Source: a virus. Taken from it: 45,403 bases of DNA. The translations under genes were made by a program, and so were the position numbers. Numbering within the stretch: the first letter of the stretch is position 1; the number at the start of each line of letters is the position of its first letter. Shown here in pieces: positions 1-45,403 of this stretch. A model generated the notes under the pieces. That model did no database searches and was not told where the DNA came from. It saw only the letters and a program-made list of their open reading frames with translations. The stretch lies in the IMG/VR virus record IMGVR_UViG_3300029258_002861, positions 1 through 45,403 of that record. One strand, given 5' to 3'.

Positions 1-144
1 GCGTCGGGTGGCAGCCCTCAAGACTGGGACTTCCACGGTGAGACAATCGAGGCTGTGGTGAACCAGAAGTCGGGCGATACCCTGACGCTTTCGGGCGAGG
101 TTACAATGGCCTCGTACACGCAGACAAGTGGTGGATTCGACCCC
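1..144. repeat. Direct repeat, left copy (circle overlap)
   Basis: Bases 1-144 are identical to bases 45260-45403 at the other end of the window. The reading frame of the tail-fibre gene continues exactly across the join, which is what is expected of a circular molecule, or a circularly permuted phage genome, written with a short overlap. The unique length is therefore 45,259 bp. A true 144-bp physical terminal repeat of a linear virion genome is possible but less likely, because it would lie inside a structural gene. Confidence 0.95.
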
Positions 145-477
145 AACGGCCAGACGATCGAAACCACGGGCGACATGAGTATCACGGGCGGAACGGTGAC
201 CGATCCCGAATCGTCGGCTATTACGGTGGGCGGGACATTCCGGGCTACCGGGGTCGATCTGATCGGGACCGGAGCATGGACACTGGACGTGACCGGCTCC
301 GCAGTCGTACGAGCGTCAACCGTCGCCTATTGCAACGCATCCGGCGGCCAAAGAGTGCGCGCTTATACATGCACGGACGGCGGCAATAATCAAAACGTGC
401 AGTTTATTTCGGCCGCCGGCGTTTCGATGACGCCGTTCGATGGCGCTGTGGAACCGATGCTGCCGTATTCATGCTGA
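1..477 (+). CDS. Tail fibre / adhesin, C-terminal part (continues from 43307)
   Basis: The frame is open from base 1 and is the continuation of the gene starting at 43307: base 45260 is a first codon position and corresponds to base 1. Joined, the product is 809 aa, of which the last 158 are encoded here, ending in TGA at 475-477. The sequence is Gly/Thr/Ser/Asp rich with short beta-strand-like repeats (patterns such as TLTLSGEVTM, SGGTFRATG), typical of right-handed beta-helix phage fibres. It ends in a Cys-containing tail (LPYSC). No enzymatic motif was recognised. The role as receptor-binding fibre is inferred from composition, length and its place just before the tail genes. Confidence 0.75.
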   Translation, partial: ASGGSPQDWDFHGETIEAVVNQKSGDTLTLSGEVTMASYTQTSGGFDPNGQTIETTGDMSITGGTVTDPESSAITVGGTFRATGVDLIGTGAWTLDVTGSAVVRASTVAYCNASGGQRVRAYTCTDGGNNQNVQFISAAGVSMTPFDGAVEPMLPYSC

Positions 478-495
478 CAAGAAAGGAGCAACACA

Positions 496-828
496 ATGGG
501 ACAAGTCACATCGAGCCATGAGGGCTTTGCGGGCAACGGGAGGATCGTGGCCGACGCCTACCGGGCTCCGATCGGATACGAGCAGATCACGGGCCTCAGT
601 TCGGTCAAGGGGCTGACGGCGGCCACGTACGAGGGCGCCACCTACGCGATCATCCAGGCCGAAGATCAGAACGTCCGCTGGCGGGATGACGGCACCAACC
701 CGACCGCGTCGATCGGAATGATCCTGACCGCCGAACAGCAGATCGCCTACTTCGGGGACCTGTCGGCGATCAAGTTTCTCGAGGAAACGGCGTCCGCGAA
801 ACTGAACGTGTCGTACTACAGGATCTGA
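496..828 (+). CDS. Hypothetical virion-associated protein, 110 aa
   Basis: It starts at ATG 496 after a good ribosome site (AGGAG at 483-487). It follows the fibre gene by 18 bp and precedes the tail-completion genes, so a virion or fibre-assembly role is likely. The sequence is Ala/Gly/Thr rich with a central segment ending in RWRDDGTNPTASIGM, a style seen in small beta-sandwich phage structural proteins. No membrane segment, no Cys and no recognised family. Function is not assigned. Confidence 0.6.
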   Translation: MGQVTSSHEGFAGNGRIVADAYRAPIGYEQITGLSSVKGLTAATYEGATYAIIQAEDQNVRWRDDGTNPTASIGMILTAEQQIAYFGDLSAIKFLEETASAKLNVSYYRI

Positions 829-835
829 ATCAGCG

Positions 836-1060
836 ATGACCTACATTTCCAATCTCGAAGAGGCTCGCGACAACGCTGCGTCCACGCTGGCGTCGATAAC
901 GGCCAATCCGAAACCGAATTACACGGTCAACGGGCAATCGGTGCAGTGGTCAGAATACAGCAAGATGCTCACGAATCTAATCGATCGGCTCAACAAGCTG
1001 ATCGCGGCCGGCGAGGTCGACGAAGAACCATTCGAGATCATCAGTCGGGGAATTACCTGA
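836..1060 (+). CDS. Hypothetical small helical protein, 74 aa
   Basis: A 74-aa, mostly helical protein with an N-terminal Leu/Ala heptad-like pattern (SNLEEARDNAASTLASI) followed by a segment ITANPKPNYTVNGQSVQW. It sits between the fibre-side gene and the small membrane protein gene, 7 bp after the first and overlapping the ATG of the second by one base. Small proteins of this type recur between head-tail joining genes in siphoviruses. No family is recognised with certainty. Confidence 0.55.
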   Translation: MTYISNLEEARDNAASTLASITANPKPNYTVNGQSVQWSEYSKMLTNLIDRLNKLIAAGEVDEEPFEIISRGIT

Positions 1061-1239
1061 TGGCCAAACTGCCGAGCTATCTGCGCCAAGATCCAAAGGA
1101 TCCTTTGATCGTCCACATCCGGGTCTGGCATCCGATCACCTGGTGGATTGTGGCCAAGGCCCTGGTGCTGGCCCTTGTTCACTGGATCGTGACGCGAGAG
1201 CCCGCGGAAAGGGTTGGAGGCACCGACGATGAGCTTTGA
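1060..1239 (+). CDS. Small single-span membrane protein, 59 aa
   Basis: The ATG at 1060 overlaps the stop of the previous gene (TGATG). The product has a basic start (MAKLPSYLRQD) and one hydrophobic span, roughly residues 24-44 (ITWWIVAKALVLALVHWIV), followed by a charged tail. It could be a holin-like or superinfection-exclusion protein; the position among tail genes does not decide. Its last 11 bases overlap the next gene, whose ribosome site (GGAGG) lies inside it. Confidence 0.5.
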   Translation: MAKLPSYLRQDPKDPLIVHIRVWHPITWWIVAKALVLALVHWIVTREPAERVGGTDDEL

Positions 1240-1894
1240 TCCGACCACTGATTTTGAGGACATCGTTGACGGCCTTGAAGCCGTGACGCTTTCGGTTTCA
1301 GGTCTCGACGATCAGGCGATCAGCAACGCGCATCGCAACCAGGTTTCCAGCGCGGAAGTGGAGATCAGCAACGGCCAAGTGCGGCAGGACGACACGATCT
1401 GGCAATGGCCGGCGTCGGAGTCGCCGACCCGCCCGCTGTTGGGTTCGACAATCACCGACGCCGACGGTGACGTGTGGACCATCCTCTCGATCCACGAACA
1501 GGTGATGGGGACCAAGTGGTCCGCCGTCTGCCGCAAGCTGGACGTGGAAGATACCGAGAGCACGTTGATCACCATTCAGTCGGCAGCGTACAGCAAGGGC
1601 ACACACGGAGAATTGGAGGCCACCTGGAGCGATGCGTACACGGAGGTGCGGGCTCGCGTCCAGCCGCTCGACCAGACGCCGGAAGTGGAGCACGACGCCG
1701 ATGAGACGGCTGAGTTGTACCGGATCATCCTGGAAGCGGATCTGGCCATCGCTACAATCGGGGCCGACTATCGAATCATCGACGCGGACGGAGACATCTA
1801 CCGCGTCTTGCGCTACGAGGCGGCCGGGCGGATCGACACCCTGCCGGTGATCGTGGCCGAGCGGACGGGCAACAGTTCATCGAGTGGATCATGA
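1229..1894 (+). CDS. Head-tail connector / structural protein with Ser-Gly tail
   Basis: Start chosen at ATG 1229, 8 bases after GGAGG at 1216-1220; it gives 221 aa. The product is acidic and beta-rich (segments like LLGSTITDADGDVWTILSI and YRIIDADGDIYRVLRY) and lies directly upstream of an HK97 gp10-like gene, the place of head-closure or neck proteins in siphoviruses. The C-terminus is a Ser/Gly tail (NSSSSGS) shared with several other virion proteins of this phage but written with different codons. Its stop overlaps the next start (ATGA at 1891). The exact neck role is inferred. Confidence 0.55.
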   Translation: MSFDPTTDFEDIVDGLEAVTLSVSGLDDQAISNAHRNQVSSAEVEISNGQVRQDDTIWQWPASESPTRPLLGSTITDADGDVWTILSIHEQVMGTKWSAVCRKLDVEDTESTLITIQSAAYSKGTHGELEATWSDAYTEVRARVQPLDQTPEVEHDADETAELYRIILEADLAIATIGADYRIIDADGDIYRVLRYEAAGRIDTLPVIVAERTGNSSSSGS

Positions 1895-2355
1895 GCAAGA
1901 ACTTTGATTTCCAATTTCGCGGCGATGAGTTCAATCGGCGGTTGCGAAGGGCAACGGCGACGGGACTCAAGAACGCCGCAATCCACTACCACGCTCGTTG
2001 CCGCGCCGCGGTCAACGTGCCCAACACGGGCACGCGCCGGAAGCGATCGCGCAAGACCGCGGGGGGAGAAGCCGGCTCGCAGTACACCACCTACGACCGG
2101 CCGAGCAAGCCGGGCGAACCACCGAGAAAGCGGACGGGCATCGGCAAGTCGGCGATCCGCTGGGAATTCAACGACAACCAGCGGAACCCCGCCGTACGTA
2201 TCGGCGTCACGCGGCAAGGGCTTTACATGGCCTTCCTGGAGCTTGGCACGGCCACCGTAGCCGCCCGGCCGTGGCTCTTGGCGACGCTGAAAAAATACTG
2301 GCAAACGATCAGTTTGCTGGCGGCCACCGGCGGCAAGGATCAGATCAAATCATGA
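1891..2355 (+). CDS. HK97 gp10-like tail-completion protein
   Basis: A 154-aa basic protein whose pattern fits the HK97 gp10 / neck family that joins the tail to the head connector: N-terminal FDFQFRGDEFNRRLRRA, a central helix of Ala/Arg, a Pro-rich SKPGEPPRKRTG segment, then a C-terminal half with FLELGTATVAARPWLLATL. The 'hEhGT...aRPfl' pattern is a hallmark of this family. It overlaps both neighbours by four bases. Structural role in tail completion is by family and context. Confidence 0.75.
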   Translation: MSKNFDFQFRGDEFNRRLRRATATGLKNAAIHYHARCRAAVNVPNTGTRRKRSRKTAGGEAGSQYTTYDRPSKPGEPPRKRTGIGKSAIRWEFNDNQRNPAVRIGVTRQGLYMAFLELGTATVAARPWLLATLKKYWQTISLLAATGGKDQIKS

Positions 2356-2759
2356 ACATCGAAAAAGGCATCCACACGCAATGGCCGACCCTGACGGCGC
2401 TCGAAGCGCTCTTGCCGGTGGCCCGCGTCTTCACGGGTCGCGCCAGGGGCGGGCCTCGCATGCCGTACGCTTCGATCAACGTGGCCGGGCTGGCCACCAA
2501 CGGCCGGGGAGACAAGTCGATGTTCCGGGAGGCCAACGTGCGGATCCAGGTCTGGGCGGAGGATTTCGACACCGGCAAGGCGATCCAATCGGCAGTTGTG
2601 GACGGTTTTGAGAATGCGGCCTTTGATCTGGATGACGGTCACGTCTGCGACATGAAACACGAGGACTCGACCGCCCTTCAAGAGGGCGAGTCTATCGATT
2701 CGATTTGGCAATTCGTAACGGTCTTTTCGGCGGCTTGTCGAGAGGATCGCGTCAACTAG
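2352..2759 (+). CDS. Tail terminator / minor tail-completion protein
   Basis: A 135-aa protein in the position of the tail-terminator (DUF3168/gpU-like) gene, between gp10-like and the tail tube gene. The start overlaps the previous stop (ATGA at 2352). It shows alternating strands with a helix in the middle (FDTGKAIQSAVVDGFENAAF), compatible with the small alpha/beta fold of these proteins. Assignment rests mainly on gene order; sequence identity to known members cannot be judged here. Confidence 0.55.
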   Translation: MNIEKGIHTQWPTLTALEALLPVARVFTGRARGGPRMPYASINVAGLATNGRGDKSMFREANVRIQVWAEDFDTGKAIQSAVVDGFENAAFDLDDGHVCDMKHEDSTALQEGESIDSIWQFVTVFSAACREDRVN

Positions 2760-2773
2760 TTTGGAGATCTGAC

Positions 2774-3193
2774 ATGCCTGCACCACTCACCGGAAAAGAC
2801 GGCACCTTCAAAAAGGACGGCAGCGCGCTGACCGTCGATGTCACCTTTTGGCGTTTTGAACCGAAGGCCAGCGAGCAGCGGTTTGCCTCGGACAAGACGA
2901 GCGGGACCAAGGTGTCCTACGTCAGCGTGAAAGACTGGGACGCTATCGTCCGCGTGAAGATCCCGGCTTCCGGCACGCTGCCCTTCAACTTGGACGACAC
3001 GTTTGCCATGCAGTTGCACGGCGACGACACCGGCAATAACTACATCAGCGCCAACGGGATCATCCTTGGATCACCGATCCCCTGCGACATCAACGAGGGG
3101 CAGGATTCCGAGGTCGAATTTTCGATTGGGCCGCGCGGTCCGGCTCTGTATCACGGGCTGTACTGGGCCGGCGCCGGGTCGTCTGGGCAATAG
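2774..3193 (+). CDS. Major tail tube protein
   Basis: The ATG at 2774 follows GGAG at 2763-2766. The 139-aa product is beta-rich (GSALTVDVTFWRFEPKA, WDAIVRVKIPASGTLPFNL, CDINEGQDSEVEFSIG), as expected of a tail-tube subunit, and it comes right before the tail-assembly chaperone and tape measure genes, the fixed siphovirus order. It ends with a short Ser/Gly tail (GAGSSGQ). Confidence 0.65.
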   Translation: MPAPLTGKDGTFKKDGSALTVDVTFWRFEPKASEQRFASDKTSGTKVSYVSVKDWDAIVRVKIPASGTLPFNLDDTFAMQLHGDDTGNNYISANGIILGSPIPCDINEGQDSEVEFSIGPRGPALYHGLYWAGAGSSGQ

Positions 3194-3201
3194 GTCCGCC
3201 G

Positions 3202-3297
3202 GTGAAACGCAAACGGAGAATCAAGGGGCATCGCCAGGCCGGAAGAAAAACCAATCTCTCCCGCAAGGCCCTGGCGAAAAAGCGAAAACGGAGGTGA
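3202..3297 (+). CDS. Possible 31-aa very basic peptide
   Basis: A GTG-started frame in the 108-bp gap between the tube and chaperone genes encodes 31 residues, about half of them Lys or Arg (MKRKRRIKGHRQAGRKTN...). Its stop lies five bases before the TTG start of the chaperone gene, so it could serve for translational coupling. The ribosome site is weak (only AGG). It may also be noise; what speaks for it is the extreme charge and exact fit in the gap. Confidence 0.25.
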   Translation: MKRKRRIKGHRQAGRKTNLSRKALAKKRKRR

Positions 3298-3301
3298 GGC
3301 T

Positions 3302-3901
3302 TTGGACGGACACGCGAGGACCACCGGGAGACTGATTCAGACCCTTGAGGTGGGCGGCGTCAAGTACACGCTGCGGGCCCCGCCCATCGGGCGTCTGATC
3401 GCGGATATGGAGGCGTACATCGTCAGCCTGCGAAAGAATCCCTTCGTGATGGCGGCCGAAGCGGTGGCGGATTTGAGGAGGACCCTTTCCGCCGAGCAAC
3501 TGACTGTTGTCGAAGAGCGGATCTGGAAGGCGGCGGAGGTGGCGTCCGTCCGATCGGGGGCGGCCAGCGCCGAAGAAATGGATGCTTTCACGCAGTCGCT
3601 GCGGGGCATAGCGTATCAACTCTACACCTGCCTGGAGCAGGACCACGGCAAGGTGATTCGATCCGTGGATGATGCCCTCTCGCTGATCGAAGAATTCGTG
3701 GAAGAGCACGGCCAAACAGGGCTCCAGGTCCTGCAAGCCAAGATTCATGCGGCGACCGGGGAGGCGGACGCAAAAAACTCATCTGGCCCGAGCCCGAAGA
3801 AAGCGGGCAAGGGCAAGGGAAAAAAGAGCCGGAAATCAGCGGCTGGCCGGCGATCTACAAGTTCTTTGCCGCAGAGTACGGATTCAGTCCGGAGCAAGTA
3901 G
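3302..3901 (+). CDS. Tail assembly chaperone (gpG-like, frame 0 product)
   Basis: Start is TTG 3302 with GGAGG at 3290-3294 and suitable spacing; no ATG fits better. The 199-aa product has a short strand-rich start (LIQTLEVGGVKYTLRAPP) and a helical body, matching the tail-assembly chaperones that lie before the tape measure gene. From about residue 156 the sequence becomes Lys/Ser/Gly rich and of low quality, because translation in this frame reads past a frameshift site at 3817-3826. As in lambda G/GT, both the short and the shifted product are probably made. Confidence 0.75.
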   Translation: MDGHARTTGRLIQTLEVGGVKYTLRAPPIGRLIADMEAYIVSLRKNPFVMAAEAVADLRRTLSAEQLTVVEERIWKAAEVASVRSGAASAEEMDAFTQSLRGIAYQLYTCLEQDHGKVIRSVDDALSLIEEFVEEHGQTGLQVLQAKIHAATGEADAKNSSGPSPKKAGKGKGKKSRKSAAGRRSTSSLPQSTDSVRSK

Positions 3902-4050
3902 CCGGGCTGCGGTTGATTCCGATGTGCATCTTGTTGGGCGCGATCACGCCCGACAGCCACATCGTACGTTTTGGGTCGATGGCGAATTACCTGCGATTCA
4001 CGCGGACCGAGGCGAACCGAGAGACGTTGAAGCGAGTACACGGAAGGTGA
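3302..4050 (+). CDS. Tail assembly chaperone fusion (gpGT-like, -1 frameshift)
   Basis: A -1 shift at 3817-3826 joins frame 0 (175 residues) to a second open frame, 3826-4050, giving about 249 aa. The shifted part has no start codon of its own and reads as a sensible protein: EPEISGWPAIYKFFAAEYGF followed by a helical segment with LIPMCILLGAIT and a charged end. It stops four bases before the tape measure ATG at 4055. The T-like extension lets the chaperone bind the tape measure protein during tail assembly, by analogy with lambda gpGT. Confidence 0.75.
3817..3826 (+). other. Programmed -1 frameshift slippery site
   Basis: The bases GGGAAAAAAG contain two in-frame heptamers that obey X_XXY_YYZ: G_GGA_AAA at 3817-3823 and A_AAA_AAG at 3820-3826, the latter being the very efficient type known from dnaX. 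Codon phase relative to the TTG at 3302 is exactly right for a -1 shift into the 3826-4050 frame. Confidence 0.8.
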
Positions 4051-4054
4051 AACC

Positions 4055-5491
4055 ATGGCGTTCAAACTTGCCGAAGCGTACGTGCAATTGAGTTCCCGGG
4101 GACTCGCCTCGGTGAACCGGGGGCTCGGTTCGATCAGGGGCAGTCTGGCGGCCCTGATCAGTCCGGCGGGGATGGTTGCAGGGGCCATTGCCGGTATCGG
4201 AGGCGGCCTAACGGTCAAGTCGATGATCACGCTCGCCGCCCGGGCCGAGACGCTGGCAGTCTCTTTCGAGGTCCTGTTGGGCTCGGCGGAAAAGGCCAAG
4301 CAAATGGTCGAGGATATCGGCCAATTCGCGGCCCGAACTCCGTTCGAGCAAGGCGAGCTTGGCGCGGTCACCAAGCAGTTGCTTGCGTTCGGCGTTGTCC
4401 AGGAACGCATCATTCCCACCATGCAGACGCTGGGAGACATTGCGGCGCTGTCCGGTGCCCGCATGAGTGACTTGGCCAGGATCTACGGCAAAGCGAAGGG
4501 AACCGGCGTTGTCATGACCGAGGTCCTCGACCAGTTCCTGGAGCGGGGAATTCCGCTCGGCCGGGAGCTTGCCAAGGTCCTGGGCGTTGCCGAAACCGAG
4601 GTGCGCAAGCTGGCGCCCACGGGCAAGATCACCTTTGGGATTCTCGAGGAAGCACTGGCGAATCTGACGAAAGAAGGCGGCCAGTTCTATGGCGGCATGC
4701 AGAAGCTCTCGAAGACCACGGCGGGCGTCTGGTCGACGTTCACGGGGAACCTGAAGGTGAGCCTTGGCAAGATCGGCGGGGCGATGATCGACGCTTTCGA
4801 TGTCCGGGCCATTGCGGCCCGGCTGGGGCAGTTTGCCGGGACGTTTTGGCAGCGCTTCGGAAGCAAAATCAAGGCCGCGATGGACACCGTGGGGGTCGTA
4901 GTCAAATCGATTGTGATCGGCTTTCGGCTTCTGGCATCAGCGGCCAGGGAAACTTTTGGCGCGCTCATGGGCAGCGATCTGGGCGGATGGCTCGGAGATC
5001 TCGGCAACAGGTTCGCGGAGTTTGTCGGCACGGTGAACAGCTTCATGAGTGTGATGCTCGGCAACTGGACATTGACTTGGGAATTGATGAAGTTGATGGC
5101 CCGCGATGCGATCCGGGAAATGACAGGACGCATGAAAGCCTTCTTCTCCGGCGAAGAGTTCCAGGGTGGCGAATCGGCCAGAACCCATTTCCTCAAGATG
5201 TACTTTCGGGCAGAACTCGAAAAAGCCAAGCGGCCGCCAGATCAGAGCGCAGCAAGCGGAAAGCAACCGGCGAACCAACCGTTTGCAGCGGCAAGGGGCC
5301 CGGCCGGCGGCTTCGGGATCACAACCCTTACCGGCCTGACCGAGCAGATGCAATCGGAGGCGGGCAAGCGCATCGCCGAACGAACGGCCAACGCCACGGA
5401 GCGCACGGCGGCGGCCGTGGAGCAGATGGCGGCAAGGACACCACAACGAGCGGGAACCGCTGCGGGCGTGCCGGTCCCCGCATGGAGCTAG
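4055..5491 (+). CDS. Tape measure protein (short)
   Basis: A 478-aa protein with the classical tape measure layout: helical start, Gly/Ala-rich hydrophobic segment (AGMVAGAIAGIGGGLTV, about residues 39-56), a region SFEVLLGSAEKAKQMVEDI matching the conserved tape-measure domain, further hydrophobic helices at about 283-300 and 325-345, and a low-complexity C-terminus rich in Ala, Gly, Pro and Thr. With the usual rule of about 0.15 nm per residue, the tail should be only about 70 nm long. Position directly after the chaperone genes supports the call. Confidence 0.85.
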   Translation: MAFKLAEAYVQLSSRGLASVNRGLGSIRGSLAALISPAGMVAGAIAGIGGGLTVKSMITLAARAETLAVSFEVLLGSAEKAKQMVEDIGQFAARTPFEQGELGAVTKQLLAFGVVQERIIPTMQTLGDIAALSGARMSDLARIYGKAKGTGVVMTEVLDQFLERGIPLGRELAKVLGVAETEVRKLAPTGKITFGILEEALANLTKEGGQFYGGMQKLSKTTAGVWSTFTGNLKVSLGKIGGAMIDAFDVRAIAARLGQFAGTFWQRFGSKIKAAMDTVGVVVKSIVIGFRLLASAARETFGALMGSDLGGWLGDLGNRFAEFVGTVNSFMSVMLGNWTLTWELMKLMARDAIREMTGRMKAFFSGEEFQGGESARTHFLKMYFRAELEKAKRPPDQSAASGKQPANQPFAAARGPAGGFGITTLTGLTEQMQSEAGKRIAERTANATERTAAAVEQMAARTPQRAGTAAGVPVPAWS

Positions 5492-5494
5492 ACC

Positions 5495-6385
5495 ATGGTA
5501 GCGACAGCGTTCCACGAACTGGCGGGCTCGGGCGCCTCGCATCATTCGATCGATCAAGCCAACTCGGCGACCCGATACTTCCTTTGCAAATGGTCGGATC
5601 GTACCACCTTCATCGAAGAACTGGCCACGTTGCAGCATCCGGAGTGGGGACCGGAGTGCGCCATCAACAGCATAGCTGTCGAGCCGTTTTCCCCGCAGCA
5701 GCCGCCCTCTGTCGTGGTCAACGATCCCACCACCGATGATGTCTCCTACCTTCAGAATGCAGAATTCAACTGCCTGATCACGGCACAGTACAACACGGAT
5801 TTCTCTTTGGCGCCGTGGCCTTGCGACATCGACAAGCCGACGATCCCGGCAGGCACGGAACTGGTGATGCGCACGCGGGCCTCCTCGCAAGTGATTCGGA
5901 TCCCGCCGCGCAAGTTTCTTTCGGCCGACAATCCGAACAAAAATCCGGCGGGGTATGTCCCCGAGCCGGACGGTCAAGAGGGGCGGATCATTCTCCCCAC
6001 CACCGAGTTCCAACTCCAGTGGTATTACGTCGACGAACCGCCGATCGCGACGTGGGAAGAGGATTACGTCGGCCGGGTCAACGAGTCGACCTTTCTGGGC
6101 GCCGAAGCCGAAACCCTGCTCTTTGTCGGTTTTGACATTGAACCTTCGACCCAGTTCCTGATCAGCGATCCGTTCTGTTTCACGGTAACTTGCCATTTCC
6201 GCAAGCGGCGGATCGTGGACGGTTCGGACATCTACGGCTGGAACCATGAGTTCGAACTCCAGGGCTGGACCCGCGTGCAAATGCGGGACGGCAACAATTC
6301 TGCGGTGGACCGGTATCAAAAAGTAGATTTTGCCGACATGTTCGTGGAGGCGTGCTGTTCCTCATCAAGCTCAAGCGGATCCTAA
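5495..6385 (+). CDS. Tail-tip (distal tail-like) protein with Cys-Ser tail
   Basis: It begins three bases after the tape measure stop, the usual place of the distal tail protein. The 296-aa product is beta-rich with several Trp/Tyr/Phe clusters (FQLQWYYVDEPPIATWEEDY, IYGWNHEFELQGWTRV) and ends in CCSSSSSSGS. No enzymatic motif is visible. I do not recognise a named family; the tail-tip role is from gene order. Confidence 0.5.
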   Translation: MVATAFHELAGSGASHHSIDQANSATRYFLCKWSDRTTFIEELATLQHPEWGPECAINSIAVEPFSPQQPPSVVVNDPTTDDVSYLQNAEFNCLITAQYNTDFSLAPWPCDIDKPTIPAGTELVMRTRASSQVIRIPPRKFLSADNPNKNPAGYVPEPDGQEGRIILPTTEFQLQWYYVDEPPIATWEEDYVGRVNESTFLGAEAETLLFVGFDIEPSTQFLISDPFCFTVTCHFRKRRIVDGSDIYGWNHEFELQGWTRVQMRDGNNSAVDRYQKVDFADMFVEACCSSSSSSGS

Positions 6386-6388
6386 GCG

Positions 6389-7210
6389 ATGCCCTTTCGA
6401 TTGCCTCATCCTCGACCCAGATCGCCGTACACCCCGGCAAGCCAACGCGAAATGGTTCGCGAGATTGAAGCCGCGCGAAACTGGGAAGGCGATGGGCCGG
6501 TCTCCTTCGACACCGATGGGACGGCGGTGCGGTTCGATGTCCATCATCCCCCCAAGATCGCTCTGTTCGAGATCACCGACGAGTGGGAGGCATGCGAGAG
6601 TTGTAGCTCCGGGTCAAGCTCAAGCTCCGGGTCAAGCTCAAGCAGCAGTTCGTCCAGTTCATCCGGCGTCTCGGGCCGCGCTTTCCCAGACGGTTGGTGT
6701 CGGGCGTTGGCGACACCGCTCTATTACTACGACGGGTCGCAGCAATGGGATCAGGAACATGAAGGGGTTGAGCGGTACATCTTTCATCCGGCCGGATATC
6801 CGCCCAACGAACGCGATGACCTGATCCTCGAAAAGATCTTCTTGCCGCGTTTCGCGATCGGCGATTGGGTGTGGTGCATCTTCAACCAACAATCGGGTTG
6901 GTGGGAAATCATTCATGGGTTCGAAGATGAGTGGAGGTTCGAGCTTAAGACCGATTTGGACGTCGATGATAGTGGCGACGTTCCGCAAGGCGGCACGGCG
7001 ACGGCCTACCTGCGACAGGCTTCCACGGGCGCCTGTGAATGGTCGCCTTGCGATGCGATCACGTTCACGGTCTGCGATTCGATGGGCATGTTCGAGGGCA
7101 CGGGGCGCGACTCGGGCGGACTCAACGGCCGGGGCGTCGGTTCCCGGGGCGTCTGCAAGTACTTTGCGGATTCCCAGTCTTGGGAAATCATCCAAATGGA
7201 GTGCCCGTAA
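6389..7210 (+). CDS. Tail-tip protein with internal poly-Ser linker
   Basis: A 273-aa protein with two parts joined by a long Ser/Gly linker at about residues 69-92, preceded by CESC. The N-terminal 65 residues are Pro/Arg rich; the C-terminal part is beta-like and rich in Trp (FAIGDWVWCIFNQQSGWWEI), with several Cys. The linker resembles the C-terminal tails of other proteins here, as if two genes with the preceding tail had fused. Its stop overlaps the next start at 7210. Function unknown; probably virion tip. Confidence 0.5.
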   Translation: MPFRLPHPRPRSPYTPASQREMVREIEAARNWEGDGPVSFDTDGTAVRFDVHHPPKIALFEITDEWEACESCSSGSSSSSGSSSSSSSSSSSGVSGRAFPDGWCRALATPLYYYDGSQQWDQEHEGVERYIFHPAGYPPNERDDLILEKIFLPRFAIGDWVWCIFNQQSGWWEIIHGFEDEWRFELKTDLDVDDSGDVPQGGTATAYLRQASTGACEWSPCDAITFTVCDSMGMFEGTGRDSGGLNGRGVGSRGVCKYFADSQSWEIIQMECP

Positions 7211-8244
7211 TGCCAGGCTGGTGGCCATGCCCGGAATGCTGCGCGCGTCCCTGCGTGATTTTCGAGGATGATTTTGAGCGCGGTGACAGTACCGATCTCG
7301 GTGGCAGTTGGGACGAAAAGGTTGGCGATTCTGAGATTGATGACAACGAGCTATTGATTCCAGCCAGCGGGCTGGTGATCGCCACAAAGAAGCATCCCCT
7401 CAACACGCCCACGTGCCAGGTGACGGCCACGCTGACCAACATGCAGGCGGGCCGGAAATACCGGCTGATCTGCAACTACGACTATGACGACGGCAGCTAT
7501 ATCTTCGCGGAGTACGAGACCACCGGAGCCGGCACGGGCACAATGAAAGTCGGCTCGAACAATGGTTCGGACGACTCGATTCTTGATGAGTATCCGGCCG
7601 GGTTCGTGGTCGATGGCGACCTGGAATTCTCTCTCTGCCGGACGCTGAACGGAATCTGGTGCACGCTGCAAGACGAGCCCAACTGGGTGGGCATTGGGGC
7701 CTGCGTGGGTGACACGGGCGGCCGTTACGTCGGCGTCATGAACGCGAGTGCCAGCGGAGACATCACGGTGGATGACTTCGTGTTTATCGAGCACGATCAC
7801 ACCAACCGGCAGTTGCCGCACTGTGCGTGGTGTCCCTGTGAGGGTGGCGGCGATCCGTGGAGCAAGGTCGGTGTGTGCATTCCAAAGGAGTTGTTTCTTT
7901 TGGTCTTCGCCGGCGAGGACTGTGCCTGCATGGATCAAACGTCCTGCATCTTGACGTTTGACGACGCGACACGCGCGGGGCCTTTCGCATGGAAGGGCAC
8001 GATCGTTGTGCCGGGATGCGAGACCTACAACTTCATTTTCTCGTGTACCAGCGACGGGACAAGCGTTAAGCTGTGTACGGACAAGTGCGAGGACTGGGGC
8101 GACATGTGCACTGAGGGATATTTGGGTGGTGAACCGATCAGTGCGTCTTGGGACCCGCTCGAACTCTGGTTTCACGGCGAAGGGTGCTTGCCCGTCAGCG
8201 TGGAAGACCCGAATTGTACGATGTATTTTCGCGTGACCGAATGA
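7210..8244 (+). CDS. Cys-rich tail-tip protein with LamG-like domain
   Basis: Start ATG 7210 overlaps the preceding TAA. The 344-aa product opens with a Cys cluster (MPGWWPCPECCARPCVIFE), followed by a concanavalin/LamG-like sandwich of about 200 residues (FERGDSTDLGGSWDEKVGD, then DITVDDFVFIEHD), then a second Cys-rich half (CAWCPCEGGG, CACMDQTSC). More than twenty Cys residues point to metal binding or a disulfide-stabilised extracellular particle protein. A carbohydrate-binding tip role is plausible but inferred. Confidence 0.5.
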   Translation: MPGWWPCPECCARPCVIFEDDFERGDSTDLGGSWDEKVGDSEIDDNELLIPASGLVIATKKHPLNTPTCQVTATLTNMQAGRKYRLICNYDYDDGSYIFAEYETTGAGTGTMKVGSNNGSDDSILDEYPAGFVVDGDLEFSLCRTLNGIWCTLQDEPNWVGIGACVGDTGGRYVGVMNASASGDITVDDFVFIEHDHTNRQLPHCAWCPCEGGGDPWSKVGVCIPKELFLLVFAGEDCACMDQTSCILTFDDATRAGPFAWKGTIVVPGCETYNFIFSCTSDGTSVKLCTDKCEDWGDMCTEGYLGGEPISASWDPLELWFHGEGCLPVSVEDPNCTMYFRVTE

Positions 8245-8696
8245 ACTGCGACGACTGCGAACTACCAGAGAGCGGCGAAAAGAGCTACGACTGTCCGCGC
8301 TTGAATTGTCGAATGATCCCCCACGATTGCGAGCTATACCGCACGCGGCCGAACTACCGACGGGCGTGGGACGACGGCCGCGGGCCCGGGCAAGTGTTCC
8401 CGCCGGTCAAGCAAACAGCCCGCCCGAAGCCGGTACCAGCCGGAGGGCCTGGAACGGAACTCAAGAAGTTACTGGCCACGATGCGAGTCAGGTCGAGTGG
8501 CTGCAAGTGTAATCATCGAGCGGCCGAGATGGATCGGCGCGGCGCGGCCTGGTGCCGTGAACATCTCGACCAGATCACGAGCTGGCTCTTAGGCGAAGCG
8601 CGGAGACGAAACTACCCACTCGCGAATCTTTCCCGGCCGGCGGTCAAGGTGTTGATCCGTTGGGCAATTCAACGATCGAAACGGAGGCAAAGCTGA
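8241..8696 (+). CDS. Hypothetical Cys-containing protein, 151 aa
   Basis: ATG 8241 overlaps the upstream stop (ATGA). It carries an N-terminal Cys set (MNCDDCELPESGEKSYDCPR), a Pro-rich middle, then a Cys pair in SGCKCNHRAAEMDRRGAAWC, with a basic helical C-terminus. The Cys pattern suggests one or two small zinc or Fe-S sites. It is the bridge between the tail genes and the glycan island; the next gene's start overlaps its stop (TGATG at 8694-8698). Function unknown. Confidence 0.5.
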   Translation: MNCDDCELPESGEKSYDCPRLNCRMIPHDCELYRTRPNYRRAWDDGRGPGQVFPPVKQTARPKPVPAGGPGTELKKLLATMRVRSSGCKCNHRAAEMDRRGAAWCREHLDQITSWLLGEARRRNYPLANLSRPAVKVLIRWAIQRSKRRQS

Positions 8697-9793
8697 TGCA
8701 AATCTTTCAACTCGGTTACCCCGGGGGAATGGGCGGCGCTAACACGGAGTGCTGGCACACCGTGAAACTTTGGCGGGAGGCCGGCTGGGATGTGACGCTG
8801 ATCCCGACTTGGGGCGAAGATCATGCCTGGCGGGCGAAGCTCGAATCAATCGGAGCGGAGACCATCCAGGTGGAGCGCGTCAAGCCGCAGGACCCGAAGG
8901 CGCCCCGGCGGCCCCGGCTGCATGACGTACCCGGCCTGCCGGGCTCGATTGTGGTGGGGATGTGCAACCGGCACGTTTCCGGCGTGATCGATGAGCTACG
9001 TGCCATCGGCTGCAAAATCGTGTGGGTGAACTGCATGACGTTCATCGACGAACCCGAGCACCGGGCGACGGTCGACAACGGGCCGGCGGATGCGTACATC
9101 TTCCAGTCGGAGTACCAGCGATCGCGATTGGAACCGCGCCTGCGACGATATGGATACCGCCCCGATCAGGGCTTCTTGATCCGAGGCGCTTTTGATTGTG
9201 CGGAGTGGCCCTTCCGACCACGGTCGCACAAGGCCAGCGGGGAGTTTGTGGTGGGGCGATTGTCTCGGCCGGATGCCGACAAGTGGTCCTCGAATCATTG
9301 GGCGATCCTCGCTGGGATCCCGTTCAAGGAACGGCGGGCCCTCTGCATGGGCTGGAATGGGGTCACCGAAAACAAGTGCGGGCGCGCGCCTTCCTGGGCG
9401 GAGTGTCTGCCTCCCCAGGAAATCGACACCCGCGAATTCTTGGCGCGTTGCCACTGCCTGCTGCACGTCAACGGCGGCGCCAAAGAGAACTGGCCGCGGG
9501 TCGGTCTGGAAGCCATGGCCACCGGCGTGCCGGTGATCGCCCAAAACAAGTGGGGCTGGCGGGAAATGATCGATCACAAGCGAACCGGATTTCTGGCCAA
9601 CAATGATGCCGAACTGGCCTACTACGCGGCCGACCTGGCGCATCGCGAAATTCTCCGCTTGAATATCGCGGAGGCCGCCCGAGCGCGTCTCGAGGAGTTG
9701 GCCGAACCCGGCCGCCTGATCAGCGGGTGGCGGCAGGTGTTTGAGTTTTGCCGGGCTCGGGGTGGATACGTCAAACCTGCGATGGTGATCTGA
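8696..9793 (+). CDS. Glycosyltransferase, family 4 type (GT-B)
   Basis: Start ATG 8696, with GGAGG at 8682-8686. The 365-aa product starts with a Gly-rich nucleotide-sugar loop (QLGYPGGMGGANTECWHTV) and has the GT4 C-terminal signature around LLHVNGGAKENWPRVGLEAM followed by ATGVPVIAQNKWGWREMI, i.e. the E-x7-E motif region that binds the sugar nucleotide. It would transfer a sugar to an acceptor in the cytoplasm. First enzyme of the glycan island; TGATG-type overlaps on both sides indicate one transcript. Confidence 0.8.
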   Translation: MQIFQLGYPGGMGGANTECWHTVKLWREAGWDVTLIPTWGEDHAWRAKLESIGAETIQVERVKPQDPKAPRRPRLHDVPGLPGSIVVGMCNRHVSGVIDELRAIGCKIVWVNCMTFIDEPEHRATVDNGPADAYIFQSEYQRSRLEPRLRRYGYRPDQGFLIRGAFDCAEWPFRPRSHKASGEFVVGRLSRPDADKWSSNHWAILAGIPFKERRALCMGWNGVTENKCGRAPSWAECLPPQEIDTREFLARCHCLLHVNGGAKENWPRVGLEAMATGVPVIAQNKWGWREMIDHKRTGFLANNDAELAYYAADLAHREILRLNIAEAARARLEELAEPGRLISGWRQVFEFCRARGGYVKPAMVI

Positions 9794-10635
9794 TGAATCC
9801 CGTCTATCTCGCAATCTGTGCGATCGTGCGGAACGAAGCGCCCTACATCGGGGAGTGGATTGAGTTTCATCGCCTGGTGGGAATCCAGCGATTCTACCTG
9901 GTTGATGACGGATCCACGGACGGCACTGCGGATGAAATCCGCTGGCACGATCGGGAAGATATCGTGCTGCAACGGTATCGCCACGACGATTCATTCCGCT
10001 GCCCCGAGGATGTCCCCTTCCGTGCTACGCATCAGGTGCTGGCCTTCAATCGATTCATCCAAGAACGCAAAGATGAGGCTGTGTGGTGCGCGTTCATCGA
10101 CGTAGATGAATTCTTGTACCACGTCGAAAAGGACGATATCCGCGATCCGCTCTTCGAGGAAATTGAGTCGCGCGGTGCGGCCGGGCTCTTCGTCAATTGG
10201 TTGATCTTCGGTTCCAACGGCCACCGAACCAAGCCGCCGGGTCCCACCATCGCGGCCTACACGAGGCGCGGCCACCTTGGCGCACCAGAGCCCACAGGCC
10301 GGCACGGCAAGCTGATTGCCCGCCTCGATGCGCTGGCCCATTTCGGCGCGTACGGCTCGCATAACGCGACTTTTCGCCAGGGCCATGCGATCAACGAAAC
10401 CGGCAGAGCGGTTCGCGGACCGACCAATCCGGAGCCTTCGGTCAATCGGTGGCGGGTCAATCATTACTACCATCGCTCGTCCGCGGAGGCCCGCGCGCGG
10501 GTTCGGGCGGTGGACAATAACTGTGTTCCCGGCTATGCTAAGACGAGAGCCCGACTGCGGCGCCACGACCTGAACGACGTCGACGATCGCGAGATTCTCA
10601 GATTTCTCCCGCGACTGATGGAGGTTACGGCGTGA
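9793..10635 (+). CDS. Glycosyltransferase, GT2/GT92-like (GT-A)
   Basis: 280 aa. It shows the GT-A start IVRNEAPYIGEWIEFH, the nucleotide-binding VDDGSTDGT at residues 37-45, and the metal-binding FIDVDEFLY at 101-109. This combination (NEAxYIxEWxxxH, DDGSxD, DVDEF) is typical of the GT92 / Glyco_tranf_2_4 group. A late VNHYYHRSSAEA segment also matches family members. Acceptor and donor unknown. Overlaps both neighbours by a few bases. Confidence 0.8.
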   Translation: MNPVYLAICAIVRNEAPYIGEWIEFHRLVGIQRFYLVDDGSTDGTADEIRWHDREDIVLQRYRHDDSFRCPEDVPFRATHQVLAFNRFIQERKDEAVWCAFIDVDEFLYHVEKDDIRDPLFEEIESRGAAGLFVNWLIFGSNGHRTKPPGPTIAAYTRRGHLGAPEPTGRHGKLIARLDALAHFGAYGSHNATFRQGHAINETGRAVRGPTNPEPSVNRWRVNHYYHRSSAEARARVRAVDNNCVPGYAKTRARLRRHDLNDVDDREILRFLPRLMEVTA

Positions 10636-11402
10636 AATACACGCAGTTTCTTTGCTTCGAGGTCGGGCGCGAATGCAACCTGGCCGGCTATCATCAGGAC
10701 TGCCCTTCTGGCACTCTGGATCGCTACGGCAGCCTGGATGTGTCTACGGCGATCACGGACAAGCAGGTCGTCGATTCTGCCGTCGAGGCGTACGCGGCAC
10801 TCGGGTTTGCCGGCAACGTGGCCTGGCATTACTACAATGAGCCCATGCTCCAATGGGATCGGCTCCAGGCGCTGATGGCCGCGATCCGGGAAAAAGTCAC
10901 CTCCGCTCGGTTTACCTTGTGGACCAACGGCACGTTGTTGCACAAAGGCACCGCGGGCCTGGATTTGCTGGATCAAATCTGGGTCACCAACTACCGCGGC
11001 CGGGATTGGAATTGGTTGCACGAGAGGGTCCCCCGGGTCGTTGTCTTCGCGCCCTATCTGGACGAACGACGGCGACCGCTCGAAAAAGACAAGCTGGATT
11101 TCTGCCTCCGTCCCTACAACGAGTTGATCGTCGACAACTACGGCAACGGGCATTTGTGCTGTGCCGATTGGCGGGGGGCCTGCGTCTTGGGAAACATCCG
11201 TGACGCGGATGGTTTTGCGGGCGTGGTGGAACGATTCCAGGCCGCTCGCAACCAGGCTAGTCAACAGCCGATGCCGGACGATGCGCCGAATGTTTGCAGG
11301 AGGTGCCGCATTCGGCAACGCCACATTGCGGACCTCGTTCCCGCCGTTCAGAAGATCACGGAGGAAGACAAGCCATGGATCACAAAGCAGCCAATTCTCT
11401 AG
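10632..11402 (+). CDS. Radical-SAM/SPASM-like protein with altered cluster motif
   Basis: A 256-aa protein resembling SPASM-type radical SAM enzymes: VGRECNLAGYHQDCPSG near the start, TLWTNGTLL in the middle of the barrel, and a SPASM-like Cys region GHLCCADWRGACVLGNIRD followed by CRRCRIRQ. The usual CxxxCxxC that holds the SAM cluster is not present; the spacing from Cys14 to Cys23 is different. It may be a degenerate 'twitch' protein or bind its cluster unusually. Its stop was created inside a 51-bp tandem duplication (11350-11451). Confidence 0.6.
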   Translation: MKYTQFLCFEVGRECNLAGYHQDCPSGTLDRYGSLDVSTAITDKQVVDSAVEAYAALGFAGNVAWHYYNEPMLQWDRLQALMAAIREKVTSARFTLWTNGTLLHKGTAGLDLLDQIWVTNYRGRDWNWLHERVPRVVVFAPYLDERRRPLEKDKLDFCLRPYNELIVDNYGNGHLCCADWRGACVLGNIRDADGFAGVVERFQAARNQASQQPMPDDAPNVCRRCRIRQRHIADLVPAVQKITEEDKPWITKQPIL

Positions 11403-11451
11403 AAGATCACGGAGGAAGACAAGCCATGGATCACAAAGCAGCCAATCCTCT
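11350..11451 (+). repeat. 51-bp tandem duplication carrying RBS and start codon
   Basis: 11350-11400 and 11401-11451 are the same 51 bases with one mismatch. Each copy contains GGAGG and an ATG (11375 and 11426), that is, a complete translation start for the next gene. The upstream gene stops at the junction (TAG 11400-11402). Confidence 0.9.
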
Positions 11452-12151
11452 CGGAGTAGTCTTCGTTTCCTGGCAGATCCCCGAGCATCGGTTGCGGGAT
11501 CATTTCGCGTGGAACGAGCGCCTCTATCGGCCGGGCGGCGTGCGCGTCTTCGCCGTGACCGATCGCGAATACGAAGTCCCCGACTACGCCCGGTGCGTGA
11601 TCTTTCCCAAAACGCGCCTGCCGATATTTGGCGGCCGATATCGATTCGCGCTGACCCGGACCAAGAACGCCGGCATCCGCGCGGCGATCGCGGCGGGCTG
11701 TTCCCCGATTATCTGTTCCGATGTGGATATCGCTTTCGAGCCGGCGGCGTGGATGGCGGCCCTGGCGACCACGGACCGGACGGCCGCAGTGCCGCTCTAT
11801 CGTATGAGCTTGTCATCGCAATGGGCAGAGCGGGAAAACTCGTACGAAGAGGCCCCCCTGGCAGAAGGCACGATTACGATGACGGCCCATAACTGGGAGC
11901 GGATCCAGTACTGCGAGCGCCAGTGGGGTTACGGGGGGGATGATGGAACAATCATCGATCGCATTGCCCATGCGGATCCGCCGATTCGCATCACGCGGGT
12001 TGGCCACGTCTACCACATGGCCCACGTCGACGGCGCCTGCCAAAAGGAATTTTGCGGACGGACGGATCATTGGAATCGTGACAACGGGCTGAACCCCGAA
12101 AACTTCAGGCGCAACGCTAGGCACGGCGGGCGGGGAAAGGTGGTATTGTAA
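11426..12151 (+). CDS. Glycosyltransferase (galactosyltransferase-like, GT-A)
   Basis: Start could be ATG 11375 (first copy of the duplication, overlapping the upstream gene) or ATG 11426 (second copy, 24 bases past the upstream stop); I prefer 11426, 241 aa. Motifs: TKNAGIRAAIAAGCSPIICS followed by DVDIAFEP, the metal-binding D-x-D; then RQWGYGGDDGTIIDRI, like the 'W(G)xEDxD' acceptor-side motif of GT7-type galactosyltransferases. It probably adds a hexose to the same glycan as its neighbours. Confidence 0.7.
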   Translation: MDHKAANPLGVVFVSWQIPEHRLRDHFAWNERLYRPGGVRVFAVTDREYEVPDYARCVIFPKTRLPIFGGRYRFALTRTKNAGIRAAIAAGCSPIICSDVDIAFEPAAWMAALATTDRTAAVPLYRMSLSSQWAERENSYEEAPLAEGTITMTAHNWERIQYCERQWGYGGDDGTIIDRIAHADPPIRITRVGHVYHMAHVDGACQKEFCGRTDHWNRDNGLNPENFRRNARHGGRGKVVL

Positions 12152-12153
12152 CG

Positions 12154-12804
12154 ATGCGGGCCACACATCAGCCGAAGTCGCGGCGAATGAAAATATGCGT
12201 AGCGGGCAACGGGCCCACGGCCAAGGGCCTCGGGAAAGAGATTGACGCCTGTGATTGTGTGGTTCGCACCAAAGCATGGTGGCACTACGGCGCGGAACAC
12301 GCCGGCCAGAGGGTGGATGCTGTTGCCTGGTTCGGCACCCAGCAAGAAGAATGGTTCGCGCTCAACAGCCGAGCGGGCGTGCCCCAATGCGAGCACTGGT
12401 TGAGTTGGTGTCCGCGACAATTCCAAGAATGTCCGCCTGGGTTTGCGAGAGGCGAACTCTTCTTTCGCTACATCACCTTCGATTTGCCGGTGGCGCAGTT
12501 GGGCAATCACCAATGGCTGCGCCTCTGCAATCATCTTGGCCGGCACCCCTCGACCGGAATCGTGGCGGTGATGATGGCGCTTGCGAGGTGGCCGACTTGT
12601 GAGTTGGTGTTGGCGGGTTTCGACGCGACCATACCCGGCGAGCCAACCTACCACGACGCTCGACACCCGGTGTGCGAGGATCTGCATGCCCACGATATGA
12701 TTGCGGAGAAAAAGGCGTTGGCTCAAATTGCGGAAGGATCGTGGTTGGGGGAGCCCTGCAAGGCAAAGCTGACCTGGCTGCATCAGCCGAAGATCGAGGG
12801 ATGA
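12154..12804 (+). CDS. GT29-like sialyltransferase
   Basis: 216 aa. The segment KICVAGNGPTAKGLGKEID (residues 13-31) followed by ACDCVVRTKAW has the form of the sialyl motif L of family GT29 (VxGNGxxxxxxxGxxIDxxDxVxR). HPSTGIVAVMMALAR (131-145) and LVLAGFD match motif S, and HAHDMIAEKKAL near 178-189 matches the 'HDxxxE' motif VS. The enzyme should transfer a sialic-acid-type sugar from its CMP donor; the donor can be made by NeuA and NeuB encoded downstream. GT29 is mainly eukaryotic, so this is notable. A start at ATG 12187 is also possible. Confidence 0.75.
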   Translation: MRATHQPKSRRMKICVAGNGPTAKGLGKEIDACDCVVRTKAWWHYGAEHAGQRVDAVAWFGTQQEEWFALNSRAGVPQCEHWLSWCPRQFQECPPGFARGELFFRYITFDLPVAQLGNHQWLRLCNHLGRHPSTGIVAVMMALARWPTCELVLAGFDATIPGEPTYHDARHPVCEDLHAHDMIAEKKALAQIAEGSWLGEPCKAKLTWLHQPKIEG

Positions 12805-14210
12805 CAATGGCGAGAATCCTGCTGGTCGTCTACGACAACGATTCCCAGATCGGCTTCTTTCCGATGGGCACGGCGGCCCTGGCCGCCTATTGTCGCCAAT
12901 GCGGAATCCAGGTGGACATCTACAGCCAGGACATCCACCACCACCCCGAGACGCACCTCACGGAGCATTTGGATGCCGCCCATTACGGCGTTGTTGGGTT
13001 GAGTTTTATCGGGGCTTACTACCCGTATCGCAAAGCCAAGACAATCGCCACGGCCATCCATGCCGCAAAAGACCGGCCCTTTTTCGTGATTGGCGGCCAC
13101 GGCCCAACCCCCGAGCCCGAGTACTTCTTGCGATTGCTCGGCGCGGACGCGGTGGTGATGGGGGAGGGCGAGCAAACTTTCGTCGAACTGATCTTCGCCC
13201 TGGCGGCGCAATCCAGTCTGGAAGAGATCGCCGGGCTTGCTTACCGCGTCGATGACCGGGTCGTGATCAACCCGAGACGAAAGCCGATCAACGAGATCGA
13301 CGATTTGCCGATACCGGCGTACGACAAATTTCCGATGGAAGTCTACCGACTTCGCCGCGACGCGGCCCATGTCCCCCGCATCGGCAACCGGTTTTCGATC
13401 CAGATGCTCTCCGGGCGGGGCTGCAAATTCAACTGCAATTTCTGCTACCACATCGATCCCGGCATGAGGCTCCGTTCACCCAGGGCAATCGTTGACGAGA
13501 TGAACCACCTTTACGACCGCTGGCGAATCCAGCATTTCATGTTCTACGACGATCTGCTGATGGAGTCGGAGGCCCGCACCATGGAACTCTGCGAGGCGTT
13601 CATTCGCTCGGGGCCGCCCGATATGACCTTCACTTGCCAAGGCCGGCTCAACTACGCGGTGCCTGAGGTCATGGGGCTGATGAGTCGGGCCGGCTGCGCC
13701 TACATCTACTACGGCGTCGAGTCGTTCAACGATGATGTCCTGCGGACGATGAGAAAGGCCCTGACCACGGACCAGATTGTGTGGGGAGTGGAAAATACCC
13801 GCAAGGCCGGAATACGTTTCAGCCCGAATATGATCTTCGGCAACATCGGGGAGACACGAGAGCACTTGGAAAACAGCGTTCGATTCCTGCTCTTGCACGC
13901 CGACTGCGCCCAGCTTCGGGCGATCAAGCCGGTGACGCCCTACCCGGGATCGCCACTCTATGACTATGCGATCGAAAAGGGCTTGCTTGAGGGGCCGGCG
14001 GATTTCTACGAACGCAAGCACATCAACACGGATCTGCTTTCAGTCAACTTCACGCCATTGCCTGATGAGGAATTCTATCTGGCGTTGCATCAGGCCAACG
14101 AACGGATCGTTGGCAGCTACTGCTTGCAACTTCGTCGCGTTTACAGTCAACAGTTGCGGCGGCTGTATTGCGACAAGGACCCATCATTTCGAGGATTCAG
14201 ACACGTATGA
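12801..14210 (+). CDS. B12-binding-domain radical SAM enzyme
   Basis: Start ATG 12801 overlaps the upstream stop. The 469-aa product has an N-terminal cobalamin-binding-like Rossmann domain (HYGVVGLSFIGAYYPYRKA, FFVIGGHGPTPEPEYFL, VVMGEGEQTFVEL), then the radical SAM core with CKFNCNFCYH (CxxxCxxC at residues 208-215), and YYGVESFNDDVLRTM, NMIFGNIGETREH and VTPYPGSPLYDYA, all typical of the B12-rSAM family (methylation, ring contraction and similar reactions at unreactive carbons). In a glycan locus it may modify a sugar. Substrate unknown. Confidence 0.85.
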   Translation: MTMARILLVVYDNDSQIGFFPMGTAALAAYCRQCGIQVDIYSQDIHHHPETHLTEHLDAAHYGVVGLSFIGAYYPYRKAKTIATAIHAAKDRPFFVIGGHGPTPEPEYFLRLLGADAVVMGEGEQTFVELIFALAAQSSLEEIAGLAYRVDDRVVINPRRKPINEIDDLPIPAYDKFPMEVYRLRRDAAHVPRIGNRFSIQMLSGRGCKFNCNFCYHIDPGMRLRSPRAIVDEMNHLYDRWRIQHFMFYDDLLMESEARTMELCEAFIRSGPPDMTFTCQGRLNYAVPEVMGLMSRAGCAYIYYGVESFNDDVLRTMRKALTTDQIVWGVENTRKAGIRFSPNMIFGNIGETREHLENSVRFLLLHADCAQLRAIKPVTPYPGSPLYDYAIEKGLLEGPADFYERKHINTDLLSVNFTPLPDEEFYLALHQANERIVGSYCLQLRRVYSQQLRRLYCDKDPSFRGFRHV

Positions 14211-14878
14211 ATGAGCTTATCGAGCGATACCGAAAGCTGTACAGCGGCGTGATCTACGACGCGCTGGTATTTGACTTGCACTATCGGCCCGCCTCAGTAG
14301 TCATGCCTGGTCTAGTATCCCGGCTGGCGGGTCCGCGGGAGCCCCTAATCGGCCCCGCGTTCACCTGTCGAGGGCGGCGCGTGCGAGCGGGAGATGACGT
14401 AGGGAAGCTGGAATCGATCCGGCTTGACATATTCTCGCAACTCCCGAGTGGCTCGGTGATGGTGATTGACACGGAGGGAGACGAGGGCGTTGCCCATTTC
14501 GGCGACGTGTCGGCCTTGATTGCCCATACGGCCGGGGTGGCTGGCATTGTGATCGACGGATACACCCGGGACATCGATGCTATCGATGAGGCGGGCGTGC
14601 CGTTATTTGCGCGTGGCGCCCGACCGGTCGACGCTTACGGCAGGTGGGCCCTCGTGGAAAAAGGGAAGGCGCTCACGTTGAGTGAGGCGGGGGTGTCGAT
14701 ATTCCCGGACGATTTGGTGTTTGCCGACGGCGACGGCGTTCTGATCATTCCGCACGACCGGGTTGCTGATGTGCTTGACCCAGCGGAACGCCGGGCGGCC
14801 AACGAGGATGCTATTCGGGCTGCTATTAGGGCGGGCGAACCAATCAAGGACATCTATCGGAGGCTCGGGCGATGGTAG
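14207..14878 (+). CDS. RraA / HMG-aldolase family protein
   Basis: Start ATG 14207 overlaps the upstream TGA. The 223-aa product matches the RraA-like fold: YSGVIYDALVF at the start, a substrate-loop GPAFTCRGRR, GSVMVIDTEGDEGVAHFGDV, then HTAGVAGIVIDGYTRDIDAI, with the Gly-x-x-R-D type active site (G..TRD). Family members are class II pyruvate aldolases (4-hydroxy-4-methyl-2-oxoglutarate type) or RNase E inhibitors. Next to NeuB, an aldolase acting on pyruvate-derived sugar acids, or making pyruvate, would fit. The specific reaction is not known. Confidence 0.8.
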   Translation: MNELIERYRKLYSGVIYDALVFDLHYRPASVVMPGLVSRLAGPREPLIGPAFTCRGRRVRAGDDVGKLESIRLDIFSQLPSGSVMVIDTEGDEGVAHFGDVSALIAHTAGVAGIVIDGYTRDIDAIDEAGVPLFARGARPVDAYGRWALVEKGKALTLSEAGVSIFPDDLVFADGDGVLIIPHDRVADVLDPAERRAANEDAIRAAIRAGEPIKDIYRRLGRW

Positions 14879-15804
14879 AGCTTGTGGCGGAGGTAACCAC
14901 CAACCACATGGGCAACCTCAACGTCTTGTTGGCGATGGTCGACGCGGCTGCCAGGGCCGGGGCCGATTCGATCAAGATGCAAAAGAAGGACGTGGAGACG
15001 TTCTATTCTCGCGAAAAGCTGGACGCCCCATACCTCAGTCCCTACGGCGCGACGTATCGCGAGTATCGCAAGATGTTCGAGTTCAATGCGGTGGATTGGC
15101 AGCGCTTCGACAAGCGTTGTCGGGAGCGTGGCCTGCCCTGGTTCGGCACCGGGCAAGACATTCCTTCCCTGGCGTTTTTGGTCGCCCAATCAGAGGACGG
15201 GCTGCAACGGTACAAGGTCTCTTCGTCGAACGCACGCAACCAAGAGTACCTCCAGGCGATGGCCCACATGCTGAACGCTGATTCGGAAATCGTGCTCTCT
15301 GTCGGCGGCTCGACGCTGAAGGATATCGCAACGGCTCTTGGTGTCCTTCGGAAGTTCAAGCGGATTTGGCTCTTGCATTGTGTGGCTCAGTATCCCTGCC
15401 CCGTGGCGGACTTGCGCTTGGGCAATATCCAGGAGCTTGGCCGACAGTTTGGCACGGACCGGATCCGCGTCGGCTACTCCGGCCATGAGGAAGGTTGGGA
15501 ACCGTCGTTGGTGGCGGCGCGGCTTGGCGCCGAGATGATCGAACGGCACTTTTGCCTGTCTCGCCATTCGTTCGTGCATCACATCGAATGCAGCTTGACG
15601 CCGGATGAATTTGCGGCAATGCGAAAGGCGATTGAGAGGAAAGACCCTTGTCCCGTGCTACCGCACGAGGCGTACCGCGTTGAATTTGGAATGTCCGCGG
15701 AGGAAAGCATTTTCTTGGAGCGGCAAACTTATGCAAACGATCGACTTGGCCTTGAATCCCGATTGGCGGATCGTCGCGTTCGTGCATGCCAAGGGGCACA
15801 GTGA
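14872..15804 (+). CDS. neuB: N-acetylneuraminate synthase-like (NeuB family)
   Basis: 310 aa; ATG 14872 follows GGAGG at 14859-14863. The barrel shows VAEVTTNHMGNLNVLLAM (EIGxNHxG-type catalytic start), AGADSIKMQKKD, then YKVSSSNARNQEYLQAM, LSVGGSTLKDI, LLHCVAQYPCP and VGYSGHEEGW, all typical of NeuB/SpsE-type synthases that condense phosphoenolpyruvate with an N-acyl hexosamine into a nonulosonic acid. The C-terminal SAF (antifreeze-like) domain of classical NeuB appears to be missing; the last 25 residues overlap the next gene in another frame, so the end may be shortened. Confidence 0.85.
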   Translation: MVELVAEVTTNHMGNLNVLLAMVDAAARAGADSIKMQKKDVETFYSREKLDAPYLSPYGATYREYRKMFEFNAVDWQRFDKRCRERGLPWFGTGQDIPSLAFLVAQSEDGLQRYKVSSSNARNQEYLQAMAHMLNADSEIVLSVGGSTLKDIATALGVLRKFKRIWLLHCVAQYPCPVADLRLGNIQELGRQFGTDRIRVGYSGHEEGWEPSLVAARLGAEMIERHFCLSRHSFVHHIECSLTPDEFAAMRKAIERKDPCPVLPHEAYRVEFGMSAEESIFLERQTYANDRLGLESRLADRRVRACQGAQ

Positions 15805-16444
15805 ACGTCTGCCTCACAAGAACTTGAGGATCCTGGGAGGCGTGCCCTTGGTGTGCCATGCCATCCGCAACGCCTTGCAGGCGCGGCGAATAGACGCCGT
15901 GGTGATCGATTCGGAGGATCACGAGATCCTTGCTGTTGGGGAAGCGGCGGGCGCCATCCCGCTGGCAAGGCCCTTGCACCTGGCGGATAACAACACGACT
16001 GGAGATGATCTGGCGTATTGGCAAGCGCAGCAGCTACCGCAAGCCCACACGATCATCCAGGCCGTTCCAACGTCGCCATTCATTTCGCCGCAGTCGTACG
16101 ATTCCGCGATTGAGCTGCTCCGCAGGAACAAACTAGATGCGGTGGTTGGCACGCGAACCGAGAGTCTCTATACGTGGCGCTATGGCAGGCCGGACTACTT
16201 GGTGGGCGAGCGAACGCCGAACAGCCAGGACCTTCGGCCCACCACCTACGAGACGACGGGGCTCTACGTGATGCGGCGGGCGTTCGTCCTCACGACCCGT
16301 CGCCGGATCAATCCGAACAACTGCGCGGCGTATGCCCTGTCGCGGATTGAGGCAATCGACATCAACACCTTGCGCGATTTGGACTTCGCACAGTTGGTCT
16401 GGCGGGGCCTCCAATCGCAGCCTAACAACGATCGGAAATACTGA
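15731..16444 (+). CDS. neuA: CMP-sialate synthetase-like (NeuA family)
   Basis: Start ATG 15731 with GGAG 15716-15719; 237 aa, overlapping neuB by 74 bases. VAFVHAKGHSERLPHKNLRI near residues 15-34 is the CTP-binding PARGxSKRxxxKN loop in a slightly changed form; further PLVCHAIRNAL, VVIDSEDHEILAV, IIQAVPTSPFI and TTYETTGLYVMRR match the cytidylyltransferase family. It should activate the nonulosonic acid made by NeuB as a CMP-sugar for the GT29-like transferase upstream. Confidence 0.85.
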   Translation: MQTIDLALNPDWRIVAFVHAKGHSERLPHKNLRILGGVPLVCHAIRNALQARRIDAVVIDSEDHEILAVGEAAGAIPLARPLHLADNNTTGDDLAYWQAQQLPQAHTIIQAVPTSPFISPQSYDSAIELLRRNKLDAVVGTRTESLYTWRYGRPDYLVGERTPNSQDLRPTTYETTGLYVMRRAFVLTTRRRINPNNCAAYALSRIEAIDINTLRDLDFAQLVWRGLQSQPNNDRKY

Positions 16445-17022
16445 TGCTAAAGATCCTTGGAGTCGGTCTCCCGCGAACCGGTACCCAGTCGCTTTCGGAC
16501 GCCCTCGAAATTCTGGGGCTCAACTCAATCCATCATGCGCCGGAGCGATTGGATCCGTGGCCGGACGCCGCGACCGAAGCAACGCCCAATTTCCGCGTCT
16601 ACAGTGATGTTGACGCCGTCATCGATGCGCCGGCGTCGTACTTCTACCGCGAACTCGGCGACGCTTACCCCGGTCTGCGCTACATCCTGACCGTCCGCGA
16701 CAAGGATACGTGGTGGCGGAGCGTTCGCACTCACACTTTGCGGATCTATGCAGAAACGCGGTACGCGAGGACCGAATACACCGACCGGCTTCACGCAATG
16801 TTGTTCGGTTCGGGGGTCCCGAACAAATTCCTGTGGCAGCGCAATTTCTGCCTCTGGAATGAGCGGGTTGCGCATGAGCTTGCCGGGCCGCCGTTGCTGG
16901 TCATGGACATCACGGCCGGAGACGGGTGGCGGCTTCTCTGCGATTTCTTGCGGCTGCCGATTCCCGATTGCCCGTTTCCCCACGCCAACGCCACAGTACT
17001 CCCATGCGAGGCAGAATCTTGA
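16444..17022 (+). CDS. Sulfotransferase (PAPS-dependent)
   Basis: 192 aa; start overlaps the upstream TGA. GVGLPRTGTQSLSDAL at residues 6-21 is the 5'-phosphosulfate loop that binds PAPS (PRTGTxSL), as in the Sulfotransfer_4 group; YILTVRDKDTWWRS near the middle is the 3'-phosphate-binding region (RDP/RD..S). It probably puts sulfate on a sugar of the island's glycan. Its last 19 bases overlap the next gene. Confidence 0.8.
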   Translation: MLKILGVGLPRTGTQSLSDALEILGLNSIHHAPERLDPWPDAATEATPNFRVYSDVDAVIDAPASYFYRELGDAYPGLRYILTVRDKDTWWRSVRTHTLRIYAETRYARTEYTDRLHAMLFGSGVPNKFLWQRNFCLWNERVAHELAGPPLLVMDITAGDGWRLLCDFLRLPIPDCPFPHANATVLPCEAES

Positions 17023-17660
17023 TCGGCGCATTGTCGGCGCATGCGTATTCCGACCGTCGAGGAAACTGCCTGGCCACTTGGATCCCGGCAGCCGCGCAAC
17101 TCGGCATGGAGTCGTTCTTTCTTCTCGGCGATCCATCTTTGAGCCATCCCAACCAGATCGGCCGTGAACTCTGGTTGCCGGTCCCGGATGATTACGACCA
17201 CCTGCCGCAAAAGACGCGGGCATTTTGCCAATCGGCGCTGAACCGATCGGGTTGGGACTACCTCTTCAAATGCGACGATGACACGGCGATCGCCGTGAGC
17301 AGGCTCGCCGCGTACGAGGCGCACGGCCGCGACTACATCGGCGCCGAGTGGAGGGCGGGTGTGAACTACGGCAGCGGTGGAGCCGGTTACCTGCTGTCCC
17401 GACGTGCGGCTGAGGTGGTGGCCGAGAAATTGACGTTCCGGATCGGGGCAGAGGATCTGCTCGTGGGAACAGTCTTGCGGGAGGCAGGAATCCGGCTCTC
17501 GATTGAGCGGCGATTCGTTCCCTGGGGAAACATGGATCATCGCCCCCAGCCGGGCAACGATCTGATCACGGCGCATGCCGTGGGGCGGGATGTGTTCGAG
17601 GCGGTCAATCGGGAGATCGACCGGTTGTCGATTGCGAGCGTCGGCTCTTCGTCCGGTTGA
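17004..17660 (+). CDS. Glycosyltransferase, GT31 galactosyltransferase-like
   Basis: Start ATG 17004 lies inside the end of the sulfotransferase gene; 218 aa. ILIGALSAHAYSDRRGNCLA at the start and DYLFKCDDDTAIAV (metal-binding DDD at 91-93) followed by YGSGGAGYLLSRRAAE are the core motifs of beta-1,3-galactosyltransferases (GT31, 'E/K..DDD' and 'GgGyvlS'). It closes the glycan island, converges with a minus-strand gene, and ends in a Ser-rich tail (VGSSSG) like several virion proteins. Confidence 0.75.
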   Translation: MRGRILIGALSAHAYSDRRGNCLATWIPAAAQLGMESFFLLGDPSLSHPNQIGRELWLPVPDDYDHLPQKTRAFCQSALNRSGWDYLFKCDDDTAIAVSRLAAYEAHGRDYIGAEWRAGVNYGSGGAGYLLSRRAAEVVAEKLTFRIGAEDLLVGTVLREAGIRLSIERRFVPWGNMDHRPQPGNDLITAHAVGRDVFEAVNREIDRLSIASVGSSSG

Positions 17661-17934
17661 TCCGCTCTTCCAGTTTGGCGATCCGCTCTTCCTGCCACTG
17701 GAAGTGAATCAACCACTCCGAAGCGCCGACGTGGCGGAACGCCCAGACGGGCGACTCAAGCCAGTCCTCCGTGATCCATGGGGCCGCCGGATTCGCGCGA
17801 TAGAGCCCCTCCCAGAACGGCCGGGCGTGGACTTCGCGGAGGACAATCTCCGAAGGGACGGGGGTCCCGATCGGCGCGGAAAGTGTCATCCCGTCGAGGG
17901 GGCCGCCCAGCAGCTTGAAGGTATGCTGGCTCAT
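17605..17934 (-). CDS. Hypothetical protein, 109 aa
   Basis: Read on the minus strand from ATG at 17934, overlapping the stop of the upstream zinc-ribbon gene. The start MSQHTFKLLGGPLDGMTLSA has the GGPxDG pattern common in small phage proteins of unknown function; the C-terminal third is a charged helix (EERIAKLEERINRTKSRR). Its 3' end overlaps the convergent GT31-like gene by 56 bases. Together with the next gene it forms the only minus-strand unit in the genome. Confidence 0.5.
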   Translation of the reverse strand: MSQHTFKLLGGPLDGMTLSAPIGTPVPSEIVLREVHARPFWEGLYRANPAAPWITEDWLESPVWAFRHVGASEWLIHFQWQEERIAKLEERINRTKSRRSQSTTGRSPD

Positions 17935-18122
17935 CGGCAATGCCCGCACTGCTGACACTGCCACCTGTCGCGAACCAGGCTCAGCAGGATCCAGACCGGG
18001 ATCCAGAGTCCGCACAAGAGGAATGAAATCAGCAAGTGCAGGATGTGATTGACTTCCTTGCGGGTGTGCGCCGTTGGCTGCCGGCAGACGGGGCACGTGA
18101 AGATCTGTTGTTCGTAGGCCAT
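17931..18122 (-). CDS. Small zinc-ribbon membrane protein, 63 aa
   Basis: Start chosen at the minus-strand ATG 18122; TTG 18149 would add nine residues. It has CPVCRQPT near residue 10, one or two hydrophobic stretches (ILHLLISFLLCGLWIPVWIL), and CQQCGHC at the end, so a membrane-bound zinc ribbon. The gene starts two bases after the last, degenerate repeat of the CRISPR-like array at 18125-18291; GAGAGG inside that repeat can serve as ribosome site. Confidence 0.5.
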   Translation of the reverse strand: MAYEQQIFTCPVCRQPTAHTRKEVNHILHLLISFLLCGLWIPVWILLSLVRDRWQCQQCGHCR

Positions 18123-18124
18123 CA

Positions 18125-18291
18125 GTTGAAGACACCTCTCATTTTTCAATCCTCTCCGCCTGAGCGGTCAACGTCCGTTGAGAGAGCGTCCTTGGATACA
18201 CCTGTCATTTGACCGCCTTCTCCACCCCTGTCCGTCCGAACTTCTTGAACCAACTCTTGGATACACCTGTCACTTGGCCACCACTTCCTCC
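18125..18291 (-). CRISPR. CRISPR-like mini-array 2 (3 repeats, 2 spacers, degenerate)
   Basis: Read on the minus strand, 36-bp units lie at 18291-18256, 18226-18191 and 18160-18125, separated by 29 and 30 bp of unrelated sequence, so the period is 65-66 bp as in array 1. The first two units share the 3' core TGACAGGTGTATCCAAG exactly; their 5' halves agree with the last unit of array 1 better than with its inner units. The third unit is strongly diverged and ends in CAAC, as does the last unit of array 1. No cas gene is adjacent; it could be served by the effector at 28.2 kb. Confidence 0.65.
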
Positions 18292-18389
18292 AGTCCAGTC
18301 TAGTCACCGGCGTCTCGAGAGTCCAGAAAATAGCGGAAGTGGCTGGGATTTCGAGAGCGGTTGGGCCTCTGCGCTGTTCGATCGCTCGA

Positions 18390-18427
18390 CAAGCTAGGGG
18401 TCACTGGTTCGAGCCCAGTATCGCCCA
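18390..18427 (+). other. tRNA 3'-end fragment, probable attP core
   Basis: The bases contain a perfect T-arm: ACTGG at 18403-18407, loop TTCGAGC, CCAGT at 18415-18419, then an acceptor 3' strand ATCGCCC and A73. The matching 5' acceptor GGGCGAT is absent upstream, so it is a tRNA fragment, not a gene. Phages that integrate into tRNA genes carry just such a 3' piece beside the integrase gene, here 0.8 kb away. The target tRNA cannot be named with confidence. Confidence 0.6.
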
Positions 18428-18556
18428 CTTCCGAGCCGTAACGTGGTGCTACAAAAGCGGATGTGGCGAGTCTGGTGGTGGCTAGTTTGCTGAGCGCCCT
18501 ATGTCGAGGATCGGAACACGCCGGGAGGCCGGAGGTAACCGTAAGGCCCTCGCAAC

Positions 18557-18575
18557 GCCAGTGTTGTTGTGACAC
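18557..18575. repeat. Inverted repeat, left arm, flanking the repressor gene
   Basis: GCCAGTGTTGTTGTGACAC here is the reverse complement, with a single inserted base, of 18929-18948. The left arm ends 12 bases before the -35 box of promoter P1. It may be an operator pair or an integrase/excisionase arm site. Confidence 0.6.
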
Positions 18576-18587
18576 GGCCCCCGGCGC

Positions 18588-18615
18588 TTGACTTGGATCT
18601 GTTTATATGTAGAAT
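18588..18615 (+). promoter_or_regulatory. Promoter P1 of the repressor gene
   Basis: TTGACT at 18588-18593 and TAGAAT at 18610-18615 are spaced by 16 bases, a clear sigma70-type promoter. The repressor ATG is nine bases after the -10 box, so the mRNA would be nearly leaderless. The -10 region with its ATATG prefix is the same as in P2. Confidence 0.65.
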
Positions 18616-18623
18616 CAGGAGAC

Positions 18624-18899
18624 ATGTCAACAATGCTCTCTGACCACGACGTTACCCAAAACACCGCCGAGAATCTCCGTCGACTTCTGGCGGATCGCGG
18701 ATGGTCGCAGCTCGAGCTCTGCCGACGGACAGGGGAGCAGAGTGGCACGATTTCACGGATTTCCAACGGAAAACAGCTTGCAAGCGGGGCCATTTTGGCC
18801 CGGATCGCCGAAGCCCTCGACGTCTCGGTAGACCGCCTCGTTCAGGCACCGCCGGAAAAAATCCAAGAAAATCTCTTCGTCGCCCAAAAATCTGCTTGA
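18624..18899 (+). CDS. Cro/CI-type helix-turn-helix repressor, 91 aa
   Basis: Start ATG 18624 (AGGAG at 18617-18621) or ATG 18633, which has better spacing. The HTH_3 domain covers about residues 11-68: NLRRLLADRGWSQLELCRRT, then SGTISRISNGKQLASGAI and ARIAEALDVSVDRLV. Such proteins bind operator DNA and keep lysogeny or control the lytic switch. It is preceded by P1 and followed by the near-identical P2, and both lie between inverted repeats, as expected for an autoregulated switch. Confidence 0.85.
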   Translation: MSTMLSDHDVTQNTAENLRRLLADRGWSQLELCRRTGEQSGTISRISNGKQLASGAILARIAEALDVSVDRLVQAPPEKIQENLFVAQKSA

Positions 18900-18923
18900 C
18901 GCAGTTCTACCGATATGTAGAAT
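18896..18923 (+). promoter_or_regulatory. Promoter P2 (downstream copy)
   Basis: TTGACG at 18896-18901 and TAGAAT at 18918-18923, again with 16 bases between; eleven bases around the -10 (ATATGTAGAAT) are identical to P1. It starts in the stop codon of the repressor gene and would drive the leader and the integrase gene. Confidence 0.65.
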
Positions 18924-18924
18924 A

Positions 18925-18948
18925 GCCAGTGTCACAACAAGCACTGGC
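18925..18948. repeat. Inverted repeat, right arm, with local hairpin
   Basis: 18929-18948 mirrors 18557-18575. In addition GCCAGTG (18925-18931) and CACTGGC (18942-18948) form a local seven-bp palindrome with a ten-base centre, directly after the -10 box of P2, where a bound protein would block transcription. Confidence 0.6.
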
Positions 18949-19085
18949 ACTCTTGGCTCGCCTCTGAGCCGCCCTGGGTGCCGCCCTGAAAAGAGGGAAG
19001 GACTCCGATGCACGGCAGCCTGGGCCCTGCGCGCAGCCGTTGCGCCCCCGGAAAAACGCCCCCCGGTTTCCCTGCGATCTGCCCA

Positions 19086-19127
19086 GGTTGCGGGGGCCGT
19101 GGGGGCAACCCTGACAGGTGTAGCCAA
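19086..19127 (+). other. Lone CRISPR-repeat-like sequence with hairpin, before the integrase
   Basis: A stem GGTTGC (19086-19091) / GCAACC (19105-19110) is followed at once by TGACAGGTGTAGCCAA (19112-19127), which matches the 3' half of the array repeats (TGACAGGTGTATCCAA) in 15 of 16 bases. It lies in the 316-bp gap between repressor and integrase, same strand as array 1. It could be a solitary repeat, a remnant array, or a target of the same RNA pairing. Otherwise this gap holds only P2 and short GC-rich stems. Confidence 0.45.
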
Positions 19128-19215
19128 AAAGAACGATCTCTGGACCCTTCGTCGGCTCACAAATACGATATAGTCAGTAGACATGCCCCGTTGCTCCGCA
19201 TCATGAGAGAGGATT

Positions 19216-20112
19216 ATGCAGAACCCCACCCTCCTGGGGTACTGCACGGAGGTGTACCTTCCCACCAGAGTCGGACTGAAACCGAGTTCCGCCCAACAGT
19301 TGAGATTAGCCGCCAAGCTCTACAATCTGCCGCTCACACGGTTGCACGAGCGGGAATTGGCGGGAGTGTTGGCGGAATACTGCCGCTCACACTCGCCCGC
19401 CACGACCAACAGCAAGCGCCGGGCGATTCTTACGCTCTGGGATGCGGCGGCTGGCGACGGATTGTGTCGCAAGCCAGACCGTCGCCGTGTCCCCAAGGCG
19501 CGCGAATTTCGCCGGCTGCCCCTCGCGTGGACAGTCTCCGAGGTGGAACGCCTGGTTTCGCATTGCCGAGCCCTGCCGGGAATGGTCGCCCAGATCCCAC
19601 GATCTCGCTGGTGGACCAGCCTGGTACTGGCCGTGTGGGACAGCGGCGAGCGAATTTCCGCCACGCTTTCCACGGCAACGGCCGATTGCAATCTGGCGGA
19701 ACGTTTCATGCTCGTTCGGGCCGAAAATCAGAAATGCGGGATAGACCGCCTCTTCTGGCTGTCCGATGCGACCGTGGCGGCGATCGCCGGACACTACGAC
19801 ACAGGCCGACAGCTTGTCTGGCCGTGGCCTCATTGTCGCCGGTATCTGTTCGTCCAGTTCCGATCGATCATTGGCGGCGCGGGACTGACTGCCGAGAAGT
19901 CGATGGGCCTCTTTCACAAACTGAGGCGGTCGAACATCTCGTACACCGCCCGCAACGGTGGCCTCGACCTGGCCAGGCAACAGGCCGGTCATTCGTCGGC
20001 ATCGACGACTTTGCGACACTACGTCGACCCCCGGATTGCCCACGAGCGATCGGCGGTAGATGTGTTGCCCCCGTTGCGGGCAGACCGGGACGTGCAACTG
20101 CGGCTCTTTTGA
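19216..20112 (+). CDS. int: Tyrosine recombinase / integrase
   Basis: 298 aa; ATG 19216 after AGAGAGG. N-terminal SAM-like core-binding part (about 1-100) and catalytic domain with the expected residues: R146 (WDSGERISA), H234-x-x-R237 (HKLRR), H259 (QQAGH) and Tyr269 (LRHYVDP). It is shorter than many integrases and lacks an obvious arm-binding domain. It would integrate the phage at a tRNA gene through the attP-like fragment at 18390-18427. Upstream: promoter P2 and a 290-bp leader. Confidence 0.9.
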   Translation: MQNPTLLGYCTEVYLPTRVGLKPSSAQQLRLAAKLYNLPLTRLHERELAGVLAEYCRSHSPATTNSKRRAILTLWDAAAGDGLCRKPDRRRVPKAREFRRLPLAWTVSEVERLVSHCRALPGMVAQIPRSRWWTSLVLAVWDSGERISATLSTATADCNLAERFMLVRAENQKCGIDRLFWLSDATVAAIAGHYDTGRQLVWPWPHCRRYLFVQFRSIIGGAGLTAEKSMGLFHKLRRSNISYTARNGGLDLARQQAGHSSASTTLRHYVDPRIAHERSAVDVLPPLRADRDVQLRLF

Positions 20113-20195
20113 TCCTGTATGGCCGGTCATCGGACAAGTCGAGTTTACTGCCCTGCTCGACCCCGGTGGCCGGCCACCTTTCTGTTTCTGACATC

Positions 20196-20334
20196 ACAGC
20201 GGCGGCATGGACGGTGACATGCCTCGGCGGCAAGTGGCGCGTGCCCTCGGGCGGTAAGCCCGCTAAGCGTTCGCCGAGAAAACCCTCAAACGCGCCCTCG
20301 AATAGGGTAGCCGGTTCGACTCCGGCCCGCTGTA
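20196..20334 (+). other. tRNA-like element, unusually long (139 nt)
   Basis: Acceptor halves ACAGCGG (20196-20202) and CCGCTGT (20327-20333) pair fully, followed by A73. A D-arm-like stem GGCATG/CATGCC encloses GACGGTGA, and the T-arm GCCGG-TTCGACT-CCGGC is perfect. Between D- and T-arm there are 86 bases, about 45 too many even for a long-variable-arm tRNA; TCGGCG/CGCCGA could form an anticodon stem with a 42-base loop, and CCCT/AGGG a variable arm. It may be a tRNA with an insertion or a tRNA mimic. No anticodon is assigned. Confidence 0.35.
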
Positions 20335-20447
20335 TTGGTCCATCCAAGGCCAGCCGTCGGACCCTTGGTTCTCATGCGTCGAGAGCCATTGTCATTGACC
20401 CGGCGTTTTCCCGTCGCGTGGAGCGGCGGGCGCCGGTGACCGTTACG

Positions 20448-20530
20448 GGTCGGCCGCGGAGGATGCCCGGTTGGCGCCGCAGGCATCCGTTGCGGGATCA
20501 TGGCTCACTGCGCCGCGGCCGACCGTTTTT
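20448..20530 (+). ncRNA. Structured RNA or terminator in the gap before CsrA
   Basis: GGTCGGCCGCGG (20448-20459) and CCGCGGCCGACC (20513-20524) pair perfectly and are followed by GTTTTT. Inside, GGATGCC (20461-20467) and GGCATCC (20482-20488) form a second stem. The 553-bp gap 20113-20665 therefore holds the tRNA-like element, a small CCAAGG/CCTTGG hairpin (20344-20368) and this element, but no convincing gene before 20666. Confidence 0.45.
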
Positions 20531-20665
20531 GCAACAGAGGACACGCTCCGGAGGATCCCGGGGCGGATGGAGTGGCGTTGGAAGCCGCGTTTTCGCATGA
20601 TGCCTTTCCCGGCCGGATCAAGACGATTTGGCCGGGCTTTATCCATCACGACATTGGAGGATTCG

Positions 20666-20842
20666 ATGAGCACTGAAGTATTTTCGCCGCTGGACCTGGC
20701 ACAGCGAATACCGACCTTTTCCGTGGCCGACATTTCGGTGCCGGATGTTTCGCCCGACGCTGATGGCGCCCGCGACGACGTGCTGGACACGCTACTTGCG
20801 GCGGAGGCGCGTGTCCGGGTGATCGTTAACCGGATGAAGTGA
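20666..20842 (+). CDS. Hypothetical protein, 58 aa
   Basis: ATG 20666 with GGAGG at 20656-20660. Small acidic protein (MSTEVFSPLDLAQRIPTF..., SVPDVSPDADGARDDVLDT) with a helical end (AAEARVRVIVNRMK). It precedes the csrA-like gene by 30 bp and is probably cotranscribed. Function unknown. Confidence 0.55.
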   Translation: MSTEVFSPLDLAQRIPTFSVADISVPDVSPDADGARDDVLDTLLAAEARVRVIVNRMK

Positions 20843-20872
20843 CCATCTGTCTTCAAGACCAAGGAGGCCGGA

Positions 20873-21088
20873 ATGTTGGTACTTAGCAGAAGAGTTGGCG
20901 AAGCGGTCGTGATGGCTGGCGGGATCACGGTCACGGTTACCCGCCTGGAGCGCAATCGCGTGTCGTTGGGGATCGAGGCGCCGAACAAGGTGCAAATCAT
21001 CCGTCGCGAAGTTTTGGAGGGCGCACATGATGGCAACGATAGTAAAGCAGCACAACACAGAACAGCGGTTGCGAGTTCTGGAAGTTGA
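20873..21088 (+). CDS. csrA: CsrA/RsmA-type translational regulator
   Basis: 71 aa; ATG 20873 after AAGGAGG. MLVLSRRVGEAVVM at the start, VTRLERNRVSLGIEAP and VQIIRREVLEG are the full CsrA core (about 1-50), including the N-terminal L4-R6-R7 and the R..V..L region that bind GGA-containing loops in mRNA leaders. The C-terminus is extended by about 20 residues and ends in SSGS. It overlaps the next gene by 62 bases. A phage CsrA can reset host metabolism or regulate phage mRNAs with GGA-rich leaders. Confidence 0.9.
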   Translation: MLVLSRRVGEAVVMAGGITVTVTRLERNRVSLGIEAPNKVQIIRREVLEGAHDGNDSKAAQHRTAVASSGS

Positions 21089-21329
21089 CCTGGAGTTAGC
21101 CGTTGATGCCCTGGTTGACATCTGGACGGGGATCGTCTTTCCGGCGCGTCACGCTAAGGAGGCGTTGGTGAGTCTGAGTGAGCGCACGGCGTGTCCGTTT
21201 TGCGACGGAAGCGGGATGGTACTTTGCGGCCGTTGCAAGGGCGGTGGCACGAGGGAGCATGCGTGTTTTGTCTGCGGCAACTCGGGACAGGTGGTTTGCC
21301 GAGAATGTGAAGGGAAGGGATATCTGTGA
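21027..21329 (+). CDS. DnaJ-type zinc-finger protein
   Basis: 100 aa; ATG 21027 after GGAGG. The C-terminal half carries CPFCDGSGMVLCGRCKGGG and CFVCGNSGQVVCRECEGKGY: four CxxCxGxG-like repeats as in the zinc-binding centre of DnaJ. N-terminal half is helical and unrelated. No J-domain. Probably binds zinc and a protein partner; role unknown. Confidence 0.7.
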   Translation: MMATIVKQHNTEQRLRVLEVDLELAVDALVDIWTGIVFPARHAKEALVSLSERTACPFCDGSGMVLCGRCKGGGTREHACFVCGNSGQVVCRECEGKGYL

Positions 21330-21358
21330 TGAGCCGACAGCAAAAGCGGAGATATTGA

Positions 21359-22180
21359 ATGATCGATCAAGGAGAGAAACCGCACATTTCCGCAACGCAA
21401 TTGGAAATGTGGTGGAAGTGCCAAGAACAGTGGCGCCGACGCTACGTGGAGCGCGAGGTAATTCCGCCTGGCATGGCCTTGCTGCAAGGCAAGAGCTATC
21501 ACTCGGCGGCAGAGGCGAACGGGCGCCAGAAGATCGACAGTCACGCGGATTTGCCCGGGGTGGATATCGTCGAGGTGGCCGTGAGTTCATTTGAGGCCGG
21601 CGTCATCGAAGGTTATGAACTCACCAAGGCAGAGGCGGCGCGCGGGGCCAAGGTGGTCTTGGGCGAAAACAAGGACCAGGTGGCGGCGCTGGCCGCGCTC
21701 TACGCGCTCGAACAGGCACCGGACTATCAGCCGGTTATGGTTGAGCATCGAAGCCGGATCGTGTTGTCTCAAGCAAGCCACGACATCCTGGCGGTCACGG
21801 ATCTGATCGATGATCAACACCGGGTGGTGGACTTCAAGACGGCGAAGCGCAAGCAGCCGCAATCGGCGGCCGACGAGTCAACGCAATTGACCATTTACGC
21901 GGCGGCTTGTCTTCGCGAGAGCGGCCGGGAGCCCGCCGAAGTGCGATTGGATTGCGCGGTTAAGAACAAGACCCCTTCCCGGCAAGTCCTCTCGTCACAT
22001 CGGAGCAAGGGGGATTACGCCGCCCTGGCCAAGCGGATCGACGCGACGATTGCGGCGATCACGGCGGCGTGCAAGGGGGATGTTCCCTTTTGCCCGGCAT
22101 CGCCGGGTGCCTGGTGGTGCGGCGCCAATTGGTGCGGATACTACCGGACCTGCGAATTCGTCAATTCATCGCGGCAATAG
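21359..22180 (+). CDS. PD-(D/E)XK nuclease, RecB/Cas4-like
   Basis: 273 aa; ATG 21359 after AAGGAGAG-type context. ISATQLEMWWKCQEQWRRRY at the N-terminus is the Q-containing start of the PDDEXK_1 family; E129, D148 (LAVTDLI), D158 and K160 (VVDFKTAK) form the metal site, and a C-terminal Cys cluster (WWCGANWCGYYRTC, with the Cys near residue 21) fits the Fe-S lid of Cas4/AddB nucleases. In a phage it usually serves as recombination exonuclease. The next gene may be its annealing partner. Confidence 0.75.
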   Translation: MIDQGEKPHISATQLEMWWKCQEQWRRRYVEREVIPPGMALLQGKSYHSAAEANGRQKIDSHADLPGVDIVEVAVSSFEAGVIEGYELTKAEAARGAKVVLGENKDQVAALAALYALEQAPDYQPVMVEHRSRIVLSQASHDILAVTDLIDDQHRVVDFKTAKRKQPQSAADESTQLTIYAAACLRESGREPAEVRLDCAVKNKTPSRQVLSSHRSKGDYAALAKRIDATIAAITAACKGDVPFCPASPGAWWCGANWCGYYRTCEFVNSSRQ

Positions 22181-22198
22181 ACAGAAAGGCCCAGAACA

Positions 22199-23428
22199 AT
22201 GGCAATGGAAACTATTGATGCTCTGACCGTTAGCGAGGGCGCACCCGTGACGGTGCGCGCTCCAAGCGAACCGGTGCAGCGAATGCAAACGCGCTACGCG
22301 ACGGCCGTGTCGGTGCAGAAGGCGCGCCAACTGTCTGACGTGGAACGTCGCATTATGGACGAAGCCCGGATTGCCGGGGACGCATTTTACTACGGCTGGG
22401 GCAAGGGAAAAGATCGGATTGAAGGCGCCAGCCAGGAACTGGCTTTTTCGCTGGCCCGCTGTTGGGGCAATTGCGCGGTCGAACTTGAGGACGTGCAAGA
22501 TACTGATTCCGCGTGGGTGTTCACATGTACGTTCGTCGATCTCGAGACTGGCTTCACGCTATCGAGGCAGTTCCGGCAATCGAAGCATTGGACGATCTAC
22601 GGCAAGCATGATCGCGAGCGGAAGGACGACATACGGTTTCAAATCGGCCAGTCGAAGGCGGCGCGGAACGTGATCCTCAAGGCCCTTCCGCAATGGCTGA
22701 TCGATAAGGCGATGACCGCGGCGAAGGAAGGCGTGGGAGAGAAGCTCGACGTCTATATCAAGCAGAACGGGATTGCGGCGGCAATTGAGTTGGTTGTCGA
22801 AGCCCTGAAAAAGCACGGCATCGGGGAACAGGCGATCGCCGCAAAATTCAACGTTGCGGCGATCGGGGCGCTGGAGCGGGAACACCTGATCGTTCTGCGA
22901 GGCGACATCAAAGCGCTCCATAAAGGGGAGAGCACGGCGGCCGAGTTGTTCGGGGAGCCGCCAAGAGAGCCTAGCGTGACGGCCGAGAGTTTGATGCAAC
23001 CGGCCGACGTTTCAGAGTCCCCGCCCGTCGTTGCACCACCTTCCCCCGAAGACCTGGAGGCCATGCTCAAACAATGCACGCTCAAGCGGGAGTGTAATGC
23101 GATCGCGGAGAAGTATCCGGGGGATGCCGGGGTAGCGGCGGCTTGCGCTGCGCGTTGGGCAGCACTGAAGGCAAATCGAGGCCAACGCTCCAATCCGCCG
23201 GAGGACGCCGGTCCGGAACCGGACCCTGGGGAAGCGGCTTCACAGAGCTTGCGAAACGCTTATCTTGCCCGGATCGCAAAGGCCATCGCGGATGGCCAGA
23301 TTGCGGCGATCTTCAAAGAAGTGAAAGACCGGCTGGATGCGGGAGACCTGTATCCGAATCATGCGGCCGAGGTTCAACAGAAGGCCGAACTGAAGCTGGC
23401 GGAATTGAAGGCGCGTAGCGCCGGCTGA
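22199..23428 (+). CDS. Phage protein, possible recombination partner, 409 aa
   Basis: Conserved-looking N-terminal 230 residues (DAFYYGWGKGKDRIEGASQE, LARCWGNCAVELEDVQDTDS, SKAARNVILKALPQWLIDKA) and a Pro/Glu-rich linker followed by a helical C-terminus. It sits directly after the RecB/Cas4-like nuclease, the usual place of a single-strand annealing protein (RecT/Erf type), and its alpha/beta N-terminal region would be compatible, but I cannot confirm the fold. Confidence 0.45.
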   Translation: MAMETIDALTVSEGAPVTVRAPSEPVQRMQTRYATAVSVQKARQLSDVERRIMDEARIAGDAFYYGWGKGKDRIEGASQELAFSLARCWGNCAVELEDVQDTDSAWVFTCTFVDLETGFTLSRQFRQSKHWTIYGKHDRERKDDIRFQIGQSKAARNVILKALPQWLIDKAMTAAKEGVGEKLDVYIKQNGIAAAIELVVEALKKHGIGEQAIAAKFNVAAIGALEREHLIVLRGDIKALHKGESTAAELFGEPPREPSVTAESLMQPADVSESPPVVAPPSPEDLEAMLKQCTLKRECNAIAEKYPGDAGVAAACAARWAALKANRGQRSNPPEDAGPEPDPGEAASQSLRNAYLARIAKAIADGQIAAIFKEVKDRLDAGDLYPNHAAEVQQKAELKLAELKARSAG

Positions 23429-23436
23429 GCAATATC

Positions 23437-24408
23437 ATGGCTGAGCACACCAAAATCCAATGGGCAGACCACACGTGGAATCCGTGGTTGGGATGCACGC
23501 CGGTCCATACCGGATGTTTGCATTGCTACGCGCAGGACTATTTTCGCCGGTTCGGCATTGCGGGTGACCGGCGCGTAACGTCTGCGTCGAATTGGCAGAA
23601 GCCGGTCGTGTGGAACTACAAGGCCCGGGAGGCGGGGGTTCGGCGACGCATTTTCCCCTCGCTGTGCGATCCGTTTGAGGATTGGACAGTAGGGCTGGTC
23701 GACAGGAAGGGCCAAGCCCTCATGATATCGGCCGATGGATGTGGATCTGGCGATATGTACGTGAAAGGCTGTGGCTACGATCGGCCTGGCGACCGGCCTG
23801 TCACCTTGGACTTCATCCGCCAAGACTTGTTTTGGCTGATTGATCGCACACGTTCCCTGGATTGGATCCTGCTGACCAAGCGGCCGGAGAATATCCGGCG
23901 AATGTGGCGTGACGGCGCCCGGCGAGAGAACGCGTGGCTGGTCTACTCCGCTTCAGATCAGGGCAGCCTAGAGGCCGGGCTGCTCTCTCTGCTTGAGAGC
24001 CGGCATCTTTCACCGGTGCTTGGGCTGAGCCTGGAGCCTTTGGTGGGGCCGATTGATGTGAGCCTGGCTTGCGGCTTGGCAGGCATTGATGATTTGGCCG
24101 CTGCGGTGGACTGGGTGATCGTTGGTGGCGAGTCGGGATCGAAGGCACGCCCATGCCAGTTGGAATGGATCAAGGATATCGTGTGCCAATGCCAAGCGGC
24201 TGGTGTTAGGTGCTTTGTCAAACAACTCGGCGCACACCCTAAGCTGTCCCATCGGTCGTTGATTTCCTGGAAGTGGGTCAAGTCTCCGGACGTAGTAAGC
24301 GATGGCAACCGGGCCTTCAGGATCGAAACCAAACATCCCAAGGGCGGCGATTGGAAGGAATGGCCGGAAGCATTGCGAGTCCGAGAATTGTGTGAGGCAA
24401 AGAAATGA
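23437..24408 (+). CDS. DUF5131 (phage Gp37/Gp68) family protein
   Basis: 323 aa. The start TKIQWADHTWNPWLGCTPVH followed by GCLHCYAQDYFRRFG is the signature of the Gp37/Gp68 family, with a CxxxxxxCxxC-like Cys set reminiscent of radical SAM proteins. Later blocks: WILLTKRPENIRRMW, GLSLEPLVGPIDV, WVIVGGESGSKARP, FVKQLGAHP. Common in phages and prophages; biochemical role is not known. ATGA overlap with the next gene. Confidence 0.85.
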   Translation: MAEHTKIQWADHTWNPWLGCTPVHTGCLHCYAQDYFRRFGIAGDRRVTSASNWQKPVVWNYKAREAGVRRRIFPSLCDPFEDWTVGLVDRKGQALMISADGCGSGDMYVKGCGYDRPGDRPVTLDFIRQDLFWLIDRTRSLDWILLTKRPENIRRMWRDGARRENAWLVYSASDQGSLEAGLLSLLESRHLSPVLGLSLEPLVGPIDVSLACGLAGIDDLAAAVDWVIVGGESGSKARPCQLEWIKDIVCQCQAAGVRCFVKQLGAHPKLSHRSLISWKWVKSPDVVSDGNRAFRIETKHPKGGDWKEWPEALRVRELCEAKK

Positions 24409-24611
24409 GCACGATGCCCAGATGTATTCGATGCGGCAGTAACGCGGCCGTCTATCACGACGGCGACCGAAACTACTTTTGCCGGACGTGTAAGATCTGT
24501 TTCGACGATGACCCCGAAGAGGGCGGCGATTACTCGATGTATGACCCGGCCTGGCGCTTGCAGCGGGAAGAGAATCGGCGGGAACGAATGCTCGGGAGGC
24601 GAAGGGGATGA
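24405..24611 (+). CDS. Small zinc-ribbon protein, 68 aa
   Basis: Two CxxC pairs (MPRCIRCGSNAA and YFCRTCKICFDDD) make a zinc ribbon of about 30 residues; the rest is acidic then Arg-rich. Overlaps both neighbours by ATGA junctions, so translation is coupled. Function unknown; maybe nucleic-acid binding. Confidence 0.6.
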   Translation: MSTMPRCIRCGSNAAVYHDGDRNYFCRTCKICFDDDPEEGGDYSMYDPAWRLQREENRRERMLGRRRG

Positions 24612-25450
24612 GCCCCCGAAAAATAGAGGTCCACATTTGGTGGATGATTCGTCGCGACATGGATGATTTGAGAAAGGCACGGCATGGCATGGATACACGT
24701 CCCCGAGAGTTGTCTCTCTTCAGCGGAGCCGGAGGAGGGCTGCTCGCAACCAAGCACTTGCTCGGCTGGCGAACGGTCTGCTACGTCGAAATCGACAAGT
24801 ACTGTCAGCAAGTCTTGCAAGCACGAATACGAGACGGAGTCCTTGACGACGCCCCGATCTGGGATGATGTGCGAACATTTGACGGGCGACCGTGGCGTGG
24901 ATGCGTGGATATTGTCACTGGCGGCGATCCGTGTCAGGCGAACAGCAACGCTCGCGCCTACGCAAGCAGCCACAAATCGCTTGGCGCGGAGTTCCTGCAA
25001 ATTGTTGGCGAGATACAGCCCACAATTGTCCTGCGAGAAAACCCTGCCCAGGTCTGTGCAAATGCGCCATGGCCAGCAGATAGATTTGCGAGGGGGCTGG
25101 AGTATTTGGGTTTTTCCACGACGGTTGTTGCGGTCCGGGCGTGTTGTGTGGGCGCTAAGCACCGCCGCGAACGGCTGTTCGTGCTCGGGGTTGCTGCCGA
25201 CAGTCACGGCCAGCCAGGCGTACAAGCCATTGCGGCGGAAGGCACCGTGCGAACACCGTGTGATCGCGCCTGGGAGTTGCCTCATTGCCCACCTTGGCGA
25301 ATTGCATCCAACCTGGCGAGGCCGATATCTGAAGCCGACCTGTGTCGAAAGATTGATGATGTGGCCCATAGGGTGGACCGCATTAGAGCCATTGGGAACG
25401 GACAAGTTCCGGCAGTGGTTGCGAGCGCATGGAATTTACTAACCGAATAG
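24608..25450 (+). CDS. C5-cytosine DNA methyltransferase
   Basis: 280 aa from ATG 24608, or 253 aa from ATG 24689. Motif I FSGAGGG (38-44), motif II E61-D63-like VEIDKYC, motif IV GGDPCQ with catalytic Cys109, motif VI ENPA (144-147), motif VIII RRERLF, motif X RAIGNGQVPA near the end. It is short, so its target-recognition region is small. No restriction gene is near: it is an orphan enzyme that likely protects phage DNA. The first 25 residues (MSPRKIEVHIWWMIRRDM) do not belong to the family and look like the start of a different protein. Confidence 0.85.
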   Translation: MSPRKIEVHIWWMIRRDMDDLRKARHGMDTRPRELSLFSGAGGGLLATKHLLGWRTVCYVEIDKYCQQVLQARIRDGVLDDAPIWDDVRTFDGRPWRGCVDIVTGGDPCQANSNARAYASSHKSLGAEFLQIVGEIQPTIVLRENPAQVCANAPWPADRFARGLEYLGFSTTVVAVRACCVGAKHRRERLFVLGVAADSHGQPGVQAIAAEGTVRTPCDRAWELPHCPPWRIASNLARPISEADLCRKIDDVAHRVDRIRAIGNGQVPAVVASAWNLLTE

Positions 25451-25461
25451 GGCATGACATT

Positions 25462-25806
25462 ATGACAGAGCCGTACGACCCAACCCCGGAAGAAATCGCC
25501 GAAGCTTGCGCAAAGATGAAGGCCGGGTGGACGATGAAAGCTGTCACTGTCTACCCGACCGGCGTGATTCTCTGTACCGGCCGGCTGATCGCCTGTTTCC
25601 GCTACGAAGCCGCCTGGGAGGCCCTGGAACGCGGCCGGGTGCCGACAGAGCTTGGAGAGATGGGGTGGCGCCAATCGCACGTACGGGCGATCCTGGAGCA
25701 TCCGGAGAGTTTTGGTCCCTTGTGTCTTGTCATCACCGATCGTGTGCGGGTCTATCCGCCAGTCCGAGTGAGGGGCAAACAGGGTCTCTGGGAATGGGGT
25801 CAATAG
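25462..25806 (+). CDS. Hypothetical protein, 114 aa
   Basis: ATG 25462 chosen; ATG 25429 would overlap the methyltransferase end. Acidic helix first (PTPEEIAEACAKMKAGWTMK), then mixed strands (VTVYPTGVILCTGRLIACFR). Lies between methyltransferase and replication genes. No family recognised. Confidence 0.5.
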   Translation: MTEPYDPTPEEIAEACAKMKAGWTMKAVTVYPTGVILCTGRLIACFRYEAAWEALERGRVPTELGEMGWRQSHVRAILEHPESFGPLCLVITDRVRVYPPVRVRGKQGLWEWGQ

Positions 25807-25827
25807 CAACAGGAAGGGATTGATTTG

Positions 25828-26541
25828 ATGCCCAGAAAGCGGCCTCCGAGCATCGATTTTTACTACGATGACTTCCTCTCTGGGGTGGTCGACATGGACC
25901 CTTACGAGGTAGGCATGTACATCCGAAACCTTTGCTTTCAGTGGGGGCATAATTTTGTGCCAACCGACGCGCAAAAACTGCTCAAAATCACGGGTGCAAC
26001 GCCCGAAAAATTCGCCAAACATTGGCCTTCGGTGCGCGAAAAATTCGTGGAAAAAGACGAAAACCAATTGGTTAATGAGCGTGCGCAAGATGCGATGGAG
26101 CATAAGCTTGCGCTGTCAAGGAAGCGGTCGGAGGCGGGCAGGAAGGGAGGGCGTCCGAAATCGAAAAGCAAGTCGAAAAGCAAAAGGGTAAGCAAAAGAA
26201 AAGCAAAGGGAAGTAGGAAGTTGGAAGCAGGAAGTAAAGAAAAACAAGAAAAACTGTCGGCCGATTTCGAACGCTTCTGGACAGCGTTCCCCCGAGGACG
26301 CCGGAAATCGAAAGCAATTGCTTTTACCGCGTTTTCGAAAGCAATTGCTTTGGGGGCGAGTGCCGAGACCCTGATTCGACGAGCGGGGGAGTACGCCCGA
26401 TCGGAAGAGGGGCAGGGCGAGTACGTCAAGATGCCGAGTACGTGGCTAAACCAGACATGTTGGGAGGATGATGATTATGCTTGGAACCGAAGAGCGAAGC
26501 AAAGGGCGAACGGCGGAAGCGGCTCCATCACGGCTCTTTGA
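25828..26541 (+). CDS. Replication initiator-like protein (DUF1376 type)
   Basis: 237 aa; ATG 25828 with AGGAAGGG. N-terminal SIDFYYDDFLSGVVDMDPYE and VGMYIRNLCFQWGHNFVPTD match the DUF1376 domain found in phage replication proteins. A Lys/Ser-rich linker (residues about 108-140, SKSKSKSKRVSKRK) follows, then a DnaD-like C-terminal helix set (FERFWTAFPRGRRKSKAIAF...). It overlaps the DnaC-like loader gene by 65 bases. It would recognise the origin and recruit helicase through the loader. Two palindromes inside the gene may be the origin. Confidence 0.65.
   Translation: MPRKRPPSIDFYYDDFLSGVVDMDPYEVGMYIRNLCFQWGHNFVPTDAQKLLKITGATPEKFAKHWPSVREKFVEKDENQLVNERAQDAMEHKLALSRKRSEAGRKGGRPKSKSKSKSKRVSKRKAKGSRKLEAGSKEKQEKLSADFERFWTAFPRGRRKSKAIAFTAFSKAIALGASAETLIRRAGEYARSEEGQGEYVKMPSTWLNQTCWEDDDYAWNRRAKQRANGGSGSITAL
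26311..26351. other. Paired palindromes, candidate replication origin
   Basis: AAAGCAATTGCTTT, a perfect 14-bp palindrome, occurs at 26311-26324 and again at 26338-26351, both preceded by TCG. They lie within the initiator gene after an A-rich stretch (about 26158-26260, with several AAGCAAA copies), an arrangement like the lambda origin inside gene O. Confidence 0.45.
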
Positions 26542-27250
26542 AGTGGTCGATCGGGTCGCCGGCCGATTGATCGAGCGCGGTGAGGTCTCCGAAGCCGCCG
26601 AGGCGCGGCTTCGGCACGCGGAAGCGTCCCGCAAGACCCGCGGGGCCCGGGCCGAACTCTGGTTGCAGCGCGGAAGCCGCTATGCGGCCTGCCGCCTGAA
26701 CAACTACCAGGCCGGCACGACGCACCAGAAGCACGTCAAAGCGGCGCTGGTGGACTTCGCCCAAAACATCTCGGCCGAGATCGACGCGGGCACAAACCTG
26801 CTCCTGACCGGCCCTCCCGGCACCGGCAAGGATCATCTCTTGGCCGCGCTGGCCCGAGAGGCCATCACGCAAGGGGCAACGCTCAAGTGGACTTCGGGCG
26901 TGAAGCTCTTCGCTCGGCTTCGCGACGATATCGAGGCCCACGCCATGGAGCGCGAGACCGTGCGAGAATTCGTCAAGCCGCATGTGCTTTGGATCTCCGA
27001 TCCGATTTGGGACGGCCAACCGCTCACCCGGCAACAACGTCTCAAGCTCGGTGAGATCGTCGACGAGCGTTACAACTTCTGCCGGGCCATTTGGATAAGC
27101 ATCAACGCCAAGAACTCGCACGACGCGATTGAGTGTATGGGCGGCGCCCTTGTCGACCGGCTGCGTCACGGGGCGTTGTCGCTGGCTTGCGATTGGCCGT
27201 CGTTCAGGCAACCGCGTTCGCAGGGCAGAAACGGAGGAAAAAGCCGATGA
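26477..27250 (+). CDS. DnaC/IstB-type helicase loader ATPase
   Basis: 257 aa; of the clustered ATGs (26468, 26471, 26477) the last has the best distance to GGGAGG. Walker A GPPGTGKDH at 112-120; Walker B-like VLWISDPIW, where the second acidic residue seems replaced; sensor region IWISINAKNSHDAIE; arginine at ALVDRLRHG. This is the AAA+ module of DnaC. Together with the upstream protein it loads the host helicase on the phage origin. Overlaps the next gene by ATGA. Confidence 0.8.
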   Translation: MLGTEERSKGRTAEAAPSRLFEVVDRVAGRLIERGEVSEAAEARLRHAEASRKTRGARAELWLQRGSRYAACRLNNYQAGTTHQKHVKAALVDFAQNISAEIDAGTNLLLTGPPGTGKDHLLAALAREAITQGATLKWTSGVKLFARLRDDIEAHAMERETVREFVKPHVLWISDPIWDGQPLTRQQRLKLGEIVDERYNFCRAIWISINAKNSHDAIECMGGALVDRLRHGALSLACDWPSFRQPRSQGRNGGKSR

Positions 27251-27582
27251 CGCTGTCCTTAGAAATCTTCGAGCCGGATCACGTCATCGATCCCTACGAC
27301 AAGAAGCGGCTGGCCATCCTCGAGCCCGATGGCGTACCTCCCGTGCGGCCCTGCTGGGGCTCGACCGCCGAGGAACTAGCATGGTCGATCTGGGAGTACG
27401 TTCGGGACCATCAAGGATCGCTCGATTCGGAGCGTTGCTGTCAAGTGATCCGCGAAGCGATCGAACGCGCCGCCAGCGACCCGACGGGCGAAATCGCGAG
27501 ACTCAAGACGCAGGTGAAGAGGTCGTCGACTCGTCTGTCTAACGCCAGACGCACGATCAAGAAGCTCCGCGCACAACAGTAG
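27247..27582 (+). CDS. Hypothetical protein with C-terminal coiled coil, 111 aa
   Basis: ATG 27247 overlaps the loader stop. N-terminal half: FEPDHVIDPYDKKRLAILEP and a Trp-rich segment; C-terminal: EIARLKTQVKRSSTRLSNARR, a basic coiled coil. It sits between loader and resolvase and is probably part of the replication operon. No family recognised. Confidence 0.5.
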   Translation: MTLSLEIFEPDHVIDPYDKKRLAILEPDGVPPVRPCWGSTAEELAWSIWEYVRDHQGSLDSERCCQVIREAIERAASDPTGEIARLKTQVKRSSTRLSNARRTIKKLRAQQ

Positions 27583-27601
27583 CACAGGAAGGAAATCACG
27601 G

Positions 27602-28054
27602 ATGTCCAGAACCGAGCTACGCCTGCCGTATCCGCCATCGATCAACCACTACTGGCAATCTAGCTATAGCTTCAAACGGCGGCGGATCTTCGTCTGCCGA
27701 TCCCGCAAGGGCAAGGCTTACGCGGCCGATGTTGAAGCAGCAGCCTTGAACCAGTTGGGGCGGCCTCCGCGACTTCGCGGCCCGCTGCGGATTACGCTGC
27801 GCGTGACTTTTCCCGATCGCCTCAAGAGAGATCTAGACAACCTTCTCAAGGCCCTACTGGATGCTCTGCAACACGCCGGTGTCTACGGCGATGATAATCA
27901 GCTTAAGGACATTTGGATCTTTGCGGCGGGCGTAGAGAAGCCCGGACACGTGGATGTCATGCTTGAGGTTCTGGATGATCTGCCATTGTTCAACCAAGTG
28001 ACCCCCAAGCGGATTCGGGAGCAGACGAAAGACTCGTTCAAACCAACGAACTAG
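27602..28054 (+). CDS. rusA: RusA-type Holliday-junction resolvase
   Basis: 150 aa; ATG 27602 after AGGAAGGAA. RLPYPPSINHYWQ at the start and KRDLDNLLKALLDAL followed by GVYGDDNQLKDI: the conserved Asp residues (D-x-DN, DD-x-Q) form the RusA metal site. It cuts four-way junctions during recombination or packaging. It is the last gene before the CRISPR locus; its stop is 165 bp before the effector start. Confidence 0.9.
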   Translation: MSRTELRLPYPPSINHYWQSSYSFKRRRIFVCRSRKGKAYAADVEAAALNQLGRPPRLRGPLRITLRVTFPDRLKRDLDNLLKALLDALQHAGVYGDDNQLKDIWIFAAGVEKPGHVDVMLEVLDDLPLFNQVTPKRIREQTKDSFKPTN

Positions 28055-28205
28055 AGGAGTTTTGAGGCAGCCCCCGAAAGGGGACGGGCCGATTGGACGG
28101 CCCAAGGCGAGAATAGCTGCGGACCCCGAGAGCCGTGTAGCCCTCGCTTAACACCTGTCGTGCGGCGATCGGGTTCACCACCTGGCCCGGTCGCCGCGAC
28201 TTTTT
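28055..28205 (+). ncRNA. Candidate tracrRNA upstream of the Cas12-like gene
   Basis: The 165-bp gap between rusA and the effector gene folds into ordered stems: CCCC-GAAA-GGGG (28072-28083, a GNRA-type loop), GGGCCG/CGGCCC (28086-28103), a broken stem GCT-CGG/CCG-AGC (about 28116-28141), and a terminator. Just before the terminator, ACACCTGTCGT (28151-28161) is complementary to ACGACAGGTGT in all four intact repeats of array 1 (11 of 11), preceded by CTT, which can pair with AAG at the repeat end. The related repeats of array 2 have T for C in that core and would pair with one wobble. Structured 5' part plus 3' anti-repeat is the layout of type V tracrRNAs. The 5' end is not known. Confidence 0.6.
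28162..28205 (+). terminator. Rho-independent terminator ending the tracrRNA candidate
   Basis: GCGGCGATCGGG (28162-28173) and CCCGGTCGCCGC (28186-28197) form a 12-bp stem with one G-U, followed by GAC and TTTTT at 28201-28205. It begins one base after the anti-repeat and ends 14 bases before the effector ATG, so the RNA upstream is a separate short transcript. Confidence 0.75.
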
Positions 28206-28219
28206 ACGAGGAAATGATC

Positions 28220-29494
28220 ATGGCCGAATTGACTGCCATGCGGATCACATCATTCGAGGTGGCCAATGTTGATGGTGATTGGGGGGAGACCACCAAGCGG
28301 TGGCATCAACTCAGTGATCAGTGCAAGGGCGTGGCAAACTGTTTCTGGGAAACTTGGCTGGTGTGGCACGTTACCGAACAGTCGCGAAAGAAGATGATCC
28401 AATGGCTGGAGAAGCGGAAAGTGAAGGGTATTAAGGCGGCCGGCAAATGTCCGGTGGATGTAATGCCCAAGCCTCTGAACTCCCGGATCAACGCGGTCTG
28501 CAAGGAATGCTATTCCGAGCTTCACAGCCGCGTGCGGACGCTGGTCATCAATACGATCAATCGAGACCTTTTCAAACACAAAGCGGCGACGGGCAATCTG
28601 AAAATGCACACGTCAATTCTGTTGCACAATCAATCGGTCCCCTCGTCAACGCGGGCACACCCGATCCCGTTTGACCGGCAAAACTGCAAGCTTCTCTGGC
28701 CGGAGAAAGGTGAGGAAAACATTCGGCTGCAACTCCGTATCGGTCGTATCGACCGGGGATCGAAACCGGGTATCGGTATTCAGGAGACCCTCGAATTGCG
28801 ATGCAAGGGGCAGCGCGTTCAATCGCAAGTCGCGATTCTCAAGCGGATCATGCGCGGGGACTATGCCTTTCGTGGGTCGAGCTTAGTCTACTCAAAGGCC
28901 AAGCGAAAGTGGTTCGCTCAGATCGCTTTTCGGATGCCGATCGAACCGCGGACGGATCTGGACGCCAAGAAGACGGCTGTTCTTCTCGCCCGGCGGGGCT
29001 GGCCCTGGACGCTCTTGACGCCGGCCGGTCGGAAGATGCCAGGCGGGCGGGGGCGATATGTGGCCCCGGTGCGAAGGTCATTGTTGCTGCAACGCTGGGA
29101 TCGGCAGGGCAACTACAGGTACGCTGGTAGTGCCAGCAAGGGGCACGGCCGGCAGCGGGCTACCCGCGATCAATGGCAGCTGCAGAAGCGATGGCGCGAC
29201 TTCACCAAGCGGGCTATCTGCGGCTGGGTGAACATCGTCGCCGAATGGTGCATTGCCACCGGTTGCGGAAAACTGATCTACATTCAACCGCACGGCTCGC
29301 AGGGCGAAACCCGGTTCTTGCACAACGCGGGCAAGGTCGGGAATCGCCGTGATTCCACGGGCTGGCCCTGGTTCGACGTGGGGACTCGGTTGAAGTACGT
29401 TTGCCAGAAAAACGGGATTGAACTGGTGATTCTGAAGCCAGCAAGTGTCAGAAATGCGGGCAAGAAATTGCCGAAAAAGAAGGCAGGAAAATGA
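28220..29494 (+). CDS. Miniature type V (Cas12/TnpB-like) effector, RuvC apparently inactive
   Basis: Start ATG 28220 (AGGA, 7 bases spacing); 424 aa. The layout is that of small Cas12 proteins: a helical start with WHQLSDQCKGVANCFWETW (28-46), a WED-like segment (TSILLHNQSVPS, HPIPFDRQNCKLLW, 131-160), a strand before RuvC (SLVYSKAKRKWFAQIAF, 221-237), a RuvC region and a bridge helix (GRQRATRDQWQLQKRWRDF). KKTAVLLARRGWPWTLL (250-266) stands where GIDLG is expected, so Asp is replaced by Leu; YIQPHG (354-359) stands where IEDLxG is expected, so Glu is replaced by Gln. NAGKVGNRRDSTGWPWFDV leads to the end. The zinc ribbon CQKCG is encoded at 29446-29460 but in another frame, and the RuvC-III Asp is missing. 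Followed by a repeat array, preceded by a tracrRNA candidate, without cas1/cas2. Likely DNA binding without cleavage; subtype not assigned. Confidence 0.7.
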   Translation: MAELTAMRITSFEVANVDGDWGETTKRWHQLSDQCKGVANCFWETWLVWHVTEQSRKKMIQWLEKRKVKGIKAAGKCPVDVMPKPLNSRINAVCKECYSELHSRVRTLVINTINRDLFKHKAATGNLKMHTSILLHNQSVPSSTRAHPIPFDRQNCKLLWPEKGEENIRLQLRIGRIDRGSKPGIGIQETLELRCKGQRVQSQVAILKRIMRGDYAFRGSSLVYSKAKRKWFAQIAFRMPIEPRTDLDAKKTAVLLARRGWPWTLLTPAGRKMPGGRGRYVAPVRRSLLLQRWDRQGNYRYAGSASKGHGRQRATRDQWQLQKRWRDFTKRAICGWVNIVAEWCIATGCGKLIYIQPHGSQGETRFLHNAGKVGNRRDSTGWPWFDVGTRLKYVCQKNGIELVILKPASVRNAGKKLPKKKAGK

Positions 29495-29508
29495 GTTGCG
29501 GCAGATCA

Positions 29509-29808
29509 GGTGGAGAGCAGCGTGAAACGACAGGTGTATCCAAGTTGCGCCGTACAACGGCCAGAACTCACCCGGGTGGAGAGCAGCGTGAAACGACAGG
29601 TGTATCCAAGGACAACGCGAGAGAAGGTATGGCGGCGATCGGTGGAGAGCAGCGTGAAACGACAGGTGTATCCAAGGACAACGCGAGAGAAGGTATGGCG
29701 GCGATCGGTGGAGAGCAGCGTGAAACGACAGGTGTATCCAAGAACTTGCTCAGTCGCGCTCGAATCATTTTTGGTGGAGAAGGCGGCCAAGTGACAGGTG
29801 TATGCAAC
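29509..29808 (+). CRISPR. CRISPR array 1: five 36-bp repeats, four 30-bp spacers
   Basis: Repeats at 29509-29544, 29575-29610, 29641-29676 and 29707-29742 are identical; the fifth, 29773-29808, is diverged in its 5' half and ends in GCAAC instead of CCAAG, as terminal repeats do. Every spacer is exactly 30 bp: 29545-29574, 29611-29640, 29677-29706 and 29743-29772; spacers 2 and 3 are the same, so one unit was duplicated. The conserved 3' part is GACAGGTGTATCCAAG. The array starts 14 bases after the effector stop and shares no cas1/cas2. The 66-bp period equals 22 codons, so a frame stays open through it, but unrelated spacers argue against a coding repeat. Confidence 0.85.
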
Positions 29809-29991
29809 TTGTGCCACAGCCCGGTCAAGCCGGGCCGAAAGTACTGTCCCGACTGCGCGGCGGTCGGGTTGATTCCGTTTCACAAGCGACTGAAAGGAAC
29901 CTTAAATGAGTTCGAACAAGAAAAACCAAAAGACTTCCTGGAAGGATTTGCTGCTCAAGGCCAAGCAACTCGACCGCCGAGTGATGGCTAA
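29791..29991 (+). CDS. Possible small zinc-ribbon protein starting in the last repeat
   Basis: A GTG at 29791 inside repeat 5, with GGAGAAGG of the same repeat as ribosome site, opens a 66-residue frame: VCNLCHSPVKPGRKYCPDCA gives two CxxC pairs, then a basic segment and a Pro/Gln-rich end that overlaps the next gene by 86 bases. The same frame is open upstream through the whole array. The zinc ribbon looks real; the start and the end are uncertain. Confidence 0.4.
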   Translation: MTGVCNLCHSPVKPGRKYCPDCAAVGLIPFHKRLKGTLNEFEQEKPKDFLEGFAAQGQATRPPSDG

Positions 29992-30445
29992 CCTCTACGA
30001 ACGGACCTCCTTGCTGGTGCGGATCTTCGATGACGCCGAGTTTCGCGCCGACGTGGGTGCCAGAGACGACCACCAGGCGGCCGATTGGCTGGACGCCGAG
30101 ATGAATGCCGACGTGGGCCTCAACTTCCTGCAACTGCGTGCTATCTTCCTCGAGTTTCCCAAGCAACATGCCTGGCAAGACACCACGCTCCGCGAATTGT
30201 ATGCGCAGCTCCGGCCGGCCGAACCGGCCGACAAGCCGCCCAAGAAGCGGACGGCCGTCAAGCTGGCCGATTTCAAGCGGGCGTGCGAAGATCGCGACAA
30301 CTACCGCGCGCAGGTCGAGTCGCTCAACGAGCAGGTTGCCTCGCTGAAGAAAGAGCGCGACGAACACCGGCGGGAGATCGCGCATCTCCTGGGCCGGATC
30401 GAAGAACTGGAGAAGTCGAGCACAGCCGCCCTTGCGGCGGCGTAG
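29906..30445 (+). CDS. Hypothetical coiled-coil protein, 179 aa
   Basis: ATG 29906 after AAGGAA. Lys-rich start (MSSNKKNQKTSWKDLLLKAK), a helical middle, a basic Pro/Lys linker, then a long coiled coil (DNYRAQVESLNEQVASLKKE followed by RDEHRREIAHLLGRIEELEK). No enzymatic motif. It lies between the CRISPR array and the Dam-type gene. A link to the CRISPR module cannot be shown. Confidence 0.55.
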   Translation: MSSNKKNQKTSWKDLLLKAKQLDRRVMANLYERTSLLVRIFDDAEFRADVGARDDHQAADWLDAEMNADVGLNFLQLRAIFLEFPKQHAWQDTTLRELYAQLRPAEPADKPPKKRTAVKLADFKRACEDRDNYRAQVESLNEQVASLKKERDEHRREIAHLLGRIEELEKSSTAALAAA

Positions 30446-30463
30446 ATTGGAGAGGGAAGATGA

Positions 30464-31387
30464 ATGACTGAGGTAATTCAGATTACGAAGCCGCCCTTTC
30501 CTTGGTTCGGCGGGAAGTCGCGAGTGGCCGATATCGTGTCGCAGCGGTTCGGCGACATGCCGAATTACGTTGAACCGTTTTTCGGCAGCGGGGCCGTACT
30601 GTTTCGTCGGCCCCACCCGCCCGGAACAGAGACGGTCAACGACCTGGACTGTTACGTAGCGAATTTCTGGCGGGCGACGAAACATGATCCCGATGCGGTT
30701 GCCGACGCGGCGGACTGGCCGGTGAACGAGGCGGATCTTAATGCCCGTCACAAGTGGTTGCTGAACCAAGCCGAATTCCGCGAGCGGATGCGAACCGATC
30801 CGGATTACTACGACGCGAAAATTGCGGGCTGGTGGGTGTGGGGGCAGTGTCAATGGATTGCGGGGGGGTGGTGCGATTCGCGATGCTACGATGGAGAATC
30901 ACGGCCTTCGCAGCAACTGCCTCACTTGAGCAATGTCGGCCAAGGCATTCATCGGCCCAGTCAGATCATCCATAAATACATCGCGAGCATATCCGCACGA
31001 TTACGGCGCGTCCGCGTCTGTTGCGGGGACTGGAGCCGCGTGTGTGGACCAACGCCAACCGTGCATCGAGGGCTGACGGGTATGTTTCTGGACCCGCCGT
31101 ACGGCGAAAGTCGGGCCGATGGCTGTTACGCCACTGATAGCACCGAGGTACACAAGGCGGTTCATGACTGGGCTCTGGAGCATGGTGCCGATAAGATGCT
31201 GCGAATTGCTCTCTGCGGCTACGAAGGGGAATTCGATCCGCCATCCGGATGGGAAACGGTCGAGTGGAAGGCGCATGGCGGCTACGGGAACCGAGGTAAC
31301 GGTCAGGCGCGGGTCAACGCGGGCAGGGAACGGATTTGGTTTTCGCCTTTGTGTCTGCGTCCAACAAGCCAAGCGATGTTGTTTTGA
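30464..31387 (+). CDS. Dam-like adenine-N6 DNA methyltransferase (D12 class)
   Basis: 307 aa. PPFPWFGGKSRVADIV (residues 10-25) is the SAM-binding motif I of the D12 family, YVEPFFGSGAVLF follows, and GMFLDPPYGES (DPPY about 209-212) is the catalytic motif IV. The order F.GGK before DPPY is that of Dam/DpnM enzymes. Orphan enzyme; with the cytosine methyltransferase at 24.6 kb it probably protects phage DNA against host restriction or marks it for regulation. Confidence 0.85.
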   Translation: MTEVIQITKPPFPWFGGKSRVADIVSQRFGDMPNYVEPFFGSGAVLFRRPHPPGTETVNDLDCYVANFWRATKHDPDAVADAADWPVNEADLNARHKWLLNQAEFRERMRTDPDYYDAKIAGWWVWGQCQWIAGGWCDSRCYDGESRPSQQLPHLSNVGQGIHRPSQIIHKYIASISARLRRVRVCCGDWSRVCGPTPTVHRGLTGMFLDPPYGESRADGCYATDSTEVHKAVHDWALEHGADKMLRIALCGYEGEFDPPSGWETVEWKAHGGYGNRGNGQARVNAGRERIWFSPLCLRPTSQAMLF

Positions 31388-31582
31388 CTGTCCATTTGAC
31401 TGTCCACAATCCAGACCTTGGATTCGGGCCGGCCCGCTATTTTGTGCCGATCTGTATTCGGCATAAACACGGTTACTATGGCGGCCCTGTAGGGTATCAG
31501 GAAATGAGCGAGGAGTTGGCGAAACAGCAAGTGGTAATTGTACTAGACTCGACGGACAACTATTCGACAATATCGAATAGTT
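31383..31582 (+). promoter_or_regulatory. Regulatory gap with tandem TTTGACTGTCCA and a perfect inverted repeat
   Basis: The 219-bp gap after the Dam gene starts with two tandem copies of TTTGACTGTCCA (31383-31406), each containing a -35-like TTGACT, and ends with AACTATTCGA (31558-31567) and TCGAATAGTT (31573-31582), a perfect ten-bp inverted repeat with five bases between. It lies 12 bases before the ribosome site of the next gene, a typical operator position. No convincing gene is seen in the gap. Confidence 0.5.
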
Positions 31583-31606
31583 CAAACCCTGAAGGAGATG
31601 AGTATC

Positions 31607-31894
31607 ATGGCGAAGAACAGACCGGCAGTCGAGCGCGACAATCAGGAAACGTTGCCTGGAGTGCTGCCCAAGCCCAGCAAAGCCTTGCTGGCCAAGGTCG
31701 AGGACTTGGAGGCGACCCGCTACCGGCGGATGGAACTCCAAGACGAGGAAAAGCAACTGGAGGAGGCCGTCGTCACAATGATGGAAAAGCAGGGCGTTCA
31801 GATGTTGTCGCTCTCCTCGGGCCGCAACGCCAAGTTGACGCGGATCGAGGCCAAGGAGAAGGTGAAGTTCATCACGCCGAAGGCAGACACCTGA
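31607..31894 (+). CDS. Hypothetical protein, 95 aa
   Basis: ATG 31607 has the right distance to GGAG; ATG 31598 is too close. Helical, charged (SKALLAKVEDLEATRYRRME, QDEEKQLEEAVVTMMEKQGV) with a strand-like end (KEKVKFITPKADT). Small phage proteins of this type often accompany packaging or recombination genes. Function unknown. Confidence 0.55.
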   Translation: MAKNRPAVERDNQETLPGVLPKPSKALLAKVEDLEATRYRRMELQDEEKQLEEAVVTMMEKQGVQMLSLSSGRNAKLTRIEAKEKVKFITPKADT

Positions 31895-31909
31895 GGTGGG
31901 ATCCCGGGA

Positions 31910-31999
31910 GTGTTGTTCTTGGTTGGCTTGAAGCTCGGCGGCGTCATCACCTGGTCGTGGTGGCGGGTGCAGTGTACTTGCTACTCACGGCCAAGGTAG
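31910..31999 (+). pseudogene. Small membrane protein, probably frameshifted
   Basis: A GTG-started 29-residue frame reads MLFLVGLKLGGVITWSWWRV and then loses hydrophobicity, while another frame from about 31955 continues with VVAGAVYLLLTAKVGELDPR. The two halves together would make one hydrophobic hairpin of the kind common among small phage membrane proteins. A frameshift or assembly indel around 31950-31965 is likely. Confidence 0.35.
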
Positions 32000-32070
32000 G
32001 TGAACTCGACCCGAGGAAAAAACCCGGGAAAATCCAAAAACAGTCGAAAATACATATTGAGGGATCGCCG

Positions 32071-32249
32071 ATGCCCTGGGGATCGTCATCCAAACCGGGG
32101 CCCAGTAGGGGGGGCAGAATTCTGACCAGACGCTGGTCGCGTCGATCTTTAAGATCGGCCTGGTGATCGCCGGGGCCGGGGCCGCCCTGTATGAGATCGT
32201 GCATATTTTCGACGCGATCCCGACGTCGTGGCCTACATCGTCGCCGTGA
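32071..32249 (+). pseudogene. Small membrane protein broken at a G7 run
   Basis: ATG 32071 with GAGGG at 32059-32063 starts a frame MPWGSSSKPGPSRGG up to a run of seven G at 32108-32114; the hydrophobic continuation, DQTLVASIFKIGLVIAGAG followed by AALYEIVHIF, is in the -1 frame and ends at TGA 32247-32249. One more G, or -1 slippage on G_GGG_GGC, would restore a 60-residue membrane protein. The gap 31895-32348 holds only this and the previous damaged frame. Confidence 0.45.
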
Positions 32250-32348
32250 TCTGCCAACAAATGTAGGGCGGGCTGGGAATTCTCGTTGACCAATCCCGCC
32301 GTAGAGTGGTATGCTGAATTGGGGGGATTGGGGGCGAGGCTTGGATTC

Positions 32349-32822
32349 ATGAACGATGGTGTCTTGCAGTCCGACATTTTCGAGAACCCGCGAAAGATCC
32401 TGTCGGACGTGCAATTGATCGCCTCGCAGCGCTCGCGCATCTCGGATGAGGTGATGGAAGCGTTGGTCCGGCGGGCGGCGGCAGTCGTCGAAGAGGTCGA
32501 GCCGGGCAGCCGCGAGTTCGACCGCATCGCCCGTTTCCTCCAACGGGAGCGGAAACTTGAAGACGCGGAGAAACGCACGCGATTAGAGATCGCGAAGATT
32601 TTGCTTGGCGTGATGAGCCCCCACGTGGCGACGGCCGTGCAAGTGAACATCGACACCAAGCAGGCTCACGACTCAGAGAATCATGATGATTTCGTTGCCC
32701 GAAAGCTCGCCGAGCTTGACGCCATCTTGGGAGTCGCCGGAGAAGGCGGCGGCCCGGATGGGGCGGGAGATTCTCTGCAATCCGGGAATGGTCAAGCGAC
32801 AGGCCCGGCGGAATCTGCTTGA
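32349..32822 (+). CDS. Probable small terminase subunit
   Basis: 157 aa from ATG 32349; TTG 32286 could add 21 residues. All-helical and charged (FDRIARFLQRERKLEDAEKR) with LIASQRSRISDEVMEALVRR near the start, which could be the DNA-binding helices; Gly-rich end. It overlaps the large terminase gene. Called terminase small subunit only because of its place, size and helical make-up. Confidence 0.5.
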   Translation: MNDGVLQSDIFENPRKILSDVQLIASQRSRISDEVMEALVRRAAAVVEEVEPGSREFDRIARFLQRERKLEDAEKRTRLEIAKILLGVMSPHVATAVQVNIDTKQAHDSENHDDFVARKLAELDAILGVAGEGGGPDGAGDSLQSGNGQATGPAESA

Positions 32823-34188
32823 CTTCGCGCGGGTCACGATGCTGGATTACTCGCCCAACTGGCATCACCGGCTCTTGGCTCGTTATCTCGACGATTGGAT
32901 TGCCGGGCGGATCCGCAGGTTGGCGATCACCATGCCACCGGGCCACGGCAAATCGGAGCTTGTCAGTCGGCGCGCGCCAGCCTTTATTTTCGGCCGCAAT
33001 CCCAACGCTCGAATCATCGCGGCCAGCCACACCCTGGAACTTGCCCAGACCATGAGCGAGGACGTGCAGGAGATTATGGACACGCCCGATTATCTGGAGT
33101 TGTTCGGCCGGCGATTGCCGAGCACCGCGGAAGCGGCTCGCCGAACACTGAGTTTCTTTCGCGTCGCCGGGGGGCGCGGCTATTATCGGGCCGCCGGGAT
33201 TGGGGTGGGCATTTCCGGGATGCGATTCACCCACGGCATCATCGACGATCCGATCAAAGATGACGAGGCGGTTTCGCCGACCAATCGCGAAAAGGCTTGG
33301 CGCTGGTACGCCAAGGTATTTCACACGCGCCAAGCGCGGCACGCATCAATTCTAATCACCATGACCCGCTGGCATCGCGACGATCTACTGGGGCGAATTC
33401 TCAAACAGGCGACTGAACAAAATAGCGAAGAATGGACGGTCCTCAATCTACCTGCATTGCGCCCACCGGAGCGAACCCATCCGGAGGATCCGCGACAAGA
33501 AGGTGAGGCGCTTTGGCCTTGGTTCCGCAGTGAAGTGGAATTGGAGCGGATCAAGAAACTCGACCGCCACGCATTCGCCGCGCTCTACCAGCAAGCCCCC
33601 GGGGACGCCGGCGGCTCCGAGTGGCCGGGATCCTACTTTGGGCCGTGGATCTGGTGCGAGCCGGACGACTGGCCGGAATCGTTCGACGTGCGGGCCATCG
33701 CCATCGATCCTTCCATGGGCAAGGGCGACAGGCACGGCGACTACTCGGCGATTGTCTACGTCGGCCTCAAGAACGGTCTGATTTACGTGGACGCGGACCT
33801 CGAACGTAGACCACCTCACGAAATCGTGCGCGATGCCCTCGGCATGGTGATGCGTTACAAGCCGCAGTACATCGGCATCGAGTCCAACGGTTTTCAGGAA
33901 ATGCTCTTGGCTGAGTTTCGTCGTCAGGCCGGCGGTCGCCTGACAGACTACGTAGCCGGCGTGCCGCTCTCGGCGATCCCCAACAAAGAAGCCAAGACGC
34001 TGAGAATCCGCCGGCTTGGCCACGCGATCGTAGATCGTCTGCTGCGCTTCAAGCGGGATTGCCAAGGCTGCCATTTACTGGTAGATCAATTGATGGATTT
34101 CCCCAACGGCGATCACGATGACGGCCCGGATGCCCTGGAGATGGCCATCCGCTTGCCGTCCATTTCGCGGATAGGAGCAATGACATGA
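32758..34188 (+). CDS. terL: Terminase large subunit
   Basis: 476 aa from ATG 32758 (GGAGAAGG before it); ATG 32683 would overlap the upstream gene much more. ATPase domain: Walker A MPPGHGKSE (59-67), AASHTLELA, Walker B THGIIDDP with catalytic acid, coupling motif ITMTRWH. Nuclease domain: AIDPSMGKGDRHGDYSAIV, IGIESNGFQ and DHDDGPDALEMA carry the RNase H-like acidic residues. It cuts and pumps DNA into the prohead. Confidence 0.95.
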   Translation: MGREILCNPGMVKRQARRNLLDFARVTMLDYSPNWHHRLLARYLDDWIAGRIRRLAITMPPGHGKSELVSRRAPAFIFGRNPNARIIAASHTLELAQTMSEDVQEIMDTPDYLELFGRRLPSTAEAARRTLSFFRVAGGRGYYRAAGIGVGISGMRFTHGIIDDPIKDDEAVSPTNREKAWRWYAKVFHTRQARHASILITMTRWHRDDLLGRILKQATEQNSEEWTVLNLPALRPPERTHPEDPRQEGEALWPWFRSEVELERIKKLDRHAFAALYQQAPGDAGGSEWPGSYFGPWIWCEPDDWPESFDVRAIAIDPSMGKGDRHGDYSAIVYVGLKNGLIYVDADLERRPPHEIVRDALGMVMRYKPQYIGIESNGFQEMLLAEFRRQAGGRLTDYVAGVPLSAIPNKEAKTLRIRRLGHAIVDRLLRFKRDCQGCHLLVDQLMDFPNGDHDDGPDALEMAIRLPSISRIGAMT

Positions 34189-35642
34189 TCAGGGAAGCGG
34201 CCGTCGAGGCATTGGGCAGGTATACCCGGGCTCTTGAGGCATCGGTCGAATTGATCGATCGATTCGTCAGTTTCGACGATGAACTCTTTGACGGGACGGG
34301 GCGGCAAGTTTGGTCGAAGATCAGCCTGGAGGACTTTCGCCAAGGCTCTTCCGCTCTCGCGTATCGAGATCAAGAAGGCCTGGAAAAAGTGCGGAATCAT
34401 GGCCGTTATCTGGCGCTGGAAAACGAGTTTGCCATCAACGGACACGAGAACCGCGTCAGCTACGTAGTGGGCTCGGGCCACGTCTACAGCGTCAAGCCGC
34501 AGCCAGGCGAAGAGCTTGATCCGTTGGTTTGCGAGGAAGTCAAGGCGGTCATCGATGACTTCGTGGATCTCAACAACTGGCATCAGAGGCAGCAGGAAAT
34601 CATGCGGCGCTGTGATCGGGATGGGGAAAGCTTCTTGCGATTCTTCCCGAGCGGAGATGGTCTTCTGCGCGTCCGCTTCGTGGAGCCGGAGCAAATCCGA
34701 AATCGGCAAGCCGAGAAAAACGATGCGGCCCGATTCGGGATCATCTTCAACCCCAATGACGCGGAAGAGCCCGAAGCCTACATCGTTCACGCGTTGGGAC
34801 GGAGCGAAGCGGTTGAAGAGATTCCCGCGGTCCAGATCCAGCATCGCAAGGCAAATGTGGATTGCACGTCGCCGCGGGGGTTGCCCTTGTACTATCCGGT
34901 GCGAACGAACTTAGCCCGAGCCGAAAAGCTGCTTGCCAACATGTCTACCATGGCGGGGATCCGCGCGGCCTTTGCCCTGATCCGCAAACATGCCAGCGGG
35001 GCGCAATCGGTGGTGCAGAATTTCTTGGACGCCGGCGCCGACGTGCAAACCAGCAACAGCACGACCGGCAAGACAACCAATTATCGAGAATACCCCCCAG
35101 GGTCGATCATTGATTCGTCGGCGGCCCTGGAACATGAATTTCCTGCCCATAACACCGGGGCCGGAGAGCTGGTCACGATCCTCCAGGCGGAGCTTCGCGC
35201 CATCGCATCCCGGTTGACGATGCCGGAGTTCATGCTCTCAAGCGACGCCTCGAACGCCAACTACGCCTCCACTATGGTGGCGGAGGGCCCCGCCGTAAAG
35301 ATGTTCGAGCGATTGCAAGCCCAAATGATCCACGACGATTTGGAAGTCCTGCGATTGGCGGTGCGCACAGCGGCTGCGGCTGGCAAGCTGGAGGATGATG
35401 TGCTTGAGCGTGTCACGATAACGGTCGAGCCCCCACAAGTGCGCACGCGCGATCGGCTCAAGGAAGTCCAGGCCGATCAGGTGCTGGTGCTGAACTCGGT
35501 GATGTCTCACAGCACGATGGCGGCGCGGCATGGCTTGGATTACGACGCGGAACGGGAGGCCATGGACGAAGAGGCGGAAGACAACCAAGATGCGGGCGGG
35601 TTGGATCTGGGAAAGACGACCGACAATGAGCCGGAGGAATGA
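34185..35642 (+). CDS. Portal protein
   Basis: 485 aa, starting in the ATGA overlap with terL. Follows the terminase as usual. Recognisable portal features: LRVRFVEPEQIRNRQ (beta sheet), the helix region NLARAEKLLANMSTMAGIRA, and LTMPEFMLSSDASNANYAST followed by a long C-terminal helix; SPP1/HK97-type portal family. Acidic tail with many Glu. It forms the dodecameric DNA gate of the head. Confidence 0.85.
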   Translation: MIREAAVEALGRYTRALEASVELIDRFVSFDDELFDGTGRQVWSKISLEDFRQGSSALAYRDQEGLEKVRNHGRYLALENEFAINGHENRVSYVVGSGHVYSVKPQPGEELDPLVCEEVKAVIDDFVDLNNWHQRQQEIMRRCDRDGESFLRFFPSGDGLLRVRFVEPEQIRNRQAEKNDAARFGIIFNPNDAEEPEAYIVHALGRSEAVEEIPAVQIQHRKANVDCTSPRGLPLYYPVRTNLARAEKLLANMSTMAGIRAAFALIRKHASGAQSVVQNFLDAGADVQTSNSTTGKTTNYREYPPGSIIDSSAALEHEFPAHNTGAGELVTILQAELRAIASRLTMPEFMLSSDASNANYASTMVAEGPAVKMFERLQAQMIHDDLEVLRLAVRTAAAAGKLEDDVLERVTITVEPPQVRTRDRLKEVQADQVLVLNSVMSHSTMAARHGLDYDAEREAMDEEAEDNQDAGGLDLGKTTDNEPEE

Positions 35643-36904
35643 AACACGTCATGCCCTCCGCGATTGATCAACGGTTGGCCTCTCTTCTGCATCAGGCCAG
35701 AATCCGCGCCTTGAGCCGGGTCGATCGTCTTACGCGCCAAGTCGGCGATGCCTACAGCCGCATGGGTCGGGAGCTACTTCGGGCGGCGGCCGTGCCCGAG
35801 CCGGAGAGCGTTGTCCGCATTGATGAGATTGTTGATTCCGCGTTCGCCGGTGCGCACAAGTTGATCCGCGATGGTTTTCGATCGGAAGTCGAGGCTTCCA
35901 ATCGAGCGGCCGTGCGTTCGATGATTCGCGCGATCCCTTATCGATGGTTTCGCGCCCTCCACCCAATGGTGGTCGAGGCTGAAGAGCCCAGCCATGATCA
36001 CTTGAGCGACGAAGAGAAGCGGGCATTGATCGAGGAGCTTGTCTTCCCGCCACCCACGCCAGAACGGGTCGACGAACTGCTCGACCACACCGGCGCGGGC
36101 GGCGTGGGCTGGGAAGAGCGGCTATCCCACTGGGAGGCGCCGGTCCGCGAACAGATTCGCAAGCAGTTGGTGGTCGGGATCGCCGACGTCGAAGCAATCG
36201 GGATCACGGCCTTGCGCAGGAGCTTGGAGCCGATCGTGGGCGGGGTCCGATACAAGGCCCAGCGGATCGCACGCACCGAAGGCCGGCGAATGGCCGAACT
36301 GGGGCAGATGGAAGCCTACGCCCAGGCGGCCGAACTGATCGACGCGATGCAAATCATTGCGACTCTCGACACGCATACCCGGGCCCATCACGCAGCCAGG
36401 CACGGGAAAACGTTCGCTCAGCAGCCGAACGGCTCGTACCTCAGCACTGACGGCGAGTTCCTGCCGGATTTGCCGGACGAACCCAACTGCCGATGTTACG
36501 CAAGTCCAATCTTGAAGATGCCGGTTGAAATCGAAAACGATCCGACGGTACGGACTCAGTTTGAGAACGCCTCCCGGGAACTCATTGCGGATCCTTCCAG
36601 CTACAATCAATGGTGGGCCACGGCAACTGAGAAAGAGAAACGGCGGTCGGTTGGCGGCCGGCGGTATTCCGTGGTGGCCAAAAGACTGGCCAGTCAGGGC
36701 AGACAACCCGAGTGGGAGGATTTCCTGGATCCGACAGGCAAGCTCATGCCAATGGACAGACTCAAGCGGCAGACCTGGCAGGCGTGGGCCAATCGACGGG
36801 AGAGAGTACGCGCGATGATCGACCATCGGGAGCAGATCATGCGGCAAGTCGCGGCGACCGGTTTTGACTGGCCGGTGTGGCAGATTGCTGATAACCAGGA
36901 TTGA
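35639..36904 (+). CDS. Minor head protein (Mu gpF / SPP1 gp7-like)
   Basis: 421 aa, ATGA overlap with portal. The C-terminal half holds the Mu-F domain: YKAQRIARTEGRRMAELGQM, TLDTHTRAHHAARHGKTF and DEPNCRCYASPI, with its conserved Thr/His and two Cys. Such proteins enter the prohead and are involved in DNA ejection. The N-terminal 200 residues are helical. Confidence 0.85.
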   Translation: MKHVMPSAIDQRLASLLHQARIRALSRVDRLTRQVGDAYSRMGRELLRAAAVPEPESVVRIDEIVDSAFAGAHKLIRDGFRSEVEASNRAAVRSMIRAIPYRWFRALHPMVVEAEEPSHDHLSDEEKRALIEELVFPPPTPERVDELLDHTGAGGVGWEERLSHWEAPVREQIRKQLVVGIADVEAIGITALRRSLEPIVGGVRYKAQRIARTEGRRMAELGQMEAYAQAAELIDAMQIIATLDTHTRAHHAARHGKTFAQQPNGSYLSTDGEFLPDLPDEPNCRCYASPILKMPVEIENDPTVRTQFENASRELIADPSSYNQWWATATEKEKRRSVGGRRYSVVAKRLASQGRQPEWEDFLDPTGKLMPMDRLKRQTWQAWANRRERVRAMIDHREQIMRQVAATGFDWPVWQIADNQD

Positions 36905-36930
36905 GTGGGCAAAAAAAGGAGTTGACAAAG

Positions 36931-37146
36931 ATGGCGAAACAGGGTAATCCTAAAAAAGGGCGGGGACCAGAACCCCGCAACAAGACGATGCGAGAGCAGG
37001 CGCATCGCAGGCTGGATCAGATGATGGACTTGGCGGAAGCGGGGGAAGAATACGGCAAGTTCGGGGTGACGGTGCAATTCGAGGCCGGGCAGATCACACG
37101 GATTCCCCAGAGTTTCGAGCGGGCCGACAAGCCGGCCAGTATATAG
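36931..37146 (+). CDS. Hypothetical basic protein, 71 aa
   Basis: ATG 36931 after AGGAG (36917-36921). Lys/Arg-rich start (MAKQGNPKKGRGPEPRNK), helical middle (HRRLDQMMDLAEAGEEYGKF) and a short strand-rich end. Followed by a strong terminator. Small basic proteins in this place may bind DNA or scaffold; unknown. Confidence 0.5.
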   Translation: MAKQGNPKKGRGPEPRNKTMREQAHRRLDQMMDLAEAGEEYGKFGVTVQFEAGQITRIPQSFERADKPASI

Positions 37147-37180
37147 CCATTTGACGGCAACCGGGTACTGAGAATCATCC

Positions 37181-37229
37181 AGGCCCGCCCCAGAATCGCG
37201 ACTTTTTCTCGCAACTCTGGGGCGGGCCT
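37181..37229 (+). terminator. Strong hairpin terminator inside the head operon
   Basis: AGGCCCGCCCCAGA (37181-37194) and TCTGGGGCGGGCCT (37216-37229) are perfect 14-bp complements, with a nested GCGA/TCGC in the loop, followed by TTTCTC. It separates the terminase-portal part from the capsid genes and may be a regulated or leaky stop, or an RNA-processing site. Confidence 0.75.
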
Positions 37230-37252
37230 TTTCTCATTTCTTGGAGTAGCGC

Positions 37253-38419
37253 ATGCCCTGGACAGTCAAAGACGCCAAAGTCAAGAGTCCGGCCATCAAG
37301 AGCGATGCTGAGGCCGCCATGTGGGTCCGCGTCGCCAACAAGCAGCTTGCGGCTTTGCTCAAGAAAGGTATCGGCCGGACGGAGGCCGAAAAACAGGCCG
37401 TGGCGGCGGGAGCCAAGGCGGTGGCGGAAATGCACCGCAAGGGCGGTCCCAAAGAGTCGTCCGAGCCGAGCGGCTGCGGAGACCGGATCTTGGAGTTCGT
37501 CGATTCGCGCGGCGTCAGCGTCAACGTCGATCGTGAACGGGGCCTGATTTCAGGCGTGAAAATTTTGGGGCTCGATTCGCGAAACGGGCGGACGTATCTT
37601 CCCGAAACCATCCGCCAGGCGGCCGGACTGTACGAAGGCAAGCGCGTCAACGTCGATCACGCGAGGTCCGGCGACTCCCGATCGTACCGCGATCGCATGG
37701 GCAAGTTGCAGAACATCCAGAGCCGCGAAGACGGTCTCTATGGAGACCTCTTCGTCAATCCGCAACATATGCTGGCGGAACAACTCTTCTGGGACGCAGA
37801 GCATGCTCCGGAGAATGTGGGGCTCTCTCACGATGTCTCCGGAAAGATCACGCGCCGAAACGGCAAGGTTGTCGTGGAGGCCATCAATACCGTTCGATCG
37901 GTCGACCTGGTTGCGGATCCCGCAACGACGGTCGGCCTGTTCGAGGACTTGGAAGCGGGGTTAGCAGAAGACGAGGTATCCGCCATGGAAATCGATTTGA
38001 AGGAAGCAACCTTCGAGCAGTTGACGGCCCAGCGGCCGGATTTGGTCGAAGCTGTCACAAATAGCTTGGCCGAATCGGCCGAAGCCAAGGCCAAAGATGA
38101 GCAAATCAAGAAGCTCACGGAAGAGTTGGCCGAGATGAAAGAATCCGCGGAGAAGGCCGCGTTTGAAGCTGCAATCAGCAAGGAACTTCAGGAGGGCAAG
38201 CTTGACGCGGCCAACAAAACCGCTTGCCCCGAGTTATTCGTTGAATCGCTCCGCAAAGAGCCTGACGCGGAGAAGCGCAAGGCCATGATCGAAGATCGCA
38301 AAGCGTTGCTGGATCGGGCGGGAAAGGCCGGCCAGCCGATCAGCGAAAGTCGCGAGAGCGGCGGGGACCAGACGCTCCAAGAAATGACGGCGGCCGAGCG
38401 GGGGCGCTCCTGGCGATAA
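37253..38419 (+). CDS. Prohead protease with C-terminal scaffold
   Basis: 388 aa. Residues 1-70 form a helical extension. From about 75: RILEFVDSRGVSVNVDRERG, NGRTYLPETI, GKRVNVDHARSG (His of the catalytic pair), ENVGLSHDVSGKI and INTVRSVDLVADPATT (the Ser-containing end) fit the phage prohead-protease fold. From about 240 it turns into a Glu/Lys/Ala-rich coiled coil (KDEQIKKLTEELAEMKES), the scaffold part. It guides and then processes the capsid. Confidence 0.8.
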   Translation: MPWTVKDAKVKSPAIKSDAEAAMWVRVANKQLAALLKKGIGRTEAEKQAVAAGAKAVAEMHRKGGPKESSEPSGCGDRILEFVDSRGVSVNVDRERGLISGVKILGLDSRNGRTYLPETIRQAAGLYEGKRVNVDHARSGDSRSYRDRMGKLQNIQSREDGLYGDLFVNPQHMLAEQLFWDAEHAPENVGLSHDVSGKITRRNGKVVVEAINTVRSVDLVADPATTVGLFEDLEAGLAEDEVSAMEIDLKEATFEQLTAQRPDLVEAVTNSLAESAEAKAKDEQIKKLTEELAEMKESAEKAAFEAAISKELQEGKLDAANKTACPELFVESLRKEPDAEKRKAMIEDRKALLDRAGKAGQPISESRESGGDQTLQEMTAAERGRSWR

Positions 38420-38482
38420 ACATGACGGCCGCGATCTGCACGGCGGTTGAGTCAGCACCTTTTTCAAAGAAGGAACTCACAA

Positions 38483-38986
38483 ATGGCGAATACAAATCGA
38501 CACCGGCGGGAACCGACCGCGCCGGTTTACAAGACTCCGGCATCGGCCGTGGCAATCGAAATCGGCGATTTGATCTTCCAGCATCCCGATGACGGCGCGC
38601 CCAAGAATGCGGCGGCGATGGTTGATCAAGGCACCCTGGCGTTGAATCAGGATGCCTTCCAACAGTACTTCCTCGGTGTCGCCGAACAGCAAAGCCGGTC
38701 CGGCGACACGGACCCGATTCGAGTGGCCACAACGGGCGAATTCGAGTTCGCTTGCGCAGCAGCCACGTTTAACACCGGCGATATGGTGGGGGCCTGCGAA
38801 AACGCGGATGGTGACGCCCTTGAGGATCAGAAAGTCGTGGCCGTGACCACGGAATCGAAGGCGATCGCCACGGTAGCCAAAGACTATTCCAGCAATACGA
38901 CCAAGGTGTTGTGCCGCATTCGTTCGACGATCATGCGGGACAGCGTCCAAGCTCAAGTCGCGGGGAGTTCCTCAGGCGTGATCTAA
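38483..38986 (+). CDS. Head decoration-like protein with Ser tail
   Basis: 167 aa; ATG 38483 with AAGGA. Lies between the protease/scaffold and the major capsid gene, the common place of a decoration protein. Beta-rich middle (VAIEIGDLIFQHPDDG, PIRVATTGEFEFACAAATFN, DQKVVAVTTESKAIATVAKD) as in small trimeric decoration folds. It ends with AGSSSGVI, another Ser/Gly-type tail. Confidence 0.6.
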   Translation: MANTNRHRREPTAPVYKTPASAVAIEIGDLIFQHPDDGAPKNAAAMVDQGTLALNQDAFQQYFLGVAEQQSRSGDTDPIRVATTGEFEFACAAATFNTGDMVGACENADGDALEDQKVVAVTTESKAIATVAKDYSSNTTKVLCRIRSTIMRDSVQAQVAGSSSGVI

Positions 38987-39055
38987 AGAGGAAATGACGG
39001 GGGCCGGAACAGCCATTTACAGAAGAGCGCATTTTGCGATTCAGGAGTTATCGAA

Positions 39056-40306
39056 ATGATTCAAGCCACACTATTCGCCCGGGATTGGCGGCGTGATCCG
39101 CACCGTGCGGCGACAGATTTTCAAGAGTGCCTGCGGCTGCATAACGTAGGCGACTCGGGCGGCATCGCGCCCGAAGAATTCAGCCTGCAGGATCTGGCAG
39201 CGGAGTTCGTCATGGAGGATGACCGGCCGTTGGGCTTGGCCGGCGTCAAGCGGGTGTTCGATCCGAAGGGCCAAACGATCCAACTCACCGAAGCTACCTC
39301 CGCGGTGGATTCGACCACGTTCGCCAACATCACCGGGCAATTGCTGGTCTCCAAAGTACTCCAAGCCTATCAGGCCGAAGACTTTGTCCTCAGCAAGCTG
39401 GTCGAGACGATCCCCACCAAGCTGGACGGGGAGAAGTTGCCCGGCATTACCAAAATCAGCGATCCCGGACAGGATGAGTTGGTTGTGCGCGAGGGCCAAG
39501 AATATCCGCGATTCGGCTTCGGCGAGGAGTACGTTGAAACGCCGTCGACCACCAAGCGGGGCTTGATCATTCCCGTTACCAAAGAGGCCATTTTTTTCGA
39601 TCGCACCAATCTTGTCTTGTCGCGGGCTCAAGAAGTGGGCGAAGTGTTGGGGCTGAACAAGGAAAAGCGGCTCGTGGATCTGGTAATCGGCGGCACCAAG
39701 GTGTATTCGCGAAACGGCACGACCTATTACACCTACTACAGCACCAACGACACCGGCGCGCCGTACATCAACCACCTGTCGGGCAACCAACTCGTGGACT
39801 GGACGGACATCGACAACGCGGAGAACCTCTTTGCGGAGATGACCGATCCGAACACCAGCGAACCCATCGTGATGGGTGCCGGCAGGGACTTGTTGGTCTG
39901 CCCGCAACTGCGCTTTAGCGCAAATCGGCTGCTGAATGCCAACGAAACCCGATCGGGATCAAGCAACATTGTCGTGGGCGGCAATCCGCTTGCAGGCATG
40001 GGCATCCGGCTCTACAGCAGCCGACTGCTCTACACTCGCTTGATTGCGACCGATACCTACGGGCACTCGGTTTCGGCGGCCAACGCCAAGGGCTATTGGT
40101 GGTATGGCGATCTGAAAAAGGCCTTTGCCTACATGGAGAACTGGCCGTTGACTGTGACGCGAAGCGCGCAGAACAACCCGTCCGAGTTTTCCCAAGACAT
40201 CGTTGCCGAATTCAAGGCCAGCGAACGAGGGGCGGCGGCCGTCAAGGATCCGCGCTTCATTACGCGAAATCGGGCGGACGCCACGAGCAGTTCCAGCGGC
40301 TCTTAG
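39056..40306 (+). CDS. Major capsid protein (HK97 fold)
   Basis: 416 aa; ATG 39056 after AGGAG. Order after protease and decoration gene, size, and blocks such as LPGITKISDPGQDELVVREG, RGLIIPVTKEAIFFDRTN, MGAGRDLLVCPQLRFSANRL and YSSRLLYTRLIATDTYGHS fit HK97-type capsid subunits (gpT/Mu-like group). The C-terminus is ATSSSSGS, so the flexible tail may be exposed on the particle. The gene is followed by a terminator-like hairpin. Confidence 0.85.
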   Translation: MIQATLFARDWRRDPHRAATDFQECLRLHNVGDSGGIAPEEFSLQDLAAEFVMEDDRPLGLAGVKRVFDPKGQTIQLTEATSAVDSTTFANITGQLLVSKVLQAYQAEDFVLSKLVETIPTKLDGEKLPGITKISDPGQDELVVREGQEYPRFGFGEEYVETPSTTKRGLIIPVTKEAIFFDRTNLVLSRAQEVGEVLGLNKEKRLVDLVIGGTKVYSRNGTTYYTYYSTNDTGAPYINHLSGNQLVDWTDIDNAENLFAEMTDPNTSEPIVMGAGRDLLVCPQLRFSANRLLNANETRSGSSNIVVGGNPLAGMGIRLYSSRLLYTRLIATDTYGHSVSAANAKGYWWYGDLKKAFAYMENWPLTVTRSAQNNPSEFSQDIVAEFKASERGAAAVKDPRFITRNRADATSSSSGS

Positions 40307-40327
40307 CCTCCTTGGCGGGGAGTGTCA

Positions 40328-40365
40328 GCCCGGGGCGGCGGTTGCCTCCTGCTGCCGCCCTGGGC
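40328..40365 (+). terminator. Terminator-like hairpin after the capsid gene
   Basis: GCCCGGGGCGGC (40328-40339) pairs with GCCGCCCTGGGC (40354-40365), 12 bp with one G-U, followed by TTGTTGATCGGTTTT. It probably ends or lowers transcription after the major capsid gene. Confidence 0.6.
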
Positions 40366-40407
40366 TTGTTGATCGGTTTTGGAGGCTCAAAACGGAGGCA
40401 AGAAATC

Positions 40408-41946
40408 ATGGACAAGGATCCCGTCGTCACAAAGTACTTTCGGTTTGGCCTGATTTGCTTGGTTGTGCTCTGCATTATCGGCGCTTGTCTTCAAGCCCAC
40501 GGCCAATGCGCCAACGGGCAATGCCGGCCGCGGCTCGACGTGGGCGGCTGGTTCGCCGCTCAACAGCCGGCTCCGAAGCCGGCCCCGAATCCGTTCGCTC
40601 GCCCGATTTTAGCTGTTCAAGAGCCGGAAGCGAAACCGACCCCGAAGCCGTTGACTCGCCCGATTCCGGCTGTTTGCCGGATCGCGGTCCGACGGAGCGG
40701 GGAGCGAGTCTACAGCACTGGCACCTTGATCTGGCGTGGTTCGCGGCGAGCGGTGGTCCTGACCGTGCACCACCTGTTCCGACGGGACCAAAACAAGCGG
40801 CTCGATTGGGATGGAGCGGAGGCCAGTTTCCCCAACGGCCAACGCGCGAAGGGCCACTTCGTCATTGTCGATTATCGATGCGATCTGGCGGCGCTGGTGA
40901 TCGATCCGGTAGACGTGGAACCCATGCCGGTGTGCCTCTACAAGCCAAGTGAATCAGCGGTGGGCGGCCGTGTGTTCCAGTGCGGGTACGGCAAAGACGG
41001 CGTTTTCGGCTGCCGGGAGGCTCGACTGCTGGGCTACGCTCGCGATACTGTAGCTGGCCCCACAACCAATATCGTGGTCTCCGGAGTGGCCGAAGAGGGT
41101 GATTCTGGTGGCCCATTCATCAATGATCGCGGGGAGTTGGTGGGCGTGCTTTGGGGGACAACCACAAACGATTGCCGCGGCGCGTACAACACGCACATTT
41201 GCCAATTCCTCGCAGAAGCTACGGACAAGCCGGTTGGTACGCTTCGTCTGCCTTGGATGGACGAGACGGACCGATTCGCGCCTTGGAATGCCCGCACCGA
41301 GCAGGAAAAGATCAGGGCAGGGGCCGAGTTAGCTAAGCCTCCGGCAACGCAGCCCCCGCCATCTCCAGCGGGCCCGACCGTCGATTCTGAAGCCCGCGCG
41401 ATGGCCCAAAACGCTCTCGACGGTCTGGCTCAACTACGAGCAGAAGTAACCGGGGCCAGCAAGGCGGCGACGGAGGCCACGGCAGCGGCCCAAGAAGCGG
41501 AGGAATCCGCAGCGGAAGCGGCGGCATCCACCGAGGCCCTTGAACAAAACTTGGCATCGCGAATCACGACCGGGGTTAAATCATTGCTGAAAGCCCTGTT
41601 TGCGAAGTGGGGCTGGCCGACCGGGCTCATAGGGGCCGCCGCAATTGCTCTTTTGGTCTGGTATTTCCGCCGTTGGGCAATGGCCGTAGCCCAAGTTCTC
41701 GACTGGATTACGGATAAAATCCCCGGAATTTGGGACGACAGGTATCTCGATCCCAAAATCTACCGCGTTGCGGGCATGATTTCCGGCAAGCCGGTCCCGA
41801 AGTGGGCCAACGATCCGGCTTACGATCCGTGGGGCAGGCCGATTGCCGGTCAAACTTCCCCGCCCCAAGCCCCGATTCAGCCCGCGGTCCAGCCGCAAGC
41901 GCCGGTCCAGCCGCAGCCCCCGGCTCAACAGCAACCCACCGCATGA
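40408..41946 (+). CDS. Membrane-anchored trypsin-like serine protease
   Basis: 512 aa; ATG 40408 with GGAGG. Hydrophobic N-terminal segment (residues about 12-30, GLICLVVLCIIGACLQAHG) acts as signal or anchor; Pro/Lys-rich linker to about 88; chymotrypsin-fold domain with His121 (VVLTVHHLF), Asp159 (YRCDLAALVI) and Ser233 (GDSGGPFI); then a Pro-rich stretch, an Ala/Glu coiled coil (about 315-370), a transmembrane helix (LIGAAAIALLVWYF) and a Pro/Gln-rich tail. The protease domain would lie outside the inner membrane. No endolysin was found, so it may act in lysis or on host surface proteins. Confidence 0.8.
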   Translation: MDKDPVVTKYFRFGLICLVVLCIIGACLQAHGQCANGQCRPRLDVGGWFAAQQPAPKPAPNPFARPILAVQEPEAKPTPKPLTRPIPAVCRIAVRRSGERVYSTGTLIWRGSRRAVVLTVHHLFRRDQNKRLDWDGAEASFPNGQRAKGHFVIVDYRCDLAALVIDPVDVEPMPVCLYKPSESAVGGRVFQCGYGKDGVFGCREARLLGYARDTVAGPTTNIVVSGVAEEGDSGGPFINDRGELVGVLWGTTTNDCRGAYNTHICQFLAEATDKPVGTLRLPWMDETDRFAPWNARTEQEKIRAGAELAKPPATQPPPSPAGPTVDSEARAMAQNALDGLAQLRAEVTGASKAATEATAAAQEAEESAAEAAASTEALEQNLASRITTGVKSLLKALFAKWGWPTGLIGAAAIALLVWYFRRWAMAVAQVLDWITDKIPGIWDDRYLDPKIYRVAGMISGKPVPKWANDPAYDPWGRPIAGQTSPPQAPIQPAVQPQAPVQPQPPAQQQPTA

Positions 41947-41959
41947 CAAAGAGCAGGCC

Positions 41960-42262
41960 ATGCCAGCCACGACGCACAAATACGTCACAACAGAATCGTG
42001 TGACGCGAAGCACGGAGGTTCCAAGCGAGTGACGGGCGTCCTGCTCGGCTTGCTGGGGTTGATTTGTGGTGGAGTGATGTGGGCGGTCGGAATTGGCTAC
42101 GGGGCCGACAGCAAGGCCACCGAGGCCCTCCACCAGATTGATACGCAGGTCCAGATTGCAGCCGAGCAGGACAAGGCGATCAGCGAAAAGCTGGACCGGA
42201 TCCAAGCGGGTCAAGACAGGCTGACAAGCCGGCTGGATCAGTTCATCAAGGATTCTAAATGA
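41960..42262 (+). CDS. Small membrane protein with coiled coil (holin-like?)
   Basis: 100 aa from ATG 41960. One strong transmembrane span (VLLGLLGLICGGVMWAVGIG, about 27-46) then a coiled coil (QVQIAAEQDKAISEKLDRIQ followed by AGQDRLTSRLDQF). The build resembles holin or hemolysin-XhlA-type phage membrane proteins. It lies between the membrane protease and another small membrane protein, so the three may form a lysis unit. Confidence 0.5.
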   Translation: MPATTHKYVTTESCDAKHGGSKRVTGVLLGLLGLICGGVMWAVGIGYGADSKATEALHQIDTQVQIAAEQDKAISEKLDRIQAGQDRLTSRLDQFIKDSK

Positions 42263-42444
42263 TGAGCATAGAAATCATGGTCAACGGTAAAGTGTTGCCT
42301 GCGGACAACCTTGCCGTTGTGTTGTTCTTTTTCGCGTGCGGGATTTTCGCGTGCGGGACCTGGCTTGTTCGCATGTGGCGAGCGGTGGAGATACCTGATT
42401 ATGAAGAACTAGAAGACAAGATAGAGCAGAGCAAGGGAGAATAA
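42259..42444 (+). CDS. Small single-span membrane protein, 61 aa
   Basis: ATGATG start overlapping the previous stop. Hydrophobic span LAVVLFFFACGIFACGTWLV with an internal near-duplication: about 15 bases (TTTCGCGTGCGGGA) occur twice in tandem at about 42330-42360. Acidic C-terminus (YEELEDKIEQSKGE). Possible holin or spanin partner; no clear family. Confidence 0.5.
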   Translation: MMSIEIMVNGKVLPADNLAVVLFFFACGIFACGTWLVRMWRAVEIPDYEELEDKIEQSKGE

Positions 42445-42446
42445 TT

Positions 42447-42779
42447 ATGGCCGGACACGAAATCATAAAGCCAACCGCAGCAGAAGCCCTGCGAATGGCC
42501 AAGAACAAAAAGGCGAAAGTCACCAAAGCGAAGATCCTCGATGATAGCCAGAACTATGCAGTACTTACGGTGCTGTTAGGCGCGACCGTGGACTCGCCGG
42601 AAAAACGCGCAGCGGTCTACGCGGACTTCGCCAAGACGGCGAACGTCGAGGGCATCGAAGAAATGGCATTCTCGCAGGCCACGGCCGACACGGGCGAGGA
42701 TTTTGAAAACATCCTCTACGTCACGTCGCACGAACGGACAGACCCGGTTGTTTCGCCTCGAGAAATGGAGCCGGTATGA
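42447..42779 (+). CDS. Hypothetical protein, 110 aa
   Basis: It starts two bases after the previous stop. Lys-rich N-terminal third (AAEALRMAKNKKAKVTKAKI), then mixed alpha/beta (YAVLTVLLGATVDSPEKRAA). No Cys, no membrane span. Placed between membrane proteins and the fibre region; function unknown. Confidence 0.45.
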   Translation: MAGHEIIKPTAAEALRMAKNKKAKVTKAKILDDSQNYAVLTVLLGATVDSPEKRAAVYADFAKTANVEGIEEMAFSQATADTGEDFENILYVTSHERTDPVVSPREMEPV

Positions 42780-43132
42780 ATCGACGATCTTTCATCGGTG
42801 GCATCGTGTCCGCAGTTTGTGGATTCGGGCTGATAAAACCAGACAGACAAATTCGGCAGGCACGAGAGGGCCAGACGAAACGCTACGTAGGTGGCGACGG
42901 GGGGCGATGGGGAAATCCGGGATGTTGGAGCCCCCGCGGCGTGCCAACCGAACATGATAACTGCGAGATATATCTGGCAGAGGGCCAGACTATGCTAGTC
43001 GATAATGCAACATGTGACAGTCTCACAATTGCTGGTTCTGGCACGTTGGTAATGTGGAGCGGTCATGACTTTTTGTGCATGGGTGAAATGACTATACAGG
43101 GCGATGGTGGAAGCGGAACCTTAAGACGATGA
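42776..43132 (+). CDS. Secreted beta-helix protein with Tat-like signal
   Basis: 118 aa. MNRRSFIGGIVSAVCGFGL is a twin-arginine-type signal (RRSFIGG followed by a short hydrophobic core). The rest (NCEIYLAEGQTMLVDNATCD, SLTIAGSGTLVMWSGHDFLC, EMTIQGDGGSGTLRR) looks like several rungs of a right-handed beta-helix, similar in style to the following fibre. A Tat signal on a phage fibre-type protein is unusual. Overlaps the next frame by four bases. Confidence 0.5.
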   Translation: MNRRSFIGGIVSAVCGFGLIKPDRQIRQAREGQTKRYVGGDGGRWGNPGCWSPRGVPTEHDNCEIYLAEGQTMLVDNATCDSLTIAGSGTLVMWSGHDFLCMGEMTIQGDGGSGTLRR

Positions 43133-43275
43133 GAGCTAAATACATACAAGAGGATCGACTGATTTGCAACGGCAAGGTAGTAGCCAGCCGAACAGGACCA
43201 ACAACCCACGCGCTAGGCTCGCAACCGAAGAGCGATCTGCCCGGATCGCCTGCGCGTGGTGAAAACGACGGGTAG
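43129..43275 (+). CDS. Possible 48-aa protein
   Basis: ATG 43129 overlaps the upstream TGA (ATGA). The product MRAKYIQEDRLICNGKVVAS followed by a Pro/Ser/Gly-rich end fills most of the 174-bp gap to the fibre gene. The junction type is the same as elsewhere in the operon, which supports it; no other evidence. Confidence 0.35.
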   Translation: MRAKYIQEDRLICNGKVVASRTGPTTHALGSQPKSDLPGSPARGENDG

Positions 43276-43306
43276 CGGCTCGCCGGGTGGGGCCGTGGTG
43301 TAGGAG

Positions 43307-45403
43307 ATGGCGGACAGATATTGGGACGGCGGAACATCCACAGATCCGACCAACGTCAACAACTGGTCGGACACTGACGGCGGCGCCACTCCTGCCTCTA
43401 GCGTGCCGACCACGGGCGACACTGCCCATTACACGGCCAACGGCAACGGCAATCCTTGCACGTTGACGGCTGCGTGGTCTCTTGGCGCGATCTCGGTCGA
43501 GGCCGGCTACGCATCCAAGATCGACCTGGCTACCTACACGATCACGTTTGACGACGGTGGGGCGGTTAGCCTAGCGGGCGGCGTGGGTGGGGAATTCGAC
43601 TGGGGATCGGGCGGCCTCGACGTAACGAATTCCGTCGTCGACTGGTCGAGTCATGCTGGTACCTGGACGCCGGCTACGGGTACGCTGACGGCGCATGGTA
43701 CGGGCTCGATTACCGCCGCGTCGACCATGAAGGTAACGACGTGCGTGATCGACACCGGAGCTACTTATGCGATCGACGGTCTGTATGTGACCGCAACATG
43801 GACCCTTAACGGCCAAATTACGATCGCTACCGGCAAAACGGCGTGCTGCTATTTTCACTGCCAAGCTTCTTTCGGCCAGGGCGCGGAACCGTCTGGCGGT
43901 GGACGCTTTCTGGTCCTGGCTGGCACAGATGGCAACGGCATCGTGGCCAAGCATGAGTCAGTGACCATGTCTGGGCTCGCGATCCTCGAATATCGGCGTG
44001 ATTACGGCACGACATCACCGATTCTGCCGCCTGGGATTTACATGCCAGGCAAGGTGCTGTTCAGTATATGGGAGAACGTAGCCAAGTCGATCGTGCTTTC
44101 CGCAGGCAGTTATATTTTTGGAGATATCGAGTTTTTCAATGCTAACGCAAGCACATTAACAATCGACTGTGAAACAAACGATCCGGACATCGAATTTCGC
44201 GGCGACGTGATTTGGACGAACACGGGCGGCGGGACGATCGACTACGTCCCCGGTTCCGGCGAGGCGTCGTTTACCGGCACAGCCGATCAGGACATCGATT
44301 TTGGCGGTGAGACGATCGAGCCTGTCACGATCGACAAAGCGGCGGGGGAAATCGATTTTGCGTCGGGCAATTTCGTGTTGGCTGAGAGCCCGACGAACCT
44401 CTACCATTTCAAGGTTTCGGGGGACGCGGATTTTGATCTGGCGAATAGTGGGTATGCAGTAACGCTGGCAGACGGCGGGAATTTCACGGCGGAGAGTAGC
44501 GGCACGTTCGACGCCGGGAATGCTAGCGTCTCGATTACAAATGGCGACCTCGATTTCTACAATCAGACAACGTGGACCGGTGGCTCTTCCAACTGGACAC
44601 TCAATGGGACGTGTAGCCTGAAGCCAAAGCAATCATCTATTTGGACGGCGGGGAACATCACCATAGCCGAAGGGGCGGTCGTTACGCAGACAGGGGCGAC
44701 ATATTTCTACGTCGGAGCGACATCTCATATTCGCGGCTCGCTGAGCCTAGCCGGCGAATATATTGCCGGTAACAGTGAGGATATACATATCTATTCCACG
44801 GCTGATATCAGTTACAGCGGCTTCGGGAAACTGTACTTCGCAAACACCACATCGGGGCACGGGTTGGTTACGCTAGACACCGGGGCAACGTTGAATGCCC
44901 CGGTGTTCTGTGACTATAGCAGTATGGACCTTCCGTCGGGACAATATGGGGGCCGGGTGACAATACAGACTCGGGAGGCAACTAAGACTATAACTCTCGG
45001 TGCTGGCGTTTTCACTTTCGGTGGTGGCTTGGAGTTGCGGACGCATCCCACCACAGGGACGGGGACGCTAACCCTGGACGCAAGAACAAACTCGCCAACA
45101 GTCAGCATAACAAGCTTGATCATCGACCTGAATAACACGGGTGATATTGTCATCGACAGCGACGGAGCAGAGGTGAACTGGACTATTACCGGCGACGTAA
45201 TCGACGAAATCACGGGTGGCGGAACATTCGGCTGGCAACCCGGCACCGGCACAATTACAGCGTCGGGTGGCAGCCCTCAAGACTGGGACTTCCACGGTGA
45301 GACAATCGAGGCTGTGGTGAACCAGAAGTCGGGCGATACCCTGACGCTTTCGGGCGAGGTTACAATGGCCTCGTACACGCAGACAAGTGGTGGATTCGAC
45401 CCC
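43307..45403 (+). CDS. Tail fibre / adhesin, N-terminal part (continues at 1-477)
   Basis: ATG 43307 with GGAG four bases before. The frame is open to the window end (699 codons shown, 48 of them in the overlap) and continues at base 1; total 809 aa. Opening ADRYWDGGTSTDPTNVNNWS is a 'WdGGtst..NwN' pattern common at the start of beta-helix and autotransporter-like repeats; the rest is made of Gly/Thr/Asp-rich rungs of about 20-25 residues (for example ADGGNFTAESSGTFDAGNAS). No lyase or hydrolase motif recognised. Probably the receptor-binding fibre or tailspike. Confidence 0.75.
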   Translation, partial: MADRYWDGGTSTDPTNVNNWSDTDGGATPASSVPTTGDTAHYTANGNGNPCTLTAAWSLGAISVEAGYASKIDLATYTITFDDGGAVSLAGGVGGEFDWGSGGLDVTNSVVDWSSHAGTWTPATGTLTAHGTGSITAASTMKVTTCVIDTGATYAIDGLYVTATWTLNGQITIATGKTACCYFHCQASFGQGAEPSGGGRFLVLAGTDGNGIVAKHESVTMSGLAILEYRRDYGTTSPILPPGIYMPGKVLFSIWENVAKSIVLSAGSYIFGDIEFFNANASTLTIDCETNDPDIEFRGDVIWTNTGGGTIDYVPGSGEASFTGTADQDIDFGGETIEPVTIDKAAGEIDFASGNFVLAESPTNLYHFKVSGDADFDLANSGYAVTLADGGNFTAESSGTFDAGNASVSITNGDLDFYNQTTWTGGSSNWTLNGTCSLKPKQSSIWTAGNITIAEGAVVTQTGATYFYVGATSHIRGSLSLAGEYIAGNSEDIHIYSTADISYSGFGKLYFANTTSGHGLVTLDTGATLNAPVFCDYSSMDLPSGQYGGRVTIQTREATKTITLGAGVFTFGGGLELRTHPTTGTGTLTLDARTNSPTVSITSLIIDLNNTGDIVIDSDGAEVNWTITGDVIDEITGGGTFGWQPGTGTITASGGSPQDWDFHGETIEAVVNQKSGDTLTLSGEVTMASYTQTSGGFDP
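45260..45403. repeat. Direct repeat, right copy (circle overlap)
   Basis: Identical to bases 1-144; see the left copy. Phase of the fibre gene is kept across the join (45260 is a first codon position and equals base 1). Confidence 0.95.

Follow-up and report, generated by a model that had tools for sequence, protein, structure and literature searches.

The question raised by this locus is which sugar is made by a long run of glycan genes carried by a phage, and onto what that sugar is placed. In the window, by which we mean the whole 45,403-nt stretch of DNA that was analysed, positions 8696-17660 hold eleven plus-strand genes in one run, joined by overlaps of 1-109 nt or 2-nt gaps, which a first-pass annotation had interpreted as a sialic-acid route starting from hexosamine. 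With the cassette genes assigned by Pfam and NCBIfam profiles and their cut-offs, all the families it had named were present in this region, and the layout as a single operon on one strand was borne out. The cassette genes are listed below in their order, after the gene that precedes them:

8241..8696, plus strand: Cys-rich protein, last tail-side gene (ATG at 8241 read from the sequence)
8696..9793, plus strand: GT4-type glycosyltransferase (PF00534, E 2.8e-10, above cut-off)
9790..10635, plus strand: GT2/GT92-like glycosyltransferase with a DVD motif (PF13704, E 3.5e-16, and PF01697, E 1.8e-9, above cut-off)
10632..11402, plus strand: BtrN-like SPASM protein (SPASM PF13186, 3.8e-5; profile match to BtrN, E 1.4e-10)
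11294..12151, plus strand: GT7C-like glycosyltransferase with a DVD motif (PF02709, E 1.1e-3, below cut-off; start uncertain)
12154..12804, plus strand: GT29 transferase (PF00777, E 2.9e-7; sialylmotif-like strings; fold matches)
12798..14210, plus strand: B12-binding radical SAM enzyme, CKFNCNFC (PF04055, 1.1e-19; PF02310, 2.4e-16)
14207..14878, plus strand: RraA-like protein of the class II pyruvate-aldolase family (PF03737, 1.7e-23)
14872..15804, plus strand: NeuB-like synthase, barrel only (PF03102, E 1.7e-50)
15731..16444, plus strand: NeuA/PseF-like CMP-sugar synthetase (PF02348, E 7.6e-15; PseF, 1.1e-25; NeuA structures)
16444..17022, plus strand: sulfotransferase with a PAPS-loop-like GLPRTGTQSL (Sulfotransfer_4 PF17784, 7.1e-38)
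16926..17660, plus strand: Galactosyl_T-like (GT31-type) transferase with a DDD motif (PF01762, E 3.1e-6; start uncertain)

The GT4 start codon and the preceding stop codon overlap (TGATG), a 51-bp tandem duplication occupies 11350-11451 at the 5' end of the GT7C-like gene, whose relatives occur at 38-46% in many phage contigs, and the Galactosyl_T-like product scored 27.6 bits against PF01762 (cut-off 23). Of the two genes proposed as radical SAM enzymes, the one encoded at 12798-14210 is canonical, with both CX3CX2C and a B12-binding domain; its NCBIfam matches were all under cut-off, and it is possibly a C-methylase. The SPASM protein does not fit this description, having CX5HX2C (Cys15, His21 and Cys24) in place of CX3CX2C. 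The same replacement, as CX5HX2-3C, was seen in 32 of 32 sequences.

The phage setting of these genes is firm. The window represents the closed, 45.3-kb genome of an uncultured phage whose ends are joined by a 144-bp direct terminal repeat, spanned in turn by a second contig (23.1 kb, 99.9% identical to the window), and which encodes a terminase, portal, capsid, tape measure and integrase, with an HTH repressor-like gene directly after the cassette. The relatives of its terminase and tape measure indicated many unrelated hosts, and its integrase returned zero matches in a PDB sequence search. Since the second contig ends at window position 7496, upstream of the cassette, the cassette is known from a single assembly, which would leave room for a misassembly that put host DNA into a viral contig, or for a decayed cassette. 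We consider either highly improbable: the closure by the repeat is confirmed across the ends, the GC and GC3 of the cassette match those of the remaining genome, the same gene set lies inside phage L004 (L-numbers denote the compared loci or contigs), flanked by terminase and portal genes, and 11 of 11 frames are open with intact catalytic motifs. Host contamination was rejected on the genome closure together with the phage relatives.

The NeuB-like synthase belongs to the NeuB superfamily (PF03102, 172.2 bits; gathering threshold 22.1), and scored 166.1 bits against the NCBIfam equivalog TIGR03569, below the cut-off of 399.65. Its model (pLDDT 87.7) has a TIM-barrel fold, with NeuB, SpsE and PseI as structural neighbours and a Z of about 30 to NeuB/SpsE, compared with about 20 to DAHP and KDO8P synthases. 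On the PEP/metal side, for which the residues of Nm NeuB (Lys53, Gln55, Thr110, Lys129, Ser154, Ser213, His215 and His236) served as reference, the window protein keeps E7, N11, K35, Q37, K115, S118, S143, Y174, S203, H205 and H226, and the subfamily keeps K35, Q37, T93 (Ser in L031), K115, S143, S203, H205 and H226. On the acceptor side Phe112 is replaced by Gln (Gln95) and Asp247, aligned within a divergent loop, by His (His237) in 20 of 20 subfamily members. The antifreeze-like domain, and with it Arg314, is missing, making this a barrel-only subfamily in which the tail past the barrel measures 40-82 aa, whereas most of the full-length NeuBs compared have 80-86 or more; the last 20-25 residues of the window protein are disordered in the model. 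In Neisseria NeuB the R314A mutation is inactivating (PMC6795526). Changed acceptor-contacting residues are by themselves no proof of a new acceptor, but the altered synthase suggests that the acidic sugar made is not ordinary sialic acid, and the sugar of the cassette is probably not Neu5Ac.

These features weaken the case for sialic acid in the route first proposed. Its start from hexosamine lacks support as well: in the run there was no NeuC/epimerase, no N-acetyltransferase and no other hexosamine-forming or epimerising enzyme. What kept its support is the general notion of an acidic 2-ulosonic sugar, CMP-activated, transferred by GT29 and probably sulfated.

The RraA-like, NeuB-like and NeuA-like genes form a recurrent three-gene unit with a dedicated NeuB subfamily, found in uncultured phages and scattered bacteria. 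RraA adjoins NeuB in 18 of the 22 close relatives (9 phages, the window included, and 13 bacterial genomes) and in none of the 51 distant NeuB loci (Fisher P 1e-13, with relatedness not taken into account), with L026, L029 and L030 having a NeuB without an adjoining RraA; on inspection, the NeuBs of an E. coli plasmid and of Azospirillum (36-38%) also had none. A histidine phosphatase accompanies the unit in 12 of the 13 bacterial loci, the 13th locus being cut, and is lacking in the window; the phosphatase of Eilatimonas milleporae, a cultured species that has the unit, is encoded at L032:11600-12253. The unit has a GT29 gene next to it in the window, L004 and L080, which form one group in the NeuB tree (94/97), with a weak GT29-like gene in L081, while L002, L003 and L005 have MptE/Maf-like genes there. 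The subfamily is rare, being present among 385 sampled alphaproteobacterial genomes solely in the one used as centre, and cultured phages gave only two distant NeuB matches. Literature searches on RraA in connection with NeuB or a sialic acid synthase, as well as on phage-encoded neuA/neuB, did not turn up any account of the unit. The RraA-like protein of the window carries D100...R121-D122, in agreement with D-X20-R-D, a signature that has been associated with aldolase activity and the binding of metal (PMC5065237), and could be aligned to the HMG/CHA aldolase structure 3noj; the R-D pair is invariant in 14 relatives, and the first D is Glu in L004 only. The first-pass annotation had overlooked this aldolase as the constant partner of NeuB.

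The NeuA-like protein belongs to its family (PF02348, 55.7 versus 22.6 bits), and its best named match was PseF, under the equivalog cut-off (TIGR03584, 90.6 versus 205.7 bits). This match, the presence of both NeuB and NeuA families, the NeuB, SpsE and PseI neighbours of the synthase and the GT29 fold would all agree with a true nonulosonic-acid (NulO) route, in which Neu5Ac, legionaminic or pseudaminic acid is made from a hexosamine precursor supplied by the host. We regard this as unlikely, however, given the missing antifreeze-like domain and the two acceptor-side replacements throughout the subfamily, and given a constant partner, RraA, that to our knowledge has no part in any known NulO route. 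Moreover, NeuC, LegB/C and PseB/C/H/G are missing from the cassette, unlike in Azospirillum L098, where a more distant NeuB (36%) sits with LegB, LegC and NeuC and exemplifies the typical neighbourhood of such routes. Plain Neu5Ac/Leg/Pse synthesis was accordingly downgraded on the acceptor-site residues and partner genes.

The GT29 match (PF00777, 30.6 bits; gathering threshold 23) covers residues 119-193, part of the profile, and the protein has sialylmotif-like strings L (GNGPTAKGLGKEIDACDCVVR), S (PSTGIVAVMMA) and VS (HDMIAE, HX4E). In a fold search with its model (pLDDT 60, pTM 0.68) the top 25 matches were all GT29 sialyltransferases, including ST8SiaIII, ST6GalNAc2, ST6Gal1 and ST3Gal. 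Relatives were found only with an alignment and none by single-sequence scan, and there was no sequence match in the PDB and none in cultured phages. The protein is presumed to use a CMP-activated ulosonic acid. Plant GT29 proteins have been proposed as Kdo/Kdh transferases (PMC5811610), and this, together with a barrel-only architecture as in KDO8P and DAHP synthases and a phosphatase alongside the unit in bacteria, such as the Kdo and Kdn routes also have, would fit a known non-NulO ulosonic acid (Kdo, Kdn or Kdh) made by an unusual enzyme set. That explanation appears quite unlikely, since the synthase is nearer to NeuB/SpsE than to KdsA in sequence and structure (Z about 30 versus 19), KdsD, KdsC and KdsB orthologues were not found, and the NeuA-like protein fits PseF better than KdsB.

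As to where the glycan goes, hydropathy prediction gave zero membrane segments for the cassette enzymes, and the cassette genes include no lipid-carrier transferase, flippase or polymerase. With tail genes directly upstream, this makes a virion (tail) protein the likeliest target, which would be glycosylated in the cytoplasm; the virion target and late expression are both suggested by gene order. In L107, a single 656-aa ORF (L107:5521-7491) joins the 8241-8696 homologue with SPASM and GT7C domains; it comes after a homologue of window gene 7039-8244, itself with a weak family match to minor tail protein. Among cultured phages there was no match for the SPASM or the 8241-8696 protein. The cassette might instead alter the envelope of the host, in lysogens or during infection, masking receptors or excluding superinfection, a possibility that we consider appreciable but less likely than not. 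The phage has an integrase, the site beside a repressor-like gene is common for lysogenic-conversion genes, and in bacteria the unit must work for the glycans of the cell. Yet the cassette overlaps the tail genes on the plus strand, the same tail-side gene precedes the cassette site in L107, and the enzymes all look soluble, with no export machinery of the kinds named above, although soluble glycosyltransferases may still extend host lipid-linked glycans.

Taken together, we consider it reasonably likely that the cassette is expressed late and supplies a CMP-activated ulosonic acid, probably not Neu5Ac, which GT29 adds to a sulfated glycan, most likely on the virion. In the proposed scheme, the RraA-like aldolase would make or prepare an aldose acceptor, to which the NeuB-like barrel would join PEP, yielding a 3-deoxy-2-ulosonic acid that is possibly phosphorylated, in which case the phage would borrow a histidine phosphatase from its host. 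The NeuA-like enzyme would then form the CMP sugar, and GT29 would move its residue onto a short glycan assembled by the GT4, GT2, GT7C-like and GT31-like enzymes and decorated by the sulfotransferase, and perhaps also by the B12 radical SAM enzyme. More tentatively, and with less than even confidence, we propose that RraA, NeuB and NeuA, with the histidine phosphatase in bacteria, constitute an undescribed pathway to a new CMP-3-deoxy-2-ulosonic acid with an RraA-supplied acceptor, operating in distant bacteria and serving phage virions via GT29 or Maf-like enzymes.

If this is true, phages carry the full supply route of an unusual activated acidic sugar, beyond glycosyltransferases, and the small bacterial RraA-NeuB-NeuA-phosphatase set, which annotation pipelines would label sialic acid synthesis, makes something else, calling for caution in scoring such metagenome genes as sialic acid producers. 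The compact four-protein set would be open to in vitro reconstitution to identify the sugar.

Compared with known systems, the cassette shares with bacterial NulO routes (NeuC-NeuB-NeuA; Leg; Pse; GT29/GT42/Maf) a PEP-dependent NeuB-superfamily synthase, CMP activation and a transferase of GT29-related fold, but differs in its NeuB without the antifreeze-like domain and with changed acceptor residues, its RraA-like partner, its lack of hexosamine enzymes and its being phage-borne. With the Kdo/Kdn pathways (KdsD-KdsA-KdsC-KdsB) the unit has in common a single-domain synthase, CMP activation and, in its bacterial copies, a phosphatase; its synthase, however, is NeuB/SpsE-like rather than KdsA-like, an RraA-like protein replaces the isomerase, and the bacterial phosphatase is of the histidine family instead of HAD. 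The RraA-like class II pyruvate aldolases (HMG/CHA aldolase, LigK; PDB 3noj) are alike in fold family and D-X20-R-D, whereas their context is aromatic catabolism and the one here sugar-acid synthesis. Phage GT29 is itself known, since BFVD already includes such a fold from an uncultured Caudovirales phage. Finally, mycobacteriophages with putative capsid-modifying glycosyltransferases (PMC11256854) carry these genes within the virion gene region, as the window does, but the window adds an entire CMP-sugar-acid supply route, a GT29 and a sulfotransferase.

The window is a single virus record, 45,403 bp long and bounded by a direct terminal repeat of 144 bp; it encodes a terminase, a portal, a Mu F-like protein, capsid proteins, a tape measure protein and an integrase. 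A second contig of 23.1 kb (L006) is 99.9% identical to the window from 29620 to 45403 and onward across the repeat to position 7496, so the genome is closed; this contig starts inside a perfect 66-bp tandem repeat (29575-29742, 2.5 copies). The island bounds proposed by the first-pass annotation, 8696-17660, proved exact to the base: eleven overlapping plus-strand genes lie there, flanked by the tail genes and an HTH/integrase region, with the same GC and GC3 as the remaining genes of the window. The tRNA-Arg(gcg) predicted at 19916-19987 on the minus strand, antisense within the integrase ORF, is either an attachment-site remnant or a false positive. Four cassette genes recur below:

10632-11402, plus strand, BtrN-like SPASM protein
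12154-12804, plus strand, GT29 protein
14872-15804, plus strand, NeuB-like synthase
15731-16444, plus strand, NeuA-like enzyme

The NeuB-like and NeuA-like proteins are clear members of the families to which they had been assigned. The former belongs to a subfamily together with close relatives at 45-59% identity; 20 members were aligned with 25 distant NeuBs. The PEP and metal residues are retained, while on the acceptor side Neisseria Phe112 is replaced by Gln and Asp247 by His in 20/20 members. The subfamily also lacks the C-terminal antifreeze-like domain, whose Arg314 is the only residue it places in the NeuB active site (R314A is inactive, PMC6795526). A few distant NeuBs (L038, L039, L040, L084 and L085) lack this domain too, so a barrel-only architecture is not by itself diagnostic of the subfamily; judging from the alignment, the Gln/His pair is, within this set. 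The NeuB-like protein is predicted with confidence (pLDDT 87.7) to fold as a single barrel, whose nearest structural neighbours are NeuB and SpsE (Z about 30), with the DAHP and KDO8P synthases next at Z about 19-22. As for the sialic-acid route proposed in the first-pass annotation, the protein is a member of the NeuB superfamily but lacks the antifreeze-like domain and the acceptor residues of a sialic acid synthase and scores below the equivalog cut-off; the missing domain and both substitutions argue against ordinary sialic acid synthesis.

Scans of viral contigs and of bacteria at one genome per species gave 22 subfamily members including the window, 9 on phage contigs and 13 in bacterial genomes (Alphaproteobacteria, including Pelagibacteraceae and Eilatimonas, Prochlorococcus, Gastranaerophilales, Oscillospiraceae, Myxococcota and others). 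An RraA-like gene adjoins NeuB in 18 of the 22 (absent in L026, L029 and L030; L083 is a cut contig) versus 0/51 of the more distant NeuB loci that these scans recovered (Fisher P 1.3e-13, in a test that ignores relatedness), and a NeuA-like gene lies next to NeuB in every uncut member. The RraA-like, NeuB-like and NeuA-like genes thus form a unit of their own. A histidine phosphatase is the fourth gene in 12 of the 13 bacterial members, the 13th being cut directly after NeuB; among phages it accompanies the unit in L005 only, and is absent from it in the window and all other phage members. The RraA-like proteins retain a D-X20-R-D motif; motifs of this kind have been linked to binding of metal and to the activity of class II pyruvate aldolases (PMC5065237). 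In the NeuB tree the window groups with L004 and L080 (support 94/97). A NeuB-family gene (514-aa protein, 38% over 241 aa) on the E. coli plasmid NZ_CP145673.1 (L097, IncX1/IncY) comes after a gene of the inositol monophosphatase family and large glycosyltransferases, and belongs to another sugar-acid locus.

The GT29 protein has a weak Pfam match and sialylmotif-like strings for L, S and VS. In a fold search its top 25 matches were all mammalian GT29 sialyltransferases, followed by a sharp drop; since the model has a pLDDT of only 60, this is support and not proof. Taken together, motifs and predicted fold argue that the GT29 call holds up. Among the fold matches of this model there is also an MptE-like phage protein (rank 12). 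A GT29 gene adjoins the unit in the window, L004 and L080, with a weak GT29-like gene in L081, and MptE/Maf-like genes do so in L002, L003, L005 and some bacteria; the adjoining gene of either kind is a candidate transferase.

In the SPASM family (the window, L004, L095 and L100-L130), CX3CX2C is replaced by C-X5-H-X2-3-C-P in 32/32 aligned sequences: the cluster may have an unusual set of ligands, or the radical SAM fold may have been retired. The family occurs at 32 viral-contig loci and had no match among 50,697 cultured phage records. Its gene often adjoins or is fused to GT7C; at this junction in the window a 51-bp tandem duplication (11350-11451, 98% matches) makes the GT7C start uncertain. 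In the phage contig L107, the homologue of the window 7039-8244 gene is followed by a single 656-aa ORF (5521-7491), joining a homologue of the window 8241-8696 protein to SPASM and GT7C-like domains, and then by a sulfotransferase, with no NeuB unit; the fusion suggests that the three act together. L095 has terminase genes, then a single SPASM-GT7C fusion ORF, then GT29. L004, a phage contig in which the cassette lies between a terminase gene and a set of portal, protease and capsid-like genes, carries SPASM, GT7C-like, sulfotransferase, GT29, RraA, NeuB and NeuA genes, with no match to GT4, GT2/GT92, B12 radical SAM or Galactosyl_T. Glycan cassettes of varying content therefore occupy the site, the sugar-acid unit being one insert, and the non-core part is modular.

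From this gene content, linkage and residue conservation we infer a pathway in which the RraA-like protein would prepare an aldose acceptor, the NeuB-like enzyme would add PEP to it, a host-supplied phosphatase may then act, and the NeuA-like enzyme would make a CMP sugar, whose sugar GT29 would move. The other glycosyltransferases would build the glycan core, decorated by the sulfotransferase and perhaps the B12 radical SAM enzyme. None of the island proteins has a convincing membrane segment, and lipid-carrier, flippase and polymerase genes were not seen in the cassette, consistent with stepwise glycosylation of a protein in the cytoplasm. Just upstream, between the tape measure gene and the cassette (5495-7210), two proteins have long Ser/Gly-rich runs beside Cys: that of 5495-6385 ends CCSSSSSSGS and that of 6389-7210 has a run of >20 Ser/Gly. 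As a guess, these are candidate glycan acceptors.

No account of the RraA-NeuB-NeuA unit was found in the open-licence papers searched, and one may exist elsewhere. Proteins of the GT29 fold from phages are already on record, and the parts of the cassette are known, unlike their combination and the sugar that it implies.

Follow-up and report, generated by a model that had tools for sequence, protein, structure and literature searches.

A virus record of 45,403 bases, analysed over its whole length and called the window here, encodes a small protein of phage origin that very probably belongs to glycosyltransferase family 29 (GT29), the family responsible for sialylating animal glycans. The protein is probably a compact, soluble, single-domain enzyme using a CMP-activated nonulosonate that would be made by enzymes of its own gene cluster. 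This view is founded on the observed family matches, the predicted fold, the motifs, the phage setting, and the linkage with genes of the NeuB, NeuA and RraA types.

The Phage Window and Its Glycan Cassette

The window carries terminase large subunit, portal, head-morphogenesis and tape measure genes (Table 1), which bears out the phage origin given by the first-pass annotation. A glycan cassette of about 9 kb, at about 8.7-17.7 kb, lies on one strand, 3' of the tail genes and on the strand of these genes. Its order is GT4, GT2/GT92, SPASM, GT7C-like, GT29 and B12 radical SAM, followed by RraA-like, NeuB, CMP-sugar synthetase, sulfotransferase and GT31-like. Several adjacent genes share a few bases at their ends, such as the GT29 and radical-SAM genes at 12801-12804, and these overlaps are consistent with a single operon. 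The GT29 gene had been placed beside NeuA and NeuB; the shared neighbourhood stands, but the genes are not directly adjacent, as the B12 radical-SAM and RraA-like genes intervene, and NeuB starts 2.07 kb downstream of the GT29 gene. The GT7C-like protein is 38-41% identical to proteins of two related loci (L003 and L004), with conserved gene order, and the sulfotransferase is 48% identical to the neighbour of GT29 in L004. Every NCBIfam match of the B12 radical-SAM protein is far below its cut-off.

Table 1. Genes of the window discussed in the text; all positions are those of the window.
Feature	Position	Strand	Evidence and remarks
Tape measure protein	4055..5491	+	Pfam TMP_3, E 4.4e-26
GT4-type glycosyltransferase	8696..9793	+	Pfam Glycos_transf_1, E 2.9e-10 (ORF 8660-9793); start approximate
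GT2/GT92-like glycosyltransferase	9793..10635	+	Pfam Glyco_tranf_2_4, GT92 (ORF 9748-10635); start approximate
SPASM-domain protein	10632..11402	+	Pfam SPASM, 24.3 bits; relatives in L003-L008
Glycosyltransferase-like, weak GT7C likeness	11408..12151	+	Glyco_transf_7C, 19 bits (cut-off 23); start uncertain
GT29-family glycosyltransferase	12154..12804	+	216 aa; Pfam PF00777, PDB profile matches, model, fold search, relatives
B12-binding radical-SAM protein	12801..14210	+	Pfam Radical_SAM, B12-binding (ORF 12672-14210)
RraA/HMG-aldolase-like protein	14207..14878	+	Pfam RraA-like, E 2e-23 (ORF 14168-14878); start approximate
NeuB-type nonulosonate synthase	14872..15804	+	310 aa, without SAF; Pfam NeuB, E 1.7e-50, residues 22-256
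CMP-sugar synthetase (NeuA/PseF type)	15731..16444	+	237 aa; CTP_transf_3, E 1.1e-14 (15605-16444); start is first ATG of conserved part
Sulfotransferase (Sulfotransfer_4)	16444..17022	+	Pfam, E 7.1e-38
GT31-like (Galactosyl_T) glycosyltransferase	16926..17660	+	Pfam, 27.6 bits (cut-off 23); start probably later
Terminase large subunit	32683..34188	+	PHROG 38, E 1.6e-105

Reading Frame and Sialylmotifs

The GT29 reading frame is open throughout, and the L-, S- and VS-like strings attributed to it in the first-pass annotation were all three found. A second possible start, at an internal methionine (12187), gives 205 aa and agrees with the start in relatives. Alignment with GT29 references shows that the sialylmotifs of the protein follow the order L, S, III, VS, and its strings are CVAGNGP (residues 15-21, including GNGP at 18-21), GKEIDACD (27-34), HPSTG (131-135), AGFD (154-157; GFD at 155-157), YHDA (166-169) and H180-x4-E185. 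Motif III is loose, being YHD (166-168) instead of HYW. Cysteines stand at the L- and S-motif places (C15 and C149), the first of which is missing in the L004 relative. No type II membrane anchor was seen in the protein, its highest 19-residue hydropathy mean being 1.62; such an anchor is also absent in bacterial GT29 proteins as treated in PMC5811610 and hence is not family-defining.

Evidence for Assignment to GT29

The protein scores 30.6 bits against Pfam GT29 (PF00777; E 2.9e-7, cut-off 23), which is its sole Pfam match at E up to 10. Three full-length relatives, which were found with GT29 queries, are all above the cut-off (L004, 31.3 bits; L009, 34.2; L010, 30.6), and a truncated copy in L003, omitted from the tree because the contig ends inside its gene, scores 17.3 bits. 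On a reference profile built from eight further GT29 proteins, four from huge phage and four from plasmids, the window protein reaches 29.6 bits, well beyond chance; the best score among 900 shuffles (300 each of three phage proteins) is 2.9 bits.

A profile of five phage proteins, run against the PDB with hmmsearch at E up to 10, returned 15 distinct sequences, all of them sialyltransferases. All four animal GT29 groups, ST8Sia3 (E 7.6e-5), ST3Gal1 (6.8e-4), ST6Gal1 (0.0035) and ST6GalNAc2 (0.032), precede the GT42 enzyme CstII (0.14) in this ranking, whose E-values are modest. A narrower four-protein phage profile matched ST3Gal1 alone (E 0.01), and the window protein as a single sequence matched no sialyltransferase in the PDB. 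Neither PHROGs (best E 0.14) nor NCBIfam gave a significant family for it.

The AlphaFold2 model is of middling confidence, with a pLDDT of 76.9 and a pTM of 0.81, the other four of the five model versions being lower (pLDDT 50.7-64.1). Searched with this predicted model, Foldseek placed GT29 structures at ranks 1-16, led by 2wnf, 5bo6, 6apl and 6qvt (E 9.5e-6 to 3.5e-4), and the first GT42 structure at rank 17. The Pfam score above cut-off, the PDB profile, Foldseek and the eight-protein reference profile agree in assigning the protein to GT29, as first proposed, and the contrary outcome named at that time, a best match to GT42 or DUF115, was not seen: neither Pfam model is matched at E up to 10. 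The proposed structural check came out in part, as Foldseek ranks GT29 first but a second structural comparison, with VIA-align, ties GT29 and GT42.

GT29, GT42 and Related Folds

By VIA-align, the Z-scores of the model are 11.7-12.4 for CstII/CstI and 11.4-11.9 for ST3Gal1/ST6GalNAc2, a tie by the program's own rule; GT29 and GT42 alike give a Z of about 12 and an rmsd of about 3.5 over 170-188 aligned residues. A divergent GT42-type (CstII/CST-I-like) bacterial sialyltransferase, with much the same donor and chemistry, must be weighed on this account, and we hold it to be unlikely. The window protein scores 25.7 bits on a profile of four GT42 references from alphaproteobacterial plasmids, close to its score on the GT29 references, and its best match among plasmids (28.5% identity, E 0.01) is to a protein of Tritonibacter that Pfam places in CST-I/GT42 (36.2 bits) and weakly in GT29 (14.8 bits). 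The approximately unbiased (AU) test does not reject a tree in which the window clade joins GT42 (p 0.205). However, Pfam CST-I (PF06002) is unmatched by the window protein, as well as by L004/L003 (E up to 1) and L009/L010 (E up to 0.1), and the full-length relatives separate the families widely, with GT29 versus GT42 reference scores of 46.2 versus 7.2 bits (L004), 42.0 versus 2.2 (L009) and 52.6 versus 10.6 (L010). The PDB ranking by the five-protein profile, which puts GT29 before GT42, also argues for GT29, as do the Ser of PSTG and the Glu of the VS motif (H-x4-E); the latter is kept in the window protein, L004, L009, L010 and 8/8 GT29 references, compared with 1/4 GT42 references (by eye). 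The Tritonibacter protein had been considered as a GT29 relative; it was dropped on its Pfam assignment and serves as a GT42 reference.

In the unrooted 16-row tree, the phage clade and L010 stand between GT42 and the remaining GT29 proteins; of all rows other than these, a GT42 protein is the closest by path length. When the tree is rooted on GT42, the phage clade and L010 form the deepest GT29 branch. We read the window protein, from its sequence, as a deep-branching member of GT29 near the GT29/GT42 split, with GT42 as the minority option.

A protein of the MptE-like/DUF115 or pyrophosphokinase type, without sugar transfer, shares part of this fold. VIA-align gives a Z of 9.4 for an archaeal HPPK (MptE-like) and 8.9 for thiamin pyrophosphokinases, and MptE-like proteins adjoin the synthetase in two related cassettes. 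Such an identity is nevertheless highly improbable, given that Pfam PF01973 is unmatched at E up to 10, that 116-145 residues are aligned for the kinases against 170-188 for the sialyltransferases, and that the gene is located in a glycan cassette. Nothing for or against is drawn here from the other families that VIA-align listed.

The Donor Sugar

The neighbours and the motifs together point to a CMP-nonulosonate as the probable donor of the GT29 protein. A sialyl donor is likely on the same evidence; the acid transferred may also be a different nonulosonate. The best PDB matches of the window NeuB are sialic acid and pseudaminic acid synthases, aligned along the catalytic barrel, and the CMP-sugar synthetase matches NeuA in the PDB. 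Pfam lists no family beyond NeuB for this NeuB, which scores 166 bits against NCBIfam NeuB_NnaB (cut-off 400); the synthetase scores 90.6 bits against NCBIfam PseF (cut-off 205.7), its Kdo-synthetase matches being weaker. The NeuB proteins of the window, L004, L009 and L012 end earlier (297-310 aa) and have no SAF domain. A Pfam scan of 30 of the ORFs of the window showed no ManNAc-forming enzyme. Because of the missing SAF domain, the NCBIfam scores under cut-off and the absence of a ManNAc-forming enzyme from that scan, the sugar is described here simply as a probable nonulosonate.

The same features favour another CMP-activated acid as the substrate of a GT29-fold enzyme, either a Kdo-like acid or a new ulosonic acid produced by the SAF-less NeuB and the RraA-like aldolase. 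The synthetase is nearest to PseF yet far under its cut-off, with Kdo-synthetase matches besides, and in the close loci NeuB always has an RraA/HMG-aldolase-like gene as its partner. The GD/GExxA and TRD motifs, which are typical of metal-dependent pyruvate aldolases, are conserved in all three aligned sequences of the RraA-like protein; we know of no described role for an RraA-like protein in nonulosonate synthesis. On the other side, the best matches of NeuB remain sialic acid and pseudaminic acid synthases, and the amino sugar could come from host enzymes. This other acid is a tentative possibility, less probable than the nonulosonate; it overlaps the preferred explanation and differs from it in the sugar alone.

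Linkage Across Phages

Of the eight viral loci that a scan with NeuB queries from three phages gave, six are close (49-54% identity). RraA, NeuB and CMP-synthetase genes occur together in 6/6 close loci, as they do in the window, with the RraA-like gene beside NeuB in each of the six. GT29 is present in four of the six (L020, L022, L023 and L024), or 5/7 with the window included. Two of these contigs were first found through GT29 (L020 is the contig of L009, and L022 that of L004), so the independent count is 2/4 new contigs. The GT29 protein of L023 has 20.9 Pfam bits, which is under the cut-off, and 32.9 bits on the GT29 reference profile. The two more distant loci (L025 and L026; 30-32% NeuB identity) were excluded from the six-locus count; neither showed a GT29 by the profiles used nor an RraA gene, and in L025 a CMP-synthetase adjoins NeuB.

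In the two other close loci, L019 and L021, an MptE-like protein (30.0 and 33.9 bits, under the cut-off of 34.6) comes directly after the synthetase, and is followed by a terminase-like ORF (terminase by eye). A swap of the cassette transferase between GT29 and MptE-like proteins is possible. The MptE-like genes lie at 10641-11312 in L019 and 10650-11321 in L021, in cassettes with RraA and NeuB and with no GT29 found.

The placement of the cassettes differs. The L004 cassette lies between the large terminase and portal-like genes (portal by eye), that of L003 directly 3' of the terminase, and that of the window 3' of the tail genes. In L006 (6527-8726), GT92, FkbM methyltransferase and SPASM genes stand between an S49 head protease and a capsid gene, hinting at virion modification. 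A position among late genes would favour action late in infection, on the virion or the host surface. A broader proposal, that unrelated phages have in common a movable cassette of RraA-like, SAF-less NeuB and CMP-synthetase genes that makes an undescribed activated ulosonic acid, with an exchangeable transferase (GT29 or MptE-like) and a product decorating their own virion, is rather doubtful as a whole.

Searches for Further Relatives

A tblastn search of 50,697 phage records with the window, L009 and L010 proteins returned nothing, and the window protein alone yielded 0 relatives among 3 candidate stretches of viral contigs. Short-pattern scans of cellular genome contigs gave 0/35 candidates for the window protein and 0/118 for the five-protein alignment; as these scans rely on short patterns, absence from cellular genomes is not to be concluded. 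No relatives of the GT7C-like protein were found in viral contigs, nor of the L009 protein in plasmids. A Sinorhizobium plasmid (L018, 1314-2549) carries a 411-aa GT29-like ORF that is absent from the plasmid gene table.

Comparison with Known Systems

The first-pass annotation described the family as best known from animals, which understates present knowledge. Bacterial GT29 proteins were reported in 2018 by Petit et al. (PMC5811610), and a phage protein, A0A6J5NLG3, is already named 'Glycosyl transferase family 29' in the BFVD/UniProt listing. A GT29-like archaeal protein is among those listed in PMC4153887. With four GT29 proteins also in the huge phage LR756508.1, the novelty is smaller than first implied. 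In the literature on phage GT29 and nonulosonate transferases, a scope leaving bioRxiv and most subscription journals outside, we met neither unrelated phages in which a compact GT29 is linked to RraA, SAF-less NeuB and CMP-synthetase genes nor an exchange of the transferase.

The bacterial GT29 proteins, as set out in section 6 of PMC5811610, carry sialylmotifs L, S, III and VS and lack a transmembrane domain, and the window protein is alike in this. Examples here are the Pseudosulfitobacter protein WP_114294753.1 (L011) and the Paracoccus protein WP_176562763.1 (L013), the gene of the latter adjoining an acylneuraminate cytidylyltransferase gene in likeness to the window cassette. The four plasmid GT29 proteins are 333-511 aa long, whereas the phage protein has 205-216 aa, is divergent and branches outside them. 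The animal enzymes ST3Gal1, ST8Sia3, ST6Gal1 and ST6GalNAc2 have the predicted fold, the motif order and H-x4-E in common with the window protein; the identity is 14-21%, and the window protein is without a transmembrane anchor.

The huge phage LR756508.1 (L012), like the window, combines GT29 with a SAF-less NeuB, around which its four GT29 genes are arranged, but these proteins are far more canonical (93.8-111.6 Pfam bits), and no NeuA or RraA relative was found within the 18 kb examined. This public 484-kb record is unannotated; in its region 316000-334000, which is L012, the GT29 genes lie at 6025-6657, 8756-9439, 9420-10100 and 10097-10846, and a 299-aa NeuB at 6692-7591. Bacterial GT42 enzymes (CstII; L002, L015, L016 and L017) share the fold of the window protein, and the loci L002, L015 and L017 have a CMP-sugar synthetase among the neighbours, as in the window; they differ in a Pfam model that the window protein does not match and in the VS Glu, missing in 3/4 GT42 references. 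A gene of Azotobacter phage TayeBlu is annotated as an alpha-2,3-/2,8-sialyltransferase in PMC12772287, a name that suggests the GT42 type.

Proposed Mechanism and Meaning

NeuB and the NeuA-like synthetase are both encoded in the one-strand cluster of the GT29 gene. In the proposed route, NeuB would condense PEP with a host amino sugar or aldose to give a nonulosonate, a sialic-acid-like nine-carbon acid, which the NeuA-like synthetase would activate with CTP. The GT29 protein would then transfer the sugar from CMP-nonulosonate, with inversion, onto a glycan built by the neighbouring glycosyltransferases. The catalytic base would be H180 of the VS motif, by analogy with the animal GT29 enzymes. 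The protein presumably acts in the cytosol, and its acceptor would be a glycan on the virion or the host surface, the virion being a tentative choice between them.

If this is true, phages encode the final part of a pathway of the sialic-acid kind, including a GT29 of about 205 residues, and may run their own version of sialic-acid-type sugar chemistry. At about this length, the protein is among the smallest GT29s compared here, and its deep position near the GT29/GT42 split would bear on the origin of GT29, for which a bacterial origin via mitochondrial endosymbiosis is proposed in PMC5811610. It would also offer a soluble GT29 without a membrane anchor for assay. According to PMC12363180, the capsid and tail proteins of mycobacteriophages are glycosylated by enzymes that these phages encode themselves, and an acidic-sugar version of this virion glycosylation is a testable extension.

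Additional Observations on the SPASM Gene

A SPASM-domain gene is common to several phage glycan cassettes; L005-L008 have it, with no GT29 in the stretches examined. The N-terminus of the SPASM protein in the window, L003 and L004 reads ECNL...H..C, which is not the usual radical-SAM CxxxCxxC. The window has a 51-base tandem duplication (11350-11451; 2 copies, 98% match) where the SPASM and GT7C-like genes meet; L003 has these two as one fused gene.

Follow-up and report, generated by a model that had tools for sequence, protein, structure and literature searches.

Why should a phage carry a single CRISPR repeat-like element in the leader of its integrase gene? Messenger RNAs with repeat-like stretches can act as crRNAs after pairing with tracrRNA, as shown for Cas9, and the physiological role of these mRNA-derived crRNAs is described as unclear by their discoverers (PMC8224270). 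Solitary repeat units of phages are in turn reported to be able to act as anti-CRISPR RNAs (PMC10651486). The element considered here, TGACAGGTGTAGCCAA (positions 19112-19127, + strand), lies in a 45,403-base phage record, all of which was analysed and is referred to below as the window. An earlier note on this DNA had suggested that the element may be a solitary repeat unit, or else a place where crRNA/tracrRNA machinery bears on integrase control.

Here, we compare the element with the other repeats of the phage, describe the leader in which it lies and the effector and candidate tracrRNA with which it might work, and search for targets of its putative guide and for relatives of the phage. 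The features are listed in Table 1.

Table 1. Features of the window that bear on the solitary repeat core
Feature	Position	Strand	Remarks
Array B repeat 3 (B3)	18125-18160	-	degenerate
Array B repeat 2 (B2)	18191-18226	-	
Array B repeat 1 (B1)	18256-18291	-	
tRNA-3'-end-like stretch, likely attP core	18389-18430	+	90% over 41 bases to a phage tRNA-Val gene
Promoter-like site before HTH gene	18588-18615	+	TTGACT-16-TAGAAT; same form as the 18896 site
HTH regulator, likely lysogeny repressor	18624-18899	+	
Promoter-like site, integrase leader	18896-18923	+	TTGACG-16-TAGAAT
Quasi-palindrome	18927-18950	+	at presumed transcript start; putatively operator-like
Stable hairpin	19058-19106	+	21 pairs; ends five bases before the core
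Solitary repeat core	19112-19128	+	TGACAGGTGTAGCCAA plus A; tracrRNA-pairing 3' half of repeat
Putative guide after the core	19129-19148	+	length assumed
Tyrosine integrase (int)	19216-20112	+	298 aa, Xer-like
Candidate tracrRNA	28060-28205	+	directly upstream of effector
Short anti-repeat loop	28093-28097	+	UUGGA in hairpin loop; can pair with repeat UCCAA
Long anti-repeat	28151-28160	+	ACACCUGUCG; complementary to repeat CGACAGGUGU
Strong terminator of candidate tracrRNA	28161-28198	+	
Cas12f-like effector	28220-29494	+	424 aa; without RuvC-I Asp, C-terminus truncated
Array A	29509-29808	+	five 36-base repeats, 30-base spacers; after Cas12f-like gene

Repeat cores in the window

The solitary copy is identical at 15 of 16 bases to the core of the array-B repeats B1 and B2 (TGACAGGTGTATCCAA), as the earlier note had claimed, and at 14 of 16 both to the four identical repeats of array A and to A5; an exact 11-base stretch, TGACAGGTGTA, is common to the solitary copy, A5, B1 and B2. 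In a first-order Markov model of both strands of the 45.4 kb, the expected number of sites that differ from TGACAGGTGTATCCAA by no more than one base is 0.0003, and the repeat-like sequence reported in the earlier note is confirmed. A looser 15-letter search allowing up to three mismatches returned nine sites in the whole window (0.47 expected), the other eight being array copies, including those of array B. That the resemblance is accidental might be argued from its being a single copy, one among several motifs that a reader could pick, but with so low an expectation, and a position in a lysogeny module that also holds array B, this is hardly credible.

The repeat core is thus present in nine copies – five in array A (+), three in array B (-) and the solitary one – so that the element is alone locally, yet part of a wider set. 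Its description as solitary holds in that local sense and fails for the window overall, because the nearest other repeat is about 820 bases away in array B, which lies on the other strand, was absent from the earlier note, and contributes three of the nine copies to the flank of the same lysogeny module. The match covers the 3' 16-17 of the 36 repeat bases. Across the 5' half the solitary copy has no similarity above chance, its score being equalled by 7.6% of sampled genome 22-mers, 31% of G-matched 22-mers and 17% of shuffles.

The first four repeats of array A (A1-A4) are identical and A5 differs. Two successive 66-base repeat-plus-spacer units (29575-29706) are also identical, spacers 2 and 3 being the same, and a small zinc-ribbon-like ORF (29791-29991, +; weak Pfam zinc-ribbon matches) may begin within the last repeat. 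The repeats of array B are 65 and 66 bases apart and span 18125-18291, with four changes within the last 15 bases of B3. The array lies about 100 bases from the attP-like tRNA-3'-end stretch, and integration there would alter what stands upstream of it; a weak promoter-like site (8/12) is found near array B at 18325-18297.

This proximity to attP might suggest that the repeats are arm-binding sites of the integrase, and the ATG or GTG that precedes ACAGGTGTA in A5, B1 and B2 might suggest that they are starts of small ORFs (MTGVSK...). We rejected both readings and regard an explanation at the protein or DNA level as very unlikely. The start codon would be ACG in A1-A4 and CTG in the solitary copy; within the 15-base frame A5, B3 and the solitary copy show eight differences, all non-synonymous except the change at the last base of the solitary copy; and array A and the leader are without coding signal. 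As for arm sites, array A is 10 kb away, and a Xer-like integrase of 298 aa is not long enough to include an arm-binding domain of the lambda type.

The integrase leader and lysogeny module

Each of the two promoter-like sites adjoins one copy of a 23-24-base quasi-palindrome, the second copy being located at 18557-18579 and that at 18927-18950 being inverted relative to it; the pair reads best as a repressor operator. A c4-type (c4-2) antisense RNA at 18518-18589 (+) was also considered, with a score of 33.9 bits, below the gathering score of 41, and was absent from a whole-window scan. This segment overlaps the operator-like palindrome and contains two stretches complementary to the integrase leader, the hairpin that precedes the core being involved in one case; as the complementarity is equally explained by the inverted operator, the c4-type reading was dropped.

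Codon periodicity is absent from 19008-19214, and this part of the leader is non-coding. The whole leader folds slightly better than its shuffles (z -1.4), and the hairpin has a predicted energy of -38.4 kcal/mol (z -3.4, with none of 200 shuffles as stable). A hairpin does precede the core, as the earlier note described, but at 21 pairs it is not the small one it was taken for. The core does not stand out as exposed in the fold predicted for the leader, being unpaired at 0.36 relative to 0.40 for the leader.

Several other features of this region were observed. A second tRNA-3'-end-like stretch, GGTTCGACTCCGGCC, was seen by eye after int (20291-20335, +), and ARAGORN calls a tRNA-Arg within the integrase gene (19916-19987, -) that is probably false. 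A CsrA-like reading frame (MLVLSRRVGEAVV...; 20874-21050, +), recognised by eye, also follows int; association with csrA is described for some TldR loci (PMC13418256). On the other side of the module, ORFs at 16444-17660 (+) resemble by eye a sulfotransferase and a glycosyltransferase, an unusual phage cargo.

The effector and candidate tracrRNA

The effector matches the PADLOC profiles Cas12u3 (4e-14) and Cas12f (2e-11), and also Cas12f PDB chains; the NCBIfam TnpB model matches at 3e-6, below cut-off, and Cas12f models score better. In the alignment the RuvC-I GID motif falls in a gap of the effector, the RuvC-II Glu is apparently Gln (by eye), and the C-terminal zinc finger and part of RuvC-III are missing, such that the intact RuvC Asp/Glu/Asp of Cas12f is not found. 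Judged by sequence, the effector is apparently nuclease-dead. Two solved Cas12f chains in the alignment show GIA at the GID site, presumably as deliberate Asp mutants, and one solved chain matched bears the name nuclease-deactivated Cas12f (name only). At about 29440, just before array A, a different frame can be read as the first CxxC of a zinc finger, and the truncated effector could be decaying; its ORF keeps coding codon usage. A single-sequence AlphaFold model of the effector (pLDDT 35) was not used.

Type V-F systems have a long and a short (5-7 bp) repeat/anti-repeat duplex (PMC11246509), and the window presents the corresponding features: a Cas12f-related effector, a candidate tracrRNA with both long and short anti-repeats, and an array near the effector. 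Of the nine occurrences of the motif ACACCTGTCR in the window, eight are accounted for by the solitary copy and the repeats, read on the opposite strand; the remaining one is the anti-repeat. No further complement of the repeat core exists in the window. A core complement was also sought in the integrase leader, as part of a second tracrRNA, and none was found there. By energy alone the core/anti-repeat duplex ranks no higher than the best 1% of genome windows; in a duplex-energy scan for anti-repeats this site ranks third, Markov genomes reach lower energies, and the best sites are no better than those in random sequence. The case for the candidate tracrRNA is one of unbroken match and location, not of energy.

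Against this anti-repeat none of the ten long-duplex positions is lost in the solitary copy, one being a G:U (a terminal G:U that is also present in B1, B2 and A5), and four of the five pairs of the short duplex are retained; the copy is thus predicted to pair as a noncanonical crRNA requires. The core similarity above chance, the retained pairing with the candidate tracrRNA and the non-coding location together uphold the proposal that the element is a stray repeat unit of the phage's own Cas12f-type system.

Two explanations that need no guide bear on the same pairing. The tracrRNA, alone or with the effector, might pair with the core in the integrase mRNA and alter its stability or translation, which would account for a location within the leader, for predicted pairing over ten positions, and for a guide that lacks a target (see below). 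However, about 88 bases separate the end of the core from the int start codon, so that the core is well away from the ribosome-binding site, and no published example was found in the literature searched; we consider such a cis-acting site improbable. Alternatively, the solitary repeat RNA might act as a decoy in the manner of Racrs, binding Cas proteins of the host's CRISPR system and putting them out of action: solitary units are known in phages, where they frequently follow a promoter closely, and inhibition of Cas complexes is described for some of them (PMC10651486). The published units, however, are described as standing apart from cas genes and as matching the whole repeat of the host system (PMC10651486). 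Here the element matches repeats, and fits a candidate tracrRNA, that are encoded by the phage itself, and the phage also encodes an effector, so the unit is not apart from cas genes; there is little to recommend a decoy.

Targets and relatives

The putative guide has no target elsewhere in the phage (longest match 9 nt), and no target in the phage itself was found for the array spacers. The suggestion of crRNA/tracrRNA machinery acting on integrase control accordingly found no support, as guide matches to the phage, the integrase region included, do not exceed chance length. Among viral contigs the guide has one exact 18-nt match, in an unrelated virion-type gene, where about one is expected by chance (our estimate, scaled from the 29 loci with the core 16-mer). 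Spacer and guide targets were sought in 52 of 66 collected loci, the other 14 being the phage itself or its sister, and none rose above random controls except in L036, a locus fetched by the guide 18-mer itself. The 18-mer of spacer S2 was found in viral contigs only in the sister phage.

The record has identical 144-base ends (1-144 and 45260-45403), and the sister record G001 (23,136 bases) crosses the end joint with one copy of them, so that the genome is circular or permuted. G001 covers 29620-45403 and 1-7496 of the window, and contains array A from the second spacer on and neither effector nor integrase. Searches of viral contigs gave no match to the effector and no two-row effector alignment, 19 loci for the terminase, three for the array pattern (the sister record being the sole array among them), and one for the integrase (40% identity over 198 residues). 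This last locus, L031, belongs to a phage with a tRNA-like site before int, in which no effector was found by tblastn and no core motif was seen in the leader by eye. The core 16-mer is a single copy at all 29 viral loci that have it, 28 of them within open frames of at least 79 aa and one (L052) in a 44-aa frame, and none of the 29 retrieved stretches contains a relative of the integrase or effector.

Genome contigs yielded one terminase match and no effector. In annotated collections the effector has a single weak match among phages, to a transposase, and no match among plasmids, and the integrase has none in either. The terminase matches 1957 annotated phage records, all below 60% identity, array A DNA has one short match, and lysogeny-region DNA matches 72 records, with the 12 matches listed all at the tRNA-like stretch. 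A search for the effector in 14 of the 20 terminase or integrase loci found it in none of the 14 records (without a positive control). Apart from sister record G001, no second phage with the effector or array was found in these collections.

Because neither a target nor a relative covering the region was found, a relic has to be taken seriously as a rival: recombination or an old array could have deposited the 3' half of a repeat in the integrase leader, where it would now be functionless. Such an origin is consistent with the visible degeneration of another copy (array-B repeat 3), with a 5' half that is unrecognisable, with a guide that has no target in the phage, or beyond chance in viral contigs, and with the truncation of the effector. 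The loss is nevertheless very uneven, 15 of 16 core bases being kept while the 5' half is at chance level, and all ten long-duplex positions still pair; moreover, array A holds four identical repeats, so the repeat is not decaying everywhere. We judge a relic to be quite possible, if on the whole doubtful.

Discussion

The explanation that we tentatively prefer, at somewhat less than an even chance, is that the integrase transcript contains, in the solitary element, a crRNA of one unit that serves the Cas12f-type system of the phage itself, a system that is apparently nuclease-dead. Retention of the pairing handle with loss of the 5' half is the pattern that we would expect if only the mature handle were selected; since the loss upstream of the handle fits selection on the mature crRNA handle alone, the crRNA reading is the best supported.

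Transcription from the promoter-like site at 18896, which is likely to be shut by the HTH repressor in a lysogen, would give a leader of about 290 nt together with int. The hairpin would keep the core free, and the phage tracrRNA would pair with the core through its long and short anti-repeats. The effector would take up this duplex, use as guide the bases that follow 19128, and block a DNA target without cutting it at the time that int is made. We infer each of these steps, from transcription and repressor control to RNA processing, guide use and DNA binding.

Because the solitary repeat is located in the int control region, expression of the integrase message could yield a guide RNA as well. 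In its fullest form – an integrase mRNA of a temperate phage that is a natural guide RNA, its leader and the tracrRNA arming a dead Cas12f, at every expression of int, to silence a gene of the host or a rival, and thereby tying RNA-guided repression to the lysogeny decision – the proposal is a speculative one, and we think it unlikely. The crRNA reading would, if true, link lysogeny control to RNA-guided repression, and the combination of a repeat core in an integrase leader, a tracrRNA and an apparently dead Cas12f would provide a concrete place to test the physiological role of mRNA-derived crRNAs. We found no report of a phage-borne nuclease-dead Cas12f with a stray repeat in the open-access literature, subscription papers and preprints being largely outside the scope of the search.

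Comparison with known systems

The closest system is Type V-F CRISPR-Cas12f (AsCas12f1 and relatives), with which the phage shares effector similarity, a repeat/spacer array and a tracrRNA candidate with both anti-repeats. It differs in being phage-borne, in having lost the RuvC-I Asp and apparently exchanged the RuvC-II Glu for Gln, in missing the C-terminal zinc finger/RuvC-III part, and in having two arrays and a stray unit. The noncanonical crRNAs of Campylobacter jejuni Cas9, as reported in PMC8224270, likewise involve a repeat-like mRNA stretch able to pair with tracrRNA, whereas here the system is of Cas12f type and the repeat core is copied almost exactly, in an integrase leader that belongs to the phage carrying the repeats.

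Solitary repeat units and Racrs, as presented in PMC10651486, resemble the present case in that one repeat-like unit follows a promoter-like site in phage DNA; in this phage only half of the repeat is kept, and an effector and two arrays are present in the same genome. Such units are defined by a match to a CRISPR repeat with no partial repeat within 100 bp; here the nearest repeat is about 820 bases away, but the match is confined to the 3' 16-17 of the 36 bases. TldR proteins – nuclease-dead TnpB repressors of temperate phages – are likewise phage-borne members of an RNA-guided superfamily that have lost the nuclease, but by the account in PMC13418256 they derive from TnpB and have their own guide RNA, whereas the present effector, which Cas12f models score better, is Cas12f-like and comes with a candidate tracrRNA and arrays. 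Cas12m (V-M), finally, is described as binding DNA without cutting it (PMC11013384), the mode of action proposed here for a different Cas12 subtype.
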